Origin: Streptomyces venezuelae
GTDB taxonomy: Bacteria > Actinomycetota > Actinomycetes > Streptomycetales > Streptomycetaceae
Direction of reading: 5' to 3'
Assembly (NCBI RefSeq): GCF_008642295.1
Contig: NZ_CP029190.1
Span: 6,679,501 to 6,743,500, forward strand
DNA length: 64,000 nt
Below the pieces are notes generated by a model. The model saw only the letters and a list, made by a program, of their open reading frames with translations, was not told the DNA's origin and did not search any database. The translations under genes and the position numbers were made by a program. Each line of letters starts with the position of its first letter. Within the stretch, counting starts at the first letter, position 1. Below are positions 1 to 64,000 of the stretch, in pieces.

Positions 1-464
1 TTGACGGCGACTCCGATGTCCACTCCGGCCGTGCCGCCGACGGACTTCTCCAGGATCGGCAGCAGCAGGTTCAGACAGGTACCCGGGAGCATGGTGCTGC
101 GGAACACGACGGTGTGCCGCCCGCCCCGCTCCGCCAGCGCGGCGCCGATCTCCTCGGTGACCCGTTCCAGGTAGGTGGTGCACAGACTGCCGTTGGGTTC
201 CGACGGCGTCCCCACGCAGACCAGGGACACCTCGCTGCCCATGATCGCCTCGCGGACGTCGCCGGTGGCCCGTAACGCTCCGGTCCGTACGACCTCGGCG
301 ATGAGCCCGCCGATCCGCTCCTCGACCACCGGGGCCTTGCCGTCGTTGACCAGGTCGACCTTCACCGGGTTCACGTCCACCCCGATGACCTCGTGACCCA
401 TGCTGGCCAGGCATGCGGCCGACACGCAGCCCACATAGCCGAGCCCTAAGACGCTGACCTTCAT
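1..464 (-). CDS. UDP-glucose/GDP-mannose 6-dehydrogenase family protein (3' end outside window)
   Basis: Encodes an NAD-dependent nucleotide-sugar dehydrogenase, an enzyme that oxidises a UDP- or GDP-hexose to the uronic acid for exopolysaccharide synthesis. The visible ~154 residues begin MKVSVLGLGYVGCVSAACLA, the Rossmann glycine motif of this family, followed by HEVIGVDVNPVKV and a KAPVVEERIGGLI stretch that resembles AlgD-type enzymes more than UgdA. VCVGTPS and FRSTMLPGT are also family-typical. The ATG start is preceded by a strong GGGGGAGGAA ribosome site. It lies 73 nt downstream of the sugar-phosphate transferase gene on the same strand, so the two are probably an operon for a capsule or extracellular polysaccharide. 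The catalytic cysteine region is outside the window, so the substrate cannot be decided. Confidence 0.9.
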   Translation of the reverse strand, partial: MKVSVLGLGYVGCVSAACLASMGHEVIGVDVNPVKVDLVNDGKAPVVEERIGGLIAEVVRTGALRATGDVREAIMGSEVSLVCVGTPSEPNGSLCTTYLERVTEEIGAALAERGGRHTVVFRSTMLPGTCLNLLLPILEKSVGGTAGVDIGVAV

Positions 465-537
465 GACCCGTTCCTCCCCCTGGGCAGGCCCTTCTGGCCT
501 GCCCTTCGCGAGCCGACCGGACTACTTCCCCCGCGCA

Positions 538-2034
538 TCAGTACGCCCCCTGCCCCTGGAGCACCGCGCGCAGCGTCTTCCACAAGATCACCGCGTCCAG
601 CGCGAGCGACCAGTCCTCCACGTACCGCAGGTCCAGCCGGACCGCCTCCTCCCAGGGCAGGTCACTGCGTCCGCTGATCTGCCACAGGCCGGTGAGCCCC
701 GGTTTGACCAGCAGCCGCCGCCGGATGTCCGGGCCGTACGCGGCGGACTCCTCCGGCAGCGGAGGCCGCGGACCGACGAGTGACATCGATCCAGTGAGCA
801 CGTTGAACAGCTGCGGGAGCTCGTCGAGCGAGTACCGGCGCAGCATCGATCCCACCCGGGTCACCCGCGGATCCCGGCGGAGCTTGAACAGCAGGCCGGC
901 GCCCTCGTTGCGGTGGGCCAGCTCGGCCCGGGCCCGGTGGGCCCCGGCGACCATGGTGCGGAACTTGACCATGGTGAACTCGCGGCCGTCCTTGCCGACC
1001 CTGCGCTGGAAGTAGAACACCCCGCCCCGGCTGTCCACGAGCACGAGCAGCCCGACGAGCACCATCAGCGGCGCGAACAGCAGCAACAGGACCGCCGCGC
1101 CCATCCGGTCGACGACCTCCTTGACCGCTCGGCGCCCCCCGGTGAAGATCGGCATGCTGACCCGCAGCAGCGGGATCCCGAGCACCGCGTCGACGTGCAG
1201 CCGCGGGCCGGCCACCTCCATCAGCACCGGGGCCACGACCATCTCGGCATCGCTGCCCTCGAGGTTCCAGGCCAGCCGCTGCAGCCGGTCCGGTGACCAC
1301 TGCGGGTCCGGTGTGACCGCGACGACACGGTAGCCGTCGCGGCGCACATGGCCCGCGACCGCCGTGAGCCGGCCGACGACCGGCACTCCGTCCAGCCGGT
1401 CACCGTCGGGCCCCACACCGTCCGGCGTGCACACCGCCTCCACACGCCAGCCGAGGTGCGGGAACTTACGGGTCCGGGTGATCAGATCGCGCAGGGTGGC
1501 CGGACTCCCAGCGGCGAGCACCGGGCGCAGGCACCGCCCTTCCTTGCGCTGTCGGTGCAGCCACAGGCGCAGCAGATACCGCGCGGTCATGGTGATGAGT
1601 GCGATCGCCGGAATCGCGACGAAGATCCAGAGCTTGATGTTGTGCGAGGTGAGGGCGATGCCGCCGAGCGCCAGGACGACAACCGCCGTGAACAGGGAAC
1701 GTCCGAGCCGGCGGAATTCCTCGGCGCCCTGGCCGAGCACGGCCGGGGCCCATGCGCGGCTTACCGCAAGCGCTCCCAGCACCAGCAGTTCGGTGCCGAA
1801 AGCGAGGATTCCCCACCTCTCGTGCCAGTTGGCTGCGTCCCTGGCCCCGAAGAAGAGGCCGATCGACGCGACCACCAGGGCGGTGGCCACGGTGTCGCTG
1901 GTGATCACGGTCCGGCGGTACCGCTGCTCCCAGTCGAACGCGGGCTGGTTGATCGTCCCGTTCGCCGGCCGCCCGCGCGCCGACGAAAACGGGCTGACTA
2001 ATTCCCCCTGCTGCACAGGACCCCCCCAGGCCAC
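538..2034 (-). CDS. Exopolysaccharide polyprenyl glycosylphosphotransferase (WcaJ/CpsE-type)
   Basis: Membrane enzyme that transfers a sugar 1-phosphate to the undecaprenyl-phosphate carrier and so starts assembly of an exopolysaccharide repeat unit. The 498-residue protein has several hydrophobic segments in the first ~150 residues, a variable middle domain, a hydrophobic hairpin near residue 330 (VLLLLFAPLMVLVGLLVLV), and the C-terminal bacterial sugar-transferase domain with KFRTM, DELPQLFNVLTGSMSLVGPR and PGLTGLWQISGRS. Length and domain order match WcaJ/CpsE-type enzymes. The longest frame starts at a GTG; another GTG seven codons in (PVQQGE) has a G-rich stretch just upstream and could be the true start. 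It is followed by the sugar-nucleotide dehydrogenase gene, which supports a polysaccharide operon. The sugar transferred cannot be read from sequence. Confidence 0.92.
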   Translation of the reverse strand: MAWGGPVQQGELVSPFSSARGRPANGTINQPAFDWEQRYRRTVITSDTVATALVVASIGLFFGARDAANWHERWGILAFGTELLVLGALAVSRAWAPAVLGQGAEEFRRLGRSLFTAVVVLALGGIALTSHNIKLWIFVAIPAIALITMTARYLLRLWLHRQRKEGRCLRPVLAAGSPATLRDLITRTRKFPHLGWRVEAVCTPDGVGPDGDRLDGVPVVGRLTAVAGHVRRDGYRVVAVTPDPQWSPDRLQRLAWNLEGSDAEMVVAPVLMEVAGPRLHVDAVLGIPLLRVSMPIFTGGRRAVKEVVDRMGAAVLLLLFAPLMVLVGLLVLVDSRGGVFYFQRRVGKDGREFTMVKFRTMVAGAHRARAELAHRNEGAGLLFKLRRDPRVTRVGSMLRRYSLDELPQLFNVLTGSMSLVGPRPPLPEESAAYGPDIRRRLLVKPGLTGLWQISGRSDLPWEEAVRLDLRYVEDWSLALDAVILWKTLRAVLQGQGAY

Positions 2035-2482
2035 CAGTGATCAAGGTGCTCACACTGCTCTGTCCCCCCGGGAGGCGAACCCGCCCCCCGCGCCGCGCTG
2101 TTCCCTGCTCCGGGAGGCCCCACCCCCGGCGAACGGCATGCCGGTCACCCCGCGCAGACGGCAGCCGACTGGCACGTTCTGGCGGAGTGTTGAGGTGCGC
2201 GGAAACCCGTCGAAATCTCAGGTGCTCCCCGCACCCAAGGCTTCCTCGGACCCCCAAGGGCCCAAGTGTGTGAAGCACGGTCAATCTAGAGCATCGGGGG
2301 CCGTCTGGAGAGGGGATGTGTGGAAATTGCGCTCAGGCTTTGAAGACCGTCAACCGGAGGCTGACCAACTGCGGGTGTGGCCACCCCGGAGACGCCCGTG
2401 TGACCTGCGATGACGGGATCCCTCGGGTGCCGACACGGCGGCTATGCGGACATATGTTCAGCGGATCTTCGGACTGCGGTGC
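2035..2482. other. Intergenic region upstream of the glycosylphosphotransferase gene
   Basis: A 448-base stretch between two minus-strand genes. Open frames here show no protein-like features and are shadows of high GC. It should carry the promoter of the polysaccharide genes and any terminator of the metal-efflux operon, but no clear promoter boxes, strong hairpin or repeat could be identified by eye. Confidence 0.5.
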
Positions 2483-3202
2483 TCACGGCTGCCCGCCCCG
2501 CTCGGTGTCGGTGGCGCAGCATGGGCAGGCGGACCCGGCAGCGCAGCACCCGCGCTGCCGGGCGGAGGGCGCGGCGAGGGTTCCCGGTGGAGTGGGGGCG
2601 CAGCAGCCCTTGCCCTGCCAGGCGTCGCGGCCTTCCTTGACGGCGATCACGGCGATGACGAGCGCGGCGATCGGGTCCGCCCAGGACCACCCGAAGGCGG
2701 CGTTGAGGACCAGCCCGGCGAGGACGACGGCGGACAGATAGGTGCAGAGCAGGGTCTGCTTGGAGTCGGCCACGGCCGACGCGGAGCCCAGTTCACGCCC
2801 CGCCCTGCGCTGGGCTGCGGACAGGAAGGGCATCACCGCCAGGGACAGCGCGGCCAGCACGATCCCCGGCACGGAGGGGGCCGCCTCGCCCCCGCCGGTC
2901 AGGGCCCGTACCGCGTCGACGGCGACGTAGGCGGCGAGGGCGAAGAACGAGACGGCGATGATCCTCAGCGCCCGGTGCTCACGGGCCTCCCGTGCGGCGT
3001 GGTCCTTCGCGGAGAACTGCCAGGCGACCGCTGCGGCGGAGGACACCTCGATGACCGAGTCGAGACCGAATCCGATCAGCGCGGTCGAGGAGGCCATGGT
3101 GCCCGCGATGAGGGCGACGACCGCCTCGATGGCGTTGTATGTGATCGTGAGGCCCACCAGCAGGCGTATGCGCCGGGCCAGCACATCGCGCCGGGCGGTC
3201 AT
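2483..3202 (-). CDS. Cation-efflux (CDF-like) transporter with cysteine-rich C-terminus
   Basis: Probable heavy-metal efflux membrane protein of the cation diffusion facilitator group. The 239 residues start MTARRDVLARRIRLLVGLTI and show about five to six hydrophobic helices; FGLDSVIEVSSAAAV and WADPIAALVIAVIAVKEG are the two aspartate-containing helices typical of CDF metal sites. The C-terminal 45 residues carry four CC or CxCC groups (GCCAP, GCCAAG, CPCC), a likely metal-binding tail. The ATG overlaps the TGA of the upstream sensor gene (TGATG), so the two are translationally coupled. A longer open frame upstream is only the sensor gene read in another frame. Coupling to a CmtR-like sensor suggests Cd/Pb/Zn efflux; the exact metal is inference. 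Confidence 0.85.
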   Translation of the reverse strand: MTARRDVLARRIRLLVGLTITYNAIEAVVALIAGTMASSTALIGFGLDSVIEVSSAAAVAWQFSAKDHAAREAREHRALRIIAVSFFALAAYVAVDAVRALTGGGEAAPSVPGIVLAALSLAVMPFLSAAQRRAGRELGSASAVADSKQTLLCTYLSAVVLAGLVLNAAFGWSWADPIAALVIAVIAVKEGRDAWQGKGCCAPTPPGTLAAPSARQRGCCAAGSACPCCATDTERGGQP

Positions 3203-3552
3203 CAGCAGCAGCCCTGCTCGTCGGCCTCGGCACAGGTCCGGTCGGCGTCGACGGTGACGACGGCGGAGCGGAGGTCGTCGAGGGCATGGCCGAGGCGCGA
3301 GTCGGCCAACTCGTAGCGGGTGCGCCGGCCTTCGGGCACGGCGACCACCAGGCCGCAGTCGCGCAGGCAGGCGAGGTGGTTGGACAGCCGGGTGCGGGAG
3401 ATGCCCAGCCGGTCGGCGAGGTCGGAAGGGTACGCCGGAGCCTCGCGGATCTCGAGGAGCAGCCGGCAGCGGATGGGATCGGCCAGCGCACGCCCGAAGC
3501 GCGCCAGGACCTCGATGTCTTCGGCGATGTTCAGCACACATCGACAGTACAT
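3202..3552 (-). CDS. CmtR-like ArsR/SmtB metal-sensing repressor
   Basis: Winged-helix repressor that probably releases DNA when it binds a heavy metal, controlling the coupled efflux gene. The 116 residues closely resemble mycobacterial CmtR: GRALADPIRCRLLLEI, then the recognition helix LSNHLACLRDCGLVV. The two cysteines in that helix (Cys62 and Cys66) and a C-terminal cysteine in DADRTCAEA (Cys106) correspond to the Cd(II)/Pb(II) ligands of CmtR as I recall them. The protein ends QGCC, and its stop overlaps the transporter start. The ATG at the 5' end has no obvious ribosome site, so it may be leaderless; a GTG five codons in is an alternative. A short palindrome-like ATGAATTCA just upstream could be part of an operator. 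Confidence 0.9.
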   Translation of the reverse strand: MYCRCVLNIAEDIEVLARFGRALADPIRCRLLLEIREAPAYPSDLADRLGISRTRLSNHLACLRDCGLVVAVPEGRRTRYELADSRLGHALDDLRSAVVTVDADRTCAEADEQGCC

Positions 3553-3939
3553 AGATCCATGAATTCAGGAAACCCTGAACCTTCGCTGCCCGTCCGCGGG
3601 GCCGGCGGACCGGCCCCCAAGAGGCCCGGCGCCCGGCGGCCGGATCACCCTCCGGACACCGGATGCGCCGGCTCTAGGAGAAGTCGAGGTGCTTGGGCGA
3701 GTACGAGACCAGGATTCTTCGTCTGCTCGTGGTACAGCAATTGCACCCGAGCTGACCAGGTAAAACGGCAACCAGCGCTCCCAACGCTGAGCAGGCCTCA
3801 CGGCCGCGGGCGGGGCCACTTTGAGCCGGATTCGAGCCGTCAACACCTCGGCGCCGCGCTCGGAAGCAGCCCGACCCAAGCCGAGTCAGGTGCTGACAAC
3901 GGCATCGAACCACCATCGCCGACGGCCTCTGTCCACTGA
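3553..3939. other. Gene-poor stretch with an aldehyde dehydrogenase remnant
   Basis: A 387-base stretch with no intact gene. It holds the promoter side of the CmtR-like gene (near 3553-3580) and a short remnant of an aldehyde dehydrogenase 3' end (listed separately). The rest has no recognisable coding or RNA feature. GGATTCGAGCC near 3829 looks like a tRNA T-arm but no tRNA folds around it. Confidence 0.5.
3674..3735 (-). pseudogene. Remnant of an aldehyde dehydrogenase 3' end
   Basis: On the minus strand the sequence reads ...RILVSYSPKHLDFS followed by TAG. This matches the last residues of the intact aldehyde dehydrogenase at 54922-56445 ([17 protein letters not shown]). DNA similarity to the first ~60 bases of that gene's 3' end is obvious, including the stop codon and QTK/TSR region, with a few substitutions and small indels upstream. 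Beyond about 3735 the similarity is lost. It is too short to encode anything and is best read as the tail of a deleted aldehyde dehydrogenase copy. Confidence 0.75.
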
Positions 3940-4272
3940 CTAGCTAGCCATGGAGTTCTGATAGCGCATCCACAGCCTCGAAATCCATGCATTCGCATCA
4001 TCGGGCGGCTGAGAGGTCACAACTGGCGACGGCGCTGATTCCACAAGGTGCAGCAGCGTCCAAGCCAACCCGAAGCAGTCGTCATCCCCGAAGCACGCTA
4101 CTAGGAGCCGGGCCTCTTCATCAGTGACGGGCTTCTCGATGGCGTGCAACGCCTGCTCCATCTCATCAAAGGCCTCGTCACCCTCCTCGGAGTTATCTCG
4201 CTCCGAGGGTAGTGGGCAACCCAGCCGAACGAACTCCCGAACTTGTTCTCTGATCACTGAAATCCTCCTCAC
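3940..4272 (-). CDS. Small acidic protein, probable immunity protein of the orphan toxin tip
   Basis: Encodes 110 residues with many Asp/Glu (DNSEEGDEAFDEMEQAL, FGDDDCFGLAWTLLHLVESAP). No family is recognised. The size, acidity and helical look are typical of cytoplasmic immunity proteins that bind and block a toxin. Its ATG overlaps the end of the toxin-tip gene just upstream on the same strand (4269-4272), which is the usual toxin-immunity order. The GC content is visibly lower than in the surrounding DNA, as is common for exchanged toxin/immunity modules. Function as an immunity protein is inferred from position, not from sequence similarity. Confidence 0.6.
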   Translation of the reverse strand: MRRISVIREQVREFVRLGCPLPSERDNSEEGDEAFDEMEQALHAIEKPVTDEEARLLVACFGDDDCFGLAWTLLHLVESAPSPVVTSQPPDDANAWISRLWMRYQNSMAS

Positions 4273-4739
4273 AAGAGATGCGGATGGTTGGCCCTGTAGT
4301 ACTGCATGATCCCCGAGATTGCAGCATTGAAATAGCTCGGATCCCCGTGGTTCACCTGGCCAATCATTCGGAGATTCGCGAAATCTGCCGCCAGCACTTG
4401 TCGAAACGTGAGCCCGGCATCAACGCGCGCGGTTCTCCTTCCCGCGCCGCCGTACGTGCGTGTCATCCTATGATCGGCATCCGTCATCATGTGCGCGGCG
4501 AAGTCTCGATAGTTCGGGATGCGGCCAGAGGCGGCCTGCGGAATGTGGTTCGGTGTGAGATTGTCCCCAACTCTCGCCCTGCCATCAAGATCCCCAAAAC
4601 GCCCGACTTCATGCTCTTGGACAGCCGGCCTTATGGGCGCACCATTGGCGCAGCGGCAGGAGTCAGCGTGGGCGGGATTCGAGCCGCCACAGTTATGAAC
4701 CAGGACCGGAGTGGCCCCCGCCAGCACATAGTACGTGTG
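4269..4739 (-). pseudogene. Orphan RHS toxin tip (Hint tail + nuclease-like C-terminal domain)
   Basis: A toxin C-terminal module without its RHS body. The frame reads HTYYVLAGATPVLVHNCGG, identical to the end of the Hint domain of the large RHS protein, followed by about 137 different residues (CRC..., LTPNHIPQAASG, HMMTDADHRMTRTYGG). The LTPxHIP and DxxHR elements resemble HNH/endonuclease-VII-like toxins, but the family is uncertain. DNA identity to the RHS gene covers 4695-4739 versus 7075-7119 (42 of 45 bases) and then stops abruptly. A TAG lies 10 codons upstream of the likely GTG start (4727), and there is only a distant ribosome site, so it may be silent until recombined onto an RHS gene. 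An immunity-like gene follows immediately. Confidence 0.75.
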
Positions 4740-4831
4740 CTGGCGACCCTTCCTCTAGCTGCTTTTATGCAGGTGGGGAGGGGTTTGGCGGTCCGCCGGA
4801 GTCCGTGGTTGTGCGCCTGGATCCGTGGTTG

Positions 4832-6000
4832 TTGCCGCTGAGGTTGAAAGGGTGGGGTGACAAGGTCATCCGGGATCGATCCTGAGTCCGGTCTCGGCGA
4901 CGAATCCATCGAGGACCTCGGGTCGGCGTTGGAGGCGTCGCAGCCTGTCCTTGGCCAATGGAGCGACGTCCTCGATCGCGCGGGGTGCGAGGTTGGCCAG
5001 GGACTTCTTCAGGTGGGCCCAGACGCCTTCGACGGGGTTGAGGTCGGGCGCGTAGGGCGGGAGCTTGACGATGGTGAGCCAGTCGCTGTTGCGGGCGCAG
5101 AACTCCCGTAGGGCCTTGGCGTGATGGGTGCTCGCGTTGTCCCACACCACGATCAGCGGGGCACCGCCGAGCTGCCTGCGGGCGGAGGTCAGCAGGTCCG
5201 CGAACTCACGTGCCCGGAATCCCTTCTTCTCGCCGGTCCGGCCCCGGTACGTCTGGGTCCGGTAGATCAGACGGGTCTCGCGGCCCGGTCTGACGCAGAT
5301 CATCCCAGCCATGAGGACCCGGCCGGAACCCTTGCCCGTCACCCTGACCAGCGGCGTCCGCCCGCGCCTGGACCAGGTTCGGCCCTTGCCGGGTTTGCAG
5401 GTCCTGTCCGGCCTCGTCCTCGAAGACGATCCACGCGCCCAGGAGCTGGGCCGTCCTCTTACCCGTGACCACTGCTCCGTCCGCCACCGTGCTACGGCCT
5501 GTTCGTCCCGCTCGACGGCCTGGTGCGCGGGCACCTGCGGGGACCAGCCCAGCCGGTGGAGCAGATACGACACCCCGCGCGGGGTGTACCGGTGCCCGAA
5601 CAGGCGGTGGATCAGCTCCGCGACCCTCGCCAGCGTCCACCGCTGGTCCTCGCTCCAGCCATGCGCCGCCGGTCCGGCCTCCAGCTCGACCTGCAACCGC
5701 TCGGCCTGGACATCGTCCAGCCGGCACGGAAAGCCGCCGGCCCCCTTGGATGTGAGGGCCGCGTTGGCCCTCGCGCCAGGCTGCGTGCCAGGCATACGCC
5801 GACTTCCGCGACACCCGTAACCTGCGGGCCACCTCCGGCGGCCGCACTCCGTGCTCGAACATCTCTGCGGCCTCGAAACGCACACCCTCACGCTTCGCCC
5901 GCCCCGCAGCGGTCAGACCGCCGCCATCCGCGTACCTCATGACGAGGATGTAGCACCGCCAACGCCCGCTGTCACCCCACCCTTTCAACCTCAGCGTCAA
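4832..6000 (-). mobile_element. IS630-family insertion sequence, decayed
   Basis: Insertion element of 1169 bp bounded by 31-bp terminal inverted repeats that match at 30 of 31 positions (4832-4862 and 5970-6000); the inner 23 bp are perfect (left end GAGGTTGAAAGGGTGGGGTG then ACA). It encodes one IS630-type transposase in broken frames. A TA target duplication, expected for this family, is not evident at the outer ends, so flanking sequence may have been rearranged. It separates the RHS toxin/immunity pair from the orphan toxin tip. Confidence 0.9.
4866..5940 (-). pseudogene. IS630-type transposase with three frameshifts
   Basis: DDE transposase of the IS630/Tc1-mariner superfamily, broken. 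The start MRYADGGGLTAAGRAKRE and the N-terminal helix-turn-helix (RLRVSRKSAYAWHAAWREG) are in one frame. The frame changes near 5760 (ANAALTSKGAGG follows), changes back near 5465 (GAWIVFEDEAGQ, first catalytic Asp), and changes again near 5410 (GRTPLVRVTGKGSG). The rest runs in that second frame with VVWDNASTHHAKAL (second Asp) and PYAPDLNPVEGVWAHLKK (Glu). All catalytic residues survive but are split over frames. One programmed frameshift is known in some IS elements; three point to decay. Confidence 0.88.
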
Positions 6001-6018
6001 CTACTGCCGTCAAACGAC

Positions 6019-6058
6019 ACGGAGCCCTCATCGACATCACTGTCGATGAGGGCTCCGT
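6019..6058. terminator. Perfect 18-bp hairpin terminator after the RHS immunity gene
   Basis: Inverted repeat with arms 6019-6036 (ACGGAGCCCTCATCGACA) and 6041-6058 and a 4-base loop. It lies 36 bases downstream of the immunity gene stop on the minus strand and next to the IS630 end. No T-tract, as usual for high-GC actinobacterial terminators. Confidence 0.8.
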
Positions 6059-6094
6059 CGCGCTGCTACCAGATTCCGATAACCCAGACAGAAA

Positions 6095-6664
6095 TCACGG
6101 GGAAATTGTCGGAGTATTCCACTCGGCACACTCCGCTACGATTCGCGCAATCTGTCGACGCTTCGGGTAACTAGAGCGAATCTTAGAGAGTCGTTCCGCG
6201 TACAATTCTGCGACATCGACCCCCTCTTCGGACAGCAAGCGGAAATCGCCATCACGCCACATTTCCTCAACTCCTCGCAGAGTCGTCTTGATTCCCCGAA
6301 ACTCAGCCCTTGAGTATCCGCCGCCGGCCTGCAACAGATCATCGCAGGAATCCCAGAAGTTCCCCACGCCGGATCTGATCCGCCATTCGCGATCGCCTGA
6401 AGGCAACTCTTGCGACGCCACCAGGATCGCTACTCCAGCAGCTGTCGATTGAAAATAGGACGGGGCAGACGAGTCCTCCAGGGCGCCGATCTCGCTTCGC
6501 CAGCTCCTCAGCAAGGCGATCTTCTCTGCATCTCCAGGAACTGCTGGAGCGCTGCACCCAGCAACGATGTCATCGATCTCTGCCAGGCGTGAGGCCCCGG
6601 CAACCTCAAGGATGGGCCGCATCCTGGCGAGAGACAGCCCTCCGGTCAGGCTCCACAAGTCCAT
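6095..6664 (-). CDS. Probable immunity protein for the RHS deaminase toxin
   Basis: Encodes 189 residues, MDLWSLTGGLSLARMRPIL..., with no recognised family. Its ATG overlaps the TGA of the RHS gene (TGATG), so it is translationally coupled to the toxin, which is the standard position of an immunity gene. The protein is soluble and predicted helical, with many charged residues (AEIDDIVAG, EKIALLRSWRSEI, FWDSCDDLLQAGGGYSRAEF). It probably binds and neutralises the deaminase tip in the producer's own cytoplasm. GC content is clearly lower than in the RHS body, consistent with exchange as a unit with the toxin tip. A longer open frame upstream overlaps the toxin gene and is not the real start. 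A strong hairpin follows. Confidence 0.72.
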   Translation of the reverse strand: MDLWSLTGGLSLARMRPILEVAGASRLAEIDDIVAGCSAPAVPGDAEKIALLRSWRSEIGALEDSSAPSYFQSTAAGVAILVASQELPSGDREWRIRSGVGNFWDSCDDLLQAGGGYSRAEFRGIKTTLRGVEEMWRDGDFRLLSEEGVDVAELYAERLSKIRSSYPKRRQIARIVAECAEWNTPTISP

Positions 6665-9600
6665 CAGCCGCCACCCCCTAGAACAACTCGCCATGGCGTG
6701 TTTCCAGTGCTCGACACTCCGGTGCCCTTGCCGATCGGGCTCGGTGTGAGGCCCACTCCTGGACCTGTCGCTTGCGCGAAGCACGCAGGGCACATCCTAG
6801 TCGACGAAGCCATCCCTACGATCTTCCAGTCACTCCCCAAGCGATTCATGATCGTAGCCTCGGCATGTCCTTGCCCTGGGATATAACGCTCGCCACGGAG
6901 GGGTGCATTGCCTCCCTTCCATTCATCGGGGAGACCGGTACGTTCAGTTGCGACCCATGTTTCGACTCTGTTCGTATTCACGTTCTGAACTCGGGCAACT
7001 GCAACTGTCGACGCCTCATCTGCCCGCGTTGCATAAAGCTCACGGGCTCTATCAAGTAGCGCTCCGCCGCAATTATGAACGAGTACCGGCGTGGCCCCCG
7101 CCAGCACATAGTACGTGTGGACGTCTGCGACGGTGAGGTTGTGGACGCGGTGGGGTTCGGTCCAGCTTTTGGTGGCGGTGAGTTGGACGTAGGTGCCTGC
7201 TGAGGTGCGGAGCCAGGTGCCGGGGGTGAGGGCTTTGGCGGGGATCCACTCGCGGAGGTTTTCGACCCAGAAGGGGTGGCCGTCGGTGGCGGTGATGGTG
7301 TCGGTGCGGGTGGATTCGGGGTCGGGGTCGGTGTCCACGGTGAGGGTTACGAGGTTCTTGTAGCCCTCGCCGACTATGAGGCCGACTGCGGGTTCGGGCG
7401 CGGTGGTGCCGGTTTCCGGGTCGGTGGCGAGAACCTGGTCTCCGAGCTTGATGTCCTGGATGGGCTTGGTGGTTCCGTCTGCGAGGAGGATCTCCGTGTC
7501 GGGGGCGAAGCTGTTGCCGACCGGGCATGAGCCGCCGTCGGCGTTGCCGCCGGCGTCCGCTTCCTTCTTGGCTGCTGCCGCGGCCTCGTCTTGTTGCTTG
7601 GCTGCTGCTGCGGCTGCGTCCTCGTCGGCCTTTCTCGCGGCTGCGAGGTCTTCGTCGTATTTCTTGTTGTAGGCGGCCAGGTCCTCGAGGTACTTGGCGT
7701 CGGCAGCGGCTGCTTCGTCGGCCTGGCGGACGATGCCACGGGCCCAGGAAACCTCCCCGCTCCATTTGTCCAGGGCCTTTTGGACCTTCTTCAAGGCCTT
7801 GAGGATCTTCTTCGCCTTGCCGGCGAAGAACATGGCCGCTTCGATGGCGAGCATGGCGCAGGAGCCGACGCTGCCGCCGATGCACGACATGACGTCGTTG
7901 TAGCCGCTCATGTCCTTGAGGACTTCCCTGGCCACCTGGGCCGCATAGTCCAGCTTGCTCTGGTTGGCCAGGAAGCGGGCGCGGTCTACATCCGCCTGGG
8001 CCGGGCGCGGGTGGGTGGGGGCTGCCGGTGGGGAGTAGGGCCGGAGCTGCTCCACCGCGGTGGGTGGCCGAAAGTCTCTGAGGCCGCCGACGAGCATGCA
8101 GCGGTCGGCGTTCGGAGGGCATTGACTCCAGAGACCCGTCGGGTCGCTCTTCGTGACCGGGCTGTTCTCCGCGTAGGAGTACGCCTGCATCTGCTGCGGG
8201 TCGGTGTTGTCCATGATCGGGTCGACGGAGATGAACCGGCCGATGGCTGGGTCGTATTCGCGGGCGCCGAGGTGGACGAGTCCGGTGGATCTGTCGATGG
8301 TGCCGCCGACGAAGCCCTTCTCTCCGGGCCAGACGGAGGGCTGGGTGCCGCGGGGGCCGCCGAAGGGCGTGGACTTGCGGCGGGTGACGGACTGGGAGCC
8401 GCCGGCTTCGACGGAGGTGTTGGCCGTGCCGTTGTGGTCCGAGAGCAGGTAGGAGGTCTGGATCGTGCCCAACTCGTTGGTGCGGACCATGGTGGGTCCG
8501 GCGGGGTGGCTGTAGTAGCGGGTGCCGGTGACCTTGTCGGTGGCTTTGGTCAGCTTGAGTTCGTTGCCCGGTAGGTAGAGAGTGGTCGCGTCCGCGTCCC
8601 GGCGGATGAGGCGGGAGCCGACGGCGTCATACAGGAACTCGGTCGTCTTGCCGGCCGTGGTGGATTTGGCCAGGTGCCCTTCGGCGTCCCATTCGAGGGT
8701 CTGGGTGTCGCCCGTGGTGGTGCGGGTCCGGGTGTTGCCGACCTCGTCGTAGGCGTAGTTTTCGACCCGGGAGCCGCCGGGGCCGGTGGTGGTGACCGAG
8801 GACAACTGGTGGGTCTTCGCGCCGGGTCCGGTCGGGTAGGCGTAGGCGCGTGTCACGTCCGCCGCGGTGTTGCCGGCCGGGTCGTGCTGCACCTCGGTCT
8901 GGCGGCTGCCGGTGATGTCGTAGGTGTACGAGGTCCAGTACGGGTCCGGGCCGCCGATCGCCGGGCGGGTACCGGGCCCGGCACCATCGGGCCGGGCGGC
9001 GCAGTCGTCGGTCGCCGACCACGCGTCCGTCAGGCGGTTGACGTGGTCGTAGGCGAAGCACTGGGTGTCGGTGCGGGACGGACCGGGGTCGGGGCCTTCC
9101 GCGTCGGTGATGCCGAGGATGTTGCCGGACTGGTCGTAGCGGTAGTCCACGCGGTTGATGCGCTGAGGGGCGCTCTCGCGGTCGTTGACGACGGAGGTGA
9201 TGCGGCCGGTGTGGGCGTCGTACTCGTAGGAGGACCACACCTGCTTGCCGAACGGGCCGGTCTTGGTGATCCGGGTCCGGCCCACGGCGTCGTAGACGAC
9301 GTCGTCGACGAACGTCGCGCCGGCGACGGTCATCTTGGACGGCAGGTCGAGGCCGTTGTACTCGGTGGCGACGTTCTCCACCGGCAGGCCGCCCGCTGCC
9401 GGGTGCCGGATCCAGGCCGGGAGGCCCGTGTTGGGCTTGTAGCCGCTGGCGTAGGCGTAGGTGCCGGCGAGTTTGCCCTCGGCCGCCGGGATGGTGACCT
9501 TGCTGCCGGTCGGCCGGTATTCCGTGTCGAAGCCGGTGGTCTCGACCTTGTACTCGTGACCGTTGACGAACCGGCTGGAGGAGACCGGCAGGCCGACCGC

Positions 9601-12600
9601 TCCGGGCAGGGTGTCGTACGTCTGCGCGGTCAGCTTCGGTCCCTGGAGCGATCCCTCGTGGGTCGCGGTGGGGCGCCCGAGGACGTCGTAGGCGAAGGCG
9701 AGGGTTTTACCGCGTCCGTCGGTTGTCGTGAGCAGGCGGCTGCCGGCGTCATAGGTCTGGGTGGTCGTACCCCTGTCGGGGTCGACCGACTTCGTGCGTC
9801 GCCCGCGCAGATCGTGCTCGTAGGTCCAGACCGCACCCGCCGGGTCGACAACCTTGGCGAGGTGGCCGCGCCGGTCGTACTCGTAGCGGGTCGCGTCGTA
9901 GGCCCCGGTGGGCCCGCCGCCCTTGAACTGCCGCAGTTCGGTCCGGTGGCCGCGGGCGTCGAAATACGCCTTGGTCGGCGTTGTCCCCGGCGGTGGGTCG
10001 ACCGCTTCCCAGTCACCGCCGCGGGTGGTGGTGGAGCGCCAGGTCTCTTCGCCGTGCTTGCGCGTGATCGTGGCGGTGCTGCGCCCGAGTGCGTCGTACT
10101 CGGTGACGGTGGACGCGGGGACCGCGGAGTCCAACGGCGCCCACAGGACCGGAACGGGCCCGGAGTCGCTGTTGAAGTAGGCGGCGTTCTGCTTCCAGGC
10201 CTCGCCGCGGGAGTTGTAGAAGGTGTCGGTGATGACGCGACCGCCGCCGAGCCCGGGCAGCTGAGTCTGCCGCAGGCGGAGCATGCCGTCGTAGAGGTCG
10301 TACTGGGTCCGGTATCCGCCGTTCTCCAGCAGCTTCCTGGAAGTGATCACGACGGGGCCGTCGGTGCGGACGTCATACGCGAACTCGGCGTCCGGGCTCT
10401 CGGTGTTCGGGTCGCGGTCGGGCGTCCAGACCTTGACCATGCGCCCGAGCGGGTCGTACCGCATGACGGTCCGGCGGCCGTTGGTGTCGGTCTGGGCCAG
10501 TGGGACGGCGCGGGCCGGATCGACCTCGATGGCCGTGGTGTGGCCGAGCCCGTTGACGGAGGTGATCCGGCTGGGGATCTCGCCGGTGGCGGGGGTGTAG
10601 CTGTTGGTGGTGGTGACACCGTAGATGTCGGTGGTCACCTTGGGGCGGCCGTACTCGTCGACGGTGACGGAGCCGTTGGACTGGTACTTCGGGCTGCCGT
10701 TCTCGTACCGGTCGAGTACCGCGCCGCCGGTGGAGTTGCCCACCGGGTCGTAGTGGCCGAGCTGGTCGCTGATCACGTCGTCGGGGCGGCTGGTGGGCGC
10801 TGCACACGCCTTCGCGACGGTTTCGGTGCGGCCGACCAGGTTCAGCACGTGCTTGTCGAGGTTGGGTGTGTACGTGATGCGGGTGCAGGTGTCGTCCGTC
10901 GCGGTCGCCAGGTCGCCGAGGTCGTTGTTGGTCTGCTGGAGGCCGTACTTGTCGAAGGAGTTCTCGGTTGCCGTGCGCTGCCATCCGCGGCCGTCCGACA
11001 GCGCGGTGCGAGAGCTGGTTCTGGTGGTCTGCTGCACGCGGGCCACGAGGGGCGGGCTCCCGTCCCGGGCGCGCTGCGCGGTGACCTCCCCCAGCCATGG
11101 GGTGTAGACGGTGGCCGAATTGAGGGAGCCGCCGACCCCGTCGTAGTAGAGGACTTCGCGGACCTGGCCGGAGAAGTCCTCGGTGTCGCGGACCTTGCCG
11201 CCCTCGGAGTCGGTGATCTCCACCGAACGGGTGCCGGCCGGCAGCCTGTCGCCGTCCATACCGCGGAAGTAGAGGTTCTCCACCAGCGACGGTGCGTCGT
11301 AGCGGGCATCGCCCACCAGGGTCCGCACCCGTTCGTACCCGCGCCACTGGCTCCAGGTCCGCAGTTCCGAAGCGAGCAGCTCGTTGTCGTCGTCGAAGGC
11401 CCACGCCGGAGCGCCCACGTACTCGAAGCTCGTGGTCTTGCCGGGCGAGTTCCCGTTGCGATCCTCATCCCGGATCACGGTGACGAGGTGCTTGTGGAAC
11501 CAGTCGAGCTTGTACGTCGGCGGGGCGTCCGGGTCCGACGGGTTGCGCAGCTCCAGCTTCGCCGGGAAGCACCGCAGACCGTTGGACTCCGGGTTGGCCG
11601 GCATCCGGACCGGGTTCACCGTGGAGCACTCGGTCGGCGCGTACGTGACGGCGGTCGACTGGCCGGTCTCGGTGTGGATCGCCTCGACCCGGTACCGGAA
11701 GTACGGAGGTGACCCGTCGCCGTTGTTGTCGACGCGGTTGGGGAGCTGCTTGCCCACGAACACCACCGGAGGCATGGAGGTCCCCGGCGTGGTGCCGTTC
11801 TTGCCGGTCCGCTGGACGGACCCGAGCCACAGCGCCCGGTCGGACCCGTCGCCGGCCATCGGGAAGTCATGGGTGAGGACCCAGGTGTCCACGTCCCGCA
11901 GCTGGCCGCCGACCCGGACGCGGGTGTCGATCTGTGCCAGCCTTTTGCGGGACCAGAACGTCGGCGCGTAGCGGTCCTTGCAGTCCTCACCCGGGTTGCA
12001 GTTCTGGTCGAACGGCACGTCGGGCCAGTTCTTCGCGGTGTCCTTGGTCAGCGCCCCCGGGGAGCAGTTCACCCCCGGGGCGGGCAGGCAGCGTTCGGCG
12101 ACGGTGAAGTCCACCTGCGCAGGCGCGGGCGCGTACAGGTTGTCCGACCTCAGTCCGTATTCGGTGCGGGCAAGCCAGCCTCCGCGGACATAGGTGCGGT
12201 TGGTGGAGGTGCCGTCGGTGCGGACATTGCTGCCGTAGGAGTTGGTCTCCGTCTCGTAGTAGTGGGCCATCGCGTTGCCGCGCGGGTCGACCACGAGGTC
12301 GAGGTTCCATCGGTAGGCCTGGTTGCAGAACGAGTTCGCGAAGGCCTGGGTGTGGCAGTCCTCACCGGGGTGGTTGCCGACGACGGGCTCGGTCCACACG
12401 GACTTCGTCTCGGGCTTGCCCGCAGCCCAGCCGGGCAGACGGTTGCGGCCGAAGTGGTACTGGGCGCCGTCCAGGGTGGTGACGACCCAGTGCTCGCCCT
12501 CCTTGTCCCCGTTGGAAGCGCCGCGCAGCAGTTCGATCGTCGAGCCGTCCTCGGACTGGGCGCGCCACTTCTTCGTGGCGTCGTCCAGGACGAGCTGGGT

Positions 12601-13812
12601 GGAGTTGCCGTTGAGGGACATCGCGACGACGGGCGGGCCCTGGCAGACGTCACCGGTCTCATCGGGCGGGTTGTTGAAGCCCGATCCGGGCTTCTTGTCG
12701 TCCGCGCACTGCGGGAAGGTGCGTTCGATGAACGAGGAGGCCAGGTCCCAGCCGTCCCCGACCCAGGAGCCCTGCGCCTGCGAGGCGGAGGTGCGCCCGT
12801 CCACGCTCGACGACGAGTAACCGAGAGCAAGGGTCGGCCCCGGGCCGCCCAGCGAGGGCGGGAGCTCCAGCGGGTACGACCAGGAGAAGTCACCGGCAGG
12901 ACCGCCGCCCTGCCACGTCCCGGTCGGGGCGAGGGTGGTGGCCCGGAAGTCGCCCTTCGGGCCCTGCGGCGCGGCGACAGCGGCAAGCACGACCCCGCCG
13001 CCCGGCGCCGCGGTTGCGCCTGCCGCGGCGCTGGTGGCGTCCACCTTCGCGGTCAGTCGCGAGGTCCTGGCGTCGTTGTGTGTCGGGACGGGTGAGGTCC
13101 TGCGGCACTCAGGTACGTCCGGCGTCGTGAGCGCGCAGCCGGGCAGCGCCAGGAACCGCAGCCGCGATGCCCAGTCACCGCCGTACGCGCTCCTGAACGG
13201 CGCGTAGTCCAGTTCGACGGACACGGGCGTCGGCCCCGGAACCGAGTCGGTCCGCCTCAGGCCGAGCAGGACGCCGTCGATGCCGATCCGCCGACCGGCG
13301 GCACGATCCGCCAGGTCGACCCGTACCCGAACCTTCGCGGACGGATCGGCTGCCTTCGGTGCGTCGGGTGAGCGGAGAGCCGCCGAGCCCGGCGGGCCCG
13401 CCTCGGCAGCGAGCCTGACCGGCAGGTTCCCCACCTGGACGGGAGCCGGCCTGCCCGCCGAGGCGGCTAATCGCTCAGGGGGCGCGGCTGCGGGAAGGAG
13501 TTCGGCCTCACCCGATCCCGCCGCGGGCCAGGCCACCCGAGGCGCGCCCCGCCAGGCGTTGCGCTGCGACTCGCCCGGGCTGGGAGCCGGCCTCGGCCGG
13601 ACCGGCTTTCCCGGCACCGAAGGGAGCTTCCGCACCGCGGACTTCAACGGCGCCGGCTTGGCCTCCTCGGCGGTCGCGGCGGGAACCGTCAGCCCCGTCA
13701 GCACCATCAGCCAGGCGACTGAGATCGCAACCCGTCGGGGCTTCGGGCGAACCGGAGATCGGAACTGCGACTCGTTCACGCCGCGCAAAAATCCCCACCT
13801 GGTGTTACCCAC
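6664..13812 (-). CDS. Secreted RHS-repeat polymorphic toxin with Hint and deaminase tip
   Basis: A 2382-residue toxin-delivery protein. Order: export signal (RPKPRRVAISVAWLMVLTGL... VPAATA), a long RHS/YD-repeat body (many YDxxGR motifs), the RHS core motif GREYDPAIGRFISVDPIM near residue 1850, an Ala/Lys-rich helical linker, a Hint domain from about residue 2095 (FAPDTEILLADGTTKPI ... DGHPFWVEN ... VHTYYVLAGATPVLVHNC), and a ~135-residue tip. The tip carries GHAEATIM and SSTRMCPACFAQ, the zinc-binding HAE...CxxC pattern of cytidine-deaminase-fold toxins, so it probably edits nucleic acid or nucleotides in target cells. The subfamily is uncertain. A GTG start at 13812 is preferred because GGGGGGAT precedes it; an ATG 11 codons upstream is possible. 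An immunity-like gene is coupled at the 3' end. GC falls sharply in the tip. Confidence 0.88.
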   Translation of the reverse strand: MGNTRWGFLRGVNESQFRSPVRPKPRRVAISVAWLMVLTGLTVPAATAEEAKPAPLKSAVRKLPSVPGKPVRPRPAPSPGESQRNAWRGAPRVAWPAAGSGEAELLPAAAPPERLAASAGRPAPVQVGNLPVRLAAEAGPPGSAALRSPDAPKAADPSAKVRVRVDLADRAAGRRIGIDGVLLGLRRTDSVPGPTPVSVELDYAPFRSAYGGDWASRLRFLALPGCALTTPDVPECRRTSPVPTHNDARTSRLTAKVDATSAAAGATAAPGGGVVLAAVAAPQGPKGDFRATTLAPTGTWQGGGPAGDFSWSYPLELPPSLGGPGPTLALGYSSSSVDGRTSASQAQGSWVGDGWDLASSFIERTFPQCADDKKPGSGFNNPPDETGDVCQGPPVVAMSLNGNSTQLVLDDATKKWRAQSEDGSTIELLRGASNGDKEGEHWVVTTLDGAQYHFGRNRLPGWAAGKPETKSVWTEPVVGNHPGEDCHTQAFANSFCNQAYRWNLDLVVDPRGNAMAHYYETETNSYGSNVRTDGTSTNRTYVRGGWLARTEYGLRSDNLYAPAPAQVDFTVAERCLPAPGVNCSPGALTKDTAKNWPDVPFDQNCNPGEDCKDRYAPTFWSRKRLAQIDTRVRVGGQLRDVDTWVLTHDFPMAGDGSDRALWLGSVQRTGKNGTTPGTSMPPVVFVGKQLPNRVDNNGDGSPPYFRYRVEAIHTETGQSTAVTYAPTECSTVNPVRMPANPESNGLRCFPAKLELRNPSDPDAPPTYKLDWFHKHLVTVIRDEDRNGNSPGKTTSFEYVGAPAWAFDDDNELLASELRTWSQWRGYERVRTLVGDARYDAPSLVENLYFRGMDGDRLPAGTRSVEITDSEGGKVRDTEDFSGQVREVLYYDGVGGSLNSATVYTPWLGEVTAQRARDGSPPLVARVQQTTRTSSRTALSDGRGWQRTATENSFDKYGLQQTNNDLGDLATATDDTCTRITYTPNLDKHVLNLVGRTETVAKACAAPTSRPDDVISDQLGHYDPVGNSTGGAVLDRYENGSPKYQSNGSVTVDEYGRPKVTTDIYGVTTTNSYTPATGEIPSRITSVNGLGHTTAIEVDPARAVPLAQTDTNGRRTVMRYDPLGRMVKVWTPDRDPNTESPDAEFAYDVRTDGPVVITSRKLLENGGYRTQYDLYDGMLRLRQTQLPGLGGGRVITDTFYNSRGEAWKQNAAYFNSDSGPVPVLWAPLDSAVPASTVTEYDALGRSTATITRKHGEETWRSTTTRGGDWEAVDPPPGTTPTKAYFDARGHRTELRQFKGGGPTGAYDATRYEYDRRGHLAKVVDPAGAVWTYEHDLRGRRTKSVDPDRGTTTQTYDAGSRLLTTTDGRGKTLAFAYDVLGRPTATHEGSLQGPKLTAQTYDTLPGAVGLPVSSSRFVNGHEYKVETTGFDTEYRPTGSKVTIPAAEGKLAGTYAYASGYKPNTGLPAWIRHPAAGGLPVENVATEYNGLDLPSKMTVAGATFVDDVVYDAVGRTRITKTGPFGKQVWSSYEYDAHTGRITSVVNDRESAPQRINRVDYRYDQSGNILGITDAEGPDPGPSRTDTQCFAYDHVNRLTDAWSATDDCAARPDGAGPGTRPAIGGPDPYWTSYTYDITGSRQTEVQHDPAGNTAADVTRAYAYPTGPGAKTHQLSSVTTTGPGGSRVENYAYDEVGNTRTRTTTGDTQTLEWDAEGHLAKSTTAGKTTEFLYDAVGSRLIRRDADATTLYLPGNELKLTKATDKVTGTRYYSHPAGPTMVRTNELGTIQTSYLLSDHNGTANTSVEAGGSQSVTRRKSTPFGGPRGTQPSVWPGEKGFVGGTIDRSTGLVHLGAREYDPAIGRFISVDPIMDNTDPQQMQAYSYAENSPVTKSDPTGLWSQCPPNADRCMLVGGLRDFRPPTAVEQLRPYSPPAAPTHPRPAQADVDRARFLANQSKLDYAAQVAREVLKDMSGYNDVMSCIGGSVGSCAMLAIEAAMFFAGKAKKILKALKKVQKALDKWSGEVSWARGIVRQADEAAAADAKYLEDLAAYNKKYDEDLAAARKADEDAAAAAAKQQDEAAAAAKKEADAGGNADGGSCPVGNSFAPDTEILLADGTTKPIQDIKLGDQVLATDPETGTTAPEPAVGLIVGEGYKNLVTLTVDTDPDPESTRTDTITATDGHPFWVENLREWIPAKALTPGTWLRTSAGTYVQLTATKSWTEPHRVHNLTVADVHTYYVLAGATPVLVHNCGGALLDRARELYATRADEASTVAVARVQNVNTNRVETWVATERTGLPDEWKGGNAPLRGERYIPGQGHAEATIMNRLGSDWKIVGMASSTRMCPACFAQATGPGVGLTPSPIGKGTGVSSTGNTPWRVVLGGGG

Positions 13813-14067
13813 GGAAATCCCCCCGAGATCATGAGTGGCCGCCAAAACCTAACAGCGTGCCTCGTGTCGCGAAAGACCCTCTGCGGCGTCAGGGAAAGGG
13901 CAGATCGGGAGCAGGTGGGAAATGAGGCGCGGGAACGCACAGAAGCCCTGGAATCCCGCGATGGCGGACTCCGCACACGTCGACGGTGGTCGCGGTGGGA
14001 AGGCCTGCCCTGGTAGAAGTCTCGACAAGTATCGACGGGCTCGACGCTGAAGAGGGAAAGGAACACC
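13813..14067. promoter_or_regulatory. Divergent promoter region between the RHS gene and the LGFP-repeat gene
   Basis: 255 bases between two divergently transcribed genes for large secreted proteins. It must hold promoters for both. GAAAGGAA lies about seven bases before the TTG start of the plus-strand gene and supports that start; GGGGGGAT precedes the minus-strand GTG. TAGAAG near 14009 could be a -10 box for the plus-strand gene, but no convincing -35 partner is seen. Confidence 0.5.
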
Positions 14068-17000
14068 TTGAGAATTCCCTGGAAACACTCCTGGGGCGAG
14101 AGTGGAAAAATTCGACGAAAGGCGCTGAAGAGTGGGGTCATCGCGCTTGCCGCATGCTCACTCACGCTGAGCTCGTTACCTGCTCAGGCCAAGGAATCAG
14201 CCATTCCGAAAAGCAGCACCTCGGCTGAATCCGCTGCTCAGAACACCATCGCCGGAAAGGCCGTACAGCAGGCGGCCGAAACCGGCACGCGGATCGAGAT
14301 CCCGGCGCTGCGCACCGAGGACACGAAGACCTTCGCCAACCCGGACGGCACCTACACCGAAGACCGCTTTCTGCGTCCTGTCCACGTCCGCCGGAACGGC
14401 CGGCTCGTGGACGCCGACGACACCCTGGTCGCCGGAAAGGACGGCACGATACGCCCCAGGGCCGCCCGCCTGGGATTGGCTCTCTCCGGAGGCGGCGGAT
14501 CCCCGCTCGCCAGACTGACCAAGAACGGCCGGGAGATCGCCCTCACCTGGCCCGGACCACTGCCCAAGCCGGTACTCGACGGTGACACCGCCACGTATGC
14601 GGACGTGCTCCCGGGCGTGGACCTCAAGGTGATCGCGGATGTCGATTCCTTCTCCCACGTCCTGGTCGTCAAGACCCGGGAGGCCGCGCGGAATCCGCGG
14701 CTGTCCACGTTGTCCTTCGGGATCAGGGCCAAGGGACTGAAAGTGAAGGCCGGTGCGGATGGTGCCCTCGCCGCGGTCGATCCCGCCGGCCACACGGTCT
14801 TCACCGCGCCCACGCCGAAGATGTGGGACAGCAAGAGGCCTGTCACAGGCCAGGCCTCAGCCGCCGCGGACTCCGACACGGTGGCTGCAACGGCGCGGCC
14901 CTCGGCCGACCCCGCCGAAGGCGCCCCCGAGGCCGCCCGGCAGGCCCCCCTCGGCGTACGGCTGAAGGGCGAGACCCTGGAGCTGACCACCGACCGCGCG
15001 CTCCTCACCGACCCCGGCACCACCTTCCCCGTGATCATCGACCCGCTGTGGCGGGACGACTGGAAGAACGCCTACGCGATCGCCTACAAGCACAACGCGT
15101 TCCCGAACTCGGCGAGCACGGCGTACTGGAACGGCGGGACGCTGAGCAAGGAAGCACGTGTGGGTTGCTCCCGCGACGCACAGAACGGCAACGCCGTGGT
15201 CTGCGCCAACACCTTCTTCAAGATCGACGTGAGCAACCTGTGGGACAAGCACATCCTGTCCTCCACTCTGCGGATCCAGCAGAAGTACGCCGGCTCATGG
15301 GACTGCAAGTCGGGCGCCGTCGACATCGTGACCAGCAACATCCCCACGCCGCAGACGACGTGGAACAACCAGCCCGCCACCTTCGAGTCGGTGGCCTCCT
15401 CGGACGTCTCGTTCGGCGGCCGTAACTGCCCGACCGCCTCCGGTGACCAGCTGATCGAGTTCGACGTCACCTCGGCCGTCGCCAAAGGCGCTCGCGAGCA
15501 CTGGCAGCACGGGTGGGGCTTCCGCATGAGCTCCCGCACCAACACCGTCGACGTCTCCTGGCGCAAGTTCGCCCCCGACACCGCCCGCATCTCGACCAAC
15601 TTCAACACCCCGCCCGGCACACCCGCGGACCGCTCGACGGACCCGTCCGTCCCGTGCACGGGGGGAACGTTCGGCCTGACCGACCACGTAACCCTGCGCG
15701 CCCGGGTCTGGGACAACGAGGACAATCAGGTCACCGCGATCTTCCACTACTGGAAGGACGGCGTGTACCAGCCGATCGAGATCCGCGAGACCGTCGTCCG
15801 CGGCAACGTCGCCGCCGCCCGCATCCCCACCGCGAACCTGGCCAGTGGCACCTACCGGTGGGACGTCACTGCGTACGACGGCACCAGCTGGTCCCCATGG
15901 TCCGGCCAGTGCCTGTTCACCATCGACAAGACCCGCCCGAGCAGGAAGCCCACGGTCTCCTCGCCGCAGTTCCCCAACGGTGACACCGGCAGCCCGCCGG
16001 TCAGCCCGGCACGGACGACGGGCGACTTCACCTTCGGTGCCAACGGCATCTCCGACGTCGTGCGCTACACCTGGCACACCGACACCGACACCGCCGTCCG
16101 CTCCGTCACCGCGCCCCACCCCGGCGGCTCCGTGACCATCCAGTACAAACCGCTCAACGCCGGTCCCCTGCGCATGTACGTCACCAGTCACGACGCCGCC
16201 GGCAACCCGTCCGACACCACCGCCTACCTGATGTACGCGAAGCGGTCGGCCGAACGCGACAAGCCCGGCGACCTGAACGGCGACGGCAACACCGACGTCT
16301 GGGCCATCGAAAAGGACACCGGCCAGCTCAAGTTCTACCCCGGCCAGGGCAACGGCGAGTTCGGCCTCGGCCTCGACGCATCGCAGGCCACCTTCACCGA
16401 CGCCGGCATCACCCACCGCGGCGACCTCGGCGAGGACGGCTACGAGGACCTGGCCGTCCTCGCGCGCGGCCCCAATGGGGCCAAAGAGCTGTACGTCATG
16501 AACAACCGCGGTGACGGCACCCTCCAGCACCCCGACACCGGCCGCCGCGTCCTGGACACGTACCGGCCCGAGGCGAAAGTGTGGACCGACGCCGACCAGA
16601 TCCTCTCCCTCGGCAGCGTCAACGACGACACCGGCCAGGAGCCCTTCTCCGGTCCCGACGGCCTCATCGACGACTACGACTACGCCGACTTCCTGATCCG
16701 TGCCGGAAACCGGCTGTGGTTCTTCCAGGGCTCCAAGAGTGCGTACCTGGACGAGCTCGCCGACCCCGTCCTGGTCGGAGACGAGATCTGGGCCGGCACC
16801 ACCCTCATGACCCCCGGCGACACCGACGGTGACGGGCTGCCCGAGCTCTGGGCGCGTGACGAGGCGACCGGAGACGTCAACGAGTACCGCAGCCGCAAGG
16901 ACGCCTCCGGCAACCTCGACATCTCCGCCTATGGCGACCCCGCCACCAAAACCCGGATCGCGACCGGACTGTCCCTCAGTGCCTACCCGAGACTGGGCAG

Positions 17001-18357
17001 CAACGGCGACTTCGAAAACGCCGCCACCGGCGCCCGGCACGCCGACCTCTGGGGCACCGACCCGTTGGGCCGCGTCATGGAACTGCCCGGCAGGGACCGC
17101 TCCGGGGGATCCGCCTTCGACCCCGCCCGGCTGATCGTCGCCCAGACCCGAAGCTGGGCCGACTGCGAGCCCGTCAGCGGCTTCAGCCTGTGCGGCCCGA
17201 TCCTGTCCAAGTACAAGGCCATGGGACCGGCCCGACTCGGAGCCCCGCTCACCGGAGTACTGACCTCGGGTGACGGTGTGGGGCGGTACGCCGACTTCGC
17301 CAACCACACCACCCTCGTCTGGGGCCCGAAGACCGGCGTCTGGGCGGTCGGCGGCTCGATCCGCGACAAATGGGGCGCACTGAACTGGGAGAGGGGCCCC
17401 CTGGGCTATCCCACGTCCGACGAGTACGACACCCCGGACCGGTCCGGCCGCTACAACACCTTCCAGCACGCACAGTGGGGCGCCGCGATCTACTGGCACC
17501 CCGAGTTCGGCGCACACTCGATGTACGGCAGCATCTACGCGAAGTACCGGGACGCCGGCGGCTTCGCCCGGCTCGGCTACCCGACGACGGACGAGACGTC
17601 CACCCCGGACAACGCCGGGCGGTTCAACCACTTCCGGCGGCCCCTGGACAGGGGTGACACCGGATCGATCTACTGGAAGCCCGACCTCGGCGCCAAAATG
17701 ATCACCGGGCCCGTCCGTTCCTTCTGGGCCACCCGTGGCTGGGAGGCCGGCTCCCTCGGCTACCCCACCTCCGACACCTACGCCCTCCAGGACGGCAAGG
17801 GCCAGGTCGGCTACTTCAACTACGCCGGCGTCTACTGGTCCCAGGCCACCGGCACCCACAAGGTGTTCGGCAACATCTTCGCCAAATACCTCGAGCTGGG
17901 AGGGCCGGAGAAGCTCGGCTACCCCGAGAACGACGAGACCGCCACCCCGGACACCGTGGGCCGGTTCAACTCGTTCAACAAGAACTGGGCGATCTACTGG
18001 ACGCCCAGCACCGGAGCACATGCCGTCGGTGGGGCGATCCGCGACAAGTGGGCCGCCATGGGCTGGGAGAGGGGCCCCGGCTACCCGCTCACCGACGAAC
18101 TCCCCACAGCGGGAGGCGCGGGCAGGTACAACGTCTTCTCCAACGCCACCTCCATCTATTGGTCCCCATCCACCGGCGCATGGTCGGTCGGCGGAGACAT
18201 CCGCACAGCATGGGTCCAGCTCGGGGCAGAGACAGGCTGGCTCGGCTTTCCGACCAGCGACGAGTTCTCCGTCCCCGGAGGACGCCGCAGCAACTTCCAG
18301 CACGGTTGGATCGTCTGGAACGCCACAACCCGCGCCATCACCACCGGAACCTCGTGA
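14068..18357 (+). CDS. Large secreted DNRLRE / FG-GAP / LGFP-repeat protein
   Basis: A 1429-residue exported protein of unknown role, probably cell-wall or surface associated. It starts at TTG, supported by GAAAGGAA. A signal peptide (KALKSGVIALAACSLTLSSL, cleavage near AQA-KES) is followed by a DNRLRE-type region around residues 330-510 (AYWNGG, TTWNNQPATF, FDVTSAVAKGAREHW). Ig-like segments come next, then FG-GAP/VCBS motifs (DLNGDGNTDVWAIEKDTGQ near 734; DTDGDGLPELWARD near 915). LGFP repeats run from about residue 1060 to the end (ERGPLGYPTSDEYDTP, AKYRDAGGFARLGYPTTDET, ELGGPEKLGYPENDETATP). LGFP repeats are known from actinobacterial wall-bound proteins. It is divergent from the RHS toxin gene; related architecture upstream of RHS toxins could mean a partner role, which is inference. 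Confidence 0.85.
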   Translation: MRIPWKHSWGESGKIRRKALKSGVIALAACSLTLSSLPAQAKESAIPKSSTSAESAAQNTIAGKAVQQAAETGTRIEIPALRTEDTKTFANPDGTYTEDRFLRPVHVRRNGRLVDADDTLVAGKDGTIRPRAARLGLALSGGGGSPLARLTKNGREIALTWPGPLPKPVLDGDTATYADVLPGVDLKVIADVDSFSHVLVVKTREAARNPRLSTLSFGIRAKGLKVKAGADGALAAVDPAGHTVFTAPTPKMWDSKRPVTGQASAAADSDTVAATARPSADPAEGAPEAARQAPLGVRLKGETLELTTDRALLTDPGTTFPVIIDPLWRDDWKNAYAIAYKHNAFPNSASTAYWNGGTLSKEARVGCSRDAQNGNAVVCANTFFKIDVSNLWDKHILSSTLRIQQKYAGSWDCKSGAVDIVTSNIPTPQTTWNNQPATFESVASSDVSFGGRNCPTASGDQLIEFDVTSAVAKGAREHWQHGWGFRMSSRTNTVDVSWRKFAPDTARISTNFNTPPGTPADRSTDPSVPCTGGTFGLTDHVTLRARVWDNEDNQVTAIFHYWKDGVYQPIEIRETVVRGNVAAARIPTANLASGTYRWDVTAYDGTSWSPWSGQCLFTIDKTRPSRKPTVSSPQFPNGDTGSPPVSPARTTGDFTFGANGISDVVRYTWHTDTDTAVRSVTAPHPGGSVTIQYKPLNAGPLRMYVTSHDAAGNPSDTTAYLMYAKRSAERDKPGDLNGDGNTDVWAIEKDTGQLKFYPGQGNGEFGLGLDASQATFTDAGITHRGDLGEDGYEDLAVLARGPNGAKELYVMNNRGDGTLQHPDTGRRVLDTYRPEAKVWTDADQILSLGSVNDDTGQEPFSGPDGLIDDYDYADFLIRAGNRLWFFQGSKSAYLDELADPVLVGDEIWAGTTLMTPGDTDGDGLPELWARDEATGDVNEYRSRKDASGNLDISAYGDPATKTRIATGLSLSAYPRLGSNGDFENAATGARHADLWGTDPLGRVMELPGRDRSGGSAFDPARLIVAQTRSWADCEPVSGFSLCGPILSKYKAMGPARLGAPLTGVLTSGDGVGRYADFANHTTLVWGPKTGVWAVGGSIRDKWGALNWERGPLGYPTSDEYDTPDRSGRYNTFQHAQWGAAIYWHPEFGAHSMYGSIYAKYRDAGGFARLGYPTTDETSTPDNAGRFNHFRRPLDRGDTGSIYWKPDLGAKMITGPVRSFWATRGWEAGSLGYPTSDTYALQDGKGQVGYFNYAGVYWSQATGTHKVFGNIFAKYLELGGPEKLGYPENDETATPDTVGRFNSFNKNWAIYWTPSTGAHAVGGAIRDKWAAMGWERGPGYPLTDELPTAGGAGRYNVFSNATSIYWSPSTGAWSVGGDIRTAWVQLGAETGWLGFPTSDEFSVPGGRRSNFQHGWIVWNATTRAITTGTS

Positions 18358-18409
18358 CGACGGTGCCCGCGGATACCCACCGGGATCCGGTTCCCTGACC
18401 CCGTGAGGG

Positions 18410-18439
18410 CCCGGCCCTCCGGGTTGCCGGAGGGCCGGG
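18410..18439. terminator. Bidirectional hairpin terminator
   Basis: Inverted repeat CCCGGCCCTCCGG (18410-18422) / CCGGAGGGCCGGG (18427-18439) with a 4-base loop. It lies between the 3' ends of the convergent LGFP-repeat gene and the pseudogene at 18449, so it could serve both strands. Confidence 0.8.
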
Positions 18440-18448
18440 GCGGGCGGG

Positions 18449-20110
18449 TCAGTCCTCCAGGCCGAAGTAGCGGCTGAGGTAGTCGGTGATCTCGGCGGAG
18501 TGGGGCAGGAGTTCCGGCAGCTGGGCCGCGAGTGCGTCACGGGTGGCCGTGGCGAGGGCGGAGGCGCTGGTGGCGGCCGTCTTGACGTACGGTTCGAGGC
18601 GCTTGATCAGCTCGTAGTTGCTGGCGATGTTCTCGGCGCGCATCGCCTTCTCCAGGGGCGGCGCGCCGGGCGGCGGGACCGGCGCGGGGACCCGGCAGAG
18701 CGGGTCGACGACCTTGTTGTAGAAGTCGTCGAAGTTGTCGTTTTCGTCGCGGCCCTGCAGGTCCCCGGAGGGCGCGCACTGGACGGCCAGGCCGAAGCTG
18801 CGGGAGGAATCCTTGCCCTTGGCCCGGGTGACCGTGAAACCGCCGCCGAAGCCGAATTCCACGCCGGCGCCGAACTTCTCGCCGTGGTGTAGGAGCCGGC
18901 GGTGGTCTGGCTGACGGCGTCGGTGGCCTCGGTGGACTCGGCGAAGAAGCCGCCCTGGGCCGTCCACACACAGGTGTTGACCAGGTCCCGGTGCGAGTAG
19001 CCGGTGGCGGTGGCGCTGCGGGGCGCCCCGCTCTGCGGGTTCGACGGGGGGAGGTTCACGCCCATGCCGCCCAGGACCGCATTGGCCTGCGCCAGGGCCA
19101 CGTTGTGGCCCATGTCGTGCTGGTCTCCGTCGAGACCGACCCGTAGAAGGCGCGCAGGGGCTGCTGGTCCCGGATGATGCGGCGCTTGAGCGCCTACGCG
19201 TCACGGGGTTTGAAGTAGCTGTACTCGCCGTAGCGGGTGACGCCGGGATAGTCGGGGTCGGTGACCTTGCCGCGGTCGTCGAAGCCGACCGCACCGTCCA
19301 GGGTGCCCTGCTTGGTGTAGCGGGGGTTGATCGGGAAGTGGATGATGTTCCAGTCCAGCGGGATGTCCGGGTTGGGCAGCATCCGGTAGGCGACCAGGGC
19401 GCCGGTGTGCGCGAGGCGCAGGGCGAAGACGTCGGCGGTCTGCGACTGAACCAGGGCCATGCCGGTGTTGGCCGGTACGTACCGGCGGCCGACGGCGGGG
19501 TTGAGCACCCGGGCCGGGTCCTCGGTGTGCCCGGTCAGCGCCAGCCGGGACGCGCGGGCCGTGGTATGGCCCTGGCCCACCGTGATGTCCGCGCTCCAGG
19601 TGGTGGAGAACTCCAGGGCGGCCGAACCGGTGGCCTTCAACGAGAACTTCGCCGCCGGCTGCGCGAAGCCGATGCCCATCGGCGCGTTGATCGCGAGGAG
19701 GCTCTGGTCGTTCTCGGCGCTGACCGAGAAGTTGAAGGCCGAGGTGCGGCTGGTGGTCCTGCCGGCGGACAGGCTGTGGACCGCTTGTTCCGCCTCGGTG
19801 AACTCCACGGACAAGGCGCTGGGGTAGCCCTCGGGCTTGCCGGTAAGGTTCTCCGACGGGACCGGCGGCGCGCCCTCGATGTACCCCACGAGCTGCGGGT
19901 CGAACTGGGCCTGGCCGACCCAACCGTGCCCTCGGTGAGCGGCTCGCCGTTGCGGTACAGCCGCAGCGGGCTGGCCTTCGGGTCGAGGTCGCGGGTCCAG
20001 CGGGCGCCCCGCAGCCTCGCCGGGAAGGTGCCGGAGTCGTCGTACGTCAGATTGCGCTCCGGCAGACGCACACCCAGGTGAAAGAGCAGCTCGGGCAGTG
20101 TCCGCCGGTG
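18449..20110 (-). pseudogene. Frameshifted remnant of a large protein, unknown function
   Basis: Several minus-strand frames join into one protein-like sequence. From the 5' side: LPELLFHLGVRLPERNLTY ... RNGEPLTEGT, a shift near 19920, then VGQAQFDPQLVGYIEGAPPV ... RYGEYSYFKPRDA. An in-frame TAG follows at 19195, then ALKRRIIRDQQPLRAFYG. A shift near 19120 gives HDMGHNVALAQANAVLGG ... DAVSQTTAGSYT, and a shift near 18890 gives EKFGAGVEFGFGGGFTVTRA ... LSRYFGLED. So at least three frameshifts and one nonsense codon. The N-terminus is missing, as no start is found before the divergent glycosyltransferase gene. The family is not recognised; Ser/Thr- and Gly-rich beta-type segments recall those of the giant repeat protein at 48172 but this is only an impression. 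Confidence 0.75.
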
Positions 20111-20184
20111 TGGTCGCGGCGTTGGGGAGGCGGCACATCGGATACCCGGTGGCACAGGTGTCACCGAGTGGAGCACATGGGGTG

Positions 20185-21387
20185 ATGGTCGTGCGAGACG
20201 CTCTGACAGATGGTCAAGGACGCGGGCGCCACGTGGCGCTGTTCAACGTACCGATGCACGGGCACGTGATGCCCACGCTCGCCGTCGTGCGGGAGCTGGT
20301 CGACCGCGGTCATCGGGTGAGCTACGCGGTGACCGCGGAGTTCGCCGACAGCGTCCGAGAGGCGGGAGCCACGCCCGTGCTCTACGAGGTGCCCCCGGCG
20401 GGCGAGGCCCCGGAAGACATGGCCGAGGGGGTCACCCAGGCCGTGGGCGTGAATGTGATGGCGCTCCCGCAACTGGAGCAGGCGTTCGCCGGTGATGTAC
20501 CGGATCTGGTACTGGCCGACGTGTACGCGTGGGCGGGGCCGCTGCTGGCGGCTCGCTGGAAGGTACCGGCGGTCCAGCTGGCTCCGACGCACATCCCGTA
20601 CGAGGGCCTGGTCGAGGAGTTTTTCGGCCTCGAGGACATCTCGCAGATTCCCGGCTTCACCGAACTCTCCGGAGAACTCGCGCACTTCGGCGTTCCGGGC
20701 GGGGTCCACGCCCTGACCCTGGCGCCGCCGCGTACGGTCGCCTTCTTCCCCCGCTCGTTCCAGCGGCGGCCCGAGACGGTTCGGGCGGGAGCGGCTCATT
20801 GGGTGGGTCCGGCCATCGCCGACCGGTCCTTTCAGGGAAGCTGGAACAGGCCGGCGGATGACAAGCCGGTGGTCTACGTGTCGTTGGGCTCTCAGTTCAA
20901 CAGGCGTCCGGATTTCTACCGGGCCTGCCTGGAAGCCTTCGACGGCTCCGGATGGCATGTGGTGATGAGCGTGGGCGCCGAGGTGGCTGCGGCCGGACTC
21001 GGCGAGGTGAGGGAAGGCGTCGAGGTGCATGCGAGCGTGCCCCAGCTCGACGTCCTGGCCTCGGCCTCCGTCTTCGTCACGCATGGCGGCATGGGCAGCC
21101 TGATGGAGGCGTTCTCCCTGGGAGTGCCCGTCGTGGTGGTTCCGCAGATGGCGGAGCAGCGCGTCAACGCCGCCCGGGTCGAGGAACTGGGTGTAGGGCG
21201 GTACCTGCCGCGGGAGCAGGCGACTGCACAGGCCCTGCGTGAGGCGGTGCAGGTCGTGGCGGGTGACGGCCGGATCGCGGCCCGCGTGGCAGAGCTGCGT
21301 CAGCAGATCCGCGAGGCCGGAGGTGCGGCGGCGGCTGTCGATGTGGTCGAGAAGGTCCTGGCGGACGCACCTGTGGTGACGGGCTGA
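20185..21387 (+). CDS. GT1 family (macrolide-type) UDP-glycosyltransferase
   Basis: Cytoplasmic inverting glycosyltransferase of the MGT/OleD group, which adds a sugar from a UDP-sugar to a small-molecule acceptor such as a macrolide or other polyketide. The 400 residues begin MVVRDALTDGQGRGRHVALF and contain NVPMHGHVMPTLAVV (acceptor-side motif), DKPVVYVSLGSQFN in the linker, VHASVPQLDVL, and the nucleotide-sugar motif THGGMGSLMEAFSLGVPVVV VPQMAEQ ending in the conserved Gln. Length is typical of the family. Starts considered are ATG 20185 and a GTG two codons on; the upstream open frame overlaps the divergent pseudogene and is not supported. It ends convergent to the KAS III gene. In antibiotic producers such enzymes often inactivate macrolides; the real substrate is unknown. 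Confidence 0.88.
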   Translation: MVVRDALTDGQGRGRHVALFNVPMHGHVMPTLAVVRELVDRGHRVSYAVTAEFADSVREAGATPVLYEVPPAGEAPEDMAEGVTQAVGVNVMALPQLEQAFAGDVPDLVLADVYAWAGPLLAARWKVPAVQLAPTHIPYEGLVEEFFGLEDISQIPGFTELSGELAHFGVPGGVHALTLAPPRTVAFFPRSFQRRPETVRAGAAHWVGPAIADRSFQGSWNRPADDKPVVYVSLGSQFNRRPDFYRACLEAFDGSGWHVVMSVGAEVAAAGLGEVREGVEVHASVPQLDVLASASVFVTHGGMGSLMEAFSLGVPVVVVPQMAEQRVNAARVEELGVGRYLPREQATAQALREAVQVVAGDGRIAARVAELRQQIREAGGAAAAVDVVEKVLADAPVVTG

Positions 21388-21395
21388 GCACGCCG

Positions 21396-21430
21396 CCCTG
21401 GGCGGAATCCGCCTCGGGTTCCGCCCGGGA
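21396..21430. terminator. Hairpin between convergent genes
   Basis: Arms CCCTGGGCGGAA (21396-21407) and TTCCGCCCGGGA (21419-21430) pair with one wobble position around an 11-base loop. It lies between the ends of the glycosyltransferase and KAS III genes and can act on both strands. Confidence 0.7.
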
Positions 21431-21439
21431 CGGCACCGG

Positions 21440-22429
21440 CTACCAGCGCAACAGGATCACGGCCCCGCTGGCCCCGCTGGCCGTGCCGAACAGGCAGACG
21501 CTGTCTCCGGCGGAGAGCCTGCCCCTCTCCCTCGCATGGGCCAGTTGGAGCGGGAGGGTCGCGGCAGCGACGTTCCCGACGTGTGGGAAGGTGGGGATGA
21601 TCTGGGTGAGATCGATTCCCATGCGGGTGCAGAAGGTCTCCCCGAACGGCACCGACGGCTGGTGGATACAGACCAGGTCGAGCGACCGGACATCGACGTC
21701 CCGTTCCTTGAGCCACTGGGATGCCTGGTCGTCCAGCCCGACGAAGGAGCCCATCAGCGCGTCGGAGTCCACGTGCAGGCCCTGAGGCCGGCCGGGGGCG
21801 TGGTGAGGGTCGTACAGGGTGGCGGCGGGCCAGCCGGCGGAGTTGGCCCAGAACGCCGCATCGGTGATCCCGGGAACGGTTGAGGCTTCCAGGAGCAGGG
21901 CCGTGCCGGCATCACCGCCGGTCAGCGAGGTCAGGCCGGTGCGGAGCCGGTCACGGGTCAGATCCCAGCGCGACACGCGGGAGAGCGTCTCCCCGCAGGT
22001 GATCAGCACACGGCGGTGCTGGCCGGTGCGGATCAGCGCGTCCGCGACCTGAAGGGCATTGACGACGCCGTTGCAGGCGTTGCCGACGTCGAAGGCCGGG
22101 CAGGACAGGCCCGTCTTCGCGGCGACGACATGGGCGTTGGCCGGTTCGCGTACGTCGGCGCTGACGGCCGCGAACAGCAGGAGGTCGACATCGGCCGGCG
22201 TCAGCCGGGCCTCACGCAGAACACGGACGGCAGCACGGGCGGCGAGGTCCGAGGGCAGGTCCCCGGGGTCGGCGACCGTGCGTTCACACAGGCCGTACGT
22301 GCGTCTCAGGAGACCGGCCGGGAGTCGGAGCGAGGGGCTGCTCCGGGCCAGGCGCTGTTCGATCTCGGCGACGGTCTGGCGCCGGGAGGGCAGGTAGGCC
22401 GCAATGTGGGTGAGGCGGCTGTACGTCAT
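21440..22429 (-). CDS. Beta-ketoacyl-ACP synthase III-like enzyme
   Basis: Thiolase-fold condensing enzyme of 329 residues that joins an acyl-CoA with malonyl-ACP, or a variant of that reaction. The catalytic triad is visible: Cys in FDVGNACNGVVNALQ, His in CIHQPSVPFGE, Asn in FPHVGNVAAATLPLQL. The start MTYSRLTHIAAYLPSRRQTV is typical of KAS III relatives. The ATG overlaps the stop of the upstream SDR gene (TGATG), so the two are coupled. The sequence around the active site and HQPS (rather than HQAN) suggests a specialised, secondary-metabolism KAS III rather than housekeeping FabH. With the SDR and nearby glycosyltransferase it could belong to a small lipid or polyketide pathway; no acyl carrier protein is seen here. 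Confidence 0.88.
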   Translation of the reverse strand: MTYSRLTHIAAYLPSRRQTVAEIEQRLARSSPSLRLPAGLLRRTYGLCERTVADPGDLPSDLAARAAVRVLREARLTPADVDLLLFAAVSADVREPANAHVVAAKTGLSCPAFDVGNACNGVVNALQVADALIRTGQHRRVLITCGETLSRVSRWDLTRDRLRTGLTSLTGGDAGTALLLEASTVPGITDAAFWANSAGWPAATLYDPHHAPGRPQGLHVDSDALMGSFVGLDDQASQWLKERDVDVRSLDLVCIHQPSVPFGETFCTRMGIDLTQIIPTFPHVGNVAAATLPLQLAHARERGRLSAGDSVCLFGTASGASGAVILLRW

Positions 22430-23334
22430 CACGCCCCCGCCCGCACACCGGAGGCGGACGGCGCCTTCGCGGGCCCGGGCGCGGGAACCCGTGGCAACCC
22501 GGTGGCGGCGTGCTTGATGCGGTCGGTCAACGCCAACGGGAGCAGCGTGTGCAGAGGTACGAGGAGGCGGGCGTCGCGGCCGACGACATAGCGGGCCCGG
22601 GGGCGACGCGCCGTCAGGCACCGCTCCACCGCCCGGGCGACCGGCTCGGGCCCGGGCACACGGCGGTCGACGGAGCCGAACAGCCGGGTGCTGGCCTCGT
22701 AGCCGGGATTTCCGGCGCTGCGGACCGCCGCGAGATCGGCCACGGCCCTGCCGAGCATGGGAGTGGCGAACGCCCCCGGCTCGACCAGGCAGACGCGGAC
22801 GCCCAGCTGCGCGGCCTCCACCCGCAGGCAGTGGGTCAGGGCCGACAGGGCGTGCTTGCCCGCGCTGTACCACCCGCCCATCGGCCACGGGACGCGTCCC
22901 AGCCCCGAGGAGATGTTCACGATCCGGCCGCCGCCACGGGCAGCCATACCCGGCATGAGCAGCCGGGACAGCCGAGCCGGACCCAGCAGGTTCACCTCCA
23001 GCAGGTGCCGGGCGCGCTCGTCGTCGACATCACAGATCGCGCCGGCCTGCGGAATACCGGCGTTGTTCACCAGAGCCCACGGCCCGCCACCGGTCATCTC
23101 GGCGCACTCCTCCAGCGCCCGACGGCACGAGGTCCCGCACGACACGTCCAGCACCACCGTGCGCAGGGCCAGGCCCCGCTCGGCGGCCTCCGCTTGCAGG
23201 GCTCGGGCCTTGTCCGCGTCACGCGCGCCGGCGATCACGTCCCAGCCCGCGCCCGAGAGGCGTAGCACCGTCGTACGGCCGATCCCGCCCGTCGCCCCCG
23301 TTACCAGCACGCTGCGCCCGCCAGGCCCGGCCAT
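22429..23334 (-). CDS. Short-chain dehydrogenase/reductase
   Basis: NAD(P)-dependent oxidoreductase of the classical SDR family, 301 residues from MAGPGGRSVLVTGATGGIGR. The Rossmann motif VTGATGGIG, LVNNAGIPQAG, the catalytic Ser in IVNISSGLG, and the YSAGK Tyr/Lys pair are all present. The C-terminal ~60 residues extend past the usual fold and are hydrophobic (LLVPLHTLLPLALTDRIK), as in some membrane-associated SDRs acting on lipids. The chosen ATG follows GGGGAATCG; an in-frame ATG ten codons upstream (MADGEGAG) lacks a good ribosome site. Its stop overlaps the start of the KAS III gene, so the two enzymes are coupled and may act in sequence: condensation, then keto-reduction. Substrate unknown. 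Confidence 0.88.
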   Translation of the reverse strand: MAGPGGRSVLVTGATGGIGRTTVLRLSGAGWDVIAGARDADKARALQAEAAERGLALRTVVLDVSCGTSCRRALEECAEMTGGGPWALVNNAGIPQAGAICDVDDERARHLLEVNLLGPARLSRLLMPGMAARGGGRIVNISSGLGRVPWPMGGWYSAGKHALSALTHCLRVEAAQLGVRVCLVEPGAFATPMLGRAVADLAAVRSAGNPGYEASTRLFGSVDRRVPGPEPVARAVERCLTARRPRARYVVGRDARLLVPLHTLLPLALTDRIKHAATGLPRVPAPGPAKAPSASGVRAGA

Positions 23335-23630
23335 CGATTCCCCAGCCCCTTCCCCATCGGCCATGGACGTGGCACCGCGTGCGAACGTCCCCGGGGACAA
23401 CGACGTTCCTCCCCAAAGGTTGCGAAGCGGACTCCACCCGGGGTGCCCAGGACGGCCGGGGGAAAGGATGCGACGCTGGAGTGAGGGGCCCGCGAGTGGA
23501 GGTCCGGGTGCGGCTGTGAGCCCGCCGGCCGGGGCACCACTCACCGAGCGTCGCCAGACGGCCTTACCCGCGTGGATCCGGCCCGTCGGGACCGGGACCG
23601 CGTGATCAACCCGGAAGGCAGGTGCGTCCC

Positions 23631-23906
23631 ATGCGCACGTCGACCCGTATCGCCGGCGCCCTTGCCGGCCTGACCCTCACCCTCGGTGGTGCGGTCCTCG
23701 CCGCTCCCACGGTCCGGGCGGACATCCCCGCCTGCACGCAGATGGCCGAACTGGCCGGTGCCACCGACTCCGGCGCCGTCTCAGCGGCCTGTAGCCGTGG
23801 CGTGGTCGGAGACCTGCAGAGTTGTGTGTCCGGGCTGACCGGGGCCGGAGTGGCGGGCGGCGCCGCGACCGGTGCCTGCCGGGCGGCGGCCCACGAACCG
23901 CGGTAG
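23631..23906 (+). CDS. Small secreted four-cysteine protein
   Basis: Encodes 91 residues with a clear signal peptide (MRTSTRIAGALAGLTLTLGG, cleavage near VRA-DIPA). The mature ~58-residue part has four cysteines (PACTQM, AACSRG, QSCVSG, GACRAA), which could form two disulphides. The ATG is preceded by GGAAGGCAGGTG; an in-frame GTG three codons upstream overlaps that ribosome site. It is followed by another small secreted protein on the same strand. No family is recognised; a secreted peptide or wall-associated role is likely only from the signal peptide. Confidence 0.7.
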   Translation: MRTSTRIAGALAGLTLTLGGAVLAAPTVRADIPACTQMAELAGATDSGAVSAACSRGVVGDLQSCVSGLTGAGVAGGAATGACRAAAHEPR

Positions 23907-23950
23907 AAGGCCGAACGAAGGCGCCTGATGCCTGAGAGGAGAAGGAAGTC

Positions 23951-24166
23951 ATGCGCATCCGAAGAGTCCGTAGAATTCTGGGTCTCGCCCTGGCTGCGGG
24001 AACCCTTGCCGGCATGAGCGCCGTCGGCGCTGTCAGCGCCGGCGCCGCCTCGTCTCCGAGCATCTCCAGCGAGGACTGCACGGCCGCCGGCGGACAGATC
24101 GTTTCACGTCCCTACTCCGGCGAGTCCTGCGCGCTGCCCGACGGGACCACCCAGAGGATCACTTGA
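23951..24166 (+). CDS. Small secreted two-cysteine protein
   Basis: Encodes 71 residues: signal peptide MRIRRVRRILGLALAAGTLA up to about SAGA-ASS, then a short mature part with two cysteines (SSEDCTAAGGQIV and GESCALPDGT). A very strong ribosome site (GAGAGGAGAAGGA) precedes the ATG. The spacing of Cys, GG and the second Cys resembles the minus-strand gene at 26014-26211, so the two are probably paralogues flanking the BNR-repeat gene. A large hairpin follows 50 bases downstream. Function unknown; a secreted peptide is the most that can be said. Confidence 0.75.
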   Translation: MRIRRVRRILGLALAAGTLAGMSAVGAVSAGAASSPSISSEDCTAAGGQIVSRPYSGESCALPDGTTQRIT

Positions 24167-24467
24167 CCACCAACCCGTCTGAGCCAAGGCCGACCCCGCC
24201 GTAACAGCACGACTCGACCAAGGAGCCGACCGGCACTCCACGCCGGTCGGCTCCTTGGTCGTGCGCTCCTCGACGCCCCCCGTGCTCCTCGACGACCCCC
24301 GGGGATGACTCCGTCGTTCGGCCCATCAAGGGCACCGGCTGCCACGCCGAAAACAACCCGGCGGAGTCTTCGCCCCACCCTCGCGTTCCGGTACGCCTCC
24401 GCGCCTCAGGCCGCTCCGATGACGGCTGTCCCGCACCCCGGCCGAGAGGCCCGGAGGAGATTCCCGC
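24167..24467. other. Intergenic region with terminator and leader of the BNR-repeat gene
   Basis: 301 bases without a gene. The first part carries the hairpin at 24216-24260. The last part leads to the BNR-repeat gene and ends with GGAGGAG, a strong ribosome site. No other feature is apparent. Confidence 0.6.
24216..24260. terminator. Perfect 18-bp hairpin terminator
   Basis: Arms GACCAAGGAGCCGACCGG (24216-24233) and its exact complement (24243-24260) around a 9-base loop, 49 bases after the stop of the small secreted protein gene. It should end transcription before the BNR-repeat gene. Confidence 0.85.
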
Positions 24468-25940
24468 ATGCGCGTCTGCCTGCCTCTGACCGCCGTCACC
24501 ACCGCCGCGCTCCTGCTCGTCACCGTCACCGGCACGACTCCCGCCGCAGCAGACCTGAACCCCGACGGCACACCCCTGGTCAAGGTGTCCCAGGGCGACC
24601 CGTACGCGGACTGCACCATCGGAGCGAGGTCTCCCGACAGCGTCGTCTACCCGGGCACCGAGGTGGAGCCGTACCTGTCCGTCGATCCGCGCGACCCCAA
24701 TCGCGTGGTCACCGTGTTCCAGCAGGATCGCTGGAACGACGGTGGCGCCCGTGGCCTGGTGGCCGGCTGGACCACGGACGGCCACACCTTCCGCCAGAGC
24801 ACGCTGCCGTTCAGCCTGTGCGCCCCCGGCGGCGCGGACTTCGAACGGGCCTCCGACCCCTGGGTGAGCACCGGACCGGACGGCACCGTCTACGCCGGCG
24901 GGGTGGGCGTCGACTTCACGAAGAGCACGCGCAGCGGCCTCCTGGCAGTCACGTCCCGTGACGGCGGCCGTACTTGGCGGAACCTCACCACCACGCACCT
25001 CGACGAGCAGCCGTTCTTCAACGACAAGCCCTCACTCACCGCCGACCCGATCCGCAAGGGCACCGCCTACCAGGTCTGGAACCGCCTCGACAACGACCCA
25101 CCCGGCGTCAGCTCCCTCGACGGTCCCGGCTACATCTCCCTCACCCGCGACGGCGGCCGTACCTGGAGCAAGGCCCGGCCGTTCGTCGAGACCGGCAGCG
25201 TGCCCAACACCCAGACCATCGGCCATCTGATCGTCGCCGACCCGCGCACCGGCATCCTGTACGACTTCTTCGACCGGATCACCCACTCCGACGACCTGAG
25301 CACCGTTGTCGAAGCCCGCTATGAGGTGGTCACCTCGACCGATGCCGGACAGACCTGGAGCGCCCCGGTCGTGGTGGCCCGGGACACCTCCGTACCGGAG
25401 GTCGATCCGAACGACCCCGCCAAACTGCTGCGCGCCGCGGCCACCCTGCCGAGCCCGGCCGTCGACCCCGAGACGGGCACGCTGTACATGGCCTACGAGG
25501 GCTCGGACTTCTCCGGTGGACGGTTCGACTCCGTCCAGCTCGTACGGTCCACCGACGGCGGACGCACCTGGGGGACCCCGGAGCTGATCAGCCCCGAGGG
25601 CGTTCCGGCCTTCTCACCGTCGATCGCGGTCACCGAGGGGGGCACGGTCGCGCTCACTTACTATGATCTGCGTTTTCTCGAGCCCGGCAACACCACAACC
25701 CTCCCCACCGCCTACCAACTGGCCACACTGCCGCACGGAGACCCGAGGCTCCGGACCGAACGACAGATCTCGCGGGTCTTCGACTGGCTGCAGGCGCCGT
25801 TCGCCGGCGGCTACTTCCTTGGCGATTACCAAGGCCTGGTGGCAGACGGCAAGGGCGTACGGGCGGTGCTCACCAAGGCCCACTCCGGCGCACCACAGAA
25901 CCGTACGGACGTGTACACCGGCGGTTTCCGCACCGGCTGA
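24468..25940 (+). CDS. Secreted sialidase-fold (BNR/Asp-box repeat) protein
   Basis: A 490-residue exported protein with a six-bladed beta-propeller fold typical of sialidases and related glycosidases. A signal peptide (AVTTAALLLVTVTGTTPAAA) precedes several Asp-box motifs: SRDGGRTW, TRDGGRTW, STDAGQTW, STDGGRTW. Typical sialidases also need an N-terminal Arg (FRIP) and Glu/Tyr residues; a clear FRIP is not seen, so it may be a catalytically different BNR protein or a binding protein. The ATG has a strong GGAGGAG site. Downstream come short direct repeats of CCGGCTGA and a hairpin at 25978. Its neighbours on both sides encode small secreted proteins, so the segment looks devoted to extracellular products. 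Confidence 0.8.
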   Translation: MRVCLPLTAVTTAALLLVTVTGTTPAAADLNPDGTPLVKVSQGDPYADCTIGARSPDSVVYPGTEVEPYLSVDPRDPNRVVTVFQQDRWNDGGARGLVAGWTTDGHTFRQSTLPFSLCAPGGADFERASDPWVSTGPDGTVYAGGVGVDFTKSTRSGLLAVTSRDGGRTWRNLTTTHLDEQPFFNDKPSLTADPIRKGTAYQVWNRLDNDPPGVSSLDGPGYISLTRDGGRTWSKARPFVETGSVPNTQTIGHLIVADPRTGILYDFFDRITHSDDLSTVVEARYEVVTSTDAGQTWSAPVVVARDTSVPEVDPNDPAKLLRAAATLPSPAVDPETGTLYMAYEGSDFSGGRFDSVQLVRSTDGGRTWGTPELISPEGVPAFSPSIAVTEGGTVALTYYDLRFLEPGNTTTLPTAYQLATLPHGDPRLRTERQISRVFDWLQAPFAGGYFLGDYQGLVADGKGVRAVLTKAHSGAPQNRTDVYTGGFRTG

Positions 25941-25977
25941 CCGGCTGACCGGCTGACCGGCACGGACGCCACCGGTC

Positions 25978-26002
25978 GCCCCGCAGCACATGGCTGCGGG
26001 GC
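25978..26002. terminator. Hairpin between convergent genes
   Basis: GCCCCGCAGC (25978-25987) and GCTGCGGGGC (25993-26002) form a 10-bp stem with a 5-base loop, between the convergent ends of the BNR-repeat gene and the small minus-strand secreted protein gene. Confidence 0.75.
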
Positions 26003-26013
26003 GCCGTGTGGGG

Positions 26014-26211
26014 TTAGTCGACCTGCTCGCCGTCGTACATCCCGCCCTTGCAGGTGTTGGTCGTCAGATCGGCCGTTCCGCCGCCCTGCTGACATTCAGA
26101 GGGGGTGACGACGGATGGGGCACCCTGTGCGGTGGCGGCGCCTGCGAGGCCGACTCCGGCCGAGAGGGCTGCCGTGGCGAAGACAGCGACGAAGATTCGT
26201 CGAATACGCAT
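26014..26211 (-). CDS. Small secreted two-cysteine protein
   Basis: Encodes 65 residues. The signal peptide (MRIRRIFVAVFATAALSAGV, cleavage near AQG-APS) leads to a ~35-residue mature part with two cysteines (PSECQQGGGTAD and NTCKGGMYDGEQV). The start MRIRR, the Cys-x(3)-GG pattern and the C-terminal second Cys match the gene at 23951-24166. AAAGGGAAACC lies just before the ATG. It faces the BNR-repeat gene and shares the hairpin between them. Likely a secreted peptide of unknown role. Confidence 0.72.
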   Translation of the reverse strand: MRIRRIFVAVFATAALSAGVGLAGAATAQGAPSVVTPSECQQGGGTADLTTNTCKGGMYDGEQVD

Positions 26212-26569
26212 GTGGTTTCCCTTTCACGGATTGCGGCGGTTGGGGCACTAGCCAGCTTGATCTTCACCCATGTGGGTGGCACGTCATGTTGCGCCATTCG
26301 GGTGAAAGTCTCAGACCGCCGCCCAGGCTGGAGGCCCGCAAGAGCTGCGATGCAGTTGGGCGACGAGTAGATCCGGCATGAGCAGCGCCGGTGGTGTACC
26401 GGCGGCGCCGCCTCGCGGACGGGCGGCGAGCCTGGGTGCCGAGAAGTCGGTTGTTCCATCGTGTTGATCATGGATACCTTCCGTGGCCCACCGCGATGGC
26501 GAGGCGGCTCATGACTGACACCGCGACGCCGAGCACCAGGAGACGGTCCACGGAAGAGGAACGCATCGC
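26212..26569. other. Divergent intergenic region
   Basis: 358 bases between the minus-strand small secreted protein gene and the plus-strand acetyltransferase gene. It must carry both promoters. GGAAGAGGAA before 26570 is the acetyltransferase ribosome site. No repeat, hairpin or RNA gene was recognised. Confidence 0.5.
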
Positions 26570-27055
26570 ATGACCCTGGACATCGAGATCCGCGACGCCG
26601 TGCCCGAAGACGCCCGCTTCGTGGAGGACGCCGTACTCGGTCTCCTCCATGAACTCGCCGGGACGCCCAAGGAGGTCACCGGCCTCCGTGCCGCCTTCGC
26701 ACGGCTCACCGACAGCGGCGACCCCGACTGCGGCGCGCTGGTCGCCATGGCACCCGCCGACCGCGACGCACCCGCCGTCGTGGACCTTCTGACCTGGTCA
26801 CGACAGACCGCACTCCGGGTGGGCGGCGACTACTTCCTGATCCAGGAACTGTGGACCCACCCGGCCTGGCGCTCCCTCGACATCGCGGCCCGCCTCATGG
26901 TCACCCTGCGCAAGCGTGCCCGCGCGGCCGGACTGCCCCGCATCGAGGTCGGCCTCCCCGGGCCTTCCTTCCCGGCCTTCGCACGCACCGAGGCGTACTA
27001 CCTCCGCGAGGGCTTCCGGGAGATCGGCCCCCGCATGACCATGGACGTGCCCTGA
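26570..27055 (+). CDS. GNAT-family N-acetyltransferase
   Basis: A 161-residue acetyltransferase of the GCN5 group, transferring acetyl from acetyl-CoA to an unknown amine. The fold pattern is visible: IEIRDAVPEDARFVEDAV at the N-terminus, the central strand YFLIQELWTHPAWRSLDIAA that leads into the acetyl-CoA loop, helix LMVTLRKRARAAGLPRIEV, and the C-terminal TEAYYLREGFREIGPRMTM. The usual Q/RxxGxG/A loop is degenerate (AWRSLDIAARL), so activity is not certain. The ATG has GGAAGAGGAA upstream. Its stop overlaps the start of the short ORF that follows (TGATG). Confidence 0.82.
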   Translation: MTLDIEIRDAVPEDARFVEDAVLGLLHELAGTPKEVTGLRAAFARLTDSGDPDCGALVAMAPADRDAPAVVDLLTWSRQTALRVGGDYFLIQELWTHPAWRSLDIAARLMVTLRKRARAAGLPRIEVGLPGPSFPAFARTEAYYLREGFREIGPRMTMDVP

Positions 27056-27246
27056 TGCTCGAGTACACCGCGGTTTCCGACCGGGAGTTCAGCGTCCCGT
27101 GGACGCTCGACCGGTCCGGCCGCAGCAACCCCTCGCGGCGGCTACTGCTTCTGCAGTGGCCGGATCGTACGCAGGGCTGTCCCTGCCGACACTGTCAGGC
27201 CAAGATCGTTGTTCCGAGAATGGCACTTGCCTTCGGCCGGTGCTGA
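27055..27246 (+). CDS. Short hypothetical ORF coupled to the acetyltransferase
   Basis: A 63-codon frame starting MLEYTAVSDREFSVPWTLDR whose ATG overlaps the acetyltransferase stop. The second half has three closely spaced cysteines and a histidine (GCPCRHCQAK) and ends FGRC, so it may bind a metal or be the junction of a truncated gene. No family recognised. Coupled start argues for translation, but the odd Ser/Arg-rich middle may mean a degraded gene. Confidence 0.4.
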   Translation: MLEYTAVSDREFSVPWTLDRSGRSNPSRRLLLLQWPDRTQGCPCRHCQAKIVVPRMALAFGRC

Positions 27247-27284
27247 CGCCGGGGCAACGGATACTTGAACCTCTCAGGAGAGCC

Positions 27285-27500
27285 ATGGCACTGGAGATGC
27301 GCGACCGCTGCGAACGATGTGAAACGGTGCTGCCGCAGGTCTCGCCGGCCCGCATATGCTCCTACGAGTGCACGTTCTGCGTGTCCTGCAGCGACGCCAT
27401 GCGGGACACATGCCCCAACTGCGGGGGTGAACTTGTCGTCCGCCCTCGCCGCGCGCCGGCGCCCGCCGCCGAGCAGACGATCAGCCACGCGGGTCAGTAA
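27285..27500 (+). CDS. DUF1272 small cysteine-rich protein
   Basis: Encodes 71 residues, MALEMRDRCERCETVLPQVS, matching the DUF1272 family by the arrangement CxxC ... ICSYECTFCVSC ... CPNCGGEL. The eight cysteines form probable zinc sites of a small zinc-ribbon-like protein of unknown role. CTCAGGAG just before the ATG is a good ribosome site. It lies 38 bases after the short ORF on the same strand, so it may be co-transcribed with the acetyltransferase. The C-terminal tail (RRAPAPAAEQTISHAG) is likely disordered. Confidence 0.88.
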   Translation: MALEMRDRCERCETVLPQVSPARICSYECTFCVSCSDAMRDTCPNCGGELVVRPRRAPAPAAEQTISHAGQ

Positions 27501-27589
27501 TCGTGGAACGGGCCGCCCGGTGTGGCCGTTGCGCCAGATCGCGGCGGTGAGGTCCAACAGGGTCTCGCGCCCGTCGGCCGTGGCCCCGG

Positions 27590-28351
27590 TCAGGGCGAAA
27601 ATGGTGGTACCTCGACGACGAAGAACAAGAAGCAGGGCTTGGTCGAAAGATCCTGGAAGTCGTCGGGGAACAGTTGACGGGCGGCCGGGTCGGGCTGCGG
27701 CTCGCTGATGAGGGAAAGACGGAAGCCCGCGGTGGCGAAGGCATCGGTCATCGCGTGCAATGGCCTGCGCCAGAACCTCATCGGGACGGACTGCCCGCCG
27801 AATGTCCAGTCGAAGGTATAGCTGGTGGTCGCGAAATAGTCGGCCCGAGGATCCTGGATCGTGTACGCCACGAAAGGGTGATCCACCGATGCGAGCAGCC
27901 GCCCCCCGGGCCTGAGCACTCGCCGCAACTCGGCCAGCGTGGGTCCCCAGTCTTCCAGGTAGTGGAGCACCAGCGACGCGACCACGTCGTCGAACACGCC
28001 GTCGGCGAACGGCAGGGGGTCTCTCAGGTCGGCCACGTGCAGGTCCGCGTTGTCTCCGAGCCGGCGCCTGGCCAACGCCACCATCTCCACACTTGTATCG
28101 ATGCCGGTGACGACTGCACCGCGATCGCGCAATGCTGCGGTCAGAGGGCCCGATCCGCAACCGGCATCCAAGATCTGACGGCCGACCACGTCTCCGGCGA
28201 GGGCCAGCATCGCGGGTCGCTCGTAGTGCGCGTTCACGAGGTTGTTCTCGTTCTCCGCCGCGTACGCACCGGCGAAGCTGTCGTAGTCGTTCGCCTGGGC
28301 CAGATGTCCAGGCTGGTCGAAACCCTCGGGCACGTCGGTTAAGTGTTCCAT
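27590..28351 (-). CDS. Class I SAM-dependent methyltransferase
   Basis: A 253-residue methyltransferase of the UbiE/type 11 group that transfers a methyl from S-adenosylmethionine to an unknown small molecule. Motif I is ILDAGCGSGPLTAALRDRG, followed by VTGIDTSVEMVALARRR (acidic SAM-binding residue), DPLPFADGVFDDVVASLVLH and ELRRVLRPGGRLLASVDHP. The N-terminus AQANDYDSFAGAYAAENENN is typical of this group. The gene is isolated: upstream lies the scar of RHS and regulator fragments, and downstream it converges on the DUF1272 gene. No clear ribosome site decides the start, but the ATG gives the full family length. Confidence 0.88.
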   Translation of the reverse strand: MEHLTDVPEGFDQPGHLAQANDYDSFAGAYAAENENNLVNAHYERPAMLALAGDVVGRQILDAGCGSGPLTAALRDRGAVVTGIDTSVEMVALARRRLGDNADLHVADLRDPLPFADGVFDDVVASLVLHYLEDWGPTLAELRRVLRPGGRLLASVDHPFVAYTIQDPRADYFATTSYTFDWTFGGQSVPMRFWRRPLHAMTDAFATAGFRLSLISEPQPDPAARQLFPDDFQDLSTKPCFLFFVVEVPPFSP

Positions 28352-28390
28352 CGTCGCAGCCTAGTAGTCACATGATCCACTGAGCAGGCC

Positions 28391-28580
28391 CGCGCCACCG
28401 TGTCCTACGTGTACGACGCGGCGGGCGAGCGCGTGGTCAAGAGGGGCGAAAGCCTGTCGCTGTACCCCAACCGGAACTACAGCGAGCGTGACGGCATCGG
28501 CTTCAGGCACGTCTTCATCGGCGAGACCCGCCTGACGACCAAGACCGTCGCCAGCGGAGTCGAGAACGACCGGTCGTTCT
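28391..28580 (+). pseudogene. RHS/YD-repeat gene fragment
   Basis: The frame reads ATVSYVYDAAGERVVKRGES ... YSERDGIGFRHVFIGETRLT then TKTVAS, the pattern of one YD repeat of an RHS or Tc-toxin-like protein. Before and after this there is no further repeat, and the reading turns into Arg-rich nonsense near 28580. There is no proper start. It is a leftover of a second RHS-type gene, lying at the border of the injection-system cluster. Confidence 0.75.
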
Positions 28581-28601
28581 ACCGCCGCGAGCGCCGTCGA
28601 C

Positions 28602-28781
28602 GTGAAAGAGAATCAGCCCGTCTTTTCGGGCGACCCCACCTCGATCATGTTCGGTATTCGCCTCTATCAGGCATACGGAGAAGCGGGCCTGACGGCCGAG
28701 AAGCTCACCATGGAGATCAGGAACCACTTCGAGGAGCTGAGGAAAGCCGGGCTGATCGAGGACCGCCCACGCCCGAGCTAG
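28602..28781 (+). CDS. Short hypothetical ORF, possible displaced RHS-linked module
   Basis: A 59-codon frame from GTG: VKENQPVFSGDPTSIMFGIR, then YQAYGEAGLTAEKLTMEI and FEELRKAGLIEDRPRPS. The codon use is ordinary and the helices look protein-like. GC content is lower than in the flanks. The frame is open upstream to about 28575 and adjoins the RHS fragment in another frame, so it may be the C-terminal piece of the lost RHS protein or of its immunity gene. No family recognised, and the ribosome site is weak. Confidence 0.4.
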   Translation: MKENQPVFSGDPTSIMFGIRLYQAYGEAGLTAEKLTMEIRNHFEELRKAGLIEDRPRPS

Positions 28782-28822
28782 CGGTCGTCATCGACCACGA
28801 GGATCCGGGGGTTGTGGTTCAA
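28778..28822 (-). pseudogene. Truncated start of a response-regulator gene
   Basis: On the minus strand a TTG-started reading gives LNHNPRILVVDDDR then TAG. ILVVDDD is the first strand and acidic pair of a response-regulator receiver domain, which normally continues for ~110 residues. Here it ends exactly where the short ORF at 28602-28781 ends. It looks like the 5' stub of a regulator gene cut by the rearrangement. Very short, so the reading is tentative. Confidence 0.4.
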
Positions 28823-29020
28823 CGTGCATGCCGTCCGCCTCGCACGCCGCCCTTCCAGGTAAGCCATTCGTAAGGGAGAGACGCCTACCGGGGCGGACCT
28901 CCCTGGACGACGATGGTCCAGACCGGATCTGGTCGGGGCGGCAGAATGCCACGCCCTACGCACCGCACACGCGGACTTCGCGCTCGGGACGGCGCCGCGC
29001 CATGACACGGGAGGAACGAT

Positions 29021-29713
29021 TTGAGCATCGCGACCGAGAGCAGGAGCACGGGTGTGCTCGGGGTCACGGACGGCAAAGCGGCGGATCCCGACCAGCGGAT
29101 ACGGGTCGTCGTCCACGCGGCTGACCCGATCTCCCGCGCGGGCGTGGTCTGCCAGCTGCGGCAGCACCCGTTGATAGACCTCCGCGACGAGAGTGAGAGT
29201 GCTCCCGGGGCCGTGGCGGTCCTGATCGGAGACACGCTGGACGAGACCATGTTCACGTGGCTGCGCCGGGTGGTGCGCGGCGAAGGGGCCCGTCCCGTCC
29301 TCATCGTGAGCGCCTTGCGGGAGGCCGAACTCCTCGACGTGATCGAGTGCGGCGTCGGGGCCGTCGTCTGGCGCCGCGAGGCCACCGAGCAGCGTCTGCT
29401 CCAGGCCGTGCTCGCGGCCGAGCGGGGCGACGGAGACCTCCCCGCAGATCTGCTCGGGCGTCTGATGAGCCAGGTGGGAACTCTCCACCGGTCCGCCGTC
29501 GGAGGCATCGGCGTGCCGGTGACGGGGCTTACGGCACGCGAGGCGGATGTCCTGAGACTCGTCGCCGAGGGGCTGGACACTGCGGAGATCGCGGCCAAGT
29601 TGTGCTATTCGGAACGCACGGTGAAGAACGTGATGCACGGGTTGACCACCCGTCTGTACCTGCGCAACCGTGCCCATGCCGTGGCCTATGCCCTGCGCGA
29701 GGGCTACATCTGA
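29021..29713 (+). CDS. LuxR-type regulator at the head of the injection-system cluster
   Basis: A 230-residue NarL/FixJ-like transcription factor, probably the local regulator of the contractile injection system. The N-terminal receiver-like domain (IRVVVHAADPISRAGVVCQL) lacks the phosphoacceptor Asp context of true receivers (VAVLIGDTLDE), so it may not be phosphorylated. The C-terminal LuxR domain is complete: GLTAREADVLRLVAEGLDTA, then EIAAKLCYSERTVKNVMHGL and LRNRAHAVAYALREGYI. The start is TTG, supported by GGGAGGAACGAT directly upstream. It lies 165 bases before the cap gene on the same strand. Regulators of this type are found next to Streptomyces injection-system genes; direct control is inferred. 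Confidence 0.85.
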   Translation: MSIATESRSTGVLGVTDGKAADPDQRIRVVVHAADPISRAGVVCQLRQHPLIDLRDESESAPGAVAVLIGDTLDETMFTWLRRVVRGEGARPVLIVSALREAELLDVIECGVGAVVWRREATEQRLLQAVLAAERGDGDLPADLLGRLMSQVGTLHRSAVGGIGVPVTGLTAREADVLRLVAEGLDTAEIAAKLCYSERTVKNVMHGLTTRLYLRNRAHAVAYALREGYI

Positions 29714-29878
29714 CCTCAAGGGCAACGGCCCAGGGCCGCCCGGACGACGAAGTCGGCCCCCCGAGCTGTCCGCCGAGTGCTTGCGGGCAGGTCCCGGTGA
29801 CGAGAAGGATCGGCAGCGCCGGTCCGGAGACCGCGGCACACGGCACCTCGACACCTCAGGCAAGGCGGGAGCACGACG

Positions 29879-30562
29879 ATGATCCACGAGGTGGACGAAG
29901 TCCTCGAAAGGCTGCTGAACGGCGGCGCGCTGGCCGGGTCCGGCATCGAGGTCTCGTTCGAGGCCCCGACCCGCGACTGGGCCGCCAGACGCAACACCAC
30001 GGCCGTCAACGCCTACCTGTACGACATCCGCGAGGAAGTGAACCGGCGCCAGCGCGGCACCGTCCCGGTAAAGGACGACCGGGGGGCCGTACTGAAGCGC
30101 CGTCAGCCGCCCCGCTGGTTCCGGCTCTCCTATCTGGTCACGGCATGGACGAAGCAGCCCAAGGACGAACACCGGCTGCTCTCCGCCGTACTGGCCACGC
30201 TGCTGCCCCGCGAGCTGCTGCCCGCCGAAGAGCTTCCGGGCTCGCTGCGCGCGCTGGGACTGTCCGTGCCGCTCACCGTCGCCGGGATCCATACCGAATC
30301 GCGCTCCCTGGCCGAGATATGGTCCGCGCTCGGCGGTGAACTCAAGCCCTCCCTGGACGTGGTCGTGATCGCCCCGTTCCCCGCGTTCCCCGAATACGAC
30401 GCCGGGCCCCCGGTCACGGAGGGCGCCGCGGTGCGCGTACGCGCCATCGACGGCAGCCTGGAGGACTCACGCCTGCGGCACCACCGGCCGCAGGACGTGG
30501 CGGCGGCGCTCGCGGCAGCCCAGGCCGCCGCCGCCCCGGGCACGGAGGCACCGCGGCGATGA
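29879..30562 (+). CDS. cis16: Cis16-like tail terminator (DUF4255)
   Basis: Cap protein thought to close the distal end of the contractile tail and stop tube/sheath growth, by comparison with Pvc16/Afp16. The 227 residues carry the DUF4255/Pvc16 N-terminal domain: MIHEVDEVLERLL ... VSFEAPTRDW ... NTTAVNAYLYDIREEVNRR ... PRWFRLSYLVTAWTKQPKDE and HRLLSAVLATLLPRELLP. The C-terminal 40 residues are Ala-rich and likely disordered. The ATG follows GGGAGCACGACG. Its last four bases overlap the start of the ATPase gene, so both are translated together. Symbol is by analogy to the Streptomyces and PVC nomenclature. Confidence 0.88.
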   Translation: MIHEVDEVLERLLNGGALAGSGIEVSFEAPTRDWAARRNTTAVNAYLYDIREEVNRRQRGTVPVKDDRGAVLKRRQPPRWFRLSYLVTAWTKQPKDEHRLLSAVLATLLPRELLPAEELPGSLRALGLSVPLTVAGIHTESRSLAEIWSALGGELKPSLDVVVIAPFPAFPEYDAGPPVTEGAAVRVRAIDGSLEDSRLRHHRPQDVAAALAAAQAAAAPGTEAPRR

Positions 30563-32601
30563 TCCCGTCCCCCTCCGCACCGGCTCACGCCACGGCCGAG
30601 CCCCACCCCGTACCCGACGAGGCCCACGCACTGCCGGAGCGGCTGGCCCGCCTCCGCGACCGGGTGGCCCAACTGGTCGACGAGCGCAGCGCCACCGATC
30701 CCACCGCCACCGACCCGCTGCGCGGCCTGTACCTCTCGGGAGACGCCGTACGGCACCTCTTGGACACCGGCGCACCGGACCCCTCCCCCCTCCATGACGA
30801 GCTGACGACGCCGGCGGCGGCCGGGGAAGACCGGCTGGCGCGCCTCGCGGACCGGCACGGGCTCACCGAGTTGGACGCGGGACTGCTCCTGATCGCCCTC
30901 GCGCCCGACGTCGACCGCACCTTCGAGCCGTTGTACGGCTACCTGAACGACGACGTCAGCCGGCGCCGCGCCACCACCGGGCTCGCTCTCGACCTGTGCG
31001 GGCTTCCCGTGCACCTGGCGTGGGCCCGGGCCAGGTTCCATCCGTCGGCGCCGCTGTCCGCACTCGGCCTGATCCAGGTCGAGGAGCCCGAACGCCCCTT
31101 CCTCAGCCGCACGCTGCGCGTCCCCGACCGGCTGACCGCCCATCTCCTCGGCGACGACGGCCCGGACGCCGCGCTCAACGGGCGGCTGCTTCCGCTCGCG
31201 GCGCCCGCGGGACCGCACGACGAGGAGTTCACCCGCCGGCTCGCCGAGCGGCTACGCCTCACCGCCGCCCCGCTCGGCACCGACACGACCACCGTCTACC
31301 TGCGCGAACACCGCGAGGGCGACGGGCCGGCCGTCGTTGCGGCGGCCCTGCGGGCGGCAGGTCTCGACGCCCTGCACGTCACGGCCGCCGACGGCGACCT
31401 GCCCGTCCCGGAACTCCTGCGCGAAACCCGGCTGCGCGGCTGTCCGCTCGTCGTGTCACAGCTCCCGGCGGAACCGGGCCCGGTGATCCGGGCCCTGTCC
31501 ACGGCCGACGTCCACGTGGTGTTCATCGGCGACCGCGCCTATGACTCCCGGTGGAGCGACCGGGACCCGCTGGTCCTGGAGGCGCCCCGGCTGCAGGCGG
31601 GAGCCACGGCGGCATGGGCGGCAGCGTTCGGAGAGGCGCCGGAGTTCGACCTGGCGGCGACCGTGGCCCCGTACCGCCTCGGCGGCGACCAGATCCTCCG
31701 CGCCGCGCGCGCCGCACGCGAACTCGCCGCGTTCGACGGCACCCCGACGACCGCCGCCCATCTGCGGCTGGCCGCCCGCCAGCAGTCCGCCTCCGGTCTG
31801 GAGCGCCATGCCCGCCGGATCCGGCCCGACGTCGGCTGGGAGGACCTTGTCCTGCCGGACAAACCCCTGGTCCAGCTGCGGGAACTCGCCCTGCGTGCCC
31901 GCCACCGCGACCGGGTCCTCGGCGAGTGGCGGCTCAGCGCCGGCGGTGGCCGGGGCCGGGGTGTCCTGGGTCTGTTCGCCGGCGGATCCGGTACCGGTAA
32001 GACACTGTCTGCGGAGGTCGTCGCCGCCGAACTCGGCCTCGACCTCTACGTCGTCCAGCTCTCCTCGGTCGTCGACAAGTACGTGGGCGAGACCGAGAAG
32101 AATCTGGAGCGGATCTTCTCCGAGGCCGACCAGACCGACGCCGTGCTCCTGTTCGACGAGGCCGACGCCGTCTTCGGCAAGCGCTCCGAGGTCAAGGACG
32201 CGCACGACCGCTACGCCAACATGGAGAGCGCCTACCTGCTCCAGCGCCTGGAGTCCTTCGACGGCATCGCCCTGCTCACCACCAACCTGCGGGCCAATAT
32301 CGACGAGGCCTTCACCCGGCGGCTGGACCTGGTGATCGACTTCCCGTTCCCGGACGCGCAGCAGCGCCTCGCGCTGTGGCAGCACAGCCTCGTCCGCGTC
32401 CCCTGCGCGCAGGACACCGACCCGGCCGAGTGCGCCCGGGAGTTCGAGCTGGCCGGCGGGTCGATCCGCAGCGCCGTGGTCACCGCCGCGTACGCCGCCG
32501 CAGGGCGCGGCGAACCGGTCACCACGGCCGACCTGCTGGAGGGGGCCCGCCGCGAGTACCGCAAGGCGGGCCGCCTGGTGCCGGGGGAGGGCGCCTGGTA
32601 G
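30559..32601 (+). CDS. cis15: Cis15-like AAA+ ATPase
   Basis: AAA+ ATPase conserved in extracellular/phage-tail-like injection systems (Pvc15/Afp15), probably acting in assembly or cargo handling in the cytoplasm. The 680 residues have an N-terminal helical region, a middle region of ~300 residues, and a C-terminal AAA+ domain. Walker A is GGSGTGKTLSAE near residue 476, Walker B VLLFDEADAVFGKRSE near 528, then AHDRYANMESAYLLQRLESF, sensor TTNLRANIDEAF and arginine finger TRRLDLVIDFPFP. The start ATG overlaps the Cis16 stop (ATGA). Downstream a long perfect hairpin separates it from the convergent membrane-protein gene. Confidence 0.92.
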   Translation: MIPSPSAPAHATAEPHPVPDEAHALPERLARLRDRVAQLVDERSATDPTATDPLRGLYLSGDAVRHLLDTGAPDPSPLHDELTTPAAAGEDRLARLADRHGLTELDAGLLLIALAPDVDRTFEPLYGYLNDDVSRRRATTGLALDLCGLPVHLAWARARFHPSAPLSALGLIQVEEPERPFLSRTLRVPDRLTAHLLGDDGPDAALNGRLLPLAAPAGPHDEEFTRRLAERLRLTAAPLGTDTTTVYLREHREGDGPAVVAAALRAAGLDALHVTAADGDLPVPELLRETRLRGCPLVVSQLPAEPGPVIRALSTADVHVVFIGDRAYDSRWSDRDPLVLEAPRLQAGATAAWAAAFGEAPEFDLAATVAPYRLGGDQILRAARAARELAAFDGTPTTAAHLRLAARQQSASGLERHARRIRPDVGWEDLVLPDKPLVQLRELALRARHRDRVLGEWRLSAGGGRGRGVLGLFAGGSGTGKTLSAEVVAAELGLDLYVVQLSSVVDKYVGETEKNLERIFSEADQTDAVLLFDEADAVFGKRSEVKDAHDRYANMESAYLLQRLESFDGIALLTTNLRANIDEAFTRRLDLVIDFPFPDAQQRLALWQHSLVRVPCAQDTDPAECAREFELAGGSIRSAVVTAAYAAAGRGEPVTTADLLEGARREYRKAGRLVPGEGAW

Positions 32602-32643
32602 AGGTGCGGAGAGGGCCGCAGGTCCCAGCCGCTCCCGTCCCCG

Positions 32644-32698
32644 CCCGGACACAGCCTGAAGGCCCGCATGGGATGCGGGCCTTCAGGCTGTGTCCGGG
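32644..32698. terminator. Perfect 26-bp bidirectional terminator hairpin
   Basis: Arms 32644-32669 and 32673-32698 are exact complements around a 3-base loop (GGG). It lies between the ATPase gene (plus) and the membrane-lectin gene (minus), whose ends converge. It is the longest perfect stem seen in the window and should stop transcription from both sides. Confidence 0.92.
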
Positions 32699-32712
32699 GA
32701 GCAGCCGGCTTC

Positions 32713-34212
32713 TCAGGGTTTCACGACCTGCCAGTTCGCCCCGGCGGGGTTGATGATCTGCCACTTCTGGTCCGCGCGTTCGAAGCACCCCTGGATGGAG
32801 AGCCTGCCGGGGCTGGTGCCCGGGCTGGGGCCGGAGGCGTCCAGGCACGCGTGGTTGCTGGAGAAGTTGCGGATCGCGTAGGTGTCGCCGTCCCGCTTCT
32901 CCAGCCACCACAGCTGGTTGTCGGCGGTGCTGCCGTTGCAGCCGTAGGTGGACACCGCGGTGGTGGTTGGCTTGGCACCCAGACCCGGCAGGTCCAGGCA
33001 GAGCGTGCCCCTGGTGTTGTGGATCTGGTAGAGGACCGCGCCGCCGGGGCCCAGGGTCGTGTGCACCGGTTCCAGGTTCCATCGCTGGTTGTCCTTGGGG
33101 TCCGGGTTGCAGGTGCCCGCGTTGGCGGGAGCGCCCCGTGCGGGCTCCTCGGTTCCCGGGACGTCGACGCACTTCCTGGCGGTCGGCGTCCTCAGCAGGA
33201 TGTTGTTCACGGCCCGCGGCGCGGGCTTCCCGGGCTGCGGCTGGGCCGCCGGGGGCTTCACGCCGCCGCCTCCGGCGCCTCCGCCTCCTCCTCCGCCTCC
33301 TCCGCCTCCTCCGCCGTCAGGCCGGCCGCCGGAGTCCTCGGGCGCGAGGGGCGGCGTCGGCGCCGCGGCCGGGGGGGAGGCCTCGGGTGTGCCCGGTGTC
33401 GTGGCTGCGCTCGCACTGGGCGCCGGGAGCGTGGTCGCGCCGGCTTCCTGGAGCTGTTCCACGGCCGCGCTGCGGACCTGGGGCTTGTACGCGATCCAGA
33501 GCATCACGAAGGTGATGGTGAGGGCGAGCAGAACGCCGAAGAACGTGGCGAGCCAGCCGGGCAGGAACCCGCGCTGGATGTACTTGCCTTCGACGTCGAG
33601 CGGCGCCACCCCCGACCGCTGCACGGCCAGCGTGTACGGCCGCTGCTGCTTCGACCCGAACCAGATGACCGCGCGCGGTTTGAGCGTCGTCTTCACGAAC
33701 GCGGCGCGGCCGGGCTCGATCTGGACGTTGCTCGGCTGGATCTCGTACGACAGCTCGTCGCCGTTGTCACTGCCGCTGATGGACGCCGTGAGGCTGGTGT
33801 TGCCGATGTTGTCGATGGCGAGCGTGGGGCGCCCGCGGAAGCGGCCCTTGACGGTGGGCGGCACCAGCTCCGCGCGGATCTCGCTGAACGGGGTGATCGT
33901 GAGGTTGCCCTCGGGGACGGTCACCGCCTCCGGGTGCTCGGTCGGCGTGATGCGTACGGCGTACGGGTTCGGGCCGGCCGTCGCGTCGGATGTACGGGGC
34001 GGCGCGATGGTCAGCTCCACCGTTCCCGTGGTTCCCGGATACAGGCGGATGGTGGCCGGCTCCATGGTCGTCCACGGTGCGAGGGCGCCGACCGGCTCGA
34101 AGCGGTACTCGTCGACGACATCACCCGTGTTGCGCAGCCGCAGCCGAACGGTGGTGGTGCCGCCCGGATCCACGGTCGCGGAGGCAGGCTCCAAAGAGGT
34201 CCAAAGGCTCAC
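32713..34212 (-). CDS. Single-pass membrane protein with Ig-like N-terminus and ricin-B lectin C-terminus
   Basis: A 499-residue protein inserted between the ATPase and sheath genes but on the other strand. Residues 1-200 look like beta-sandwich/NEW3-type repeats (ATVDPGGTTTVRLRLRNTGD, LAIDNIGNTSLTASI, VQIEPGRAAFVKTTLKPR). A single transmembrane helix is at 219-241 (WLATFFGVLLALTITFVMLW), then a Pro/Ala-rich and 13-Gly linker (~260-318) and a ricin-B-type lectin domain with QRW/QLWW/QKW motifs and paired cysteines from ~345. No signal peptide, so the N-terminus is probably cytoplasmic and the lectin outside. Streptomyces injection systems need a membrane partner (CisA); this is one of two candidates here. 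Start is GTG. Confidence 0.78.
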   Translation of the reverse strand: MSLWTSLEPASATVDPGGTTTVRLRLRNTGDVVDEYRFEPVGALAPWTTMEPATIRLYPGTTGTVELTIAPPRTSDATAGPNPYAVRITPTEHPEAVTVPEGNLTITPFSEIRAELVPPTVKGRFRGRPTLAIDNIGNTSLTASISGSDNGDELSYEIQPSNVQIEPGRAAFVKTTLKPRAVIWFGSKQQRPYTLAVQRSGVAPLDVEGKYIQRGFLPGWLATFFGVLLALTITFVMLWIAYKPQVRSAAVEQLQEAGATTLPAPSASAATTPGTPEASPPAAAPTPPLAPEDSGGRPDGGGGGGGGGGGGGAGGGGVKPPAAQPQPGKPAPRAVNNILLRTPTARKCVDVPGTEEPARGAPANAGTCNPDPKDNQRWNLEPVHTTLGPGGAVLYQIHNTRGTLCLDLPGLGAKPTTTAVSTYGCNGSTADNQLWWLEKRDGDTYAIRNFSSNHACLDASGPSPGTSPGRLSIQGCFERADQKWQIINPAGANWQVVKP

Positions 34213-34435
34213 CCCACGAAGCTACGACGGCACCCCGGAGCCGGTGAGAGGCCCCGGGGCAGCCTTCACTGCCCGAACGGGCACCGGCGTCGGCTTCGTG
34301 GGCAGCGCGGGTTCGTCGGGCTGCCCATCCGGGCAACCGTGCTGCCCTCGAACAGGTACCGGAGGACGTTCCGCCGGATCGGTGGACGGCTGAAGGTGGA
34401 TGTCATCCCGTCTCGTACCCCGAGGAGAGCAGAGC
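34213..34435. promoter_or_regulatory. Divergent promoter region, membrane-lectin gene / sheath operon
   Basis: 223 bases between the GTG of the minus-strand membrane protein and the ATG of the sheath gene. GAGGAGAGC precedes the sheath start. The promoter of the main structural operon must be here, since no gene reads into it from the left. No confident -10/-35 pair could be picked by eye. Confidence 0.5.
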
Positions 34436-36028
34436 ATGCCGTCCTACCTGTCGCCGGGCGTATACGTCGAGGAGGTGGCCAGCGGCTCCCGCCCCATCGA
34501 AGGGGTGGGCACCTCGGTGGCCGCCTTCGTGGGTCTCGCACCGACCGGTCCGCTCAACGAGCCGACGCTGGTTACCAACTGGACCCAGTACGTCACGTCC
34601 TTCGGTGACTTCACCGAGGGCTACTACCTGGCGCACAGCGTCTACGGCTTCTTCAACAACGGCGGCTCGGCCGCCTATGTCGTCCGCGTCGGCGGCGCCC
34701 CCGGCGGTGCCGCCGTTGAGTCCGCTTCCCCCGCCGCGGTGCAGGGCACCACGCCGCCGGCCGCGCTGCCGGCCGGTGAGCCGCTGCAGCTCGGCACCTT
34801 CACGGTGGTGGCGGCGGCGCCCGGTTCGCTGAGCGTCGAGGTCGCCGACCCGGAGGGCGAGGGCCCCGCCGAGCGGTTCAAGCTGATCGTCAAGGACGGC
34901 TCCAAGGTCGCCGAGACCTTCGACGTGACCGCCAAGAAGGGCAGCCGCAACTACGTCGTCACGCAGGTCAAGGAGCACTCCAAGCTCATCAGCGTGCAGG
35001 AGGCGGCCCCCGCCGGCCAGCTGGCGCGACCCGAGAACCAGACCGTCGCGCTGGTGGCCCCGGCCCCCGCGCAGACCCCCGCGCCCGCCACCCCGGCCGG
35101 GTCGGACGTCGTATCCCACCCCGGCCCCGCCCAGTACCTCGGCGACTCGGCCGACCGCACCGGCTTCGGCGGCCTGGAGGCCGTGGACGAGGTCTCGATG
35201 GTCGCCGTCCCCGACCTCATGTCCGCCTACCAGCGCGGCGCGATCGACCTGGAGTCGGTCAAGGCGGTGCAGCTCGGCCTGATCGCGCACTGCGAGCTGA
35301 TGGGCGACCGCGTCGCCATCATCGACCCGCCGCCCGGTCTGAACGCCCGCCGGATCCGTGTCTGGCGACAGGAGACCGCGGGCTACGACTCCAAGTACGC
35401 GGCGCTGTACTACCCCTGGATCAAGGCCTTCGACCCGGCGAGCGGCCAGTCCCGAATGGTCCCGCCGAGCGGTCACGTCGCCGGGATCTGGGCGCGCAAC
35501 GACGCCGAGCGCGGCGTGCACAAGGCGCCCGCCAACGAGGTCGTACGAGGCGCCGTGGACCTGGAGATGCAGATCACCCGCGGTGAGCAGGGCCTGCTCA
35601 ACCCCATCGGCGTCAACTGCATCCGGGCCTTCCCGGGTCGCGGCATCCGCATCTGGGGCGCCCGCACCCTGTCCTCCGACCCGGCCTGGCGCTACCTGAA
35701 CGTGCGCCGCTACTTCAACTACCTGGAGGAGTCGATCCTGATCGGCACCCAGTGGGTGGTGTTCGAGCCGAACGACCACAACCTGTGGGCCCGGATCCGG
35801 CGCAATGTCTCGGCGTTCCTGGTCAACGAGTGGCGCAACGGTGCCCTGTTCGGTGCCCGGCCCGAAGAGGCGTACTACGTCAAGTGTGACGAGGAGACCA
35901 ATCCGCCGGAGTCGGTCGACCTCGGACGGGTCATCTGCGAGATCGGCATCGCGCCGGTCAAGCCCGCCGAGTTCGTGATCTTCCGCCTCGCCCAGTTCTC
36001 CAGTGGGAGTGGGGAACTGGAGGAGTAG
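34436..36028 (+). CDS. cis2: Cis2 contractile sheath protein
   Basis: Sheath subunit that surrounds the inner tube and contracts to drive it forward. The 530 residues begin MPSYLSPGVYVEEVASGSRP, the classic tail-sheath start, followed by GVGTSVAAFVGLAPTGP, FFNNGGSAAYVVRVGG, a variable surface insertion (~100-210, Pro/Ala-rich near PAPAQTPAPATPAGS), VPDLMSAYQRGAIDLESVKA and the C-terminal core GINCIRAFPGRG-like stretch (NCIRAFPGRGIRIWGART), YLNVRRYFNYLEESI and VICEIGIAPVKPAEFVIFRL. Only one sheath gene is present, unlike PVC/Afp with three. The upstream in-frame extension to 34400 is rejected because GAGGAGAGC directs the ATG. A 15-bp hairpin follows. Confidence 0.95.
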   Translation: MPSYLSPGVYVEEVASGSRPIEGVGTSVAAFVGLAPTGPLNEPTLVTNWTQYVTSFGDFTEGYYLAHSVYGFFNNGGSAAYVVRVGGAPGGAAVESASPAAVQGTTPPAALPAGEPLQLGTFTVVAAAPGSLSVEVADPEGEGPAERFKLIVKDGSKVAETFDVTAKKGSRNYVVTQVKEHSKLISVQEAAPAGQLARPENQTVALVAPAPAQTPAPATPAGSDVVSHPGPAQYLGDSADRTGFGGLEAVDEVSMVAVPDLMSAYQRGAIDLESVKAVQLGLIAHCELMGDRVAIIDPPPGLNARRIRVWRQETAGYDSKYAALYYPWIKAFDPASGQSRMVPPSGHVAGIWARNDAERGVHKAPANEVVRGAVDLEMQITRGEQGLLNPIGVNCIRAFPGRGIRIWGARTLSSDPAWRYLNVRRYFNYLEESILIGTQWVVFEPNDHNLWARIRRNVSAFLVNEWRNGALFGARPEEAYYVKCDEETNPPESVDLGRVICEIGIAPVKPAEFVIFRLAQFSSGSGELEE

Positions 36029-36037
36029 TCACGAGAC

Positions 36038-36075
36038 GGTGGCGGGCCGCGCCCCCCCGTGCGCGGCCCGCCACC
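36038..36075 (+). terminator. 15-bp hairpin between sheath and tube genes
   Basis: Arms GGTGGCGGGCCGCGC (36038-36052) and its exact complement (36061-36075) around CCCCCCGT. It sits 9 bases after the sheath stop and 51 bases before the tube ATG, inside the operon. It may cause partial termination or protect mRNA ends, setting sheath:tube ratios. Confidence 0.75.
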
Positions 36076-36125
36076 CCCCGCTTTCCCGTACGCAGTAAAG
36101 ACCCTTGTGGAAGGACACAGCACAG

Positions 36126-36569
36126 ATGAGTCTCCAGCCGGGTGACGCCCTCACCTCACACAATTTCGGCCTCCAGATCGACGGCGTGATGGTCGAGTAC
36201 CTCGCCGAGGTCAGCGGCCTCAGCCTTGAGCAGGACGTGATCGAGTACCAGCAGGTCTCCTCGCAGGGCAAGGCCGTCACGAAGAAGCTGCCCGGCGTGA
36301 AGAAGGCCGGGACCTGCACCGTCGTCCGCGGAATGACGCAGTCGAGCGCCTTCAACCAGTGGATCAACGAGTCGGTCACCGGCAACATGGGCACGGCGCG
36401 CAAGAACGCCACCATCATGGTGATGGACTACCAGGACAACCCGGTCAAGCGGTACAACATGCGCAACGCCTGGTGCAGCAAGGTCGACACGAGCACGGTG
36501 AAGGCCGGCGAGGCCGCCGCGCTCACCGAGACCGTGACCATCACGTTCGAAGAACTGGTCATCGAATAA
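36126..36569 (+). CDS. cis1: Cis1 inner tube protein
   Basis: Tube subunit (T4 gp19/Hcp-like), stacked as hexamers inside the sheath. The 147 residues contain SHNFGLQIDGVMVEYLAEVS, GLSLEQDVIEYQQVSSQGKA, TCTVVRGMTQSSAFNQWINE, RNATIMVMDYQDNPVKRYNM and the closing AWCSKVDTSTVKAGEAAALT, ending in a TVTITFEELVIE strand. All are typical of Pvc1/Afp1-type tubes. AAGGA lies 11 bases before the ATG. Its stop overlaps the next ATG (TAATG), so the assembly protein is coupled. Confidence 0.94.
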   Translation: MSLQPGDALTSHNFGLQIDGVMVEYLAEVSGLSLEQDVIEYQQVSSQGKAVTKKLPGVKKAGTCTVVRGMTQSSAFNQWINESVTGNMGTARKNATIMVMDYQDNPVKRYNMRNAWCSKVDTSTVKAGEAAALTETVTITFEELVIE

Positions 36570-37066
36570 TGCGTCGTACGGCTGCCAGGGCGGGGGCTGG
36601 GGCGGGCGCGGTCGCCGATGCCTCCGCGGAGGCCGTCGCGTCGATGCCGGGAACCGCGGCCGGTGCCGCCGCTCCCACCGCGCCGACGGCCCAGCGGATG
36701 GTCACGGAGTTCGCCTTCGAACTGCCCCGCGGATACGTCGACGAATCCGGCACCGTTCACCGGGACGGGATCATGCGGCTCGCGACGGCCCGCGACGAGC
36801 TGATCCCGATGCGGGACATGCGGGTGCAGGAGAACCCCGCCTACCTGTCGGTGGTCCTGCTCGGCAGGGTGATCACCCGGCTGGGCACGCTGCCGCTGGT
36901 GCACGACGGGGTGGTGGAGAACATGTTCGCCTCCGACCTCGCGTTCCTGCAGGACTTCTACCGGCAGATCAACGCCGAAGGGCACACCCGGGCGGGAGTC
37001 ACCTGCCCGCACTGTGAACAACAGTTCGAAGTCGAACTCGGCGGGAGCCGCCTGGGGGAATCGTGA
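36569..37066 (+). CDS. Injection-system assembly protein with CxxC motif (tail-chaperone-like)
   Basis: A 165-residue protein conserved in position in Streptomyces injection clusters. After an Ala-rich N-terminus (~45 residues, likely flexible) the folded part begins MVTEFAFELPRGYVDESGTV. It continues with HRDGIMRLATARDELIPMRD, YLSVVLLGRVITRLGTLPLV and FASDLAFLQDFYRQINAE and ends with a zinc-type pair, TCPHCEQQFEVEL. The look, and its position just after the tube gene, resemble phage tail-assembly proteins, but no exact family is claimed. The ATG overlaps the tube stop; its own end overlaps the next gene by 4 bases. Assembly or chaperone function is inferred. Confidence 0.7.
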   Translation: MRRTAARAGAGAGAVADASAEAVASMPGTAAGAAAPTAPTAQRMVTEFAFELPRGYVDESGTVHRDGIMRLATARDELIPMRDMRVQENPAYLSVVLLGRVITRLGTLPLVHDGVVENMFASDLAFLQDFYRQINAEGHTRAGVTCPHCEQQFEVELGGSRLGES

Positions 37067-37221
37067 CGTACGCGGCCGACCGACTGCACGAGGAGATCGC
37101 GTACGTCGCCTACCACTTCCACTGGAGCCTGGAGGAGATCCTGGACATCGAACACCGTGATCGCCGACGGTTCACCGAGCAGATCGCCAGGCTCGTGACG
37201 CGTGCCGCGGCGGAGGGGTGA
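37063..37221 (+). CDS. DUF6760-like small protein of the injection system
   Basis: A 52-codon gene from GTG: VTYAADRLHEEIAYVAYHFH, then WSLEEILDIEHRDRRRFTEQ and IARLVTRAAAEG. The pattern (E)EVAYVAYHFHWSxxEIxxLEHxxRRR is that of the short DUF6760 proteins that occur in injection-system and phage-like clusters. It overlaps the preceding gene by 4 bases and ends 4 bases before the next ATG, so it is part of the operon. Its size and helix-rich make-up suggest the second half of a tail-assembly-chaperone pair. The family name is from memory, so moderate certainty. Confidence 0.75.
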   Translation: MTYAADRLHEEIAYVAYHFHWSLEEILDIEHRDRRRFTEQIARLVTRAAAEG

Positions 37222-37225
37222 CGGC

Positions 37226-40200
37226 ATGGGACTCCTTGGCAGGCTGACGGGTGGCCCGAAGGGTGGCCGGGCACGGCAGGCGGCCACGGCGGAACCGGTT
37301 TCCGGCGCGGGTACGCCGACGTCCGCGGCGGCTCCGCCGCGGGCCCGGGAGGCCGGGTGGTCCGCGCTGCCGCCGATCCAGCGCGTGACCTCCGGCCCGA
37401 CCGGGTCGGTCGCGGACGCCGGTTTCGGCGGGCGCCTGACCACGTGGCAGGACCCGTCCTTCCGCGGGACCTTGGCCCACGCCGTGCTCGACGGTGCGCC
37501 GGGCGGCCTCGTCACGGGCTTGCTCGCCGTGCCGGCGAATCCCGGCTCCGGGCTCGAACTGCCGTCACTCACCCTGCCCGTCGTGCCGTACCGCGAGACG
37601 GATGAACACGCCCCGGGCGCACTGCCGGTGCAGCGGGCCGCCACCCTTCCGGGTCCGGCGTTCCGCCCGGCGGGCGTCGGGGTGAGCCCGGTCAAGGCCC
37701 CGTCCGCGCGCCCGTCCGCGCTCACCCGCTCCCAGCGCCCGCCCGCGGTTCAGCGGCGGACACTACCGGCAGCGCCGACGACCCCGTCCCCGGCCCTGTC
37801 CCCGGCCTCGGCCCCGGCCTCGGCCCCGGCCTCGGCCCCGGCCTCGGTTCCGTCCCCGGCTCCGGTTCCGGCCTCGGTTCCGTCCCTGGCTCCGGTTCCG
37901 GCCTCGGTTCCGGCTCCGGCCTCGGCTCCGGCTCTGGCTCCGGTTCCGGTTCCGGCCTCGGTTCAGGCCCGGGCCTCGGCCACGGCTCCGGTTCCGGTTC
38001 CGGTTCCGGTTCCGGCTCCGGCCTCGGCTCCGGCCCCAGCCTCGGCTTCGGCTTCGGCTCCGGCCTCGGTTCCGGCTCCGGCCTCGCGGCACTCGGGCGC
38101 GGAGCGGAACACGGAGCCGTCGGGTGGTGCCCCGCGCCTGGCCACTGCCTCGGCTCCTGCTCCGACCCCTGCCGTTGCCTCTGCTCCGGCTCCGGCTGCT
38201 GTGGCATCCGCGTCCCCGGACGGCCGGGCGCCGGGCCGGGCGGCGCCCGTACAGCGGAGCGCCCCTACGGGTGTACGGCCCGCCACGGCTGCGCCCGTGG
38301 TTCCCGCGCCGAGTCCGCGCGGGGGCTCTTCCGGTGCTCCGCACCCGCTCCCGGAGTTCGGCGTGTCCGAGCCCGGGCACACGCCGTCCGCCGTTCAGCG
38401 GCGTGCCGCCGACGCGGCGCAGCAGCCGGGCGCGGGCAAGCCGGTGTCCGCCGGCCCGGCCCCGGCCGCAGGGCGGACTCCGACCGGTCCCGGGGTTCGG
38501 GCGTCCGGCTCGGGCCTCGGTGTCCCGCGGTCCGTGCCCCTGGGCGGTCCGTCGGCGGCTGAGGCGAGGCCGGTCCAGCGGAGTTCGTCGGAGAGCGTGG
38601 GGCGGACCCCGGCCGCGTCGGGTGCTGCCGTGCCGTTGGGTACGCCGTCGGCTGCCGAGCCGAAGCGGGTCCAGCGGAGTACGGCCTCGGCCGGCCCCGT
38701 TGCCCCGGCGTCCGGTCCGTCCGTGCCGCAGGGTGGCTCGTCGGCTCGTGAGGTGAAGCCGGTCCAGCGGAGTTCGTCCGAGGGCGTCCCTCGGACCCCT
38801 GGCTCATCCGGTTCGGATGCTGGCCCTGTGCGTCCGGAGCCGAACGGGCATGTGTCCGCGCCCCTGAGTACGCCGTCGTCCGGTGAAGTGAGGCCGGTTC
38901 AGCGGACGGCTTCCGGCGGCGCGGGGCGGACCCCGGCTTTGCCGACGGCCGCGGCTCCCGTGCCCGCTTCCGGTCCGGTCGGAGTTCCCTCCGCCGGCCC
39001 GCGCCCGCTTCAGGCTCCCGACAGGTCGAGCCAGTCGGGAGCGGCCGTTCCGCTGTCCATCCCGACCAGTGGCCCGGTGTCTCCCGCCGGGAGCACGCCG
39101 TCGGCCGGGCCGGCGGCCCCCGTTCAGCGCAGCACTCCCGGCCGGCCGCGGCGAACGGGACTCGGCAAGCCGATATCCGCCGGACCCGTTCCTGCTCCAG
39201 CCCCGTATGCGGCCGTGCCCGCTGCTCCCGCGTCGTCCCCTGCCCGGCCTGCCGGCGCTCATCCGTCCCCGACCACGCCGTCGGCCGGTCAGGCGACGCC
39301 GGTCCAGCGGCACACCGCCGACACGGCACGGCAGCCGGACCTCGGCTCGCCGGTGCCCTCAGCCGGCCTGCCCGGGCTGCCCTCGGCGGGCGCACCCCGG
39401 TCGGCGGCATCCGCGGACATCGGGACCCTCACGGGCGGCGCCGGGACGCCGGCTCGGACACCCGGGCCGCCGCGCGGGCAGGGCCATGCCGTTCAGCGTG
39501 CCGCCGCAGCTCCCGACGCCCGCCCCGCTCCCGGCGCCCCGGGCGCTCGGGGCATTCCCGCGGGTTCCGCGCCGGGTGCGGCCGGGCGGCCGACGGCTGC
39601 CCGTGCGGGCACGGCCTCGGCCCCGCCGGCCCCGCCCGCCCCTCTTCCCGTACGGGCGCTCGCTCCCGCACGTGCCCTCACCTCCGCCTCCCCGTCCCTG
39701 CCGCCGGCCGTTCCCGCCCGGCAGCATCCGCAGGCCCGGGCGGCCGTGCCGCTGCGCCGCGGTCCTTCCGCACCGCCCGTACAGCGCGCCCCGGCGGCGA
39801 CGGGGCGGCCCGCCCCGATGTCACCACTGGCGGGGCCGGCCACTTCCGTCGCGCCGGGGGCCCGGCCTGCCGGGCCCGGCAGGCCGAACACCCCGCCGGT
39901 CGCGCCGGGCGTATGGGCGCATCCCGCGCGAGGGCTCCCGGTGCAGCGTCTCTCCGCGCCCGGTCCGTCGTCGGGGAGCGGGGCCGCCACCCCGCTCCCC
40001 GCCGGCTCGGCAGTGCGAGCCGGGGACGCTCCCGGGGCGCGGCCGGGTGCCGGGGTGACCGGCGCCGGCGGCCATCTCCCCGGCCCGGTACAGGGCTCCC
40101 CGCTGCCCATCGGCACGCAGACGGCGCAGCCCGCCCCCACTGTCCTGCCGGTGCAGCGGTTCCCCGCCACGCCTCCGCTGCCGCTACCGCCGCCTCCCGT

Positions 40201-40522
40201 GGTCCGTACCGCGCCGGCGCCGCCCCCGGTGCCGCCCCCGGTGCCCCGCACCGTGCAGCGCGCCCCCGAGCCCAAGACGCCACAACTCCGGTCGCAGTCA
40301 CCACCACAACCGAGGGAGCAGCGGCCGCAGCACGACCCCGACCCCGCACCGTCGCGGGCGCACCCCCGCGTGACCGACGGCGCGTTCAGTCCCCGTTCCC
40401 TCACCGACTTCCAGCTCGACGAGTTGGCGCACCGGCTGATCGGCCGGATCACACGTCAACTCCGCACCGAACTCCGGCTCGACAGGGAGCGCGTCGGAAG
40501 GCTCCGCGACCCGCGCAACTGA
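37226..40522 (+). CDS. 1098-residue low-complexity VQR-repeat protein of the injection-system operon
   Basis: A long Pro/Ala/Ser-rich protein between the tube and the second tube-like gene. Residues 1-130 look partly ordered ([55 protein letters not shown]). Then come ~900 disordered residues with a short-period PASAPASAP repeat and 15 VQR motifs plus one IQR, mostly PVQR followed by S/T/A/R ([35 protein letters not shown]). The last ~45 residues form a probable helix: [20 protein letters not shown] then [20 protein letters not shown]. Position would suit a tape-measure, scaffold or cargo adaptor. No tape-measure of normal type is seen elsewhere. VQR recurs in the DUF4157 protein and the NC-peptidase at the cluster end. 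Function unknown. Confidence 0.75.
37788..38090 (+). repeat. Short-period tandem repeats inside the VQR-repeat gene
   Basis: About 300 bases made of variants of a six-base unit (GGCCTC / GGCCCC / GGTTCC / GGCTCC with CG), encoding PASAPASAP and PAPVPAS runs. The repeat is in frame, so length changes would alter only the protein's spacer. The unit number cannot be fixed exactly because copies are imperfect. Confidence 0.8.
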
Positions 40523-40594
40523 TCCGACGCACAGGCCGGCCACCCCGCAGGCCCGGCTCCACCGACCCGGCACCGCCGCAGAAAGGCCCATCCG

Positions 40595-41020
40595 ATGCCC
40601 CGCGATCTCGACCCGGGCTCCACCATCTTCTTCACCCTCACCATCGACGGCGAAAGCCTCGGCTTCTTCAACGGGTGTGAGGGGCTCTCCTCCACGGTGG
40701 AGATCGAGCAGCGCCACGAGGGCGGCAACAACGGGTTCGTCTGGCAGCTGCCGTCCCGGGTGACCTTCTCCACCATCCGGCTGACCCGGCCCCTGACCCC
40801 GGACACCGCCAAGGTCGCGGCCTGGATCTCCTCCGTGACCACGGGCGTCACCCGGCCCACCGCCCAGATCGCCGCGCTGCGCGCGGACGGCTCCGAGGTG
40901 GCCCGCTGGGGGCTGATCGACGTGCTGCCCGTCAGCTGGCAGGGGCCCACCCTCGACCCGGCGAGCCCGAGCGTCGCGACAGAGGTCCTGGAGATCACGC
41001 ACCACGGATTCACGGACTGA
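40595..41020 (+). CDS. Second tube-like protein (Cis5-type, tube initiator)
   Basis: A 141-residue T4-gp19/tube family protein, MPRDLDPGSTIFFTLTIDGE, then GFFNGCEGLSSTVEIEQRHE, NGFVWQLPSRVTFSTIRLTR, LIDVLPVSWQGPTLDPASPS and the closing TEVLEITHHGF strand. It differs from Cis1, and by position next to the LysM gene corresponds to Pvc5/Afp5, the tube-initiation or adaptor ring between spike and tube. A good CGCAGAAAGG site lies before the ATG. It is followed 14 bases later by Cis7. Confidence 0.85.
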   Translation: MPRDLDPGSTIFFTLTIDGESLGFFNGCEGLSSTVEIEQRHEGGNNGFVWQLPSRVTFSTIRLTRPLTPDTAKVAAWISSVTTGVTRPTAQIAALRADGSEVARWGLIDVLPVSWQGPTLDPASPSVATEVLEITHHGFTD

Positions 41021-41034
41021 GAGGACGGCAGCAC

Positions 41035-41796
41035 ATGGCAGGCAACGGAGGACGAGGTGGCGGCGGTGGCGGTGGCCGCAAGGGCGGTGGCGCGGGCAAG
41101 AGCCTGGTGCGCGCCTCGCTGGCCGTTCACGAGCCGCCGATCGGCCAGAGCACCACACCGGGCGCGCTGATGAAGACGTTCACCTTCGCGTTCAACCCGT
41201 CTCAGCTCGCCCTCAGCCGGCGTGCGCAGTGGAAGACCACGCCCACCGCCGCGGTCCGCGACGGCGCCGTCCCGGAGTTCATGGGGCCCGAGCCCCGCGA
41301 GATGACGGTGGAGATCTTCTTGGACTCCTCCGGTGTGCCGGGCAGCAACTCGGTGATGAAGAAGGTGGAGGCCCTGTTCTCCTGCTGCGAGGTGACCACG
41401 AAGAGCATCGCGGCCAAGCAGCCCTCCACCCCCTGGGTCGTGTTCCAGTGGGGGGCCTTCTCGACGGCGCGCTTCACGGCCTACGTCTCGTCCGTCGACG
41501 CCGCCTACTCGCTGTTCAGCACGACGGGCGTCCCGATCCGGGCCACCTGCCAGGTGCGGCTGCACGAGATCCCGAGCAAGACCAAGGGGCAGAACCCGAC
41601 GTCCGGCGCGCTGACCGCGCAGAGCGTGCACCGCGTCGTCGCGGGCGACACCCTGCAGTCGCTGGCATGGCGGGAGTACGGCGACGCGAACGCGTGGCGG
41701 GCCATCGCCGAGGCCAACGGCATCGACGACCCGTCCGGGCTGCGGACCGGCACGGAAGTGGTGCTTCCGGCGGCCGAGGAAGTGGGTGGTCACTGA
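41035..41796 (+). CDS. cis7: Cis7 baseplate hub protein with LysM domain
   Basis: Baseplate/hub protein, 253 residues. After a Gly-rich start (NGGRGGGGGGGRKGGG) comes the conserved KTFTFAFNPSQLALSRRAQW core, then PEFMGPEPREMTVEIFLDSS, VVFQWGAFSTARFTAYVSSV and TCQVRLHEIP. A C-terminal LysM fold occupies about 199-247 (HRVVAGDTLQSLAWREYGDA ... AIAEANGIDD). This is the Pvc7/Afp7 and T4 gp53-LysM arrangement, which clamps the hub to the spike. GAGAGGACGG precedes the ATG. The stop overlaps the spike start (TGATG), so the two are coupled. Family placement by domain order and neighbours. Confidence 0.9.
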   Translation: MAGNGGRGGGGGGGRKGGGAGKSLVRASLAVHEPPIGQSTTPGALMKTFTFAFNPSQLALSRRAQWKTTPTAAVRDGAVPEFMGPEPREMTVEIFLDSSGVPGSNSVMKKVEALFSCCEVTTKSIAAKQPSTPWVVFQWGAFSTARFTAYVSSVDAAYSLFSTTGVPIRATCQVRLHEIPSKTKGQNPTSGALTAQSVHRVVAGDTLQSLAWREYGDANAWRAIAEANGIDDPSGLRTGTEVVLPAAEEVGGH

Positions 41797-43700
41797 TGGT
41801 GCAGGCGTCCTTCTCCAACGTCGTCCACGTCTCGATCGGCGGCGGCAAGCTCCCCGACCACATCGCCGACGACCTCGTCGACGCCTGGGTCGACCTCGGA
41901 GCCGGCGTCCCCGGCGCGTTCCGGCTCACCTTCCGCGACCCGCACGGGCTGCTGCTCGGCGAGCTGAAGGTGAAGTTCGGCACCAAGGTGGTCGTGTCGC
42001 CCGTGTCGGCAGGCAAGGGCGCGGGTTCGCCGCTGCTCACCGGCGAGGTCACCGGCATGGAGACCGACTACGACGGCAACGGCACGTTCACCGTGATCCG
42101 CGGCTACGACCTGGGCCACCGGCTGATGCGGCAGCGCAGGGTCGCCGCGTACCGCAACCAGACCGCCGCCGACATCGTCCGCAAGCTGGCCGCGCAGAGC
42201 GGCATTCCGATCGGCAAGGTCCAGCCCACCAAGACGGTCTACGAGTTCATCAGCCAGTCGAACGTCACCGACTGGGACTTCCTCTCCCGGCTCGCCGACG
42301 AGAACGGGATGGTGATGTCGCTGGACTCCAAGGGCATGTTCCGGTTCGTCGTGCCGGTACCGGCCGCCGGCGCGCCGGCGCCGAGCACCGAGGGCGAGAA
42401 GAGCCCGTTCGTGCTGCACGCAGGCCAGGACGTGCTGCGCTGCCGGGCCGCCGTCACCTCCGCGGACCAGATCGGCAAGGTCGAGTCGCGCGGCTGGGAC
42501 GTCGCCACGAAGCGGGCGCTCACCGCGCTGGCGCCCGCGACCACCACCCGGGCCGTCGCCATCGGCACCACCCCGGGCCAGGCGGCATCGGCGTTCAAGC
42601 CGGGCAAGCTGGTGGAGACCGAGACTCCGTACGGCCGCCAGTCCGAGGTCAAGTACGCCGCCGACGCGCTCGCCGACGACATCACCTCCTCCTTCGCCGA
42701 GCTGGAGGTCACGGTGCGCGGCAATCCGAAGCTGCGCCCCGGCGTGCCGGTCACGCTCCGGGACGTGGGCACCCCGTTCGAGGGCAAGTACACGGTCACC
42801 GCGGCACGGCACGTCTTCGGCGACGACAGCCACTACCAGACCTGGGTGACCGTCAGCGGCCGGCAGTGGCGCTCCCTGTACGGCCTTGCCTCCGGCGGGG
42901 GCGGCGGGGCCGCGCCGAGGCTGCCGAGCGTGGCCAACGCGCTGGTCACCGACGTACAGGACCCGCTGAAGCAGGGCCGGGTCAAGCTGCGGTTCCCGTG
43001 GCTGGACGCGACGTACGTCAGCGACTGGACCCGTACCGTGCAGATGGGCGGCAAGGCGGGGGGCGGGATCTTCCCCCTGGACGTCGACGACGAGGTGCTG
43101 GTGGCCTTCGACCGGGGGGCCCTGGACCACCCCTTCGTCATCGGCGGCCTGTACAACGGCCGGGACAAGCCGACCCCCGTCGCCGACGTTCCGCTGCACG
43201 ACGGACTGCGGAAGAAGGCGATCCGGCACACGCTGTCCGACCGGGACGGCAACCGGGTGGACCTGCTCAGCCAGACGACCGGGGCGCGCAAGCAAGGCGT
43301 GCGCATCGCCACCGGCAACGACCGGCTCACCATCAACCTCGACCGGACCAAGACCGAGATCACGGTGGACAGCAAGGGGTCCGTCTCCATCACGGGCAGC
43401 CGCTCGGTGTCGGTGGAGGCGGGCATGGACCTCACGCTGAGCGCCGGCCGGGCCCTGACCATCAAGAGCGGCGGTCCCCTCACCATGCAGGGCCGCGGGA
43501 TGGTCAGCCTCCGGTCGCTCGGCGGCGCCGTCAACGTGGACGCGCTGGGCGCCCTCAGCCTCAAGGCGGCGGGCGCGGCAACGGTCACCGCGGGCGGGAC
43601 GGTCCAGGTCAACGCCGTTGCGAACGTGGGCATTCGGGCAGCTTCGCTCCTCCTCCAGGGCGTGGTGCTGGTCAACAACAAGCCGTATCCGATCCCGTGA
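41796..43700 (+). CDS. cis8: Cis8 VgrG-like spike protein
   Basis: Trimeric spike at the tip of the tube, 634 residues, combining T4 gp27- and gp5-like parts as in VgrG. The N-terminal gp27-like part shows GEVTGMETDYDGNGTFTVIR, GYDLGHRLMRQRRVAAYRNQ and SQSNVTDWDFLSRLADENGM. An OB-fold follows a Gly-rich linker (RVKLRFPWLDATYVSDWTRT, GIFPLDVDDEVLVAFDRGAL, HPFVIGGLYNG). The C-terminus is a repetitive beta-helix (DSKGSVSITGSRSVSVEAGM, LKAAGAATVTAGGTVQVNAV) ending NNKPYPIP. The start is the ATG overlapping the Cis7 stop. No PAAR tip gene is visible, so the beta-helix itself may form the tip. Confidence 0.93.
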   Translation: MVQASFSNVVHVSIGGGKLPDHIADDLVDAWVDLGAGVPGAFRLTFRDPHGLLLGELKVKFGTKVVVSPVSAGKGAGSPLLTGEVTGMETDYDGNGTFTVIRGYDLGHRLMRQRRVAAYRNQTAADIVRKLAAQSGIPIGKVQPTKTVYEFISQSNVTDWDFLSRLADENGMVMSLDSKGMFRFVVPVPAAGAPAPSTEGEKSPFVLHAGQDVLRCRAAVTSADQIGKVESRGWDVATKRALTALAPATTTRAVAIGTTPGQAASAFKPGKLVETETPYGRQSEVKYAADALADDITSSFAELEVTVRGNPKLRPGVPVTLRDVGTPFEGKYTVTAARHVFGDDSHYQTWVTVSGRQWRSLYGLASGGGGGAAPRLPSVANALVTDVQDPLKQGRVKLRFPWLDATYVSDWTRTVQMGGKAGGGIFPLDVDDEVLVAFDRGALDHPFVIGGLYNGRDKPTPVADVPLHDGLRKKAIRHTLSDRDGNRVDLLSQTTGARKQGVRIATGNDRLTINLDRTKTEITVDSKGSVSITGSRSVSVEAGMDLTLSAGRALTIKSGGPLTMQGRGMVSLRSLGGAVNVDALGALSLKAAGAATVTAGGTVQVNAVANVGIRAASLLLQGVVLVNNKPYPIP

Positions 43701-43758
43701 CGGCCGCGAAGTCCGTCAACAGCAGGAACGCGAGTGGAAGAAGGAGGGTGGTCTGCTG

Positions 43759-44199
43759 ATGGCCGAGCAGTTCGTCGGGTCCGGCTGGGCGTTCCCCCTG
43801 CGCATCGGACCGACCGGTGGCATCGCCCTGGTCAGCGGAGAGCGGGAGATCGAGGAGGCCATCCAGCTGGTCCTGGCGACCGCGCCGGGCGAGCGGCCGA
43901 TGCGGCCCGAATTCGGCTGCGCCATCCACGACCTGGTCTTCGCGCCGGTCAACGAGGCCACCGCGGGCCGTATCCAGCACGAGGTGTACCTCAGCCTCGA
44001 CCGCTGGGAGCCCCGGATCGAGGTGACGGACGTCGAGGTGACCTCGGGCTCCGAGCAGGGCGTGCTGTTCATCGACATCCGCTACGCGATCCGCGGCACC
44101 AACAACCCGCGCAGCCTTGTCTTCCCCTTCTACGTGATCCCCTCCCACGACGGGCCCGGCGACGGCGGCTCCGGCAACTCATCGGAAAGCGAACGCTGA
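43759..44199 (+). CDS. cis9: Cis9 gp25-like baseplate wedge protein
   Basis: Baseplate wedge subunit of the T4 gp25 (lysozyme-like fold, non-enzymatic) family, 146 residues. It contains GSGWAFPLRIGPTGGIALVS, EREIEEAIQLVLATAPGERP, MRPEFGCAIHDLVFAPVNEA and RIEVTDVEVTSGSEQGVLFI, matching the sequence pattern ERPMRPEFG of gp25 proteins that trigger sheath assembly. GAAGGAGGGT precedes the ATG; 58 bases separate it from the spike stop. The stop overlaps the next ATG (TGATG). Confidence 0.92.
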   Translation: MAEQFVGSGWAFPLRIGPTGGIALVSGEREIEEAIQLVLATAPGERPMRPEFGCAIHDLVFAPVNEATAGRIQHEVYLSLDRWEPRIEVTDVEVTSGSEQGVLFIDIRYAIRGTNNPRSLVFPFYVIPSHDGPGDGGSGNSSESER

Positions 44200-46157
44200 T
44201 GGCCCTTCCCTCCCCGAACCTCGACGACCGCCGCTTCCAGCAGTTCGTCGACGACGCCAAGCGCTACATCCAGCAGCGCGCACCCGAGTGGACCGACCAC
44301 AACGTCTCCGACCCGGGCGTCACCCTCGTGGAGACGGTCGCGCACATGGCCGATCAGATCGTCTACCGGCTGAACCGGGTGCCGGAGAAGAACCACCTGG
44401 CCTTCCTCGACCTGGCGGGCATCACGCTGTTCCCACCGTCGGCGGCCCGTACGGACGTGACGTTCTGGCTCTCCGGGCCACAGGAGGAGCCGGTGGTGCT
44501 GCCCGCCGGCACCGAGGTCGCCACCACGCGGACCGAGAGCGAGGAGCCGGTCGTCTTCGCCACCGAGTACGAACTCTCCGTCGTTCCCGCCGAGTTGCTC
44601 CATCTCGTGCTGCAGCGCCACGGGGAACCCGTCGCCGACGTGACCGCCGACCTCGCCGAGGGCAAGGACGTGATGTGCTTCGCCGAGGCCCCCAAGCCCG
44701 GCGACAGCATGCTGCTCGGGCTCAGCGCGGCCCTGCCCCACTGCGCGGTCGCGCTCGTGCTGGACAGCCGTGTCGACGGTGTCGGCGTCGACCCGAGGCA
44801 GCCGCCGCTCGTGTGGGAGGCGTGGACCGAGGACGGCTGGGTTCCCTGCGAGGTCGACCGGGACGGCACCGGCGGGCTCAACCGGCCGGGCGAGGCCGTG
44901 CTGCACGTCCCCGGCGGGCACACGCTCTCGCGCACCGGCGGGCGGCAGGCCGGCTGGCTGCGCTGCCGGGTCACCGAACCACTGCCCGGCCAGCCCTTCT
45001 ACGCCACCTCTCCGACCGTGCGCTCCGCCGAGGCTTTCACCATCGGCGGTACCACCGGCGTCGTACACGCCGAAACCGTGTACGACGAACCCCTCGGCGA
45101 ATCCACCGGCCTGCCCGGCCAGCGGCTGCGGCTGGCGCACGCGCCCGTGGCGGCCGGCGACCCGCCGATGCTGCTCCAGACCGCCGAGGACGACGGCTGG
45201 CGGGACTGGGCAGTCGTCCCCCACTTCGCCGCCTCCGGCCCGCACGACCGGCACGTCACCCTCGACGCCACCTCCGGGGAGGTCGCCTTCGGTCCCGCGG
45301 TCCGGGAGCCGGACGGCACCCTGCGGCAGTACGGGGCGGTACCCCCGCAGGGCGCGGTCATCCGGGCGAGCCGCTACCGCATCGGCGGTGGCCGCGCCGG
45401 GAACGTGGCCCGCGGCGCGGTGCGGGTGCTGCGCAACTCCGTCCCGTACGTCTCCGAGGTCGTCAACCGCGAGGCGGCACGCGGCGGGGTCGACGGCGAG
45501 ACGGTGGAGGAGGCCAAGGCCCGGGCGCCGATTACCCTGCGCGCCCAGGAACGTGCGGTGACCCTGCGCGACTACGAGGAACTGGCGCGCCGCGCCGCCC
45601 CCGAGACGGCACGGATCGCCTGCCAGGAGGGCGAGGAGAGCGAGCACGGTGCGTACGCGGTACGGGTGCTGGTGGTCCCGCAGGCGGTGTCGGACCCGGG
45701 CGGGCGGCTGCGCTTCGAGCAACTGGTCCCCGGTGACCCACTGTTGCGGCGCATCACCCGCCATCTGGACGAGCGCAGGCTCATCGGGACGCGGCTGGCG
45801 GTGGGCCCGCCCTTCTACCAGGGCGTGACCGTCGTCGCCACCGTGCACGCCTTCCGCGGCGTGGACGCCGACCTGGTGCGGCAGAAGGCGCACGATGCCC
45901 TCTACCGCCACCTCGACCCGCTGACCGGCGGCGCCGACGGCACGGGCTGGCCGTTCGGCCGCCGGGTCCAGGCGGGCGAGATCTTCGCCGTGCTGCAGCG
46001 CGTGGCCGGCGTGGAGCTGGTCGACGAGGTCTGGCTGCACCCGGCGGACCCGCTGACCGGAAAGCGCGGCGAGGCCACGGACCGGATCGACCTCGAACCG
46101 TCGGCCCTGGTGTTCTCCTTCGACCACCGGGTGCGTGTGATCGGAGACGAGGCATGA
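44199..46157 (+). CDS. cis11: Cis11 baseplate J-like protein
   Basis: Large baseplate wedge subunit (T4 gp6/phage baseplate J family), 652 residues. N-terminus: LPSPNLDDRRFQQFVDDAKR and PEWTDHNVSDPGVTLVETVA with HMADQIVYRLNRVPEKNHLA, the signature start of this family. Middle: a beta-rich insertion with LWVxxx-like repeats. C-terminal J core: APITLRAQERAVTLRDYEEL, RRAAPETARIACQEGE and RVQAGEIFAVLQRVAGVELV. The upstream open frame in front of the ATG is a shadow of cis9. The end overlaps the next start by 4 bases (ATGA). Confidence 0.93.
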   Translation: MALPSPNLDDRRFQQFVDDAKRYIQQRAPEWTDHNVSDPGVTLVETVAHMADQIVYRLNRVPEKNHLAFLDLAGITLFPPSAARTDVTFWLSGPQEEPVVLPAGTEVATTRTESEEPVVFATEYELSVVPAELLHLVLQRHGEPVADVTADLAEGKDVMCFAEAPKPGDSMLLGLSAALPHCAVALVLDSRVDGVGVDPRQPPLVWEAWTEDGWVPCEVDRDGTGGLNRPGEAVLHVPGGHTLSRTGGRQAGWLRCRVTEPLPGQPFYATSPTVRSAEAFTIGGTTGVVHAETVYDEPLGESTGLPGQRLRLAHAPVAAGDPPMLLQTAEDDGWRDWAVVPHFAASGPHDRHVTLDATSGEVAFGPAVREPDGTLRQYGAVPPQGAVIRASRYRIGGGRAGNVARGAVRVLRNSVPYVSEVVNREAARGGVDGETVEEAKARAPITLRAQERAVTLRDYEELARRAAPETARIACQEGEESEHGAYAVRVLVVPQAVSDPGGRLRFEQLVPGDPLLRRITRHLDERRLIGTRLAVGPPFYQGVTVVATVHAFRGVDADLVRQKAHDALYRHLDPLTGGADGTGWPFGRRVQAGEIFAVLQRVAGVELVDEVWLHPADPLTGKRGEATDRIDLEPSALVFSFDHRVRVIGDEA

Positions 46158-46711
46158 GCGGGAGGGGATCCATCGACGGGCTGGGGTCCTCCGCCCCGCT
46201 CGGCGCGATGCTGCCCGCCGTCTTCGCCGAAGACGACCTGGCGCAGCGCTTCGTCGCCGGGCTGGACGAGGTGCTCGCCCCGATCCTGAACGTCCTGGAC
46301 TGCCTGGACTCGTACTTCACTCCGGCACTGGCCCCGGTGGACTTCACCCGCTGGCTCGCCGGCTGGGTCGGCGCGGAGACCGACGGCACGGAACCGGAGG
46401 ACCGGCTGCGCGCGGCCGTCGCCGCCGCCGCGTACCTGCACCGCGTACGGGGAACCAGGCGCGGCCTGGCGGAGGCGATACGGCTGACCTTCGGCGTGGA
46501 ACCGGAGATCACCGAGAGCGGAGGCGCCGGCTGGAGCGCCCGGCCGCTCGGCCCGGTCCCCGGCGAACGCCGCCCGCGACTGGACGTCACGCTGCGGCTG
46601 CCCGCGCCGACCCCCGCGGACGAACACCGGCTCGACAGCCTCGTGGCGGCGGCCCGCCCCGCCCACATGCCCTACACGGTCAAGGTGACCGCCGCGGAAA
46701 GGAACCCCTAG
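46154..46711 (+). CDS. Cis12-like tail protein I
   Basis: Baseplate protein of the P2 gpI / phage tail protein I type, 185 residues. It shows SAPLGAMLPAVFAEDDLAQR, FVAGLDEVLAPILNVLDCLD, the PVDFTRWLAGWVGAETDG motif and AVAAAAYLHRVRGTRRGLAE, AIRLTFGVEP, all typical of this family in injection systems. Here it is shorter than Pvc12. It overlaps the Cis11 stop (ATGA) and ends only 2 bases before the next ATG, so it is in the same operon. Assigned to Cis12 by order; it is the last clear structural gene. Confidence 0.85.
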   Translation: MSGRGSIDGLGSSAPLGAMLPAVFAEDDLAQRFVAGLDEVLAPILNVLDCLDSYFTPALAPVDFTRWLAGWVGAETDGTEPEDRLRAAVAAAAYLHRVRGTRRGLAEAIRLTFGVEPEITESGGAGWSARPLGPVPGERRPRLDVTLRLPAPTPADEHRLDSLVAAARPAHMPYTVKVTAAERNP

Positions 46712-46713
46712 AG

Positions 46714-48147
46714 ATGACCAGCCAGACCCCCGCCGCCGGCCCCCGGAGGGACGGCACCGCAAGCTGCCCCCTGTGCGCCACTCCGGCGGAACCCGGCCAG
46801 TCCTTCTGCGACTCCTGCGGCGCCGTCCTCAGCTGGGCCGACCACGCGGACACGCGTGCCGAGGCGGCCGGCCCGGCCCGCGCCGGGGGCGGCCGGGCGT
46901 CCGGTGCGGGAACCGGTCCCGCCACGGCAGCCGCGGGGCATGCCCGTCACGGTGACGGCGGTGCGGGGCCCGCCGACCGGGGCGGTGACCGGTCCGGGCC
47001 GCAGACCGCGCCCGAGGCGGCGGACTCGGCCCGCGCGCCGATCCCCCGGCAGGCCACGGGGCCGCGGGACGACTCCGGTGGCGCGAGCACGCCCCGCTCC
47101 GCCCCGACCGGGTCCGAGCCCGCCGGGCAAGGCGCCCCCGAGCCGGACAGGGGCCGCACGGAGGCAACCGAGCCCGTCTCGACCGCGCTGGACGACGCCG
47201 CCCCCACCGCACGCGTGCCCGCCGCCCCCGCCGCCCCGGACGACGCGGCTGCCCGCGCCAGGTCCCTGCTCGTGCCGGTCGCCGATCCCGGACTCCGGGA
47301 GGCGGCGGCGCCCTCCATAGCGCCTGTACTGCCGGGCCGCCCGATCGCGGACCGCCCGCAGGTCCGCGCCCCGGGCCGGGAGTCCGGCACCGAGGGCGGC
47401 GTGCCCTGTCCCTGGTGCGCCACGCCCAACCGGCTCGACCGGCACTTCTGCGTGGTGTGCGCCATGCCGCTGTCCGGCGGCCCCGCGGCCCCCGCCGCCC
47501 GCCGCCCCTGGTGGCGGCGCGTCCTGGACTTCCGCAACCGGGAGACGCCGTGGGCCGGCGAGCGGCCACGCCTGCGGCGCGGCTTCGGGTACCTCATGAC
47601 CTGGGTGCTCTGGGCCCTGGCGCTGGCCCTGGTGATCACCGCCATCGTCAAAGCCGACAACGCCTACAACGCCGTCCGCGACCACTTCGCCAAGCGCACC
47701 CCGGTCGGGCCGGACTCCGTCGAGGCCTCGCGGTTCTACCCGGGCCACGAGTCCCAGCTCGCCTTCGACAAGCTGAACAACACGTGGTGGGGCCCCGGGG
47801 TCAACCAGTCCGGCGCGGGGGAGTGGATCGAGGCCCGCTTCGACCGGCCCACCCGGCTGCTCGACGTCATCATCACGCCGGGCACCTCCACCCGCGCCGA
47901 CAAGCTCTCCCAGTCGGCCCTGCCGCACCGCATCGAGGCCCTGATCACCACCGCCGACGGCAAGACGTCCAGCCGCTTCCTCACCCTCGACCAGGGCGCG
48001 GGGGGCCAGAGCCGTGCGTTCCGCGTCGGCGAGGTCACCGCCGTGCGCTTCATCCTGCGCTCGGCCTACAGGGCAGCGCCCGACAAGCAAGTCGCCATCG
48101 CCGAGATCGAGTTCTTCGGCCCGTCCAACAGCAACCGCACGCAGTAG
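46714..48147 (+). CDS. Double zinc-ribbon, single-pass membrane protein with discoidin-like domain
   Basis: A 477-residue protein at the end of the structural operon. It has a zinc ribbon at Cys18/21/32/35 (CPLC ... CDSC), ~190 disordered Ala/Gly/Pro-rich residues and a second zinc ribbon near 232-249 (CPWC ... CVVC). One transmembrane helix lies at ~292-313 (LMTWVLWALALALVITAIVK), with an outward C-terminal domain of ~150 residues like F5/8-type discoidin folds (FDKLNNTWWGPGV, GEWIEARFDRPTRLLDVIIT, VTAVRFILRSAY, VAIAEIEFFG). Such folds bind sugars or membranes. It starts 2 bases after the previous gene, so it is co-translated. A role in anchoring the cytoplasmic particle to the membrane (CisA-like) is plausible but unproven. 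Confidence 0.8.
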   Translation: MTSQTPAAGPRRDGTASCPLCATPAEPGQSFCDSCGAVLSWADHADTRAEAAGPARAGGGRASGAGTGPATAAAGHARHGDGGAGPADRGGDRSGPQTAPEAADSARAPIPRQATGPRDDSGGASTPRSAPTGSEPAGQGAPEPDRGRTEATEPVSTALDDAAPTARVPAAPAAPDDAAARARSLLVPVADPGLREAAAPSIAPVLPGRPIADRPQVRAPGRESGTEGGVPCPWCATPNRLDRHFCVVCAMPLSGGPAAPAARRPWWRRVLDFRNRETPWAGERPRLRRGFGYLMTWVLWALALALVITAIVKADNAYNAVRDHFAKRTPVGPDSVEASRFYPGHESQLAFDKLNNTWWGPGVNQSGAGEWIEARFDRPTRLLDVIITPGTSTRADKLSQSALPHRIEALITTADGKTSSRFLTLDQGAGGQSRAFRVGEVTAVRFILRSAYRAAPDKQVAIAEIEFFGPSNSNRTQ

Positions 48148-48171
48148 CGCTCGGTCAGGGGGGAGACACCC

Positions 48172-51100
48172 GTGCGGACACAGCAACAACCGGGGAACGG
48201 ACGTACCGGTGACTCCCGGCAGCCCCCTCACGTGCCACTCCCCACCCGGCAGCCCGCCGGCAGCGCCGATTCCCACGCTCTGCTCGCCTTACAGCAGACC
48301 GCGGGAAACGCTGCCACCGCGCAGACCGTCGGCCCGGTGGGGAGTGGTACCGCCGGCGCCGACCCGGCGTGGGAACTGCCGTCGTATCTGATGAACCTGG
48401 AGGCGGGCGGGCTCTCCTCGGCGTACGGGCTGACCGGGCACGACTTCGTGCCGCACGCCATCGGCGCGGTGGTCGGGCACCGCGACGGCACCGTCGCCGA
48501 GATCGGCGACGAGCTGGCCGGGCGCCCGGAGACCTTCTACGGACAGGGCCGCGCCTTCACCGTCCGCGGTGGGACGGGCAAGGACTGGTACGACGTGACC
48601 GTGCGCGTCCACCGGGCCGCCGGCGATCGGCCGCCCACCTACCGGAAGAACCTCCCGGCCGGCGCCGCGCCGGGCCCCGACGGGACACCGCAGGCCGAAC
48701 TGGAGGACCCGGAGGGCAAGGACACCAAGGTCGACGTCCACCACAACACCGCCGCCGTCGCGAGCAGCACGGCCGGCAACGCGTCGAGCAAGGGCGCCGG
48801 AGGCCTGGCCTTCGGGCTCGCGCCCGTCGCGCCGGGGCTGTGGGCCGGTGGCGCCGTGACCGGCAGCGTCCAGCCCTGGCAGTCCTCCCGCGAGTCCCGC
48901 CGGCAGCGCTACGTGGCCGAACCACGCGTGCTGCGCAGCGACAAGGGCTCGGTCGAGGTGCCGCGCCAGGTCGGCTACGAGGTGCGGTTCAAGAAGCACG
49001 GCGGCCGGGGCGCCACGACCTACCGGGGCTCCGGCACCCTCACCCAGCGGGTGCCGATCGAGCACCTCGTCCCCATCGGCACCAGCGCGCCCGCCCCGCC
49101 GCGGAGCCTCACGGCGGACACTGCCCGAGCCGTCTCCCTCGCCGACTCCCTGGCACCCGTCGCCGTGACCGACAGCGCCGCCCCGCACCAGGGCGGCGGC
49201 GGGCTCTTCGACGCGGTCGCCTCCGTCATGCACCCCACGGTCACCGCGCCCGGCGCGCCCGGCCGGGACCGGCTGCTGGCGGCGACCTCCACGACGACCC
49301 TCCTGGAGGACCTGCCGCGGCTCCTGCGCGACGGCGTCACCGGCGAGGACCTGTACTCCAAGGACGGCGAATCGGTCGGAAGTTACCACCTGCACGCCGA
49401 GATCAGGAGCCTGATTCCCGCCTGGGGCACCGGCAAGACCCAGCTCCGCACCCACCAGCAGTCGCAGACCTCGGTCACGGAGAGCGCCGGCAAGGGCCGG
49501 GCCGTCCAGGGCGGAGCGGGCCCGGCGTTCGGCTTCGGGGCGGCGGGCAACGCCGCCGTCGTCCGGGCCACCGCCATGCCCGTCGCCGCCGCCCGCAAGG
49601 CCCGCTTCACCGCAACCGAGCAGAGCGTCTCCAGCCGCCAGGGCGCCGAGGTCCGCGGTGAGAAGGTGCTCTACTTCGGGAGGGTGATCTTCACCGCGGA
49701 GGGTACGGGCCCGCGCTCGCCGGAGATGGTCCTGCGCCCGGGAACCCGGGTGGCCACGCACTCGATGAACGTGTGGGTCAGCCTGCGGGCCGACGAGGCG
49801 CAGGCGTTCGGACTGCCGCTGCCGGCGGGAACGACGGCCGGGGACTTCGTGAAGAAGCCCACGAGGACCGACGCGGACGGCAACGAGGTGGAGGTCGAGC
49901 GGCACCTCCCGTTCGGCGGCAAGGGATCGAACGTCGCCCTCAGCCGACTCGACACCGGACCCATGATCCGGGCCGTGCACCACCTGTTCACCACCGACCC
50001 GCGCCTCGCCGGCTACCTCCCCGACTTCGGCTCCACGCCACCCGCCGCCGACCTCGGCAGGGACGAGGCCGAGACCCAGCGGCGCAACCACCGAGAGTTG
50101 ATGACCGCCCTCTCGGAAACCAACCTCCGCGTCAACAAAGACCAGTTGATATCCACCGGCATCCGCGTGCGGCTGCGCCGCAAGACGAGCCTGCACTCCC
50201 ATGACGTACAGCTCCTGGTCAAGGGCACGCTGGGCCAAACCGACTACCAAGGCGACATCAGGGACTGGTCGGTACGCAGCCACTCCGGGGTCACCGGCAA
50301 CGCGCAGAGCAGCCGCAGCAGTTCGCGGTCGATCGGCGGACTGGTCCTCGGCCAGGCCCGCGTCGTACCCGGCTTCATGACCGCCGGCGCCCGCCACGAG
50401 CAGCACAGCTCCGGCACCCGGCACAACCAGGCGGGGCCCACCGGCCGTACGGACATCGTCTCCAACGGCTCCGACACGGCCGCCGCCTTCAACGCGGCCC
50501 TCAACCTCGACGTGGAGGTCACCATGACCTCCCGCCGGCGCCGGCTCGCCCGCAGCGTCACCCCCGGCCTGCCGGGCCGCACGGTCCCGGAAGCCCGGAC
50601 CATGACCACCCTCAGGACCGGCTCCCAGGACGTACGGCTGGTCAGCCCGACCGAGTTCACGGTGGACGAGTACGGCAAGGACCGGCTCGGCGTGTTGGCC
50701 GCGGAGCGCCGCGGCCAGGCCGCCGCACCAGAGCACGACTTCGCCGCAGCGGGCATCGGAGACCTGGCCGCGCTCACCCCGCAGCCGTCCACCGGGGCCC
50801 TGCTGCGCGACTGGCAGCTGGTCGAGACCCTCGACGGGGCACCCGTACGGGCCCTCGCGCTCCAGTTGCTCTCCCGGGCCGCCGCCGGCAACAACGCCCT
50901 GCGCGAGGATCCGGCACTGGCGACGGAGGGGCTCGCGCCCCGCCTCGCCATCGAGGAGCGGTTCGGCGAGCGCGCCATCCAGGGCGCCCTGCGGCAGGCC
51001 GCTTCCTCCGGATGGGTGGTGAAGAACCTCCGCTACCCGCGGCGCCTCGCGGGCCTCAACGGCGCCGTCGGCGTCCGGCTCTCCCTCGCCAACCCCACAT

Positions 51101-53139
51101 TCCTGCACAAGGGCGCGGGCCCGGGAACCGAGACCTTCGTGCTCGGCGGGCACCAGTCCGCCGGACAGATCGGCCAGGGCACCTCCCACACCACGCAGTT
51201 CGGCGCCACCGTCACCGAGACGGGCCCCACGTGGCGGACCGGCCAGGGCGTGGCGGTGTCCCGCACATCCGGCAAGGGCGACGCCGAGTCCTTCAGCCTG
51301 GCCGGCACCATCGAACGCAACGCGCACACCCCGAAGAAGGCCCCGCTGTACCTGGTGCAGTGCGACGTACTGGTCAACATGGTCGCCGAGGTCAAGGTCA
51401 CCGGAGGCGGCCCCTACGTGGCCAAGGGAGTCCGCACCCTGCCCGCCGCTGCGGGGGTGTGGCTGACGGAGGCCCAGCTGCCGCCGGAGATCAAGCGGCA
51501 ATTGGGGCGCAGCCGGCGGCCGGTACCGACCGCGGGTGCGGCTGCATCGGAGGCCGCAACTCCGGCCGCCCCGCGACTCCGCAGGAACCGGGCACTCGGC
51601 TTCGGTGTGATCGAGGACATGCCGGACTTCGTCCCGTTGCTCGGGCAGTTGCGTACCAGCCTGTCCGGCCTGGGCGGGAACATCGGCGAGGACCTGCTGC
51701 CCCGGCAGCAGCTCAAGGACCGCAACGACAACGTGCAGCGACTGCTGCGCGTCCTGGACCGGGACGGCTCCGCCGGGCTGCTGTCCAGCGCCATGGACGG
51801 CGGAGTCACCGTCGAACTGTTCGACGGGCGCAAGACCCCGTACTGGGCCGTCTTCAAGATCCTCCAAGTGGGCGACGGGAGGGCCGCGGGCGCAGCGGAC
51901 GCGGGCCGGGACATGGAGTACATCACCTCCGCCGTCGCACAGCACGCCACCTCCCACGACGAGGGCTCCGCCGTCGGAGTCGAAGGCATCCTCGCCGGAT
52001 CGGGCCGCCCCGAGGGCGGCACCGGCCAGGTGAAGGGGGTCGGCGGTGCGGCGGGCATCGGAATCGCGTCAGGGAGCTCGCGGCGCAGCGGTGCGGTGAG
52101 CCGCGGCCAGCTCGGCATGAAGTCCGTCGCCGACAGCTCCGCGCGCTCGGACCTGATGCACCTGCCGATCCGGGCAAGCCTCGAACTGTACAAGGGGGAC
52201 AAGCGGCTGGCGCTGGCCCAGATGGTCAACCTGACGCTGACCCAGCGCATCCTGCGCAAGGACCTGGAGGCCCTCTCCCGCATGCGGCTCCCTGCGGCCG
52301 ACGCACGGTTGGCCGCGCGCGGCTGCCGCGACACCGGCGGGGCCGCCCTCGCCGCCTGGCGGGCGGCCGGCGTGCGGCTGCCGATGGAGGCGCAGGTCAA
52401 CGGGTTCCAAGGAGCCGGGCAGGTCAGGGAGCTCGTGAACTCGGCCGTACGGGAGGCGGGCGGCGGCGACCGCTTCCGCGCCAAGGGGCAGGCCGGCGCC
52501 TACGCCCTGAACGAGGCGGTGTCCACCGAGTGGCTGACCGCCGCGCTGCCGCTGCTCGCCACGTCCGGGGCCGACCTGCCCCCGGTGCACGCCTCCGGAG
52601 CGGAGGGTCAGGACCTGCGGGGCTCCGTGCACGCCCGGCTGCGCAACGGACGGGTGCTGGGCCTCGGCGACAGGATGACCTTCGAGACCATCGGCCAGAG
52701 CCACCTGGACGCGCCCCGCCCCACCCAGACGGACGGCCAGAGTTCCGCCGACCACGGCAGGTCCGCCCGCCCGGTGTTCGGTGCGGGGGTGCTCAACGCC
52801 ACCGAGTTCCGGCTCAACCAGCTGCTGGGCAACACGGGCGGCTCGGGCGGCACGACCGACGCCACGGCGAACTCCTCCGGCTCAATGCCGGTGCACAAGC
52901 CGAAGATGAAGGCGGTCCTGGTCCAGTTCACCCTGGACGTCAGGGTGATGGCCCACGTCACCAGCCGGGTCCGGGGCCGCACGGCCACGGCGGTACGGGA
53001 GCTGACCCTCGCGCAGCCGGTGGTGGTCCGCATGCCGGAGCCCGTGGTCCGCCGCATGCTGGCCACCCAGAGCGACCGGCTGACCGACGACGGAAACCAC
53101 CTGGCCCCGACCGGCGCGGCTCCCGCCTTCTACGCGTGA
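48172..53139 (+). CDS. 1655-residue repeat protein, candidate injection-system cargo
   Basis: The largest gene of the cluster, from GTG with GGGGGAGA upstream. Residues 36-52 read ALLALQQTAGNAATAQT, the AGNA signature shared with the two next genes. About six divergent modules of ~240-295 residues follow. Each has a Ser/Gly/Gln-rich hairpin then a beta-strand pair, near residues 200 (TAGNASSKGAGGLAFGL), 436 (AGKGRAVQGGAGPAFGF), 707, 1002 (GTSHTTQFGATVTETG), 1282 and 1519 (TDGQSSADHGRSARPVF). Each is followed by strands such as YLVQCDVLVNMVAEVKV or VLVQFTLDVRVMAHVTS. No catalytic motif, signal peptide or membrane span is recognised. No family is claimed. It overlaps the convergent DUF4157 gene by 10 bases. 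Cargo or adaptor role is inferred from the N-terminal signature and position. Confidence 0.75.
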   Translation: MRTQQQPGNGRTGDSRQPPHVPLPTRQPAGSADSHALLALQQTAGNAATAQTVGPVGSGTAGADPAWELPSYLMNLEAGGLSSAYGLTGHDFVPHAIGAVVGHRDGTVAEIGDELAGRPETFYGQGRAFTVRGGTGKDWYDVTVRVHRAAGDRPPTYRKNLPAGAAPGPDGTPQAELEDPEGKDTKVDVHHNTAAVASSTAGNASSKGAGGLAFGLAPVAPGLWAGGAVTGSVQPWQSSRESRRQRYVAEPRVLRSDKGSVEVPRQVGYEVRFKKHGGRGATTYRGSGTLTQRVPIEHLVPIGTSAPAPPRSLTADTARAVSLADSLAPVAVTDSAAPHQGGGGLFDAVASVMHPTVTAPGAPGRDRLLAATSTTTLLEDLPRLLRDGVTGEDLYSKDGESVGSYHLHAEIRSLIPAWGTGKTQLRTHQQSQTSVTESAGKGRAVQGGAGPAFGFGAAGNAAVVRATAMPVAAARKARFTATEQSVSSRQGAEVRGEKVLYFGRVIFTAEGTGPRSPEMVLRPGTRVATHSMNVWVSLRADEAQAFGLPLPAGTTAGDFVKKPTRTDADGNEVEVERHLPFGGKGSNVALSRLDTGPMIRAVHHLFTTDPRLAGYLPDFGSTPPAADLGRDEAETQRRNHRELMTALSETNLRVNKDQLISTGIRVRLRRKTSLHSHDVQLLVKGTLGQTDYQGDIRDWSVRSHSGVTGNAQSSRSSSRSIGGLVLGQARVVPGFMTAGARHEQHSSGTRHNQAGPTGRTDIVSNGSDTAAAFNAALNLDVEVTMTSRRRRLARSVTPGLPGRTVPEARTMTTLRTGSQDVRLVSPTEFTVDEYGKDRLGVLAAERRGQAAAPEHDFAAAGIGDLAALTPQPSTGALLRDWQLVETLDGAPVRALALQLLSRAAAGNNALREDPALATEGLAPRLAIEERFGERAIQGALRQAASSGWVVKNLRYPRRLAGLNGAVGVRLSLANPTFLHKGAGPGTETFVLGGHQSAGQIGQGTSHTTQFGATVTETGPTWRTGQGVAVSRTSGKGDAESFSLAGTIERNAHTPKKAPLYLVQCDVLVNMVAEVKVTGGGPYVAKGVRTLPAAAGVWLTEAQLPPEIKRQLGRSRRPVPTAGAAASEAATPAAPRLRRNRALGFGVIEDMPDFVPLLGQLRTSLSGLGGNIGEDLLPRQQLKDRNDNVQRLLRVLDRDGSAGLLSSAMDGGVTVELFDGRKTPYWAVFKILQVGDGRAAGAADAGRDMEYITSAVAQHATSHDEGSAVGVEGILAGSGRPEGGTGQVKGVGGAAGIGIASGSSRRSGAVSRGQLGMKSVADSSARSDLMHLPIRASLELYKGDKRLALAQMVNLTLTQRILRKDLEALSRMRLPAADARLAARGCRDTGGAALAAWRAAGVRLPMEAQVNGFQGAGQVRELVNSAVREAGGGDRFRAKGQAGAYALNEAVSTEWLTAALPLLATSGADLPPVHASGAEGQDLRGSVHARLRNGRVLGLGDRMTFETIGQSHLDAPRPTQTDGQSSADHGRSARPVFGAGVLNATEFRLNQLLGNTGGSGGTTDATANSSGSMPVHKPKMKAVLVQFTLDVRVMAHVTSRVRGRTATAVRELTLAQPVVVRMPEPVVRRMLATQSDRLTDDGNHLAPTGAAPAFYA

Positions 53140-53765
53140 GTGCCGGGAGCGGCTTCCTCGGTTTCCTGCGCGGGCACCGGACGGCCCATCACGGCCTGGG
53201 CATTGGCCTCCGCCGCACGCTCGAAGCGGTCGGACGGGTCGCTGACGCGCAGGCCGGCTCCGTTGTCGGTACCGGCGACGGCCCCCTGGCGCTGCTGGAT
53301 GACGTGGGTGAGCTCGTGGGCGAGCGTGTGCTTGTCACCCCCGCCCTCGCCGATGACCACGTGGCTGCCCGACGTGTAGGCGCGGGCGCCCAGTTCGGCC
53401 GCGGAGCGTCGGGCGGCGCTGTCGGTGTGGAGGCGCACGTCCGAGAAGTCGGCGCCCAGGCGTGCCTCCATCTCCGACCGTGTGGCGTTGTCCATCGGAC
53501 TCCCGGCCGCCCGCAGGACTTCGTGGGCGGCGGAACGCTGCACGGCGGGAGCCTCCGCCGAGTGCCCGCAGCCGGCGCCGTGCCGGTGCTCCTCCTGAGC
53601 CCATTCATGGCCGGCCTGACGGAGCATCTGGACGACGGCGGCGTTGCCCGCCGCGCTCTGCAGCCCCAGCAGCCCGTGGCCGGCGGCGTTCGCGGGGGCG
53701 GCGGGGCTGCGCCGGGGCGCGGGATCCCGCTTGACTGTGGGGTCCTTCTCCTTCGCGGAAACCAT
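53130..53765 (-). CDS. DUF4157 (eCIS core) protein
   Basis: A 211-residue protein of the family most tightly linked to injection systems. Residues 35-48 read LQSAAGNAAVVQML. A CxH-rich stretch (HRHGAGCGHSAEAP, near 60-72) and a VQR (75-77) precede the DUF4157 domain: MDNATRSEMEARLGADFSDV, RLHTDSAARRSAAELGARAY, the zinc-metalloprotease-like HELTH (150-154) in KHTLAHELTHVIQQRQGAV, and FERAAEANAQAVM. The chosen ATG follows GGAAGG; an ATG six codons upstream is less supported. It is on the minus strand, convergent with the 1655-residue gene. DUF4157 proteins often form the N-terminal part of injected toxins; here no toxin domain is attached, so it may be a processing peptidase or adaptor for other cargo. 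Confidence 0.9.
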   Translation of the reverse strand: MVSAKEKDPTVKRDPAPRRSPAAPANAAGHGLLGLQSAAGNAAVVQMLRQAGHEWAQEEHRHGAGCGHSAEAPAVQRSAAHEVLRAAGSPMDNATRSEMEARLGADFSDVRLHTDSAARRSAAELGARAYTSGSHVVIGEGGGDKHTLAHELTHVIQQRQGAVAGTDNGAGLRVSDPSDRFERAAEANAQAVMGRPVPAQETEEAAPGTHA

Positions 53766-53812
53766 GGGTCCTTCCTCATTCACGGCCTGAACCGCAGGCC
53801 GGGTCCCCGGGG

Positions 53813-54745
53813 TCAGTCTTGGTTCGTGTTGTGTTTCTTGATGCCGGAGTGCAGGTCGTTGGGGTTGTTCGGCATCAGAAGGTTGCTGCCGGGGGGCCTG
53901 TGGCCGGTGGCGGCCTTGTGTACGTTGATCGCGAAGTCGGTGCAGTTGTAGGTCAACAGGTTGTAATCGTGGTTCAGATTGTCCTTGATGTAGTTTTTGG
54001 CTTTCTTGTACTGCTTTGCGGTGATGGGTACTGACAGTACGGTGGTCGCGTTGTTCGGGTCGTCGTAGTTGAGCCGTACTTCGCCGGGCACGCTCCGGTG
54101 CGGCGCGTCCTCATTGATCCCGCCCTTGGGGTAAAAGCCGGCGGAGGCTTGGAACTTGTCGTCCTTGTAGAACGCCACCCAGGAATGACCGACCCGCTGA
54201 AAGTAGTCCGCGTCACGGAAACTGGCGCTCTTCTTCACCAGGACGCGAAGGGTGATGGCGGGGTCCTCGCCCGCTGCTTGCTCCTGCTCCGGCTCCTCTG
54301 TTCGGGCGTCGGGTCGTAGGCCGTCGGCCGACTCCCCGACCTCCGGCACCGGGCCCCTGGTCCACCCGCCGTCCGCGGTCCGCCGCCAGCCCTGCTGCTC
54401 CATACGACGGGTGGCCGCGGCCGGGTCGAGCCCCTCGAGCACCCGCTGCACGACCGGGGCGGCAGCGGGCAACCGCTGGAGCACGGGCTGCGCCGTGCCT
54501 GACTGCTCCCGCAGGCCGGGACGACCCTCACCCGCGCCCTGGCCATGCCGGTGTTGCGCCAGCATCCTGGCGACCGTGGCGTTGCCGGCGGACCGCTGGA
54601 GCGTCCTCACCGCCTGAGGGGTGGGGGTCGTCCCGGCGCCTGTCACGGCGACACTCTCGGCCGGCGACGTGCCACGCGTCACGGCAGGCCGGGGCGGCTG
54701 GGCCGGCAGGCGTCCGGGAGCCTGCTCTCTCTCACGTTCCCTCAT
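53813..54745 (-). CDS. Candidate injection-system effector: AGNA/VQR leader plus H...NC peptidase-like domain
   Basis: A 310-residue protein. Residues 49-62 read LQRSAGNATVARML, followed by VLQR (88-91) and VVQR (98-101), the same elements as in the neighbours, and a disordered linker. The C-terminal ~145 residues (from TLRVLVKKSASFRDADYF) have His187 in VGHSWVAFYKDDKFQASAGF and Cys268 in YNLLTYNCTDFAINVHKAAT. The order His then Asn-Cys is that of circularly permuted NlpC/P60-like enzymes (LRAT/PPPDE type), which act on lipids, peptides or ubiquitin-like bonds. No immunity gene is apparent. GAGGGAAGG precedes the ATG; the longer frame upstream lacks a start signal. GC content drops in the catalytic part, suggesting acquisition. 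Enzyme class is inferred from the motif. Confidence 0.72.
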   Translation of the reverse strand: MREREREQAPGRLPAQPPRPAVTRGTSPAESVAVTGAGTTPTPQAVRTLQRSAGNATVARMLAQHRHGQGAGEGRPGLREQSGTAQPVLQRLPAAAPVVQRVLEGLDPAAATRRMEQQGWRRTADGGWTRGPVPEVGESADGLRPDARTEEPEQEQAAGEDPAITLRVLVKKSASFRDADYFQRVGHSWVAFYKDDKFQASAGFYPKGGINEDAPHRSVPGEVRLNYDDPNNATTVLSVPITAKQYKKAKNYIKDNLNHDYNLLTYNCTDFAINVHKAATGHRPPGSNLLMPNNPNDLHSGIKKHNTNQD

Positions 54746-54921
54746 CCCGGTGCCTTCCCTCGAGTATTCCGAGCCCGCAACGCTGCCACGGTGCGACAAC
54801 GGCCACAAGGTCCGAACGTACTGTCCCCACGGGCAAGGATGAGGTGCGCGCAGGTGCCCCACCGGCACGTCGATTGCCCCGAAAGCCGAGCCGGCGCGGC
54901 CACGCCGTACGGCCCGTGCTC

Positions 54922-56445
<1,524 letters not shown>

Positions 56446-56560
56446 GACGGAGTTCTCCCCTTGCCGGGCGCCGTCCGCCGTCGGGCGGCGCTCGAAGGGG
56501 GAGGCTAGGAGCGGACAGGTTGCGGATACGTTGCACGGGGGTGCTGACAGGATGGGCGTC

Positions 56561-57262
56561 ATGAACGCAGCCACGGCAGCCGATTACGGCTGGATACGCT
56601 CCGCATCCTCGGTCTTCCAGTACGGGCTGGAGATGGGATACACGCTGACGCTGGTCCGGGGAATCTCGCCGGCGGAACTGCTGAGCGTGGCCGGCGCAGA
56701 GGCCCTCGGCGCCTGTGAAGGGGTCGGCGAGTTCATGGAGGGACACACGGAAATCCTGTTCGGGTACGAGGACTTCCCCGAGTCCTTCCTCGCGGGAGCG
56801 TTCACCGTGCCCGGTGAGGGCGGGGACTGGACGCTCGCTCTGGAGTTCGGCGGCGATCTGGGCACGCGGCCGAGCATCATGGAGGCCCTCTCCACCGGGA
56901 CACGGGCTGTCTCGCACTCGAGCAACGGGGCCAAGTTCATGGATTTCTTCCACTGGTACGAGGACGGGAAGTTGCGCACCACATTCGAGTGGCCGGCGGA
57001 GAGGACCGGAAGCACGCCCGATGAGCTGAACACCCTCATGCTGGAGGTCGGTCTCAACCCGGCGGGTGACCAGCGCCCGGACGTCGACACGAAGGCGGCG
57101 GCCTTCGCGCTGGCCGAGCGGCTCACCGGCGTACGCGTGACCGAGGAACTGCTGGCGCAGGCCCACTACCAGACGGGCGAGGTGCCGGAGGAACCGGCCG
57201 CAGAAGGGGAGGGCGTGACCGTCGACGTCACGGATGCCCATGGCGAGCGGACATCGTTCTGA
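56561..57262 (+). CDS. DUF6461 protein
   Basis: A 233-residue soluble protein, [20 protein letters not shown], with [40 protein letters not shown] and [20 protein letters not shown]. This matches the DUF6461 pattern common in actinobacteria; function is unknown. The start uses AGGATGGG; an ATG three codons upstream is an alternative. It is divergent from the aldehyde dehydrogenase gene, 115 bases apart, and converges with the GAF regulator. Acidic C-terminus ([16 protein letters not shown]). No toxin or immunity link is visible, although DUF6461 genes are sometimes found near toxin loci. Confidence 0.8.
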
Positions 57263-57303
57263 CCCGAGGTGTCGCCGACTGATGGGAGGACGATCCGCCG
57301 GGA

Positions 57304-58596
57304 TCAGTCCGAGCCCGAGGCCCGAACGGCGGGGTGTGCGCCGCCCAGTTCGGCATCCAGCGCCCGTACCCGGGCCAGCGCGGCCGGCCGGGCGCCCGGC
57401 GGGAGCGCGGCAGCCAGCGCAGCCCACACCTCCGGATCGTCCGCGCCCCACGGGGCACACACCCAGTCGGTCAACAGCCCGACGTCCGCCCGCGCCAGCA
57501 GCGCCGCCCGCGCCTGATCCTCGATACGCCGCCGCAGCCGGACGATCCCCGGCGCGGCGGAGGCGGGCAGCAGCGGTCCCGGGTACTCGGCGAGCGCCGC
57601 CGACGTCGCACCGGTGGCCAGCAGCCGGCACACCGACACGGAGTCCGCGGCCAGCGGAGCGGCCGTCCGGTACGGCCGGGACCGCAGCACGTCCGGTCCC
57701 ACCAGGGCGCGCAGACGCGACAGTTCGGCCCGCAGGGTCACCGCGGAGGCGTGCTCGTCCTCGTACAGCGCGATCAGCAGTTCGTCCCCGGACAGGCCCT
57801 CCGGATGGTGCGCGAGCAACACCATGATCTCGCTGTGCCGTCGGCCCAGCCGGTGCGTACGGCCGGCGCACACCAGCAGCGCCTCGTCCCGGCCGAGCGC
57901 CTGCAGGCGGTCCGGCGGCGACCCGGCCGCCGGCCCCAGCAGGGCGAGTTGCGATTCGGCGGCCCGCGCCACCGCCTGTACGAACGCCAGCGAATGGGGA
58001 TGGGCGAGCCCGTCACCCCCGGTGATGTCCACCGCGCCCAGCAGCCGCCCGGTCCGGGGGTCGCGCACCGGCGCGGCGGCGCAGGTCCAGGGATGCACGC
58101 TGCGGCTGAAGTGCTCGGCTCCGAAGACCTGTACGGCCTCGCCGACCGCCACCGCCGTACCGGGCGCATTGGTGCCCATCGCCGTCTCGGCCCAGCGCGC
58201 CCCCGGTACGAAGCCGAGCCCGGCCGCCCGGTCCAGGGTCCCGGAATCGCCCTCCACCCACAGCAGGCTGCCGCGGGCATCGCACACGGCGAACAGATGC
58301 CGCTCGTGCGCCGCGAACGCCCCCACCAGGTCCCGGAACACCGGCATCACCCGGGCGAGCGGGTGCTGTTCACGGTAGGCGTGCAGGTCCGCGTCCCGGA
58401 GCTCCACCCGCGCCGAGCACTCCGGGCTCACCCTGGCCCGGGCGCAGCGCCGCCAGGACTTCGCGATCGCGGTCCGCACCGGGGCCACGACCCGCCCCTC
58501 CGCCGTGAACACGGCATGGGCCCGGCGCAGCAGCCGCGAGCGCTCCACCGGATCGGCCCCGCCGGGCAAGGCCACTGCCGCCGCGTCACTCGCCAT
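57304..58596 (-). CDS. GAF-domain transcriptional regulator
   Basis: A 430-residue regulator, probably of the aldehyde dehydrogenase gene. The N-terminal helix (AHAVFTAEGRVVAPVRTAIA KSWRRC, a sigma-54-regulator-like AcoR start) leads to a GAF ligand-binding domain (RHLFAVCDARGSLLWVEGDS, WAETAMGTNAPGTAVAVGEA, HFSRSVHPWTCAAAPVRDPR, GRLLGAVDITGGD). The C-terminus has a helix-turn-helix of LytTR/OmpR-like look (EALLVCAGRTHRLGRRHSEI, LYEDEHASAVTLRAELSRLR, VLRSRPYRTA). There is no AAA+ domain, so it is not an enhancer-binding protein, in line with the GAF-only variants of actinobacteria. The ATG MASDAAAVALPGG fits the family. Upstream is a low-complexity spacer with short repeats. Confidence 0.82.
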   Translation of the reverse strand: MASDAAAVALPGGADPVERSRLLRRAHAVFTAEGRVVAPVRTAIAKSWRRCARARVSPECSARVELRDADLHAYREQHPLARVMPVFRDLVGAFAAHERHLFAVCDARGSLLWVEGDSGTLDRAAGLGFVPGARWAETAMGTNAPGTAVAVGEAVQVFGAEHFSRSVHPWTCAAAPVRDPRTGRLLGAVDITGGDGLAHPHSLAFVQAVARAAESQLALLGPAAGSPPDRLQALGRDEALLVCAGRTHRLGRRHSEIMVLLAHHPEGLSGDELLIALYEDEHASAVTLRAELSRLRALVGPDVLRSRPYRTAAPLAADSVSVCRLLATGATSAALAEYPGPLLPASAAPGIVRLRRRIEDQARAALLARADVGLLTDWVCAPWGADDPEVWAALAAALPPGARPAALARVRALDAELGGAHPAVRASGSD

Positions 58597-58614
58597 GCAT
58601 CGCCCCCCATGCCC

Positions 58615-58653
58615 GTCCCGGATGCCGGTCCCGGATGCCCGTCCCGGATGCCC
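58615..58653. repeat. Three 13-bp tandem repeats
   Basis: GTCCCGGATGCCS is repeated three times without gaps in the spacer upstream of the GAF-regulator gene (S is G in the first copy, C in the others). Could be a binding array or plain slippage. Confidence 0.8.
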
Positions 58654-58734
58654 CCTGCGCCCGGCCTCCTCCCCAACCCGGTCGGGCCCAAACCGGGGCG
58701 CGGGGCGGCCCGCCCGGACCCGGCCGAAAGCCGC

Positions 58735-58808
58735 CCCCGGCCCGGCCCCGGCCCCGGCCCGCCCCCGGCCCCGGCCCCGGCCCCGGCCCCGGTCCCGGTC
58801 CCGGTCCG
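58735..58808. repeat. CCCCGG/CCCGGT hexamer run
   Basis: About 74 bases made almost only of CCCCGG and CCCGGT hexamers, just downstream of the SWIM gene stop, in the non-coding spacer. Probably replication slippage; could form stable GC structure and act as a terminator. Confidence 0.75.
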
Positions 58809-58812
58809 TCGG

Positions 58813-60162
58813 TCAGGGGTGCTCCGGCTCCGGCGCCTGGCCTGTCGTCGGTTCCGCCGCCGGGTCCGGTCCCAGGACGGCCAAGGCCGTCTCCGGGTCC
58901 GGGCCGCCCGGTCCTGCCGGGAGCCAGCGCCCCGCCTCCTTCCGGTACGGCCACCAGCGGCCCTCCTGCCCCAGCCGCAGCTGGGCCTCGCCGCCCGGCA
59001 GGGTCCAGCGCGCCCGTACCCGGCGCAGCCCGGCCCCCTCGCCCGGTCCCGCACCGTCCGCCTCGGCCGCCGCCAGCGCAGCCGAGGCCCGGGCCAGGGC
59101 GGGCCGGTCCGGGGCCCAGTCCTCCTCCAGTACCGCCAGGGCCGCCGCCCCGCCGAAGCGCCAGGCCCGCACCGCGAGCTCCAGCGCGGCCCGGTCCCGG
59201 CCCGAAACCCGCGCCAGGCGGGCCCGTACCCGTACGTCTGAGGTCTCGGCGGCCAGCCGTACCGCATCCTCGGCCACCGACGGCGGGCCGGCCGGCAGCG
59301 GGCGGTCCGCATGGCCCGGCGCGAGTGCCTCCGCCAGCAGCCGGTACGCCTCCCCGGCCGCCGACTGCCCCAGGAACTCCACCGCGTCCACATCGAGGTC
59401 CGGTTCCGACTCCGTGTCCAGCGGCGGCGGCTGACCCGGCGCGGACGGCAGCTCCGGCAGCGCGGGGAGCGGCGGGAGCCCGTCCCCGGCCGCGAACACG
59501 GCCGCGGCCGAAACCCCTTCGCCCACCGGTCCACCTCCCGGTCCGCCCCCCGGTCCGGCCGTGGGTTCCGCCTCCGCGGCGCTGCGCTCCTCCAGCTCGG
59601 CCAGCACCTCCCGCTCCGCACGGCCCCGCATCAGCAGCAGTACGAAGGGGTCCCGGTCCAGCAGCCGCGCCACCTGGTAGCAGAGTGCCGCCGTGTGCGG
59701 GCAGTGGTCCCACTCCCCGCAGTCGCAGCTCGGCTCCAGACCACCGATGCCCGGCAAGAGGTCCACCCCGGCCGCCGCCGCATCCTCCACCAGCTCGGGC
59801 GGCATCTCCCGGTCCAGCAGGGCCGCGATGTGCCCGGCCCGGCCGGCCGCCGTGCCCAGCACCAGGTCCCACTCGGACTCGGTGAAACTCTGCACCAGGA
59901 CGTCCGTCCGGTGGGCGGTCCCGTCCGGGTCGCGGACCACCGCGGTCAGCCGGCCGGGCCGGACGGACACCGCGCCGACCGCGCCGGAGCGGGCGTACCG
60001 GCGCCCGTGCCGCAGCTGTTCGCCGTCGAGCGCGCTGTCCTCCAGCGCGGACAGCCAGGTCCTGCCCCACCAGGTCTGCGCGAAGCCGCGACCGGATGCC
60101 GCCGGCAGCGCCGGGAAGATCTTCTCGTGGTCGTCGCCGTGGTTGTGGCGGTCGGCTGTCAT
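58813..60162 (-). CDS. SWIM zinc-finger protein
   Basis: A 449-residue protein with a SWIM zinc finger in SCDCGEWDHCPHTAALCYQV (CxC...CxH). N-terminus: KIFPALPAASGRGFAQTWWG and SALEDSALDGEQLRHGRRYA, followed by YARSGAVGAVSVRPGRLTAV. Ala/Gly-rich linkers and FGGAAALAVLEEDWAPDRPA follow. Many actinobacteria have this protein coded directly after a SNF2-type helicase, as here, where the start overlaps the helicase stop by 4 bases (ATGA). It probably works with it in DNA binding, perhaps in repair or chromosome maintenance; the role is not established. The larger frame reaching into the helicase gene is not the real start. Downstream the repeat run at 58735 follows. Confidence 0.85.
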   Translation of the reverse strand: MTADRHNHGDDHEKIFPALPAASGRGFAQTWWGRTWLSALEDSALDGEQLRHGRRYARSGAVGAVSVRPGRLTAVVRDPDGTAHRTDVLVQSFTESEWDLVLGTAAGRAGHIAALLDREMPPELVEDAAAAGVDLLPGIGGLEPSCDCGEWDHCPHTAALCYQVARLLDRDPFVLLLMRGRAEREVLAELEERSAAEAEPTAGPGGGPGGGPVGEGVSAAAVFAAGDGLPPLPALPELPSAPGQPPPLDTESEPDLDVDAVEFLGQSAAGEAYRLLAEALAPGHADRPLPAGPPSVAEDAVRLAAETSDVRVRARLARVSGRDRAALELAVRAWRFGGAAALAVLEEDWAPDRPALARASAALAAAEADGAGPGEGAGLRRVRARWTLPGGEAQLRLGQEGRWWPYRKEAGRWLPAGPGGPDPETALAVLGPDPAAEPTTGQAPEPEHP

Positions 60163-63116
60163 CGTTCCGTCCCTCCGTCCCGCTCGGTGCGTCGCAGGGC
60201 GACGAGCTCGGCCAGTTCCGCATCCGTCAGTTCGGTCAGCGCCGCCTCGCCCCCGGCCAGTACGGCATCGGCCAGCGCCCGTTTGCGTTCCAGCAGTTCG
60301 GCGATCCGGTCCTCCACGGTGCCTTCGGCGATGATCCGGTGGACCTGGACGGGCTGGGTCTGGCCGATCCGGTAGGCGCGGTCGGTGGCCTGTTCCTCCA
60401 CGGCCGGGTTCCACCAGCGGTCGTAGTGGACGACATGGGAGGCCCGGGTGAGGTTCAGACCGGTGCCCGCCGCCTTGAGGGACAGCAGGAACACCGGGAC
60501 CTCACCGGACTGGAAGCGGTCGACGAGGTCCTCCCGGCGCGGCACCGGGGTACCGCCGTGCAGCAGCTGGGTCGCGATCCCACGGCCCGCCAGGTGCTTC
60601 TCCAGGATCCGGGCCATCGCCACGTACTGGGTGAAGACCAGCACCGAGGCGCCTTCGGCCAGGATCGTGTCCAGCAGTTCGTCGAGGAGTTCCAGCTTTC
60701 CCGACCGGCCGCCGCCACCACCGCCACCGCCACCACCCTCCTTCGTGTACTGGGCGGGGTGGTTGCAGATCTGCTTGAGGGAGGTCAGCAGCTTGACGAT
60801 CAGCCCGCGGCGCTCCATCCCGTCGGCCGCCGAGATCGCGGCGAGGGTCTCGCGGACCACCGCCTCGTACAGCCCGGCCTGCTCGGGGCCGAGCGCGACG
60901 GGGTGGTCGGTCTCCGTCTTGGGCGGCAGTTCCGGTGCGATGCCCGGGTCCGACTTGCGTCGGCGCAGCAGGAACGGCCGTACGAGGGCTCCCAGCCGTG
61001 CGGTCGCCTGGGGGTCACGGCCCCGCTCGACGGCCTCCGCGTAGCGGCTGCGGAAGGTCCCGAGGCGGCCGAGCAACCCGGGTGTGGTCCAGTCGAGGAT
61101 CGCCCACAGCTCGGTGAGGTTGTTCTCGACCGGGGTGCCGGTGAGGGCCACCCGCGCCGGGGAGGGCACCGTGCGCAGCGCCCTGGCGGTGCTCGAATGC
61201 GGGTTCTTGACGTGCTGCGCCTCGTCGGCGACGACCAGGCCCCAGGGGATGGCGGCGAGGGTGGGGGCGTCCAGCCGCAGCGTGCCGTACGTGGTGAGCA
61301 CGACGGCATCGCGGGGCAGGCCGGCCAGACTGCGGCCGGAGCCGTGGAAGCGCTGGACGGGGGTGCCCGGGGCGAACCGGGCGAACTCCCGCTGCCAGTT
61401 GCCGAGCAGGGAGGCCGGGCAGACGACGAGGGTGGGGCCGGCCGTCGTCGGGTCCTGCTGCCGGTGGAGGTGGAGGGAGATGAGGGTGACGGTCTTGCCG
61501 AGGCCCATGTCGTCGGCGAGGCAGCCGCCGAGGCCGAGGGCGGTCATCCGGGCCAGCCAGGCGAGGCCGCGCAGCTGGTAGTCGCGGAGTTCGGCGGCGA
61601 GGGCGGCGGGCTGGGCGATCGGCTGCCGAGCGGAGGGCTGCGTACGGGCGGCCGGATCCTCAGGATCCGCGGCGAGTTCGGCGTGCAGCCGGGCCAGCGG
61701 GCCGGCCGCGGTGACCGCCACCTCCCGGCCGTCGACCTCGGCCGATCCGGTGAGTACGGCGGCCAGCGCGTCGGCGGCGGTGACCTTGCGGTCCTGGCGG
61801 GCGCGGGCCCGGCGGGCTTCGGCCGGGTCGATCAGCACCCACTGGTCGCGCAGCCGTACCAGGGGGCGGTGGGACTCGGCGAGCCGGTCGAGTTCGGCGG
61901 GGGTGAGGGCGTCGGCGGAGGCCTGGTCGCCGAGCGAGTGACGCCAGTCGAAGGAGAGCAGGGCGCCGGGGGAGAACAGGCCGGATGCGCCGGTGCGGCC
62001 GGCGCGGTCCGGGCCGGTGGACTCGGCCCCGCCGACCACGGCGCGGGCGGTGAGTCCGAGCGCGATGCCGCGGGGCCAGTGCACCTGGACCCCGTCGGCG
62101 GCCAGGGCCTGCGCGGCCTCGCCGAGCAGTTCGGTGACCTCCTCGTCGGCGAGTTCGACGGAGCCGGGAACGGCGGCGGTGAGCAGCGGGGTGAGCGGGG
62201 CCCACAGGCGGGCCGCCCGGCGGAGCGCGAGCAGTGCGTCCATCCGGGCGCGCGGGGCGAAACCGGCGGCTGCGGCGCCCGAACCGGCCCACACCTCGGC
62301 GGCATCGGCGACCACGGCCGGGTCGGAGAGGCTGTGCAGCTGGAGCACGGCACGGAAGCCGGGCGCCTCGGGTCGGCCAGGCCGGTCCGTCAGTTCGAGG
62401 CGCAGGGAGATGCGTACGCCGGCATCGTGGCCGGCCGCGACCTCGGCGGCCCAGGAGCGCAGGCCGGGGTACCGGGCCGGCTCGGGCGCGGCGAAAGCCG
62501 GTCCGCCTGCTGCGGCCGGGGCGGCGGGGGAGCGGGGGAGCGCGTCGGCGACCGCATCGAGGAAGGCGCGCAGCAGCGGCTCGGCTGCGGGCAGCCGCAG
62601 CGTGCCGCCGTCGGCAGGGGCCGGGTCCACCGGGACGCAGCGGGCGGCAGCCGGCATCGCCGCGGCCAGCTCCCGTACGTGTGCGAGGTCCTCGGCGTCC
62701 AGCGGGCCGATGCGCCAGGCATCGTGCTCGGTGGGGGACAGGCCGGGCAGCAGTAGCCCGCGGGCGGCGAAGCGCAGCGCGAGCAGGGCGGCGGCACCCC
62801 AGAACGCGGCGGGGGACGTGTGGACGGGAGCGCCGTCAGGAGGGCCGGCCGCGGCGCGGGCCCGGGTGAGCAGCGGGAGCGCCTCCGCCACCGGCAGGAC
62901 GAGAGCGGTCACGGTGGCCCGGCGGAGCTCGGGGGTGACGACGGTCAGTTCTTCGAGGGTTCCGGCCCGGTCGACCGGGCCGGCGACAGGGCCGACCGGG
63001 CTGCCCGGGCCGACCGGGCTGTCAGGGCGCCAGAACGCGACCCGGCCGGTGCGGGCGGGGTCGGCGGACAGGAAGACGGTGGAGCAGCGGATGAGGTCGG
63101 AGATCTCTGGGAGCAC
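60159..63116 (-). CDS. SNF2/RapA-family DEAD-like helicase
   Basis: A 985-residue SNF2-type ATP-dependent DNA translocase. The N-terminal ~480 residues are an actinobacterial accessory region. The ATPase core follows: ELRDYQLRGLAWLARMTALG, Walker A LADDMGLGKTVTLISLHLHR, VCPASLLGNWQREFARFAPG, the DEAQ-type box VVADEAQHVKNPHSSTARAL, and TGTPVENNLTELWAILDWTT. The second lobe has KLTSLKQICNHPAQY, VFTQYVAMARILEKHLAGRG, SLKAAGTGLNLTRASHVVHY and WWNPAVEEQATDRAYRIGQT. A Gly run (GGGGGGGGR) sits near residue 800. Start is GTG (VLPEISDLIR) with GAGGA upstream; the ORF extends 31 codons more without a better signal. Coupled to the SWIM gene. Confidence 0.9.
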   Translation of the reverse strand: MLPEISDLIRCSTVFLSADPARTGRVAFWRPDSPVGPGSPVGPVAGPVDRAGTLEELTVVTPELRRATVTALVLPVAEALPLLTRARAAAGPPDGAPVHTSPAAFWGAAALLALRFAARGLLLPGLSPTEHDAWRIGPLDAEDLAHVRELAAAMPAAARCVPVDPAPADGGTLRLPAAEPLLRAFLDAVADALPRSPAAPAAAGGPAFAAPEPARYPGLRSWAAEVAAGHDAGVRISLRLELTDRPGRPEAPGFRAVLQLHSLSDPAVVADAAEVWAGSGAAAAGFAPRARMDALLALRRAARLWAPLTPLLTAAVPGSVELADEEVTELLGEAAQALAADGVQVHWPRGIALGLTARAVVGGAESTGPDRAGRTGASGLFSPGALLSFDWRHSLGDQASADALTPAELDRLAESHRPLVRLRDQWVLIDPAEARRARARQDRKVTAADALAAVLTGSAEVDGREVAVTAAGPLARLHAELAADPEDPAARTQPSARQPIAQPAALAAELRDYQLRGLAWLARMTALGLGGCLADDMGLGKTVTLISLHLHRQQDPTTAGPTLVVCPASLLGNWQREFARFAPGTPVQRFHGSGRSLAGLPRDAVVLTTYGTLRLDAPTLAAIPWGLVVADEAQHVKNPHSSTARALRTVPSPARVALTGTPVENNLTELWAILDWTTPGLLGRLGTFRSRYAEAVERGRDPQATARLGALVRPFLLRRRKSDPGIAPELPPKTETDHPVALGPEQAGLYEAVVRETLAAISAADGMERRGLIVKLLTSLKQICNHPAQYTKEGGGGGGGGGGRSGKLELLDELLDTILAEGASVLVFTQYVAMARILEKHLAGRGIATQLLHGGTPVPRREDLVDRFQSGEVPVFLLSLKAAGTGLNLTRASHVVHYDRWWNPAVEEQATDRAYRIGQTQPVQVHRIIAEGTVEDRIAELLERKRALADAVLAGGEAALTELTDAELAELVALRRTERDGGTER

Positions 63117-63311
63117 GCATTCCTCAAACTTGACTACCAGGTACAGGGCGGACGACGGTACCCCACCGGACTGCCCGGGCGGGCGCGGCCCGGCCGTGAC
63201 CCGGGTCACGTTCCCGCCCGTTTACGGCACCGGGAACGGCCGGCCGTACCGGAGCGTTGTAGGGAGTGTTGGCCGACCCGGGAAGACCGACGCAGGGAGA
63301 GGTGTCAGGAG
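63117..63311. promoter_or_regulatory. Divergent promoter region, helicase / small membrane protein
   Basis: 195 bases between divergent genes. Contains GTTCCCG ... CGGGAAC, a short inverted repeat around 63210-63237 that could be an operator, and GAGAGGTG before the plus-strand ATG. Promoter boxes were not identified with confidence. Confidence 0.5.
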
Positions 63312-63500
63312 ATGTCGACAAGCGGGAAGGTTGCCGCCGCCGGAGTGGTGGCCGCCATCGTGCTGTTCTGGACGATCGGGTTCTGGCCGGGGCTGCTGGT
63401 CCTGATCGGCGTCCCGACTGCTGCCTATCTGCTGCTGGACTCCTCCCAGCGCCGCCGGCTGAAGCACGTCGCCAGGAACAGGAAGCAGATCGGCCGCTGA
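63312..63500 (+). CDS. Small membrane protein
   Basis: Encodes 62 residues, MSTSGKVAAAGVVAAIVLFW, with a helical hydrophobic hairpin (about residues 9-42, TIGFWPGLLVLIGVPTAAYL) and a basic C-terminus (RRRLKHVARNRKQIGR), so it is likely a two-helix inner-membrane protein. AGAGGTGTCAGGAG precedes the ATG. The MOSC gene follows 28 bases later, so they may be an operon. No family recognised. Confidence 0.72.
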   Translation: MSTSGKVAAAGVVAAIVLFWTIGFWPGLLVLIGVPTAAYLLLDSSQRRRLKHVARNRKQIGR

Positions 63501-63528
63501 AGGCGGCAGGGGACAGGGGGGAAAGCGC

Positions 63529-64000
63529 ATGAGCTCGGCGGTCGTCAGGGCGGTCAGCAGCAACGCGGAGTATTCGTTCACCAAGCCCAACCGGGAGAGC
63601 ATCACCCTGCTCGCCGGTCTGGGCGTGGCGGGCGACGTCCACGCCGGGGTGACGGTCAGGCACCGTTCCCGGGTGGCCCAGGATCCGACCCAGCCCAACC
63701 TGCGGCAGGTCCACCTGATCCACCGCGAACTGTTCGAGGAGGTGGCCGAGTCCGGCTTCGAGGTCGCCCCCGGCCAGCTCGGCGAGAACGTGACCACCGC
63801 GGGCATCGACCTCCTCGGCCTGCCCCGCGGCACCGTCCTGCGCCTGGGCGAGGAGGCGGAGGTGGAGGTCACCGGCCTGCGCAACCCGTGCCTGCAGATA
63901 GACGGCTTCCAGGACGGCCTGCTCAGGCTCCTGGTCGGCCGGGACGACGAGGGCCGCATCGTCCGCAAGGGCGGGATCATGGGCGTGGTGAAGCACGGCG
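63529..64000 (+). CDS. MOSC-domain protein (3' end outside window)
   Basis: First ~157 residues of a MOSC (molybdenum cofactor sulphurase C-terminal) domain protein, the fold used in binding and transferring sulphur to metal cofactors and in YiiM/YuaD-like detoxification enzymes. MSSAVVRAVSSNAEYSFTKP, GLGVAGDVHAGVTVRHRSRV, RQVHLIHRELFEEVAESGFE, VAPGQLGENVTTAGIDLLGL and the conserved cysteine in VTGLRNPCLQIDGFQDGL are visible. GGGGGGAAAGCG precedes the ATG. The sequence leaves the window before the stop codon. It may be co-transcribed with the small membrane protein upstream. Confidence 0.85.
   Translation, partial: MSSAVVRAVSSNAEYSFTKPNRESITLLAGLGVAGDVHAGVTVRHRSRVAQDPTQPNLRQVHLIHRELFEEVAESGFEVAPGQLGENVTTAGIDLLGLPRGTVLRLGEEAEVEVTGLRNPCLQIDGFQDGLLRLLVGRDDEGRIVRKGGIMGVVKHG

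Follow-up and report, generated by a model that had tools for sequence, protein, structure and literature searches.

What sets the length of a Streptomyces contractile injection system (CIS)? Excerpts of the literature describe the particles of the S. coelicolor system, CISSc, as uniform, with 60 tube layers and a length of 268 nm, and excerpts of PMC10066040, PMC12237407 and PMC10286715 describe a tape measure as absent from Streptomyces CIS. Here we analysed a window of 64,000 nucleotides of Streptomyces venezuelae DNA, in which a long Pro/Ala-rich protein is encoded among the structural genes of such a system, and we propose that this protein may be the ruler.

A class IId CIS locus

The window is the site of a class IId CIS: it contains sheath, tube, Cis1b, Cis7, Cis11, Cis12, Cis16 and an AAA ATPase, the proteins by which this class is recognised, and it is close to CISSc. 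The relevant features are as follows.

29879-30562, + strand: Pvc16-type cap protein (PF14065)
30559-32601, + strand: AAA ATPase (PF00004)
34400-36028, + strand: sheath, Cis2 (PF04984/PF17482)
36129-36569, + strand: tube, Cis1a (PHROG_4542, tail tube)
36569-37066, + strand: tail assembly chaperone with a zinc-ribbon-like CPHC (PHROG_508, E 2.3e-4)
37226-40522, + strand: proposed ruler, Pro/Ala-rich, 1098 aa
37358-37519, + strand: its conserved N-terminal block, residues 45-98, W..LPPIQR..VAD..FGGRL.TWQ.PSF (conservation)
40400-40519, + strand: its conserved C-terminal Arg-rich segment, residues 1059-1098, predicted helix and proposed hub anchor (sequence pattern)
40595-41020, + strand: second tube protein/tube initiator, Cis1b (PF06841; PDB 9gtp_a)
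41035-41796, + strand: LysM hub protein, Cis7 (PF19266, PF01476; PDB 9gtp_P)
41802-43700, + strand: VgrG-like spike, Cis8, start approximate (translation; the gene at this place in a relative is named VgrG-related)
43759-44199, + strand: gp25-like protein, Cis9, start approximate (translation, synteny)
44199-46157, + strand: Baseplate J, Cis11, start approximate (PF04865)
46154-46711, + strand: Tail_P2_I, Cis12 (PF09684)
46714-48147, + strand: CisA-like membrane protein with a disordered linker of its own, used as negative control for VQR
53130-53783, - strand: DUF4157/eCIS core protein with VQRS at the domain edge (sole PF13699 match in the genome)

The best PDB match of both Cis7 and Cis1b is 9gtp, which we infer to be CISSc. 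Three plasmid relatives of the chaperone are annotated as "phage tail assembly protein". In phages, tape-measure genes follow those of the tail assembly chaperones and precede those of the hub, and contractile phages keep the tape measure in the same gene order as that of this operon, which runs sheath, tube, tail assembly chaperone, the 1098-residue protein, tube initiator, LysM and VgrG. The protein, the largest structural ORF of the operon, thus occupies the position of a tape measure, after the tube and chaperone genes and ahead of the hub genes.

The protein in the tape-measure slot and its spread

As described in the initial annotation, the frame translates into 1098 residues with no internal stop; an alternative GTG start lies upstream, at 37202. 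Proline and alanine make up 20.5% and 19.5% of the residues, and neither a known family nor a known tape measure was matched in Pfam, NCBIfam, PHROGs or PDB. Conserved blocks at about residues 45-98 and 1059-1097 agree with the earlier proposal that the first ~130 and last ~45 residues are likely folded, the fold itself being judged through conservation only. One alignment set for the N-terminal block was picked by the pattern PPxQR, and the invariance of QR in that set is a consequence of this selection. The C-terminal helix is predicted from the sequence pattern.

Genomes with matches numbered 126, and regions were fetched from 80 of these. A long ORF with a similar C-terminus was found in 93 of the 108 fetched sequences, the remaining 15 including several that were cut or frame-broken; among the matches listed, its neighbours are the chaperone on one side and the tube initiator on the other. 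Its length is 906-1433 aa in 88 of 91 non-redundant proteins. That the frame is not a real gene, or is neutral low-complexity sequence, is scarcely credible and was rejected: GC content differs little between codon positions (0.80/0.76/0.81) and an S. clavuligerus plasmid table, which declares itself incomplete, gives just the last 71 residues, but the ORF is open in those 93 sequences, its ends are conserved and its VQR motifs are kept with free codon choice.

A profile of the C-terminus, built partly from the very sequences that it scored, picked out a long protein in 41 of 57 loci from five bacterial phyla, at a threshold of at least 500 aa and at least 13.7 bits, a limit set after the list had been inspected. 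The 41 proteins, mostly low-complexity and with a similar Arg-rich C-terminal helix, include those of Deinococcus, Nostoc (524 aa), Kovacikia (2316 aa), Paenibacillus (532 aa) and Paraburkholderia (878 aa). No long protein was found by the profile in the other 16 loci, 6 of which are cut contigs. A protein search for relatives also matched other Deinococcus species and one relative of 1122 aa.

A slot flanked by tube initiator and LysM, where cis6 is normally located, is seen in Nostoc, Paenibacillus and a group of actinobacterial loci (L240-L244), and excerpts of PMC8894135 describe Alg6 as having a C-terminal helix and trimerising in the spike cavity. Both points would suit an enlarged relative of the Cis6/Alg6 spike plug, with an expanded tail and no ruler function. 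We regard this as very unlikely: against the C-terminal profile, the 53-aa product at the cis6 place of Persicobacter gave an hhalign probability of 0.2 (a single-sequence comparison, and weak as such), and a search of PDB with the profile returned designed coiled coils and unrelated enzymes, with no plug and no tape measure among them. Homology of the slot protein to the plug is unsupported by either search.

A VQR array selected at the peptide level

The protein carries 15 VQR and one IQR among 18 QR in total, and 10 of the 16 [VI]QR are PVQR, numbers that confirm the earlier count and its "mostly PVQR". When the core was shuffled 300 times, [VI]QR appeared 0.27 times on average and twice at most, compared with 16 observed. 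Motifs were counted in 87 Streptomyces-type orthologues, i.e., the 91 non-redundant proteins minus L049, L063, L131 and L093 (removed for an unusual start or frame, masked N, or truncation). These contain 994 VQR against 14.4 expected from composition; the enrichment is 69-fold for VQR, 48-fold for IQR and 7-fold for LQR, and [VI]QR averages 12.6 per protein over all 91. VQR sites are spaced more regularly than expected at random (CV 0.51 against 0.89, 72 proteins).

Repetition at the DNA level was rejected as the cause, because 1037 VQR are written in 37 distinct synonymous codings with background codon use. GC- and Pro-rich composition was rejected as well: CisA, which has a similar linker, shows 3 VQR against 11.5 expected (100 proteins), and VQR is depleted in 9 of 10 neighbouring operon proteins (CisA, sheath, LysM and six others). 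The exception is the tube initiator with 27 against 5.4 expected; the 107 matches themselves contain 11 VQR and over-extended upstream frames account for 17, so that a mild excess remains. The VQR array is thus selected at the peptide level.

The initial annotation named a lack of VQR conservation in homologues as something that would refute its reading. VQR is present in 87/87 Streptomyces-type orthologues, whereas many other lineages are array-less, and among the 41 slot proteins only 16 bear an array and 25 do not. The idea that the slot protein requires VQR was accordingly rejected; lineages that keep the protein without the array indicate that VQR is unnecessary for its basic role.

Several features were recorded alongside. 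A second conserved element, GLGxP, occurs 100 times, only 51 of these within 25 residues after a VQR, and a typed VQR-repeat string gave six weak matches in the whole genome (best E 0.005). An exact 33-residue VQR period is present in part of the Kovacikia protein; a sharp 33-residue peak was not found in the Streptomyces proteins. Net charge is positive among the Streptomyces proteins (per-residue median +0.047 in 86 proteins, the cut L114 being omitted here and from the conservation analysis), but it falls below zero in Deinococcus, Kovacikia and others, and for this reason a match of positive charge to a negative lumen was dropped as a general argument.

The link to DUF4157

The DUF4157 protein of the window was said to carry the motif once, and it does (53130-53783, - strand). 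[VI]QR is present in 113 of 118 separate DUF4157 proteins, with 107 occurrences 71-80 residues before HExxH, and HExxH is invariant among 50 aligned DUF4157 proteins. A candidate effector was also reported to hold VLQR and VVQR; this could not be reproduced in the 1655-residue ORF at 48172-53139, whose single [VIL]QR is NVQR at residue 1188 (1.16 expected). Another ORF may have been meant.

Natural DUF4157 fusions of the slot protein exist. All 25 array-less and 8 of the 16 array-bearing slot proteins were scanned with Pfam, and PF13699 lies inside 9/25 and 0/8, respectively (Fisher two-sided p 0.073, for lineages that are non-independent). One further array-less protein, L215, has a DUF4157 match below the cut-off, and 15/25 have neither array nor detected DUF4157. 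In the window protein itself neither PF13699 nor any other Pfam family was found. Excerpts of PMC11126660 and PMC13277306 report pull-downs that suggest contact between DUF4157 proteins and the tube initiator.

The "multivalent scaffold" of the initial annotation fits both the VQR array and these fusions. In its narrower form, a loading scaffold at the hub whose VQR hold DUF4157 effectors for tube loading, with length set otherwise, we think it unlikely. It would account for the VQR common to the protein and the edge of DUF4157 domains, and for DUF4157 within the slot protein of some array-less lineages; lumen filling is effector-dependent, an effector triple mutant having normal-looking particles with ~85% of lumens that look empty, according to excerpts of PMC10066040. 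Against it, the gene stands where tape measures are encoded, and the 15 array-less proteins that also lack a detected DUF4157 exclude a VQR rail as the general role.

A tentative combination would make the protein a disordered, non-coiled-coil ruler that is also a periodic docking rail, VQR binding the DUF4157 adaptor domain of separate cargo. Measuring and loading would then be one process, the array would be absent where DUF4157 is built into the ruler (Deinococcus, some Actinomycetes), and the eCIS core domain would fundamentally be a ruler module.

A third idea of the initial annotation, a chain of cleavage sites, would make the protein a short-lived scaffold or ruler that is cleaved after VQR, possibly by the metalloprotease-like DUF4157 domain, and then cleared for cargo. 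We hold this to be quite improbable. In its favour, Arg stands at a fixed place followed by a small or basic residue (A/S/R/T in the orthologue logo), VQR lies at the domain edges of DUF4157 proteins, and HExxH is invariant in the aligned ones. However, the position preceding QR is constrained as tightly as the Arg, which is unusual for a trypsin-like site. Excerpts of PMC11297309 also describe Cgo1 toxicity as having no need of the metalloprotease motif.

A candidate ruler

With modest confidence, we favour the reading that the protein is an unrecognised tape-measure-type ruler of class IId CIS, fixed to the hub and docking DUF4157 or the tube through its VQR sites. Its C-terminal helix would be seated in the hub of Cis1b, Cis7 and Cis8, Cis1a rings would assemble around the low-complexity chain as it extends along the tube, and chain length would determine how many rings are added. 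VQR, spaced fairly evenly, would be short linear docking motifs, most likely for DUF4157 of cargo or adaptors, or else for the tube lumen. Among the three ideas of the initial annotation, the "tape-measure substitute" has gained most from the slot, the ORF size, the C-terminal helix and the spread over several phyla, but no tape-measure sequence match accompanies it.

Lengths were compared as well. For S. coelicolor, whose particle measures 268 nm, the five closest full-length relatives with a name (Cis7 identity 92-97%) have orthologues of 1353-1357 aa in four cases and 1300 aa in one; among wider relatives the range is 1280 to 1433. Particles of Roseiflexus castenholzii and C. chliarophilus measure 217 and 238 nm. 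The Nostoc slot protein (524 aa) may be set beside the 119-nm Anabaena particle, the S. coelicolor relatives beside the 268-nm particle and nine Deinococcus proteins (1506-1973 aa) beside the 365-nm D. aquatilis particle, species not being matched in any of these cases, and a rough scaling of ~2 Angstrom per residue follows from only three such species-mismatched points. In 43 loci forming 20 pairs, with duplicate genomes (L048 = L124, L051 = L132) removed, relative length change was four times smaller than for the CisA linker (4.3% against 17.2%, p 3.9e-4). After random-walk scaling the difference was not significant (p 0.19, 20 pairs; p 0.089 with duplicates kept, 21 pairs).

Several observations speak against a ruler. 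Orthologue length varies among the wider relatives, the comparison of length change gave a mixed picture, and most lumens of the effector triple mutant look empty. So Pro-rich a chain cannot form the usual alpha helix, and VQR arrays are missing in many lineages. In excerpts, the CISSc cryo-EM model comprises nine proteins with no such chain described, PMC10066040 reports most CIS components as detected by mass spectrometry, and PMC10020575 names sco4242, sco4256 and sco4251 as particle proteins of unknown function. These three lie outside the gene pair expected for the orthologue, which would be SCO4249 or SCO4250 judging by gene numbering; the lack of the protein among the names in those excerpts of PMC10020575 would also fit a scaffold cleared by cleavage.

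The published S. coelicolor work describes identical particle length and an absent tape-measure gene, and the present protein is a concrete ruler candidate in the expected slot, which makes length control in Streptomyces CIS directly testable. Its low complexity, the lack of a family model and its missing or hypothetical status in the annotations inspected suggest why it was overlooked. The shared short motif and the natural fusions also give a lead on the unexplained DUF4157, which bears on cargo loading.

Comparison with known systems

Like phage and R-type tape measures and Afp14, the protein is a long chain of variable length whose C-terminal end is proposed to sit at the hub; unlike them, it is Pro/Ala-rich and low-complexity instead of coiled coil, carries a VQR array and shows no sequence match. 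The Afp14 gene of the antifeeding prophage occupies another position in its cluster. The DUF4157-fused relatives of the protein resemble Tme of Streptomyces davawensis, which excerpts of PMC11126660 and PMC13277306 describe as encoded just upstream of the baseplate genes, mostly disordered and DUF4157-bearing, in place, disorder and DUF4157; Tme ends in a nuclease, whereas the window protein has neither DUF4157 nor any Pfam domain. Sle1 of S. lividans, listed with Sle2 in the same excerpts, differs in being a coiled-coil effector whose gene lies upstream of that for the sheath. The Cis6/Alg6/Afp6 plug (excerpts of PMC8894135 and PMC8894136) shares the slot in several lineages, a C-terminal helix and a proposed hub site, but the candidate plug of Persicobacter is far shorter and has no detectable homology to the slot protein. 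The type III secretion rulers YscP and FliK are partly disordered and Pro-rich and measure about 2 Angstrom per residue. The protein resembles them in its Pro-rich composition, its probable disorder and, by the rough scaling above, its length per residue; theirs is a different machine and they have no VQR.

The injection-system locus

The genome holding the window is a single contig of 7.5 Mb, and a class IId contractile injection system (CIS) spans 29.9–48.1 kb of the window. Its genes are arranged in the order Pvc16-type cap, AAA ATPase, sheath, tube, tail assembly chaperone, a 1098-aa Pro/Ala-rich protein (the candidate ruler), tube initiator, LysM hub protein, VgrG-like spike, gp25-like protein, baseplate J, Tail_P2_I and CisA-like protein. 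The best match of the hub proteins was PDB 9gtp, presumably the S. coelicolor particle. The relevant features of the window are:

37226–40522, plus strand: candidate ruler (tape measure)
46714–48147: CisA-like membrane protein with a disordered linker
48172–53139: candidate effector
53130–53783, opposite strand to the CIS: DUF4157 (eCIS core, PF13699) protein; nothing else in the genome matches PF13699

The candidate effector and the DUF4157 protein have an N-terminal LLxLQxxAGNAA segment in common. The CisA linker, flanked by two zinc-ribbon-like segments, varies strongly in length among homologues (CV 32%, 48 non-redundant loci).

A conserved VQR array

Translation of the ORF confirmed the 15 VQR motifs and one IQR counted in the initial annotation, and the gene does lie inside the structural operon as proposed there, with the chaperone before it and the tube initiator after it. 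Of 108 sequences examined, 93 yielded the gene (91 once near-identical ones were removed), most of them from 295 genomes of the genus Streptomyces, 126 of which match the C-terminal 44 residues. The 91 proteins carry a mean of 12.6 [VI]QR, against 0.19 in shuffles. Among 87 retained orthologues, VQR was enriched 69-fold (994 observed, 14.4 expected), IQR 48-fold and LQR 7-fold, while VQK occurred just 6 times in total; the consensus is P-(P/A)-(V/I)-Q-R-(A/S/R/T). Since 1037 VQR sites are encoded in 37 different ways, with no unusual codon preference, selection acts at the peptide level. The sites lie a median of 65 residues apart and more evenly than under random placement (CV 0.51 vs 0.89, 72 proteins), and longer orthologues hold more of them (rho 0.65, 86 proteins). 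The orthologous frame of one locus, L063, reaches 1876 aa through an upstream extension.

As a control, [VI]QR was counted in neighbouring proteins of the same loci (99 to 107 per family): the sheath, first tube protein, chaperone, LysM, spike, gp25, J, I and CisA proteins each had 0 to 0.74 times the expected number. The exception is the tube initiator, with a mild excess (11 inside 107 matches, from loci L031–L137 and the window). Overall, the feature is genuine and conserved, and selection acts on it.

Gene place and family

Among the loci listed, the long ORF follows the chaperone and precedes the tube initiator. In contractile phages, the tape measure occupies this gene place, after the chaperone and before the hub. 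The chaperone matches PHROGs phrog_508, tail assembly chaperone (E 2.3e-4), and a chaperone search across the class gave matches in 42 of 296 genomes and 19 of 114 genera. Comparison loci comprised 40 from class and order searches together with named plasmid loci. A profile of the C-terminal segment detected the long protein (slot protein) in 41 of 57 loci, at limits of at least 500 aa and at least 13.7 bits chosen after the list was seen; since this profile was partly built from the same proteins, the result describes the family and is no independent test.

Slot proteins outside Actinomycetota
Four Deinococcus plasmids: 1506 to 1973 aa
Nostoc: 524 aa
Kovacikia: 2316 aa
Paenibacillus: 532 aa
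Paraburkholderia: 878 aa

Five more named Deinococcus proteins have 1640 to 1820 aa. The 16 loci in which no long protein passed these limits are six cut contigs (L206, L221, L229, L232, L233, L239), L218, which has no chaperone match, six actinobacterial loci (L032, L213, L216, L217, L228, with a weak 242-aa match, and L238), an archaeon (L250), a cyanobacterium (L255) and a Bacteroidota plasmid (L257). L213, L216 and L217 have a long Pro-rich ORF without the C-terminal helix.

On S. clavuligerus pSCL4 (L033:16092–20237), a 1381-aa orthologue is missing from the gene table, which is incomplete by the record's own account; its last 71 residues alone are listed, as a hypothetical protein, and this may partly be why the gene was overlooked. 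On a Deinococcus aquaticus plasmid (L245:19841–25762), only the last 591 residues of a 1973-aa open frame are listed, as a DUF4157 protein.

Arrays of at least four motifs occur in Streptomyces, in four loci of another family of the same order (23–27 motifs), in loci from another four actinobacterial families (7–11), and in the cyanobacterium Kovacikia, where 14 [VI]QR and 8 [VI]QK stand in a Glu/Ser-rich chain, in part with an exact 33-residue period. The Kovacikia minuta plasmid (L246:19162–26112) encodes this protein with a 99-bp tandem repeat containing SVQRSQAEP in an acidic, Ser-rich context. As 25 of the 41 slot proteins have 0–2 motifs, the array does not belong to the core that slot proteins share.

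Link to DUF4157 proteins

Among the best 120 of 2538 hits to DUF4157 homologues, the named ones mostly from Streptomyces, 118 bear HExxH; 113 of these carry [VI]QR, with 218 motifs against 14.8 expected. These include 107 at the domain edge, 71–80 residues before HExxH, and 97 located 40–89 residues past it. The Pfam model gave 31 DUF4157 loci, 22 with a readable HExxH frame, and 19 of the 22 had at least one [VIL]QR. According to the accessible parts of PMC11126660 and PMC13277306, pull-down data point to contact of DUF4157 proteins with both tube initiator and spike.

In nine relatives, the slot protein itself contains a fused eCIS core domain: Deinococcus L245, L247, L248 and L249, and, near the C-terminal end, actinobacterial L210, L211, L214, L234 and L235. 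The domain ends 165 to 251 residues ahead of the C-terminus in all nine; L215 has a match under the cut-off. A Pfam scan covering 8 of 16 array-bearing and all 25 array-less slot proteins found the domain in 0 of 8 and 9 of 25, respectively (Fisher two-sided p 0.073, with lineages not independent and some fusions known ahead of the scan).

A candidate ruler

We propose that the protein could be a ruler, its C-terminal helix seated in the hub and its chain running along the tube, so that chain length would set ring number. DUF4157 or the tube would then dock at the VQR sites; the main alternative is that these are protease sites. Three protein/particle pairings give a rough scale of ~2 Angstrom per residue: the nearest five named full-length relatives of S. 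coelicolor (four of 1353–1357 aa and one of 1300; 1280–1433 aa among wider relatives) vs 268 nm, 524 aa in Nostoc vs 119 nm in Anabaena, and 1506–1973 aa in Deinococcus vs 365 nm in D. aquatilis. Since protein and particle never come from the same species, this scale is a consistency check only. Length was relatively stable, with a median difference of 4.3% vs 17.2% for the CisA linker (20 pairs, p 3.9e-4); after random-walk length scaling of these pairs the difference was not significant (p 0.19).

Several published observations speak against a ruler, and we know of no report of the chain in particles. In the accessible text of PMC10020575, only sco4242, sco4256 and sco4251 are named as unknown particle proteins, and the candidate, whose orthologue we infer from gene counts to be SCO4249 or SCO4250, is not among them. 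The available part of PMC10066040 reports that most components were detected by mass spectrometry, and that in an effector mutant ~85% of the normal-looking particles had empty-looking lumens; the CISSc (S. coelicolor particle) model has nine proteins (PMC12237407, in part). A lone disordered chain might escape detection, or might disappear or be cut once the particle is assembled; for now we count this as an excuse.

Comparison with known particles

We found no description of the protein in the open-access literature, supplements excluded. In the parts of the reports available, a typical tape measure is said to be absent from both studied Streptomyces clusters (PMC10066040), and its gene likewise from S. 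lividans (PMC10286715) and from S. coelicolor, where CISSc has 61 sheath and 60 tube layers, 268 nm, and identical length in all particles analysed (PMC12237407). Particles of ~295–300 nm were called considerably longer than other eCIS (~120 nm) (PMC10020575), and lengths of 217 nm for Roseiflexus castenholzii, 238 nm for C. chliarophilus and 365 nm for D. aquatilis are given (PMC12998442). At its boldest, the claim would be of a disordered, motif-studded ruler linked to DUF4157. The interpretation we consider most useful is that these systems do have the gene reported as missing, and that it went unrecognised.
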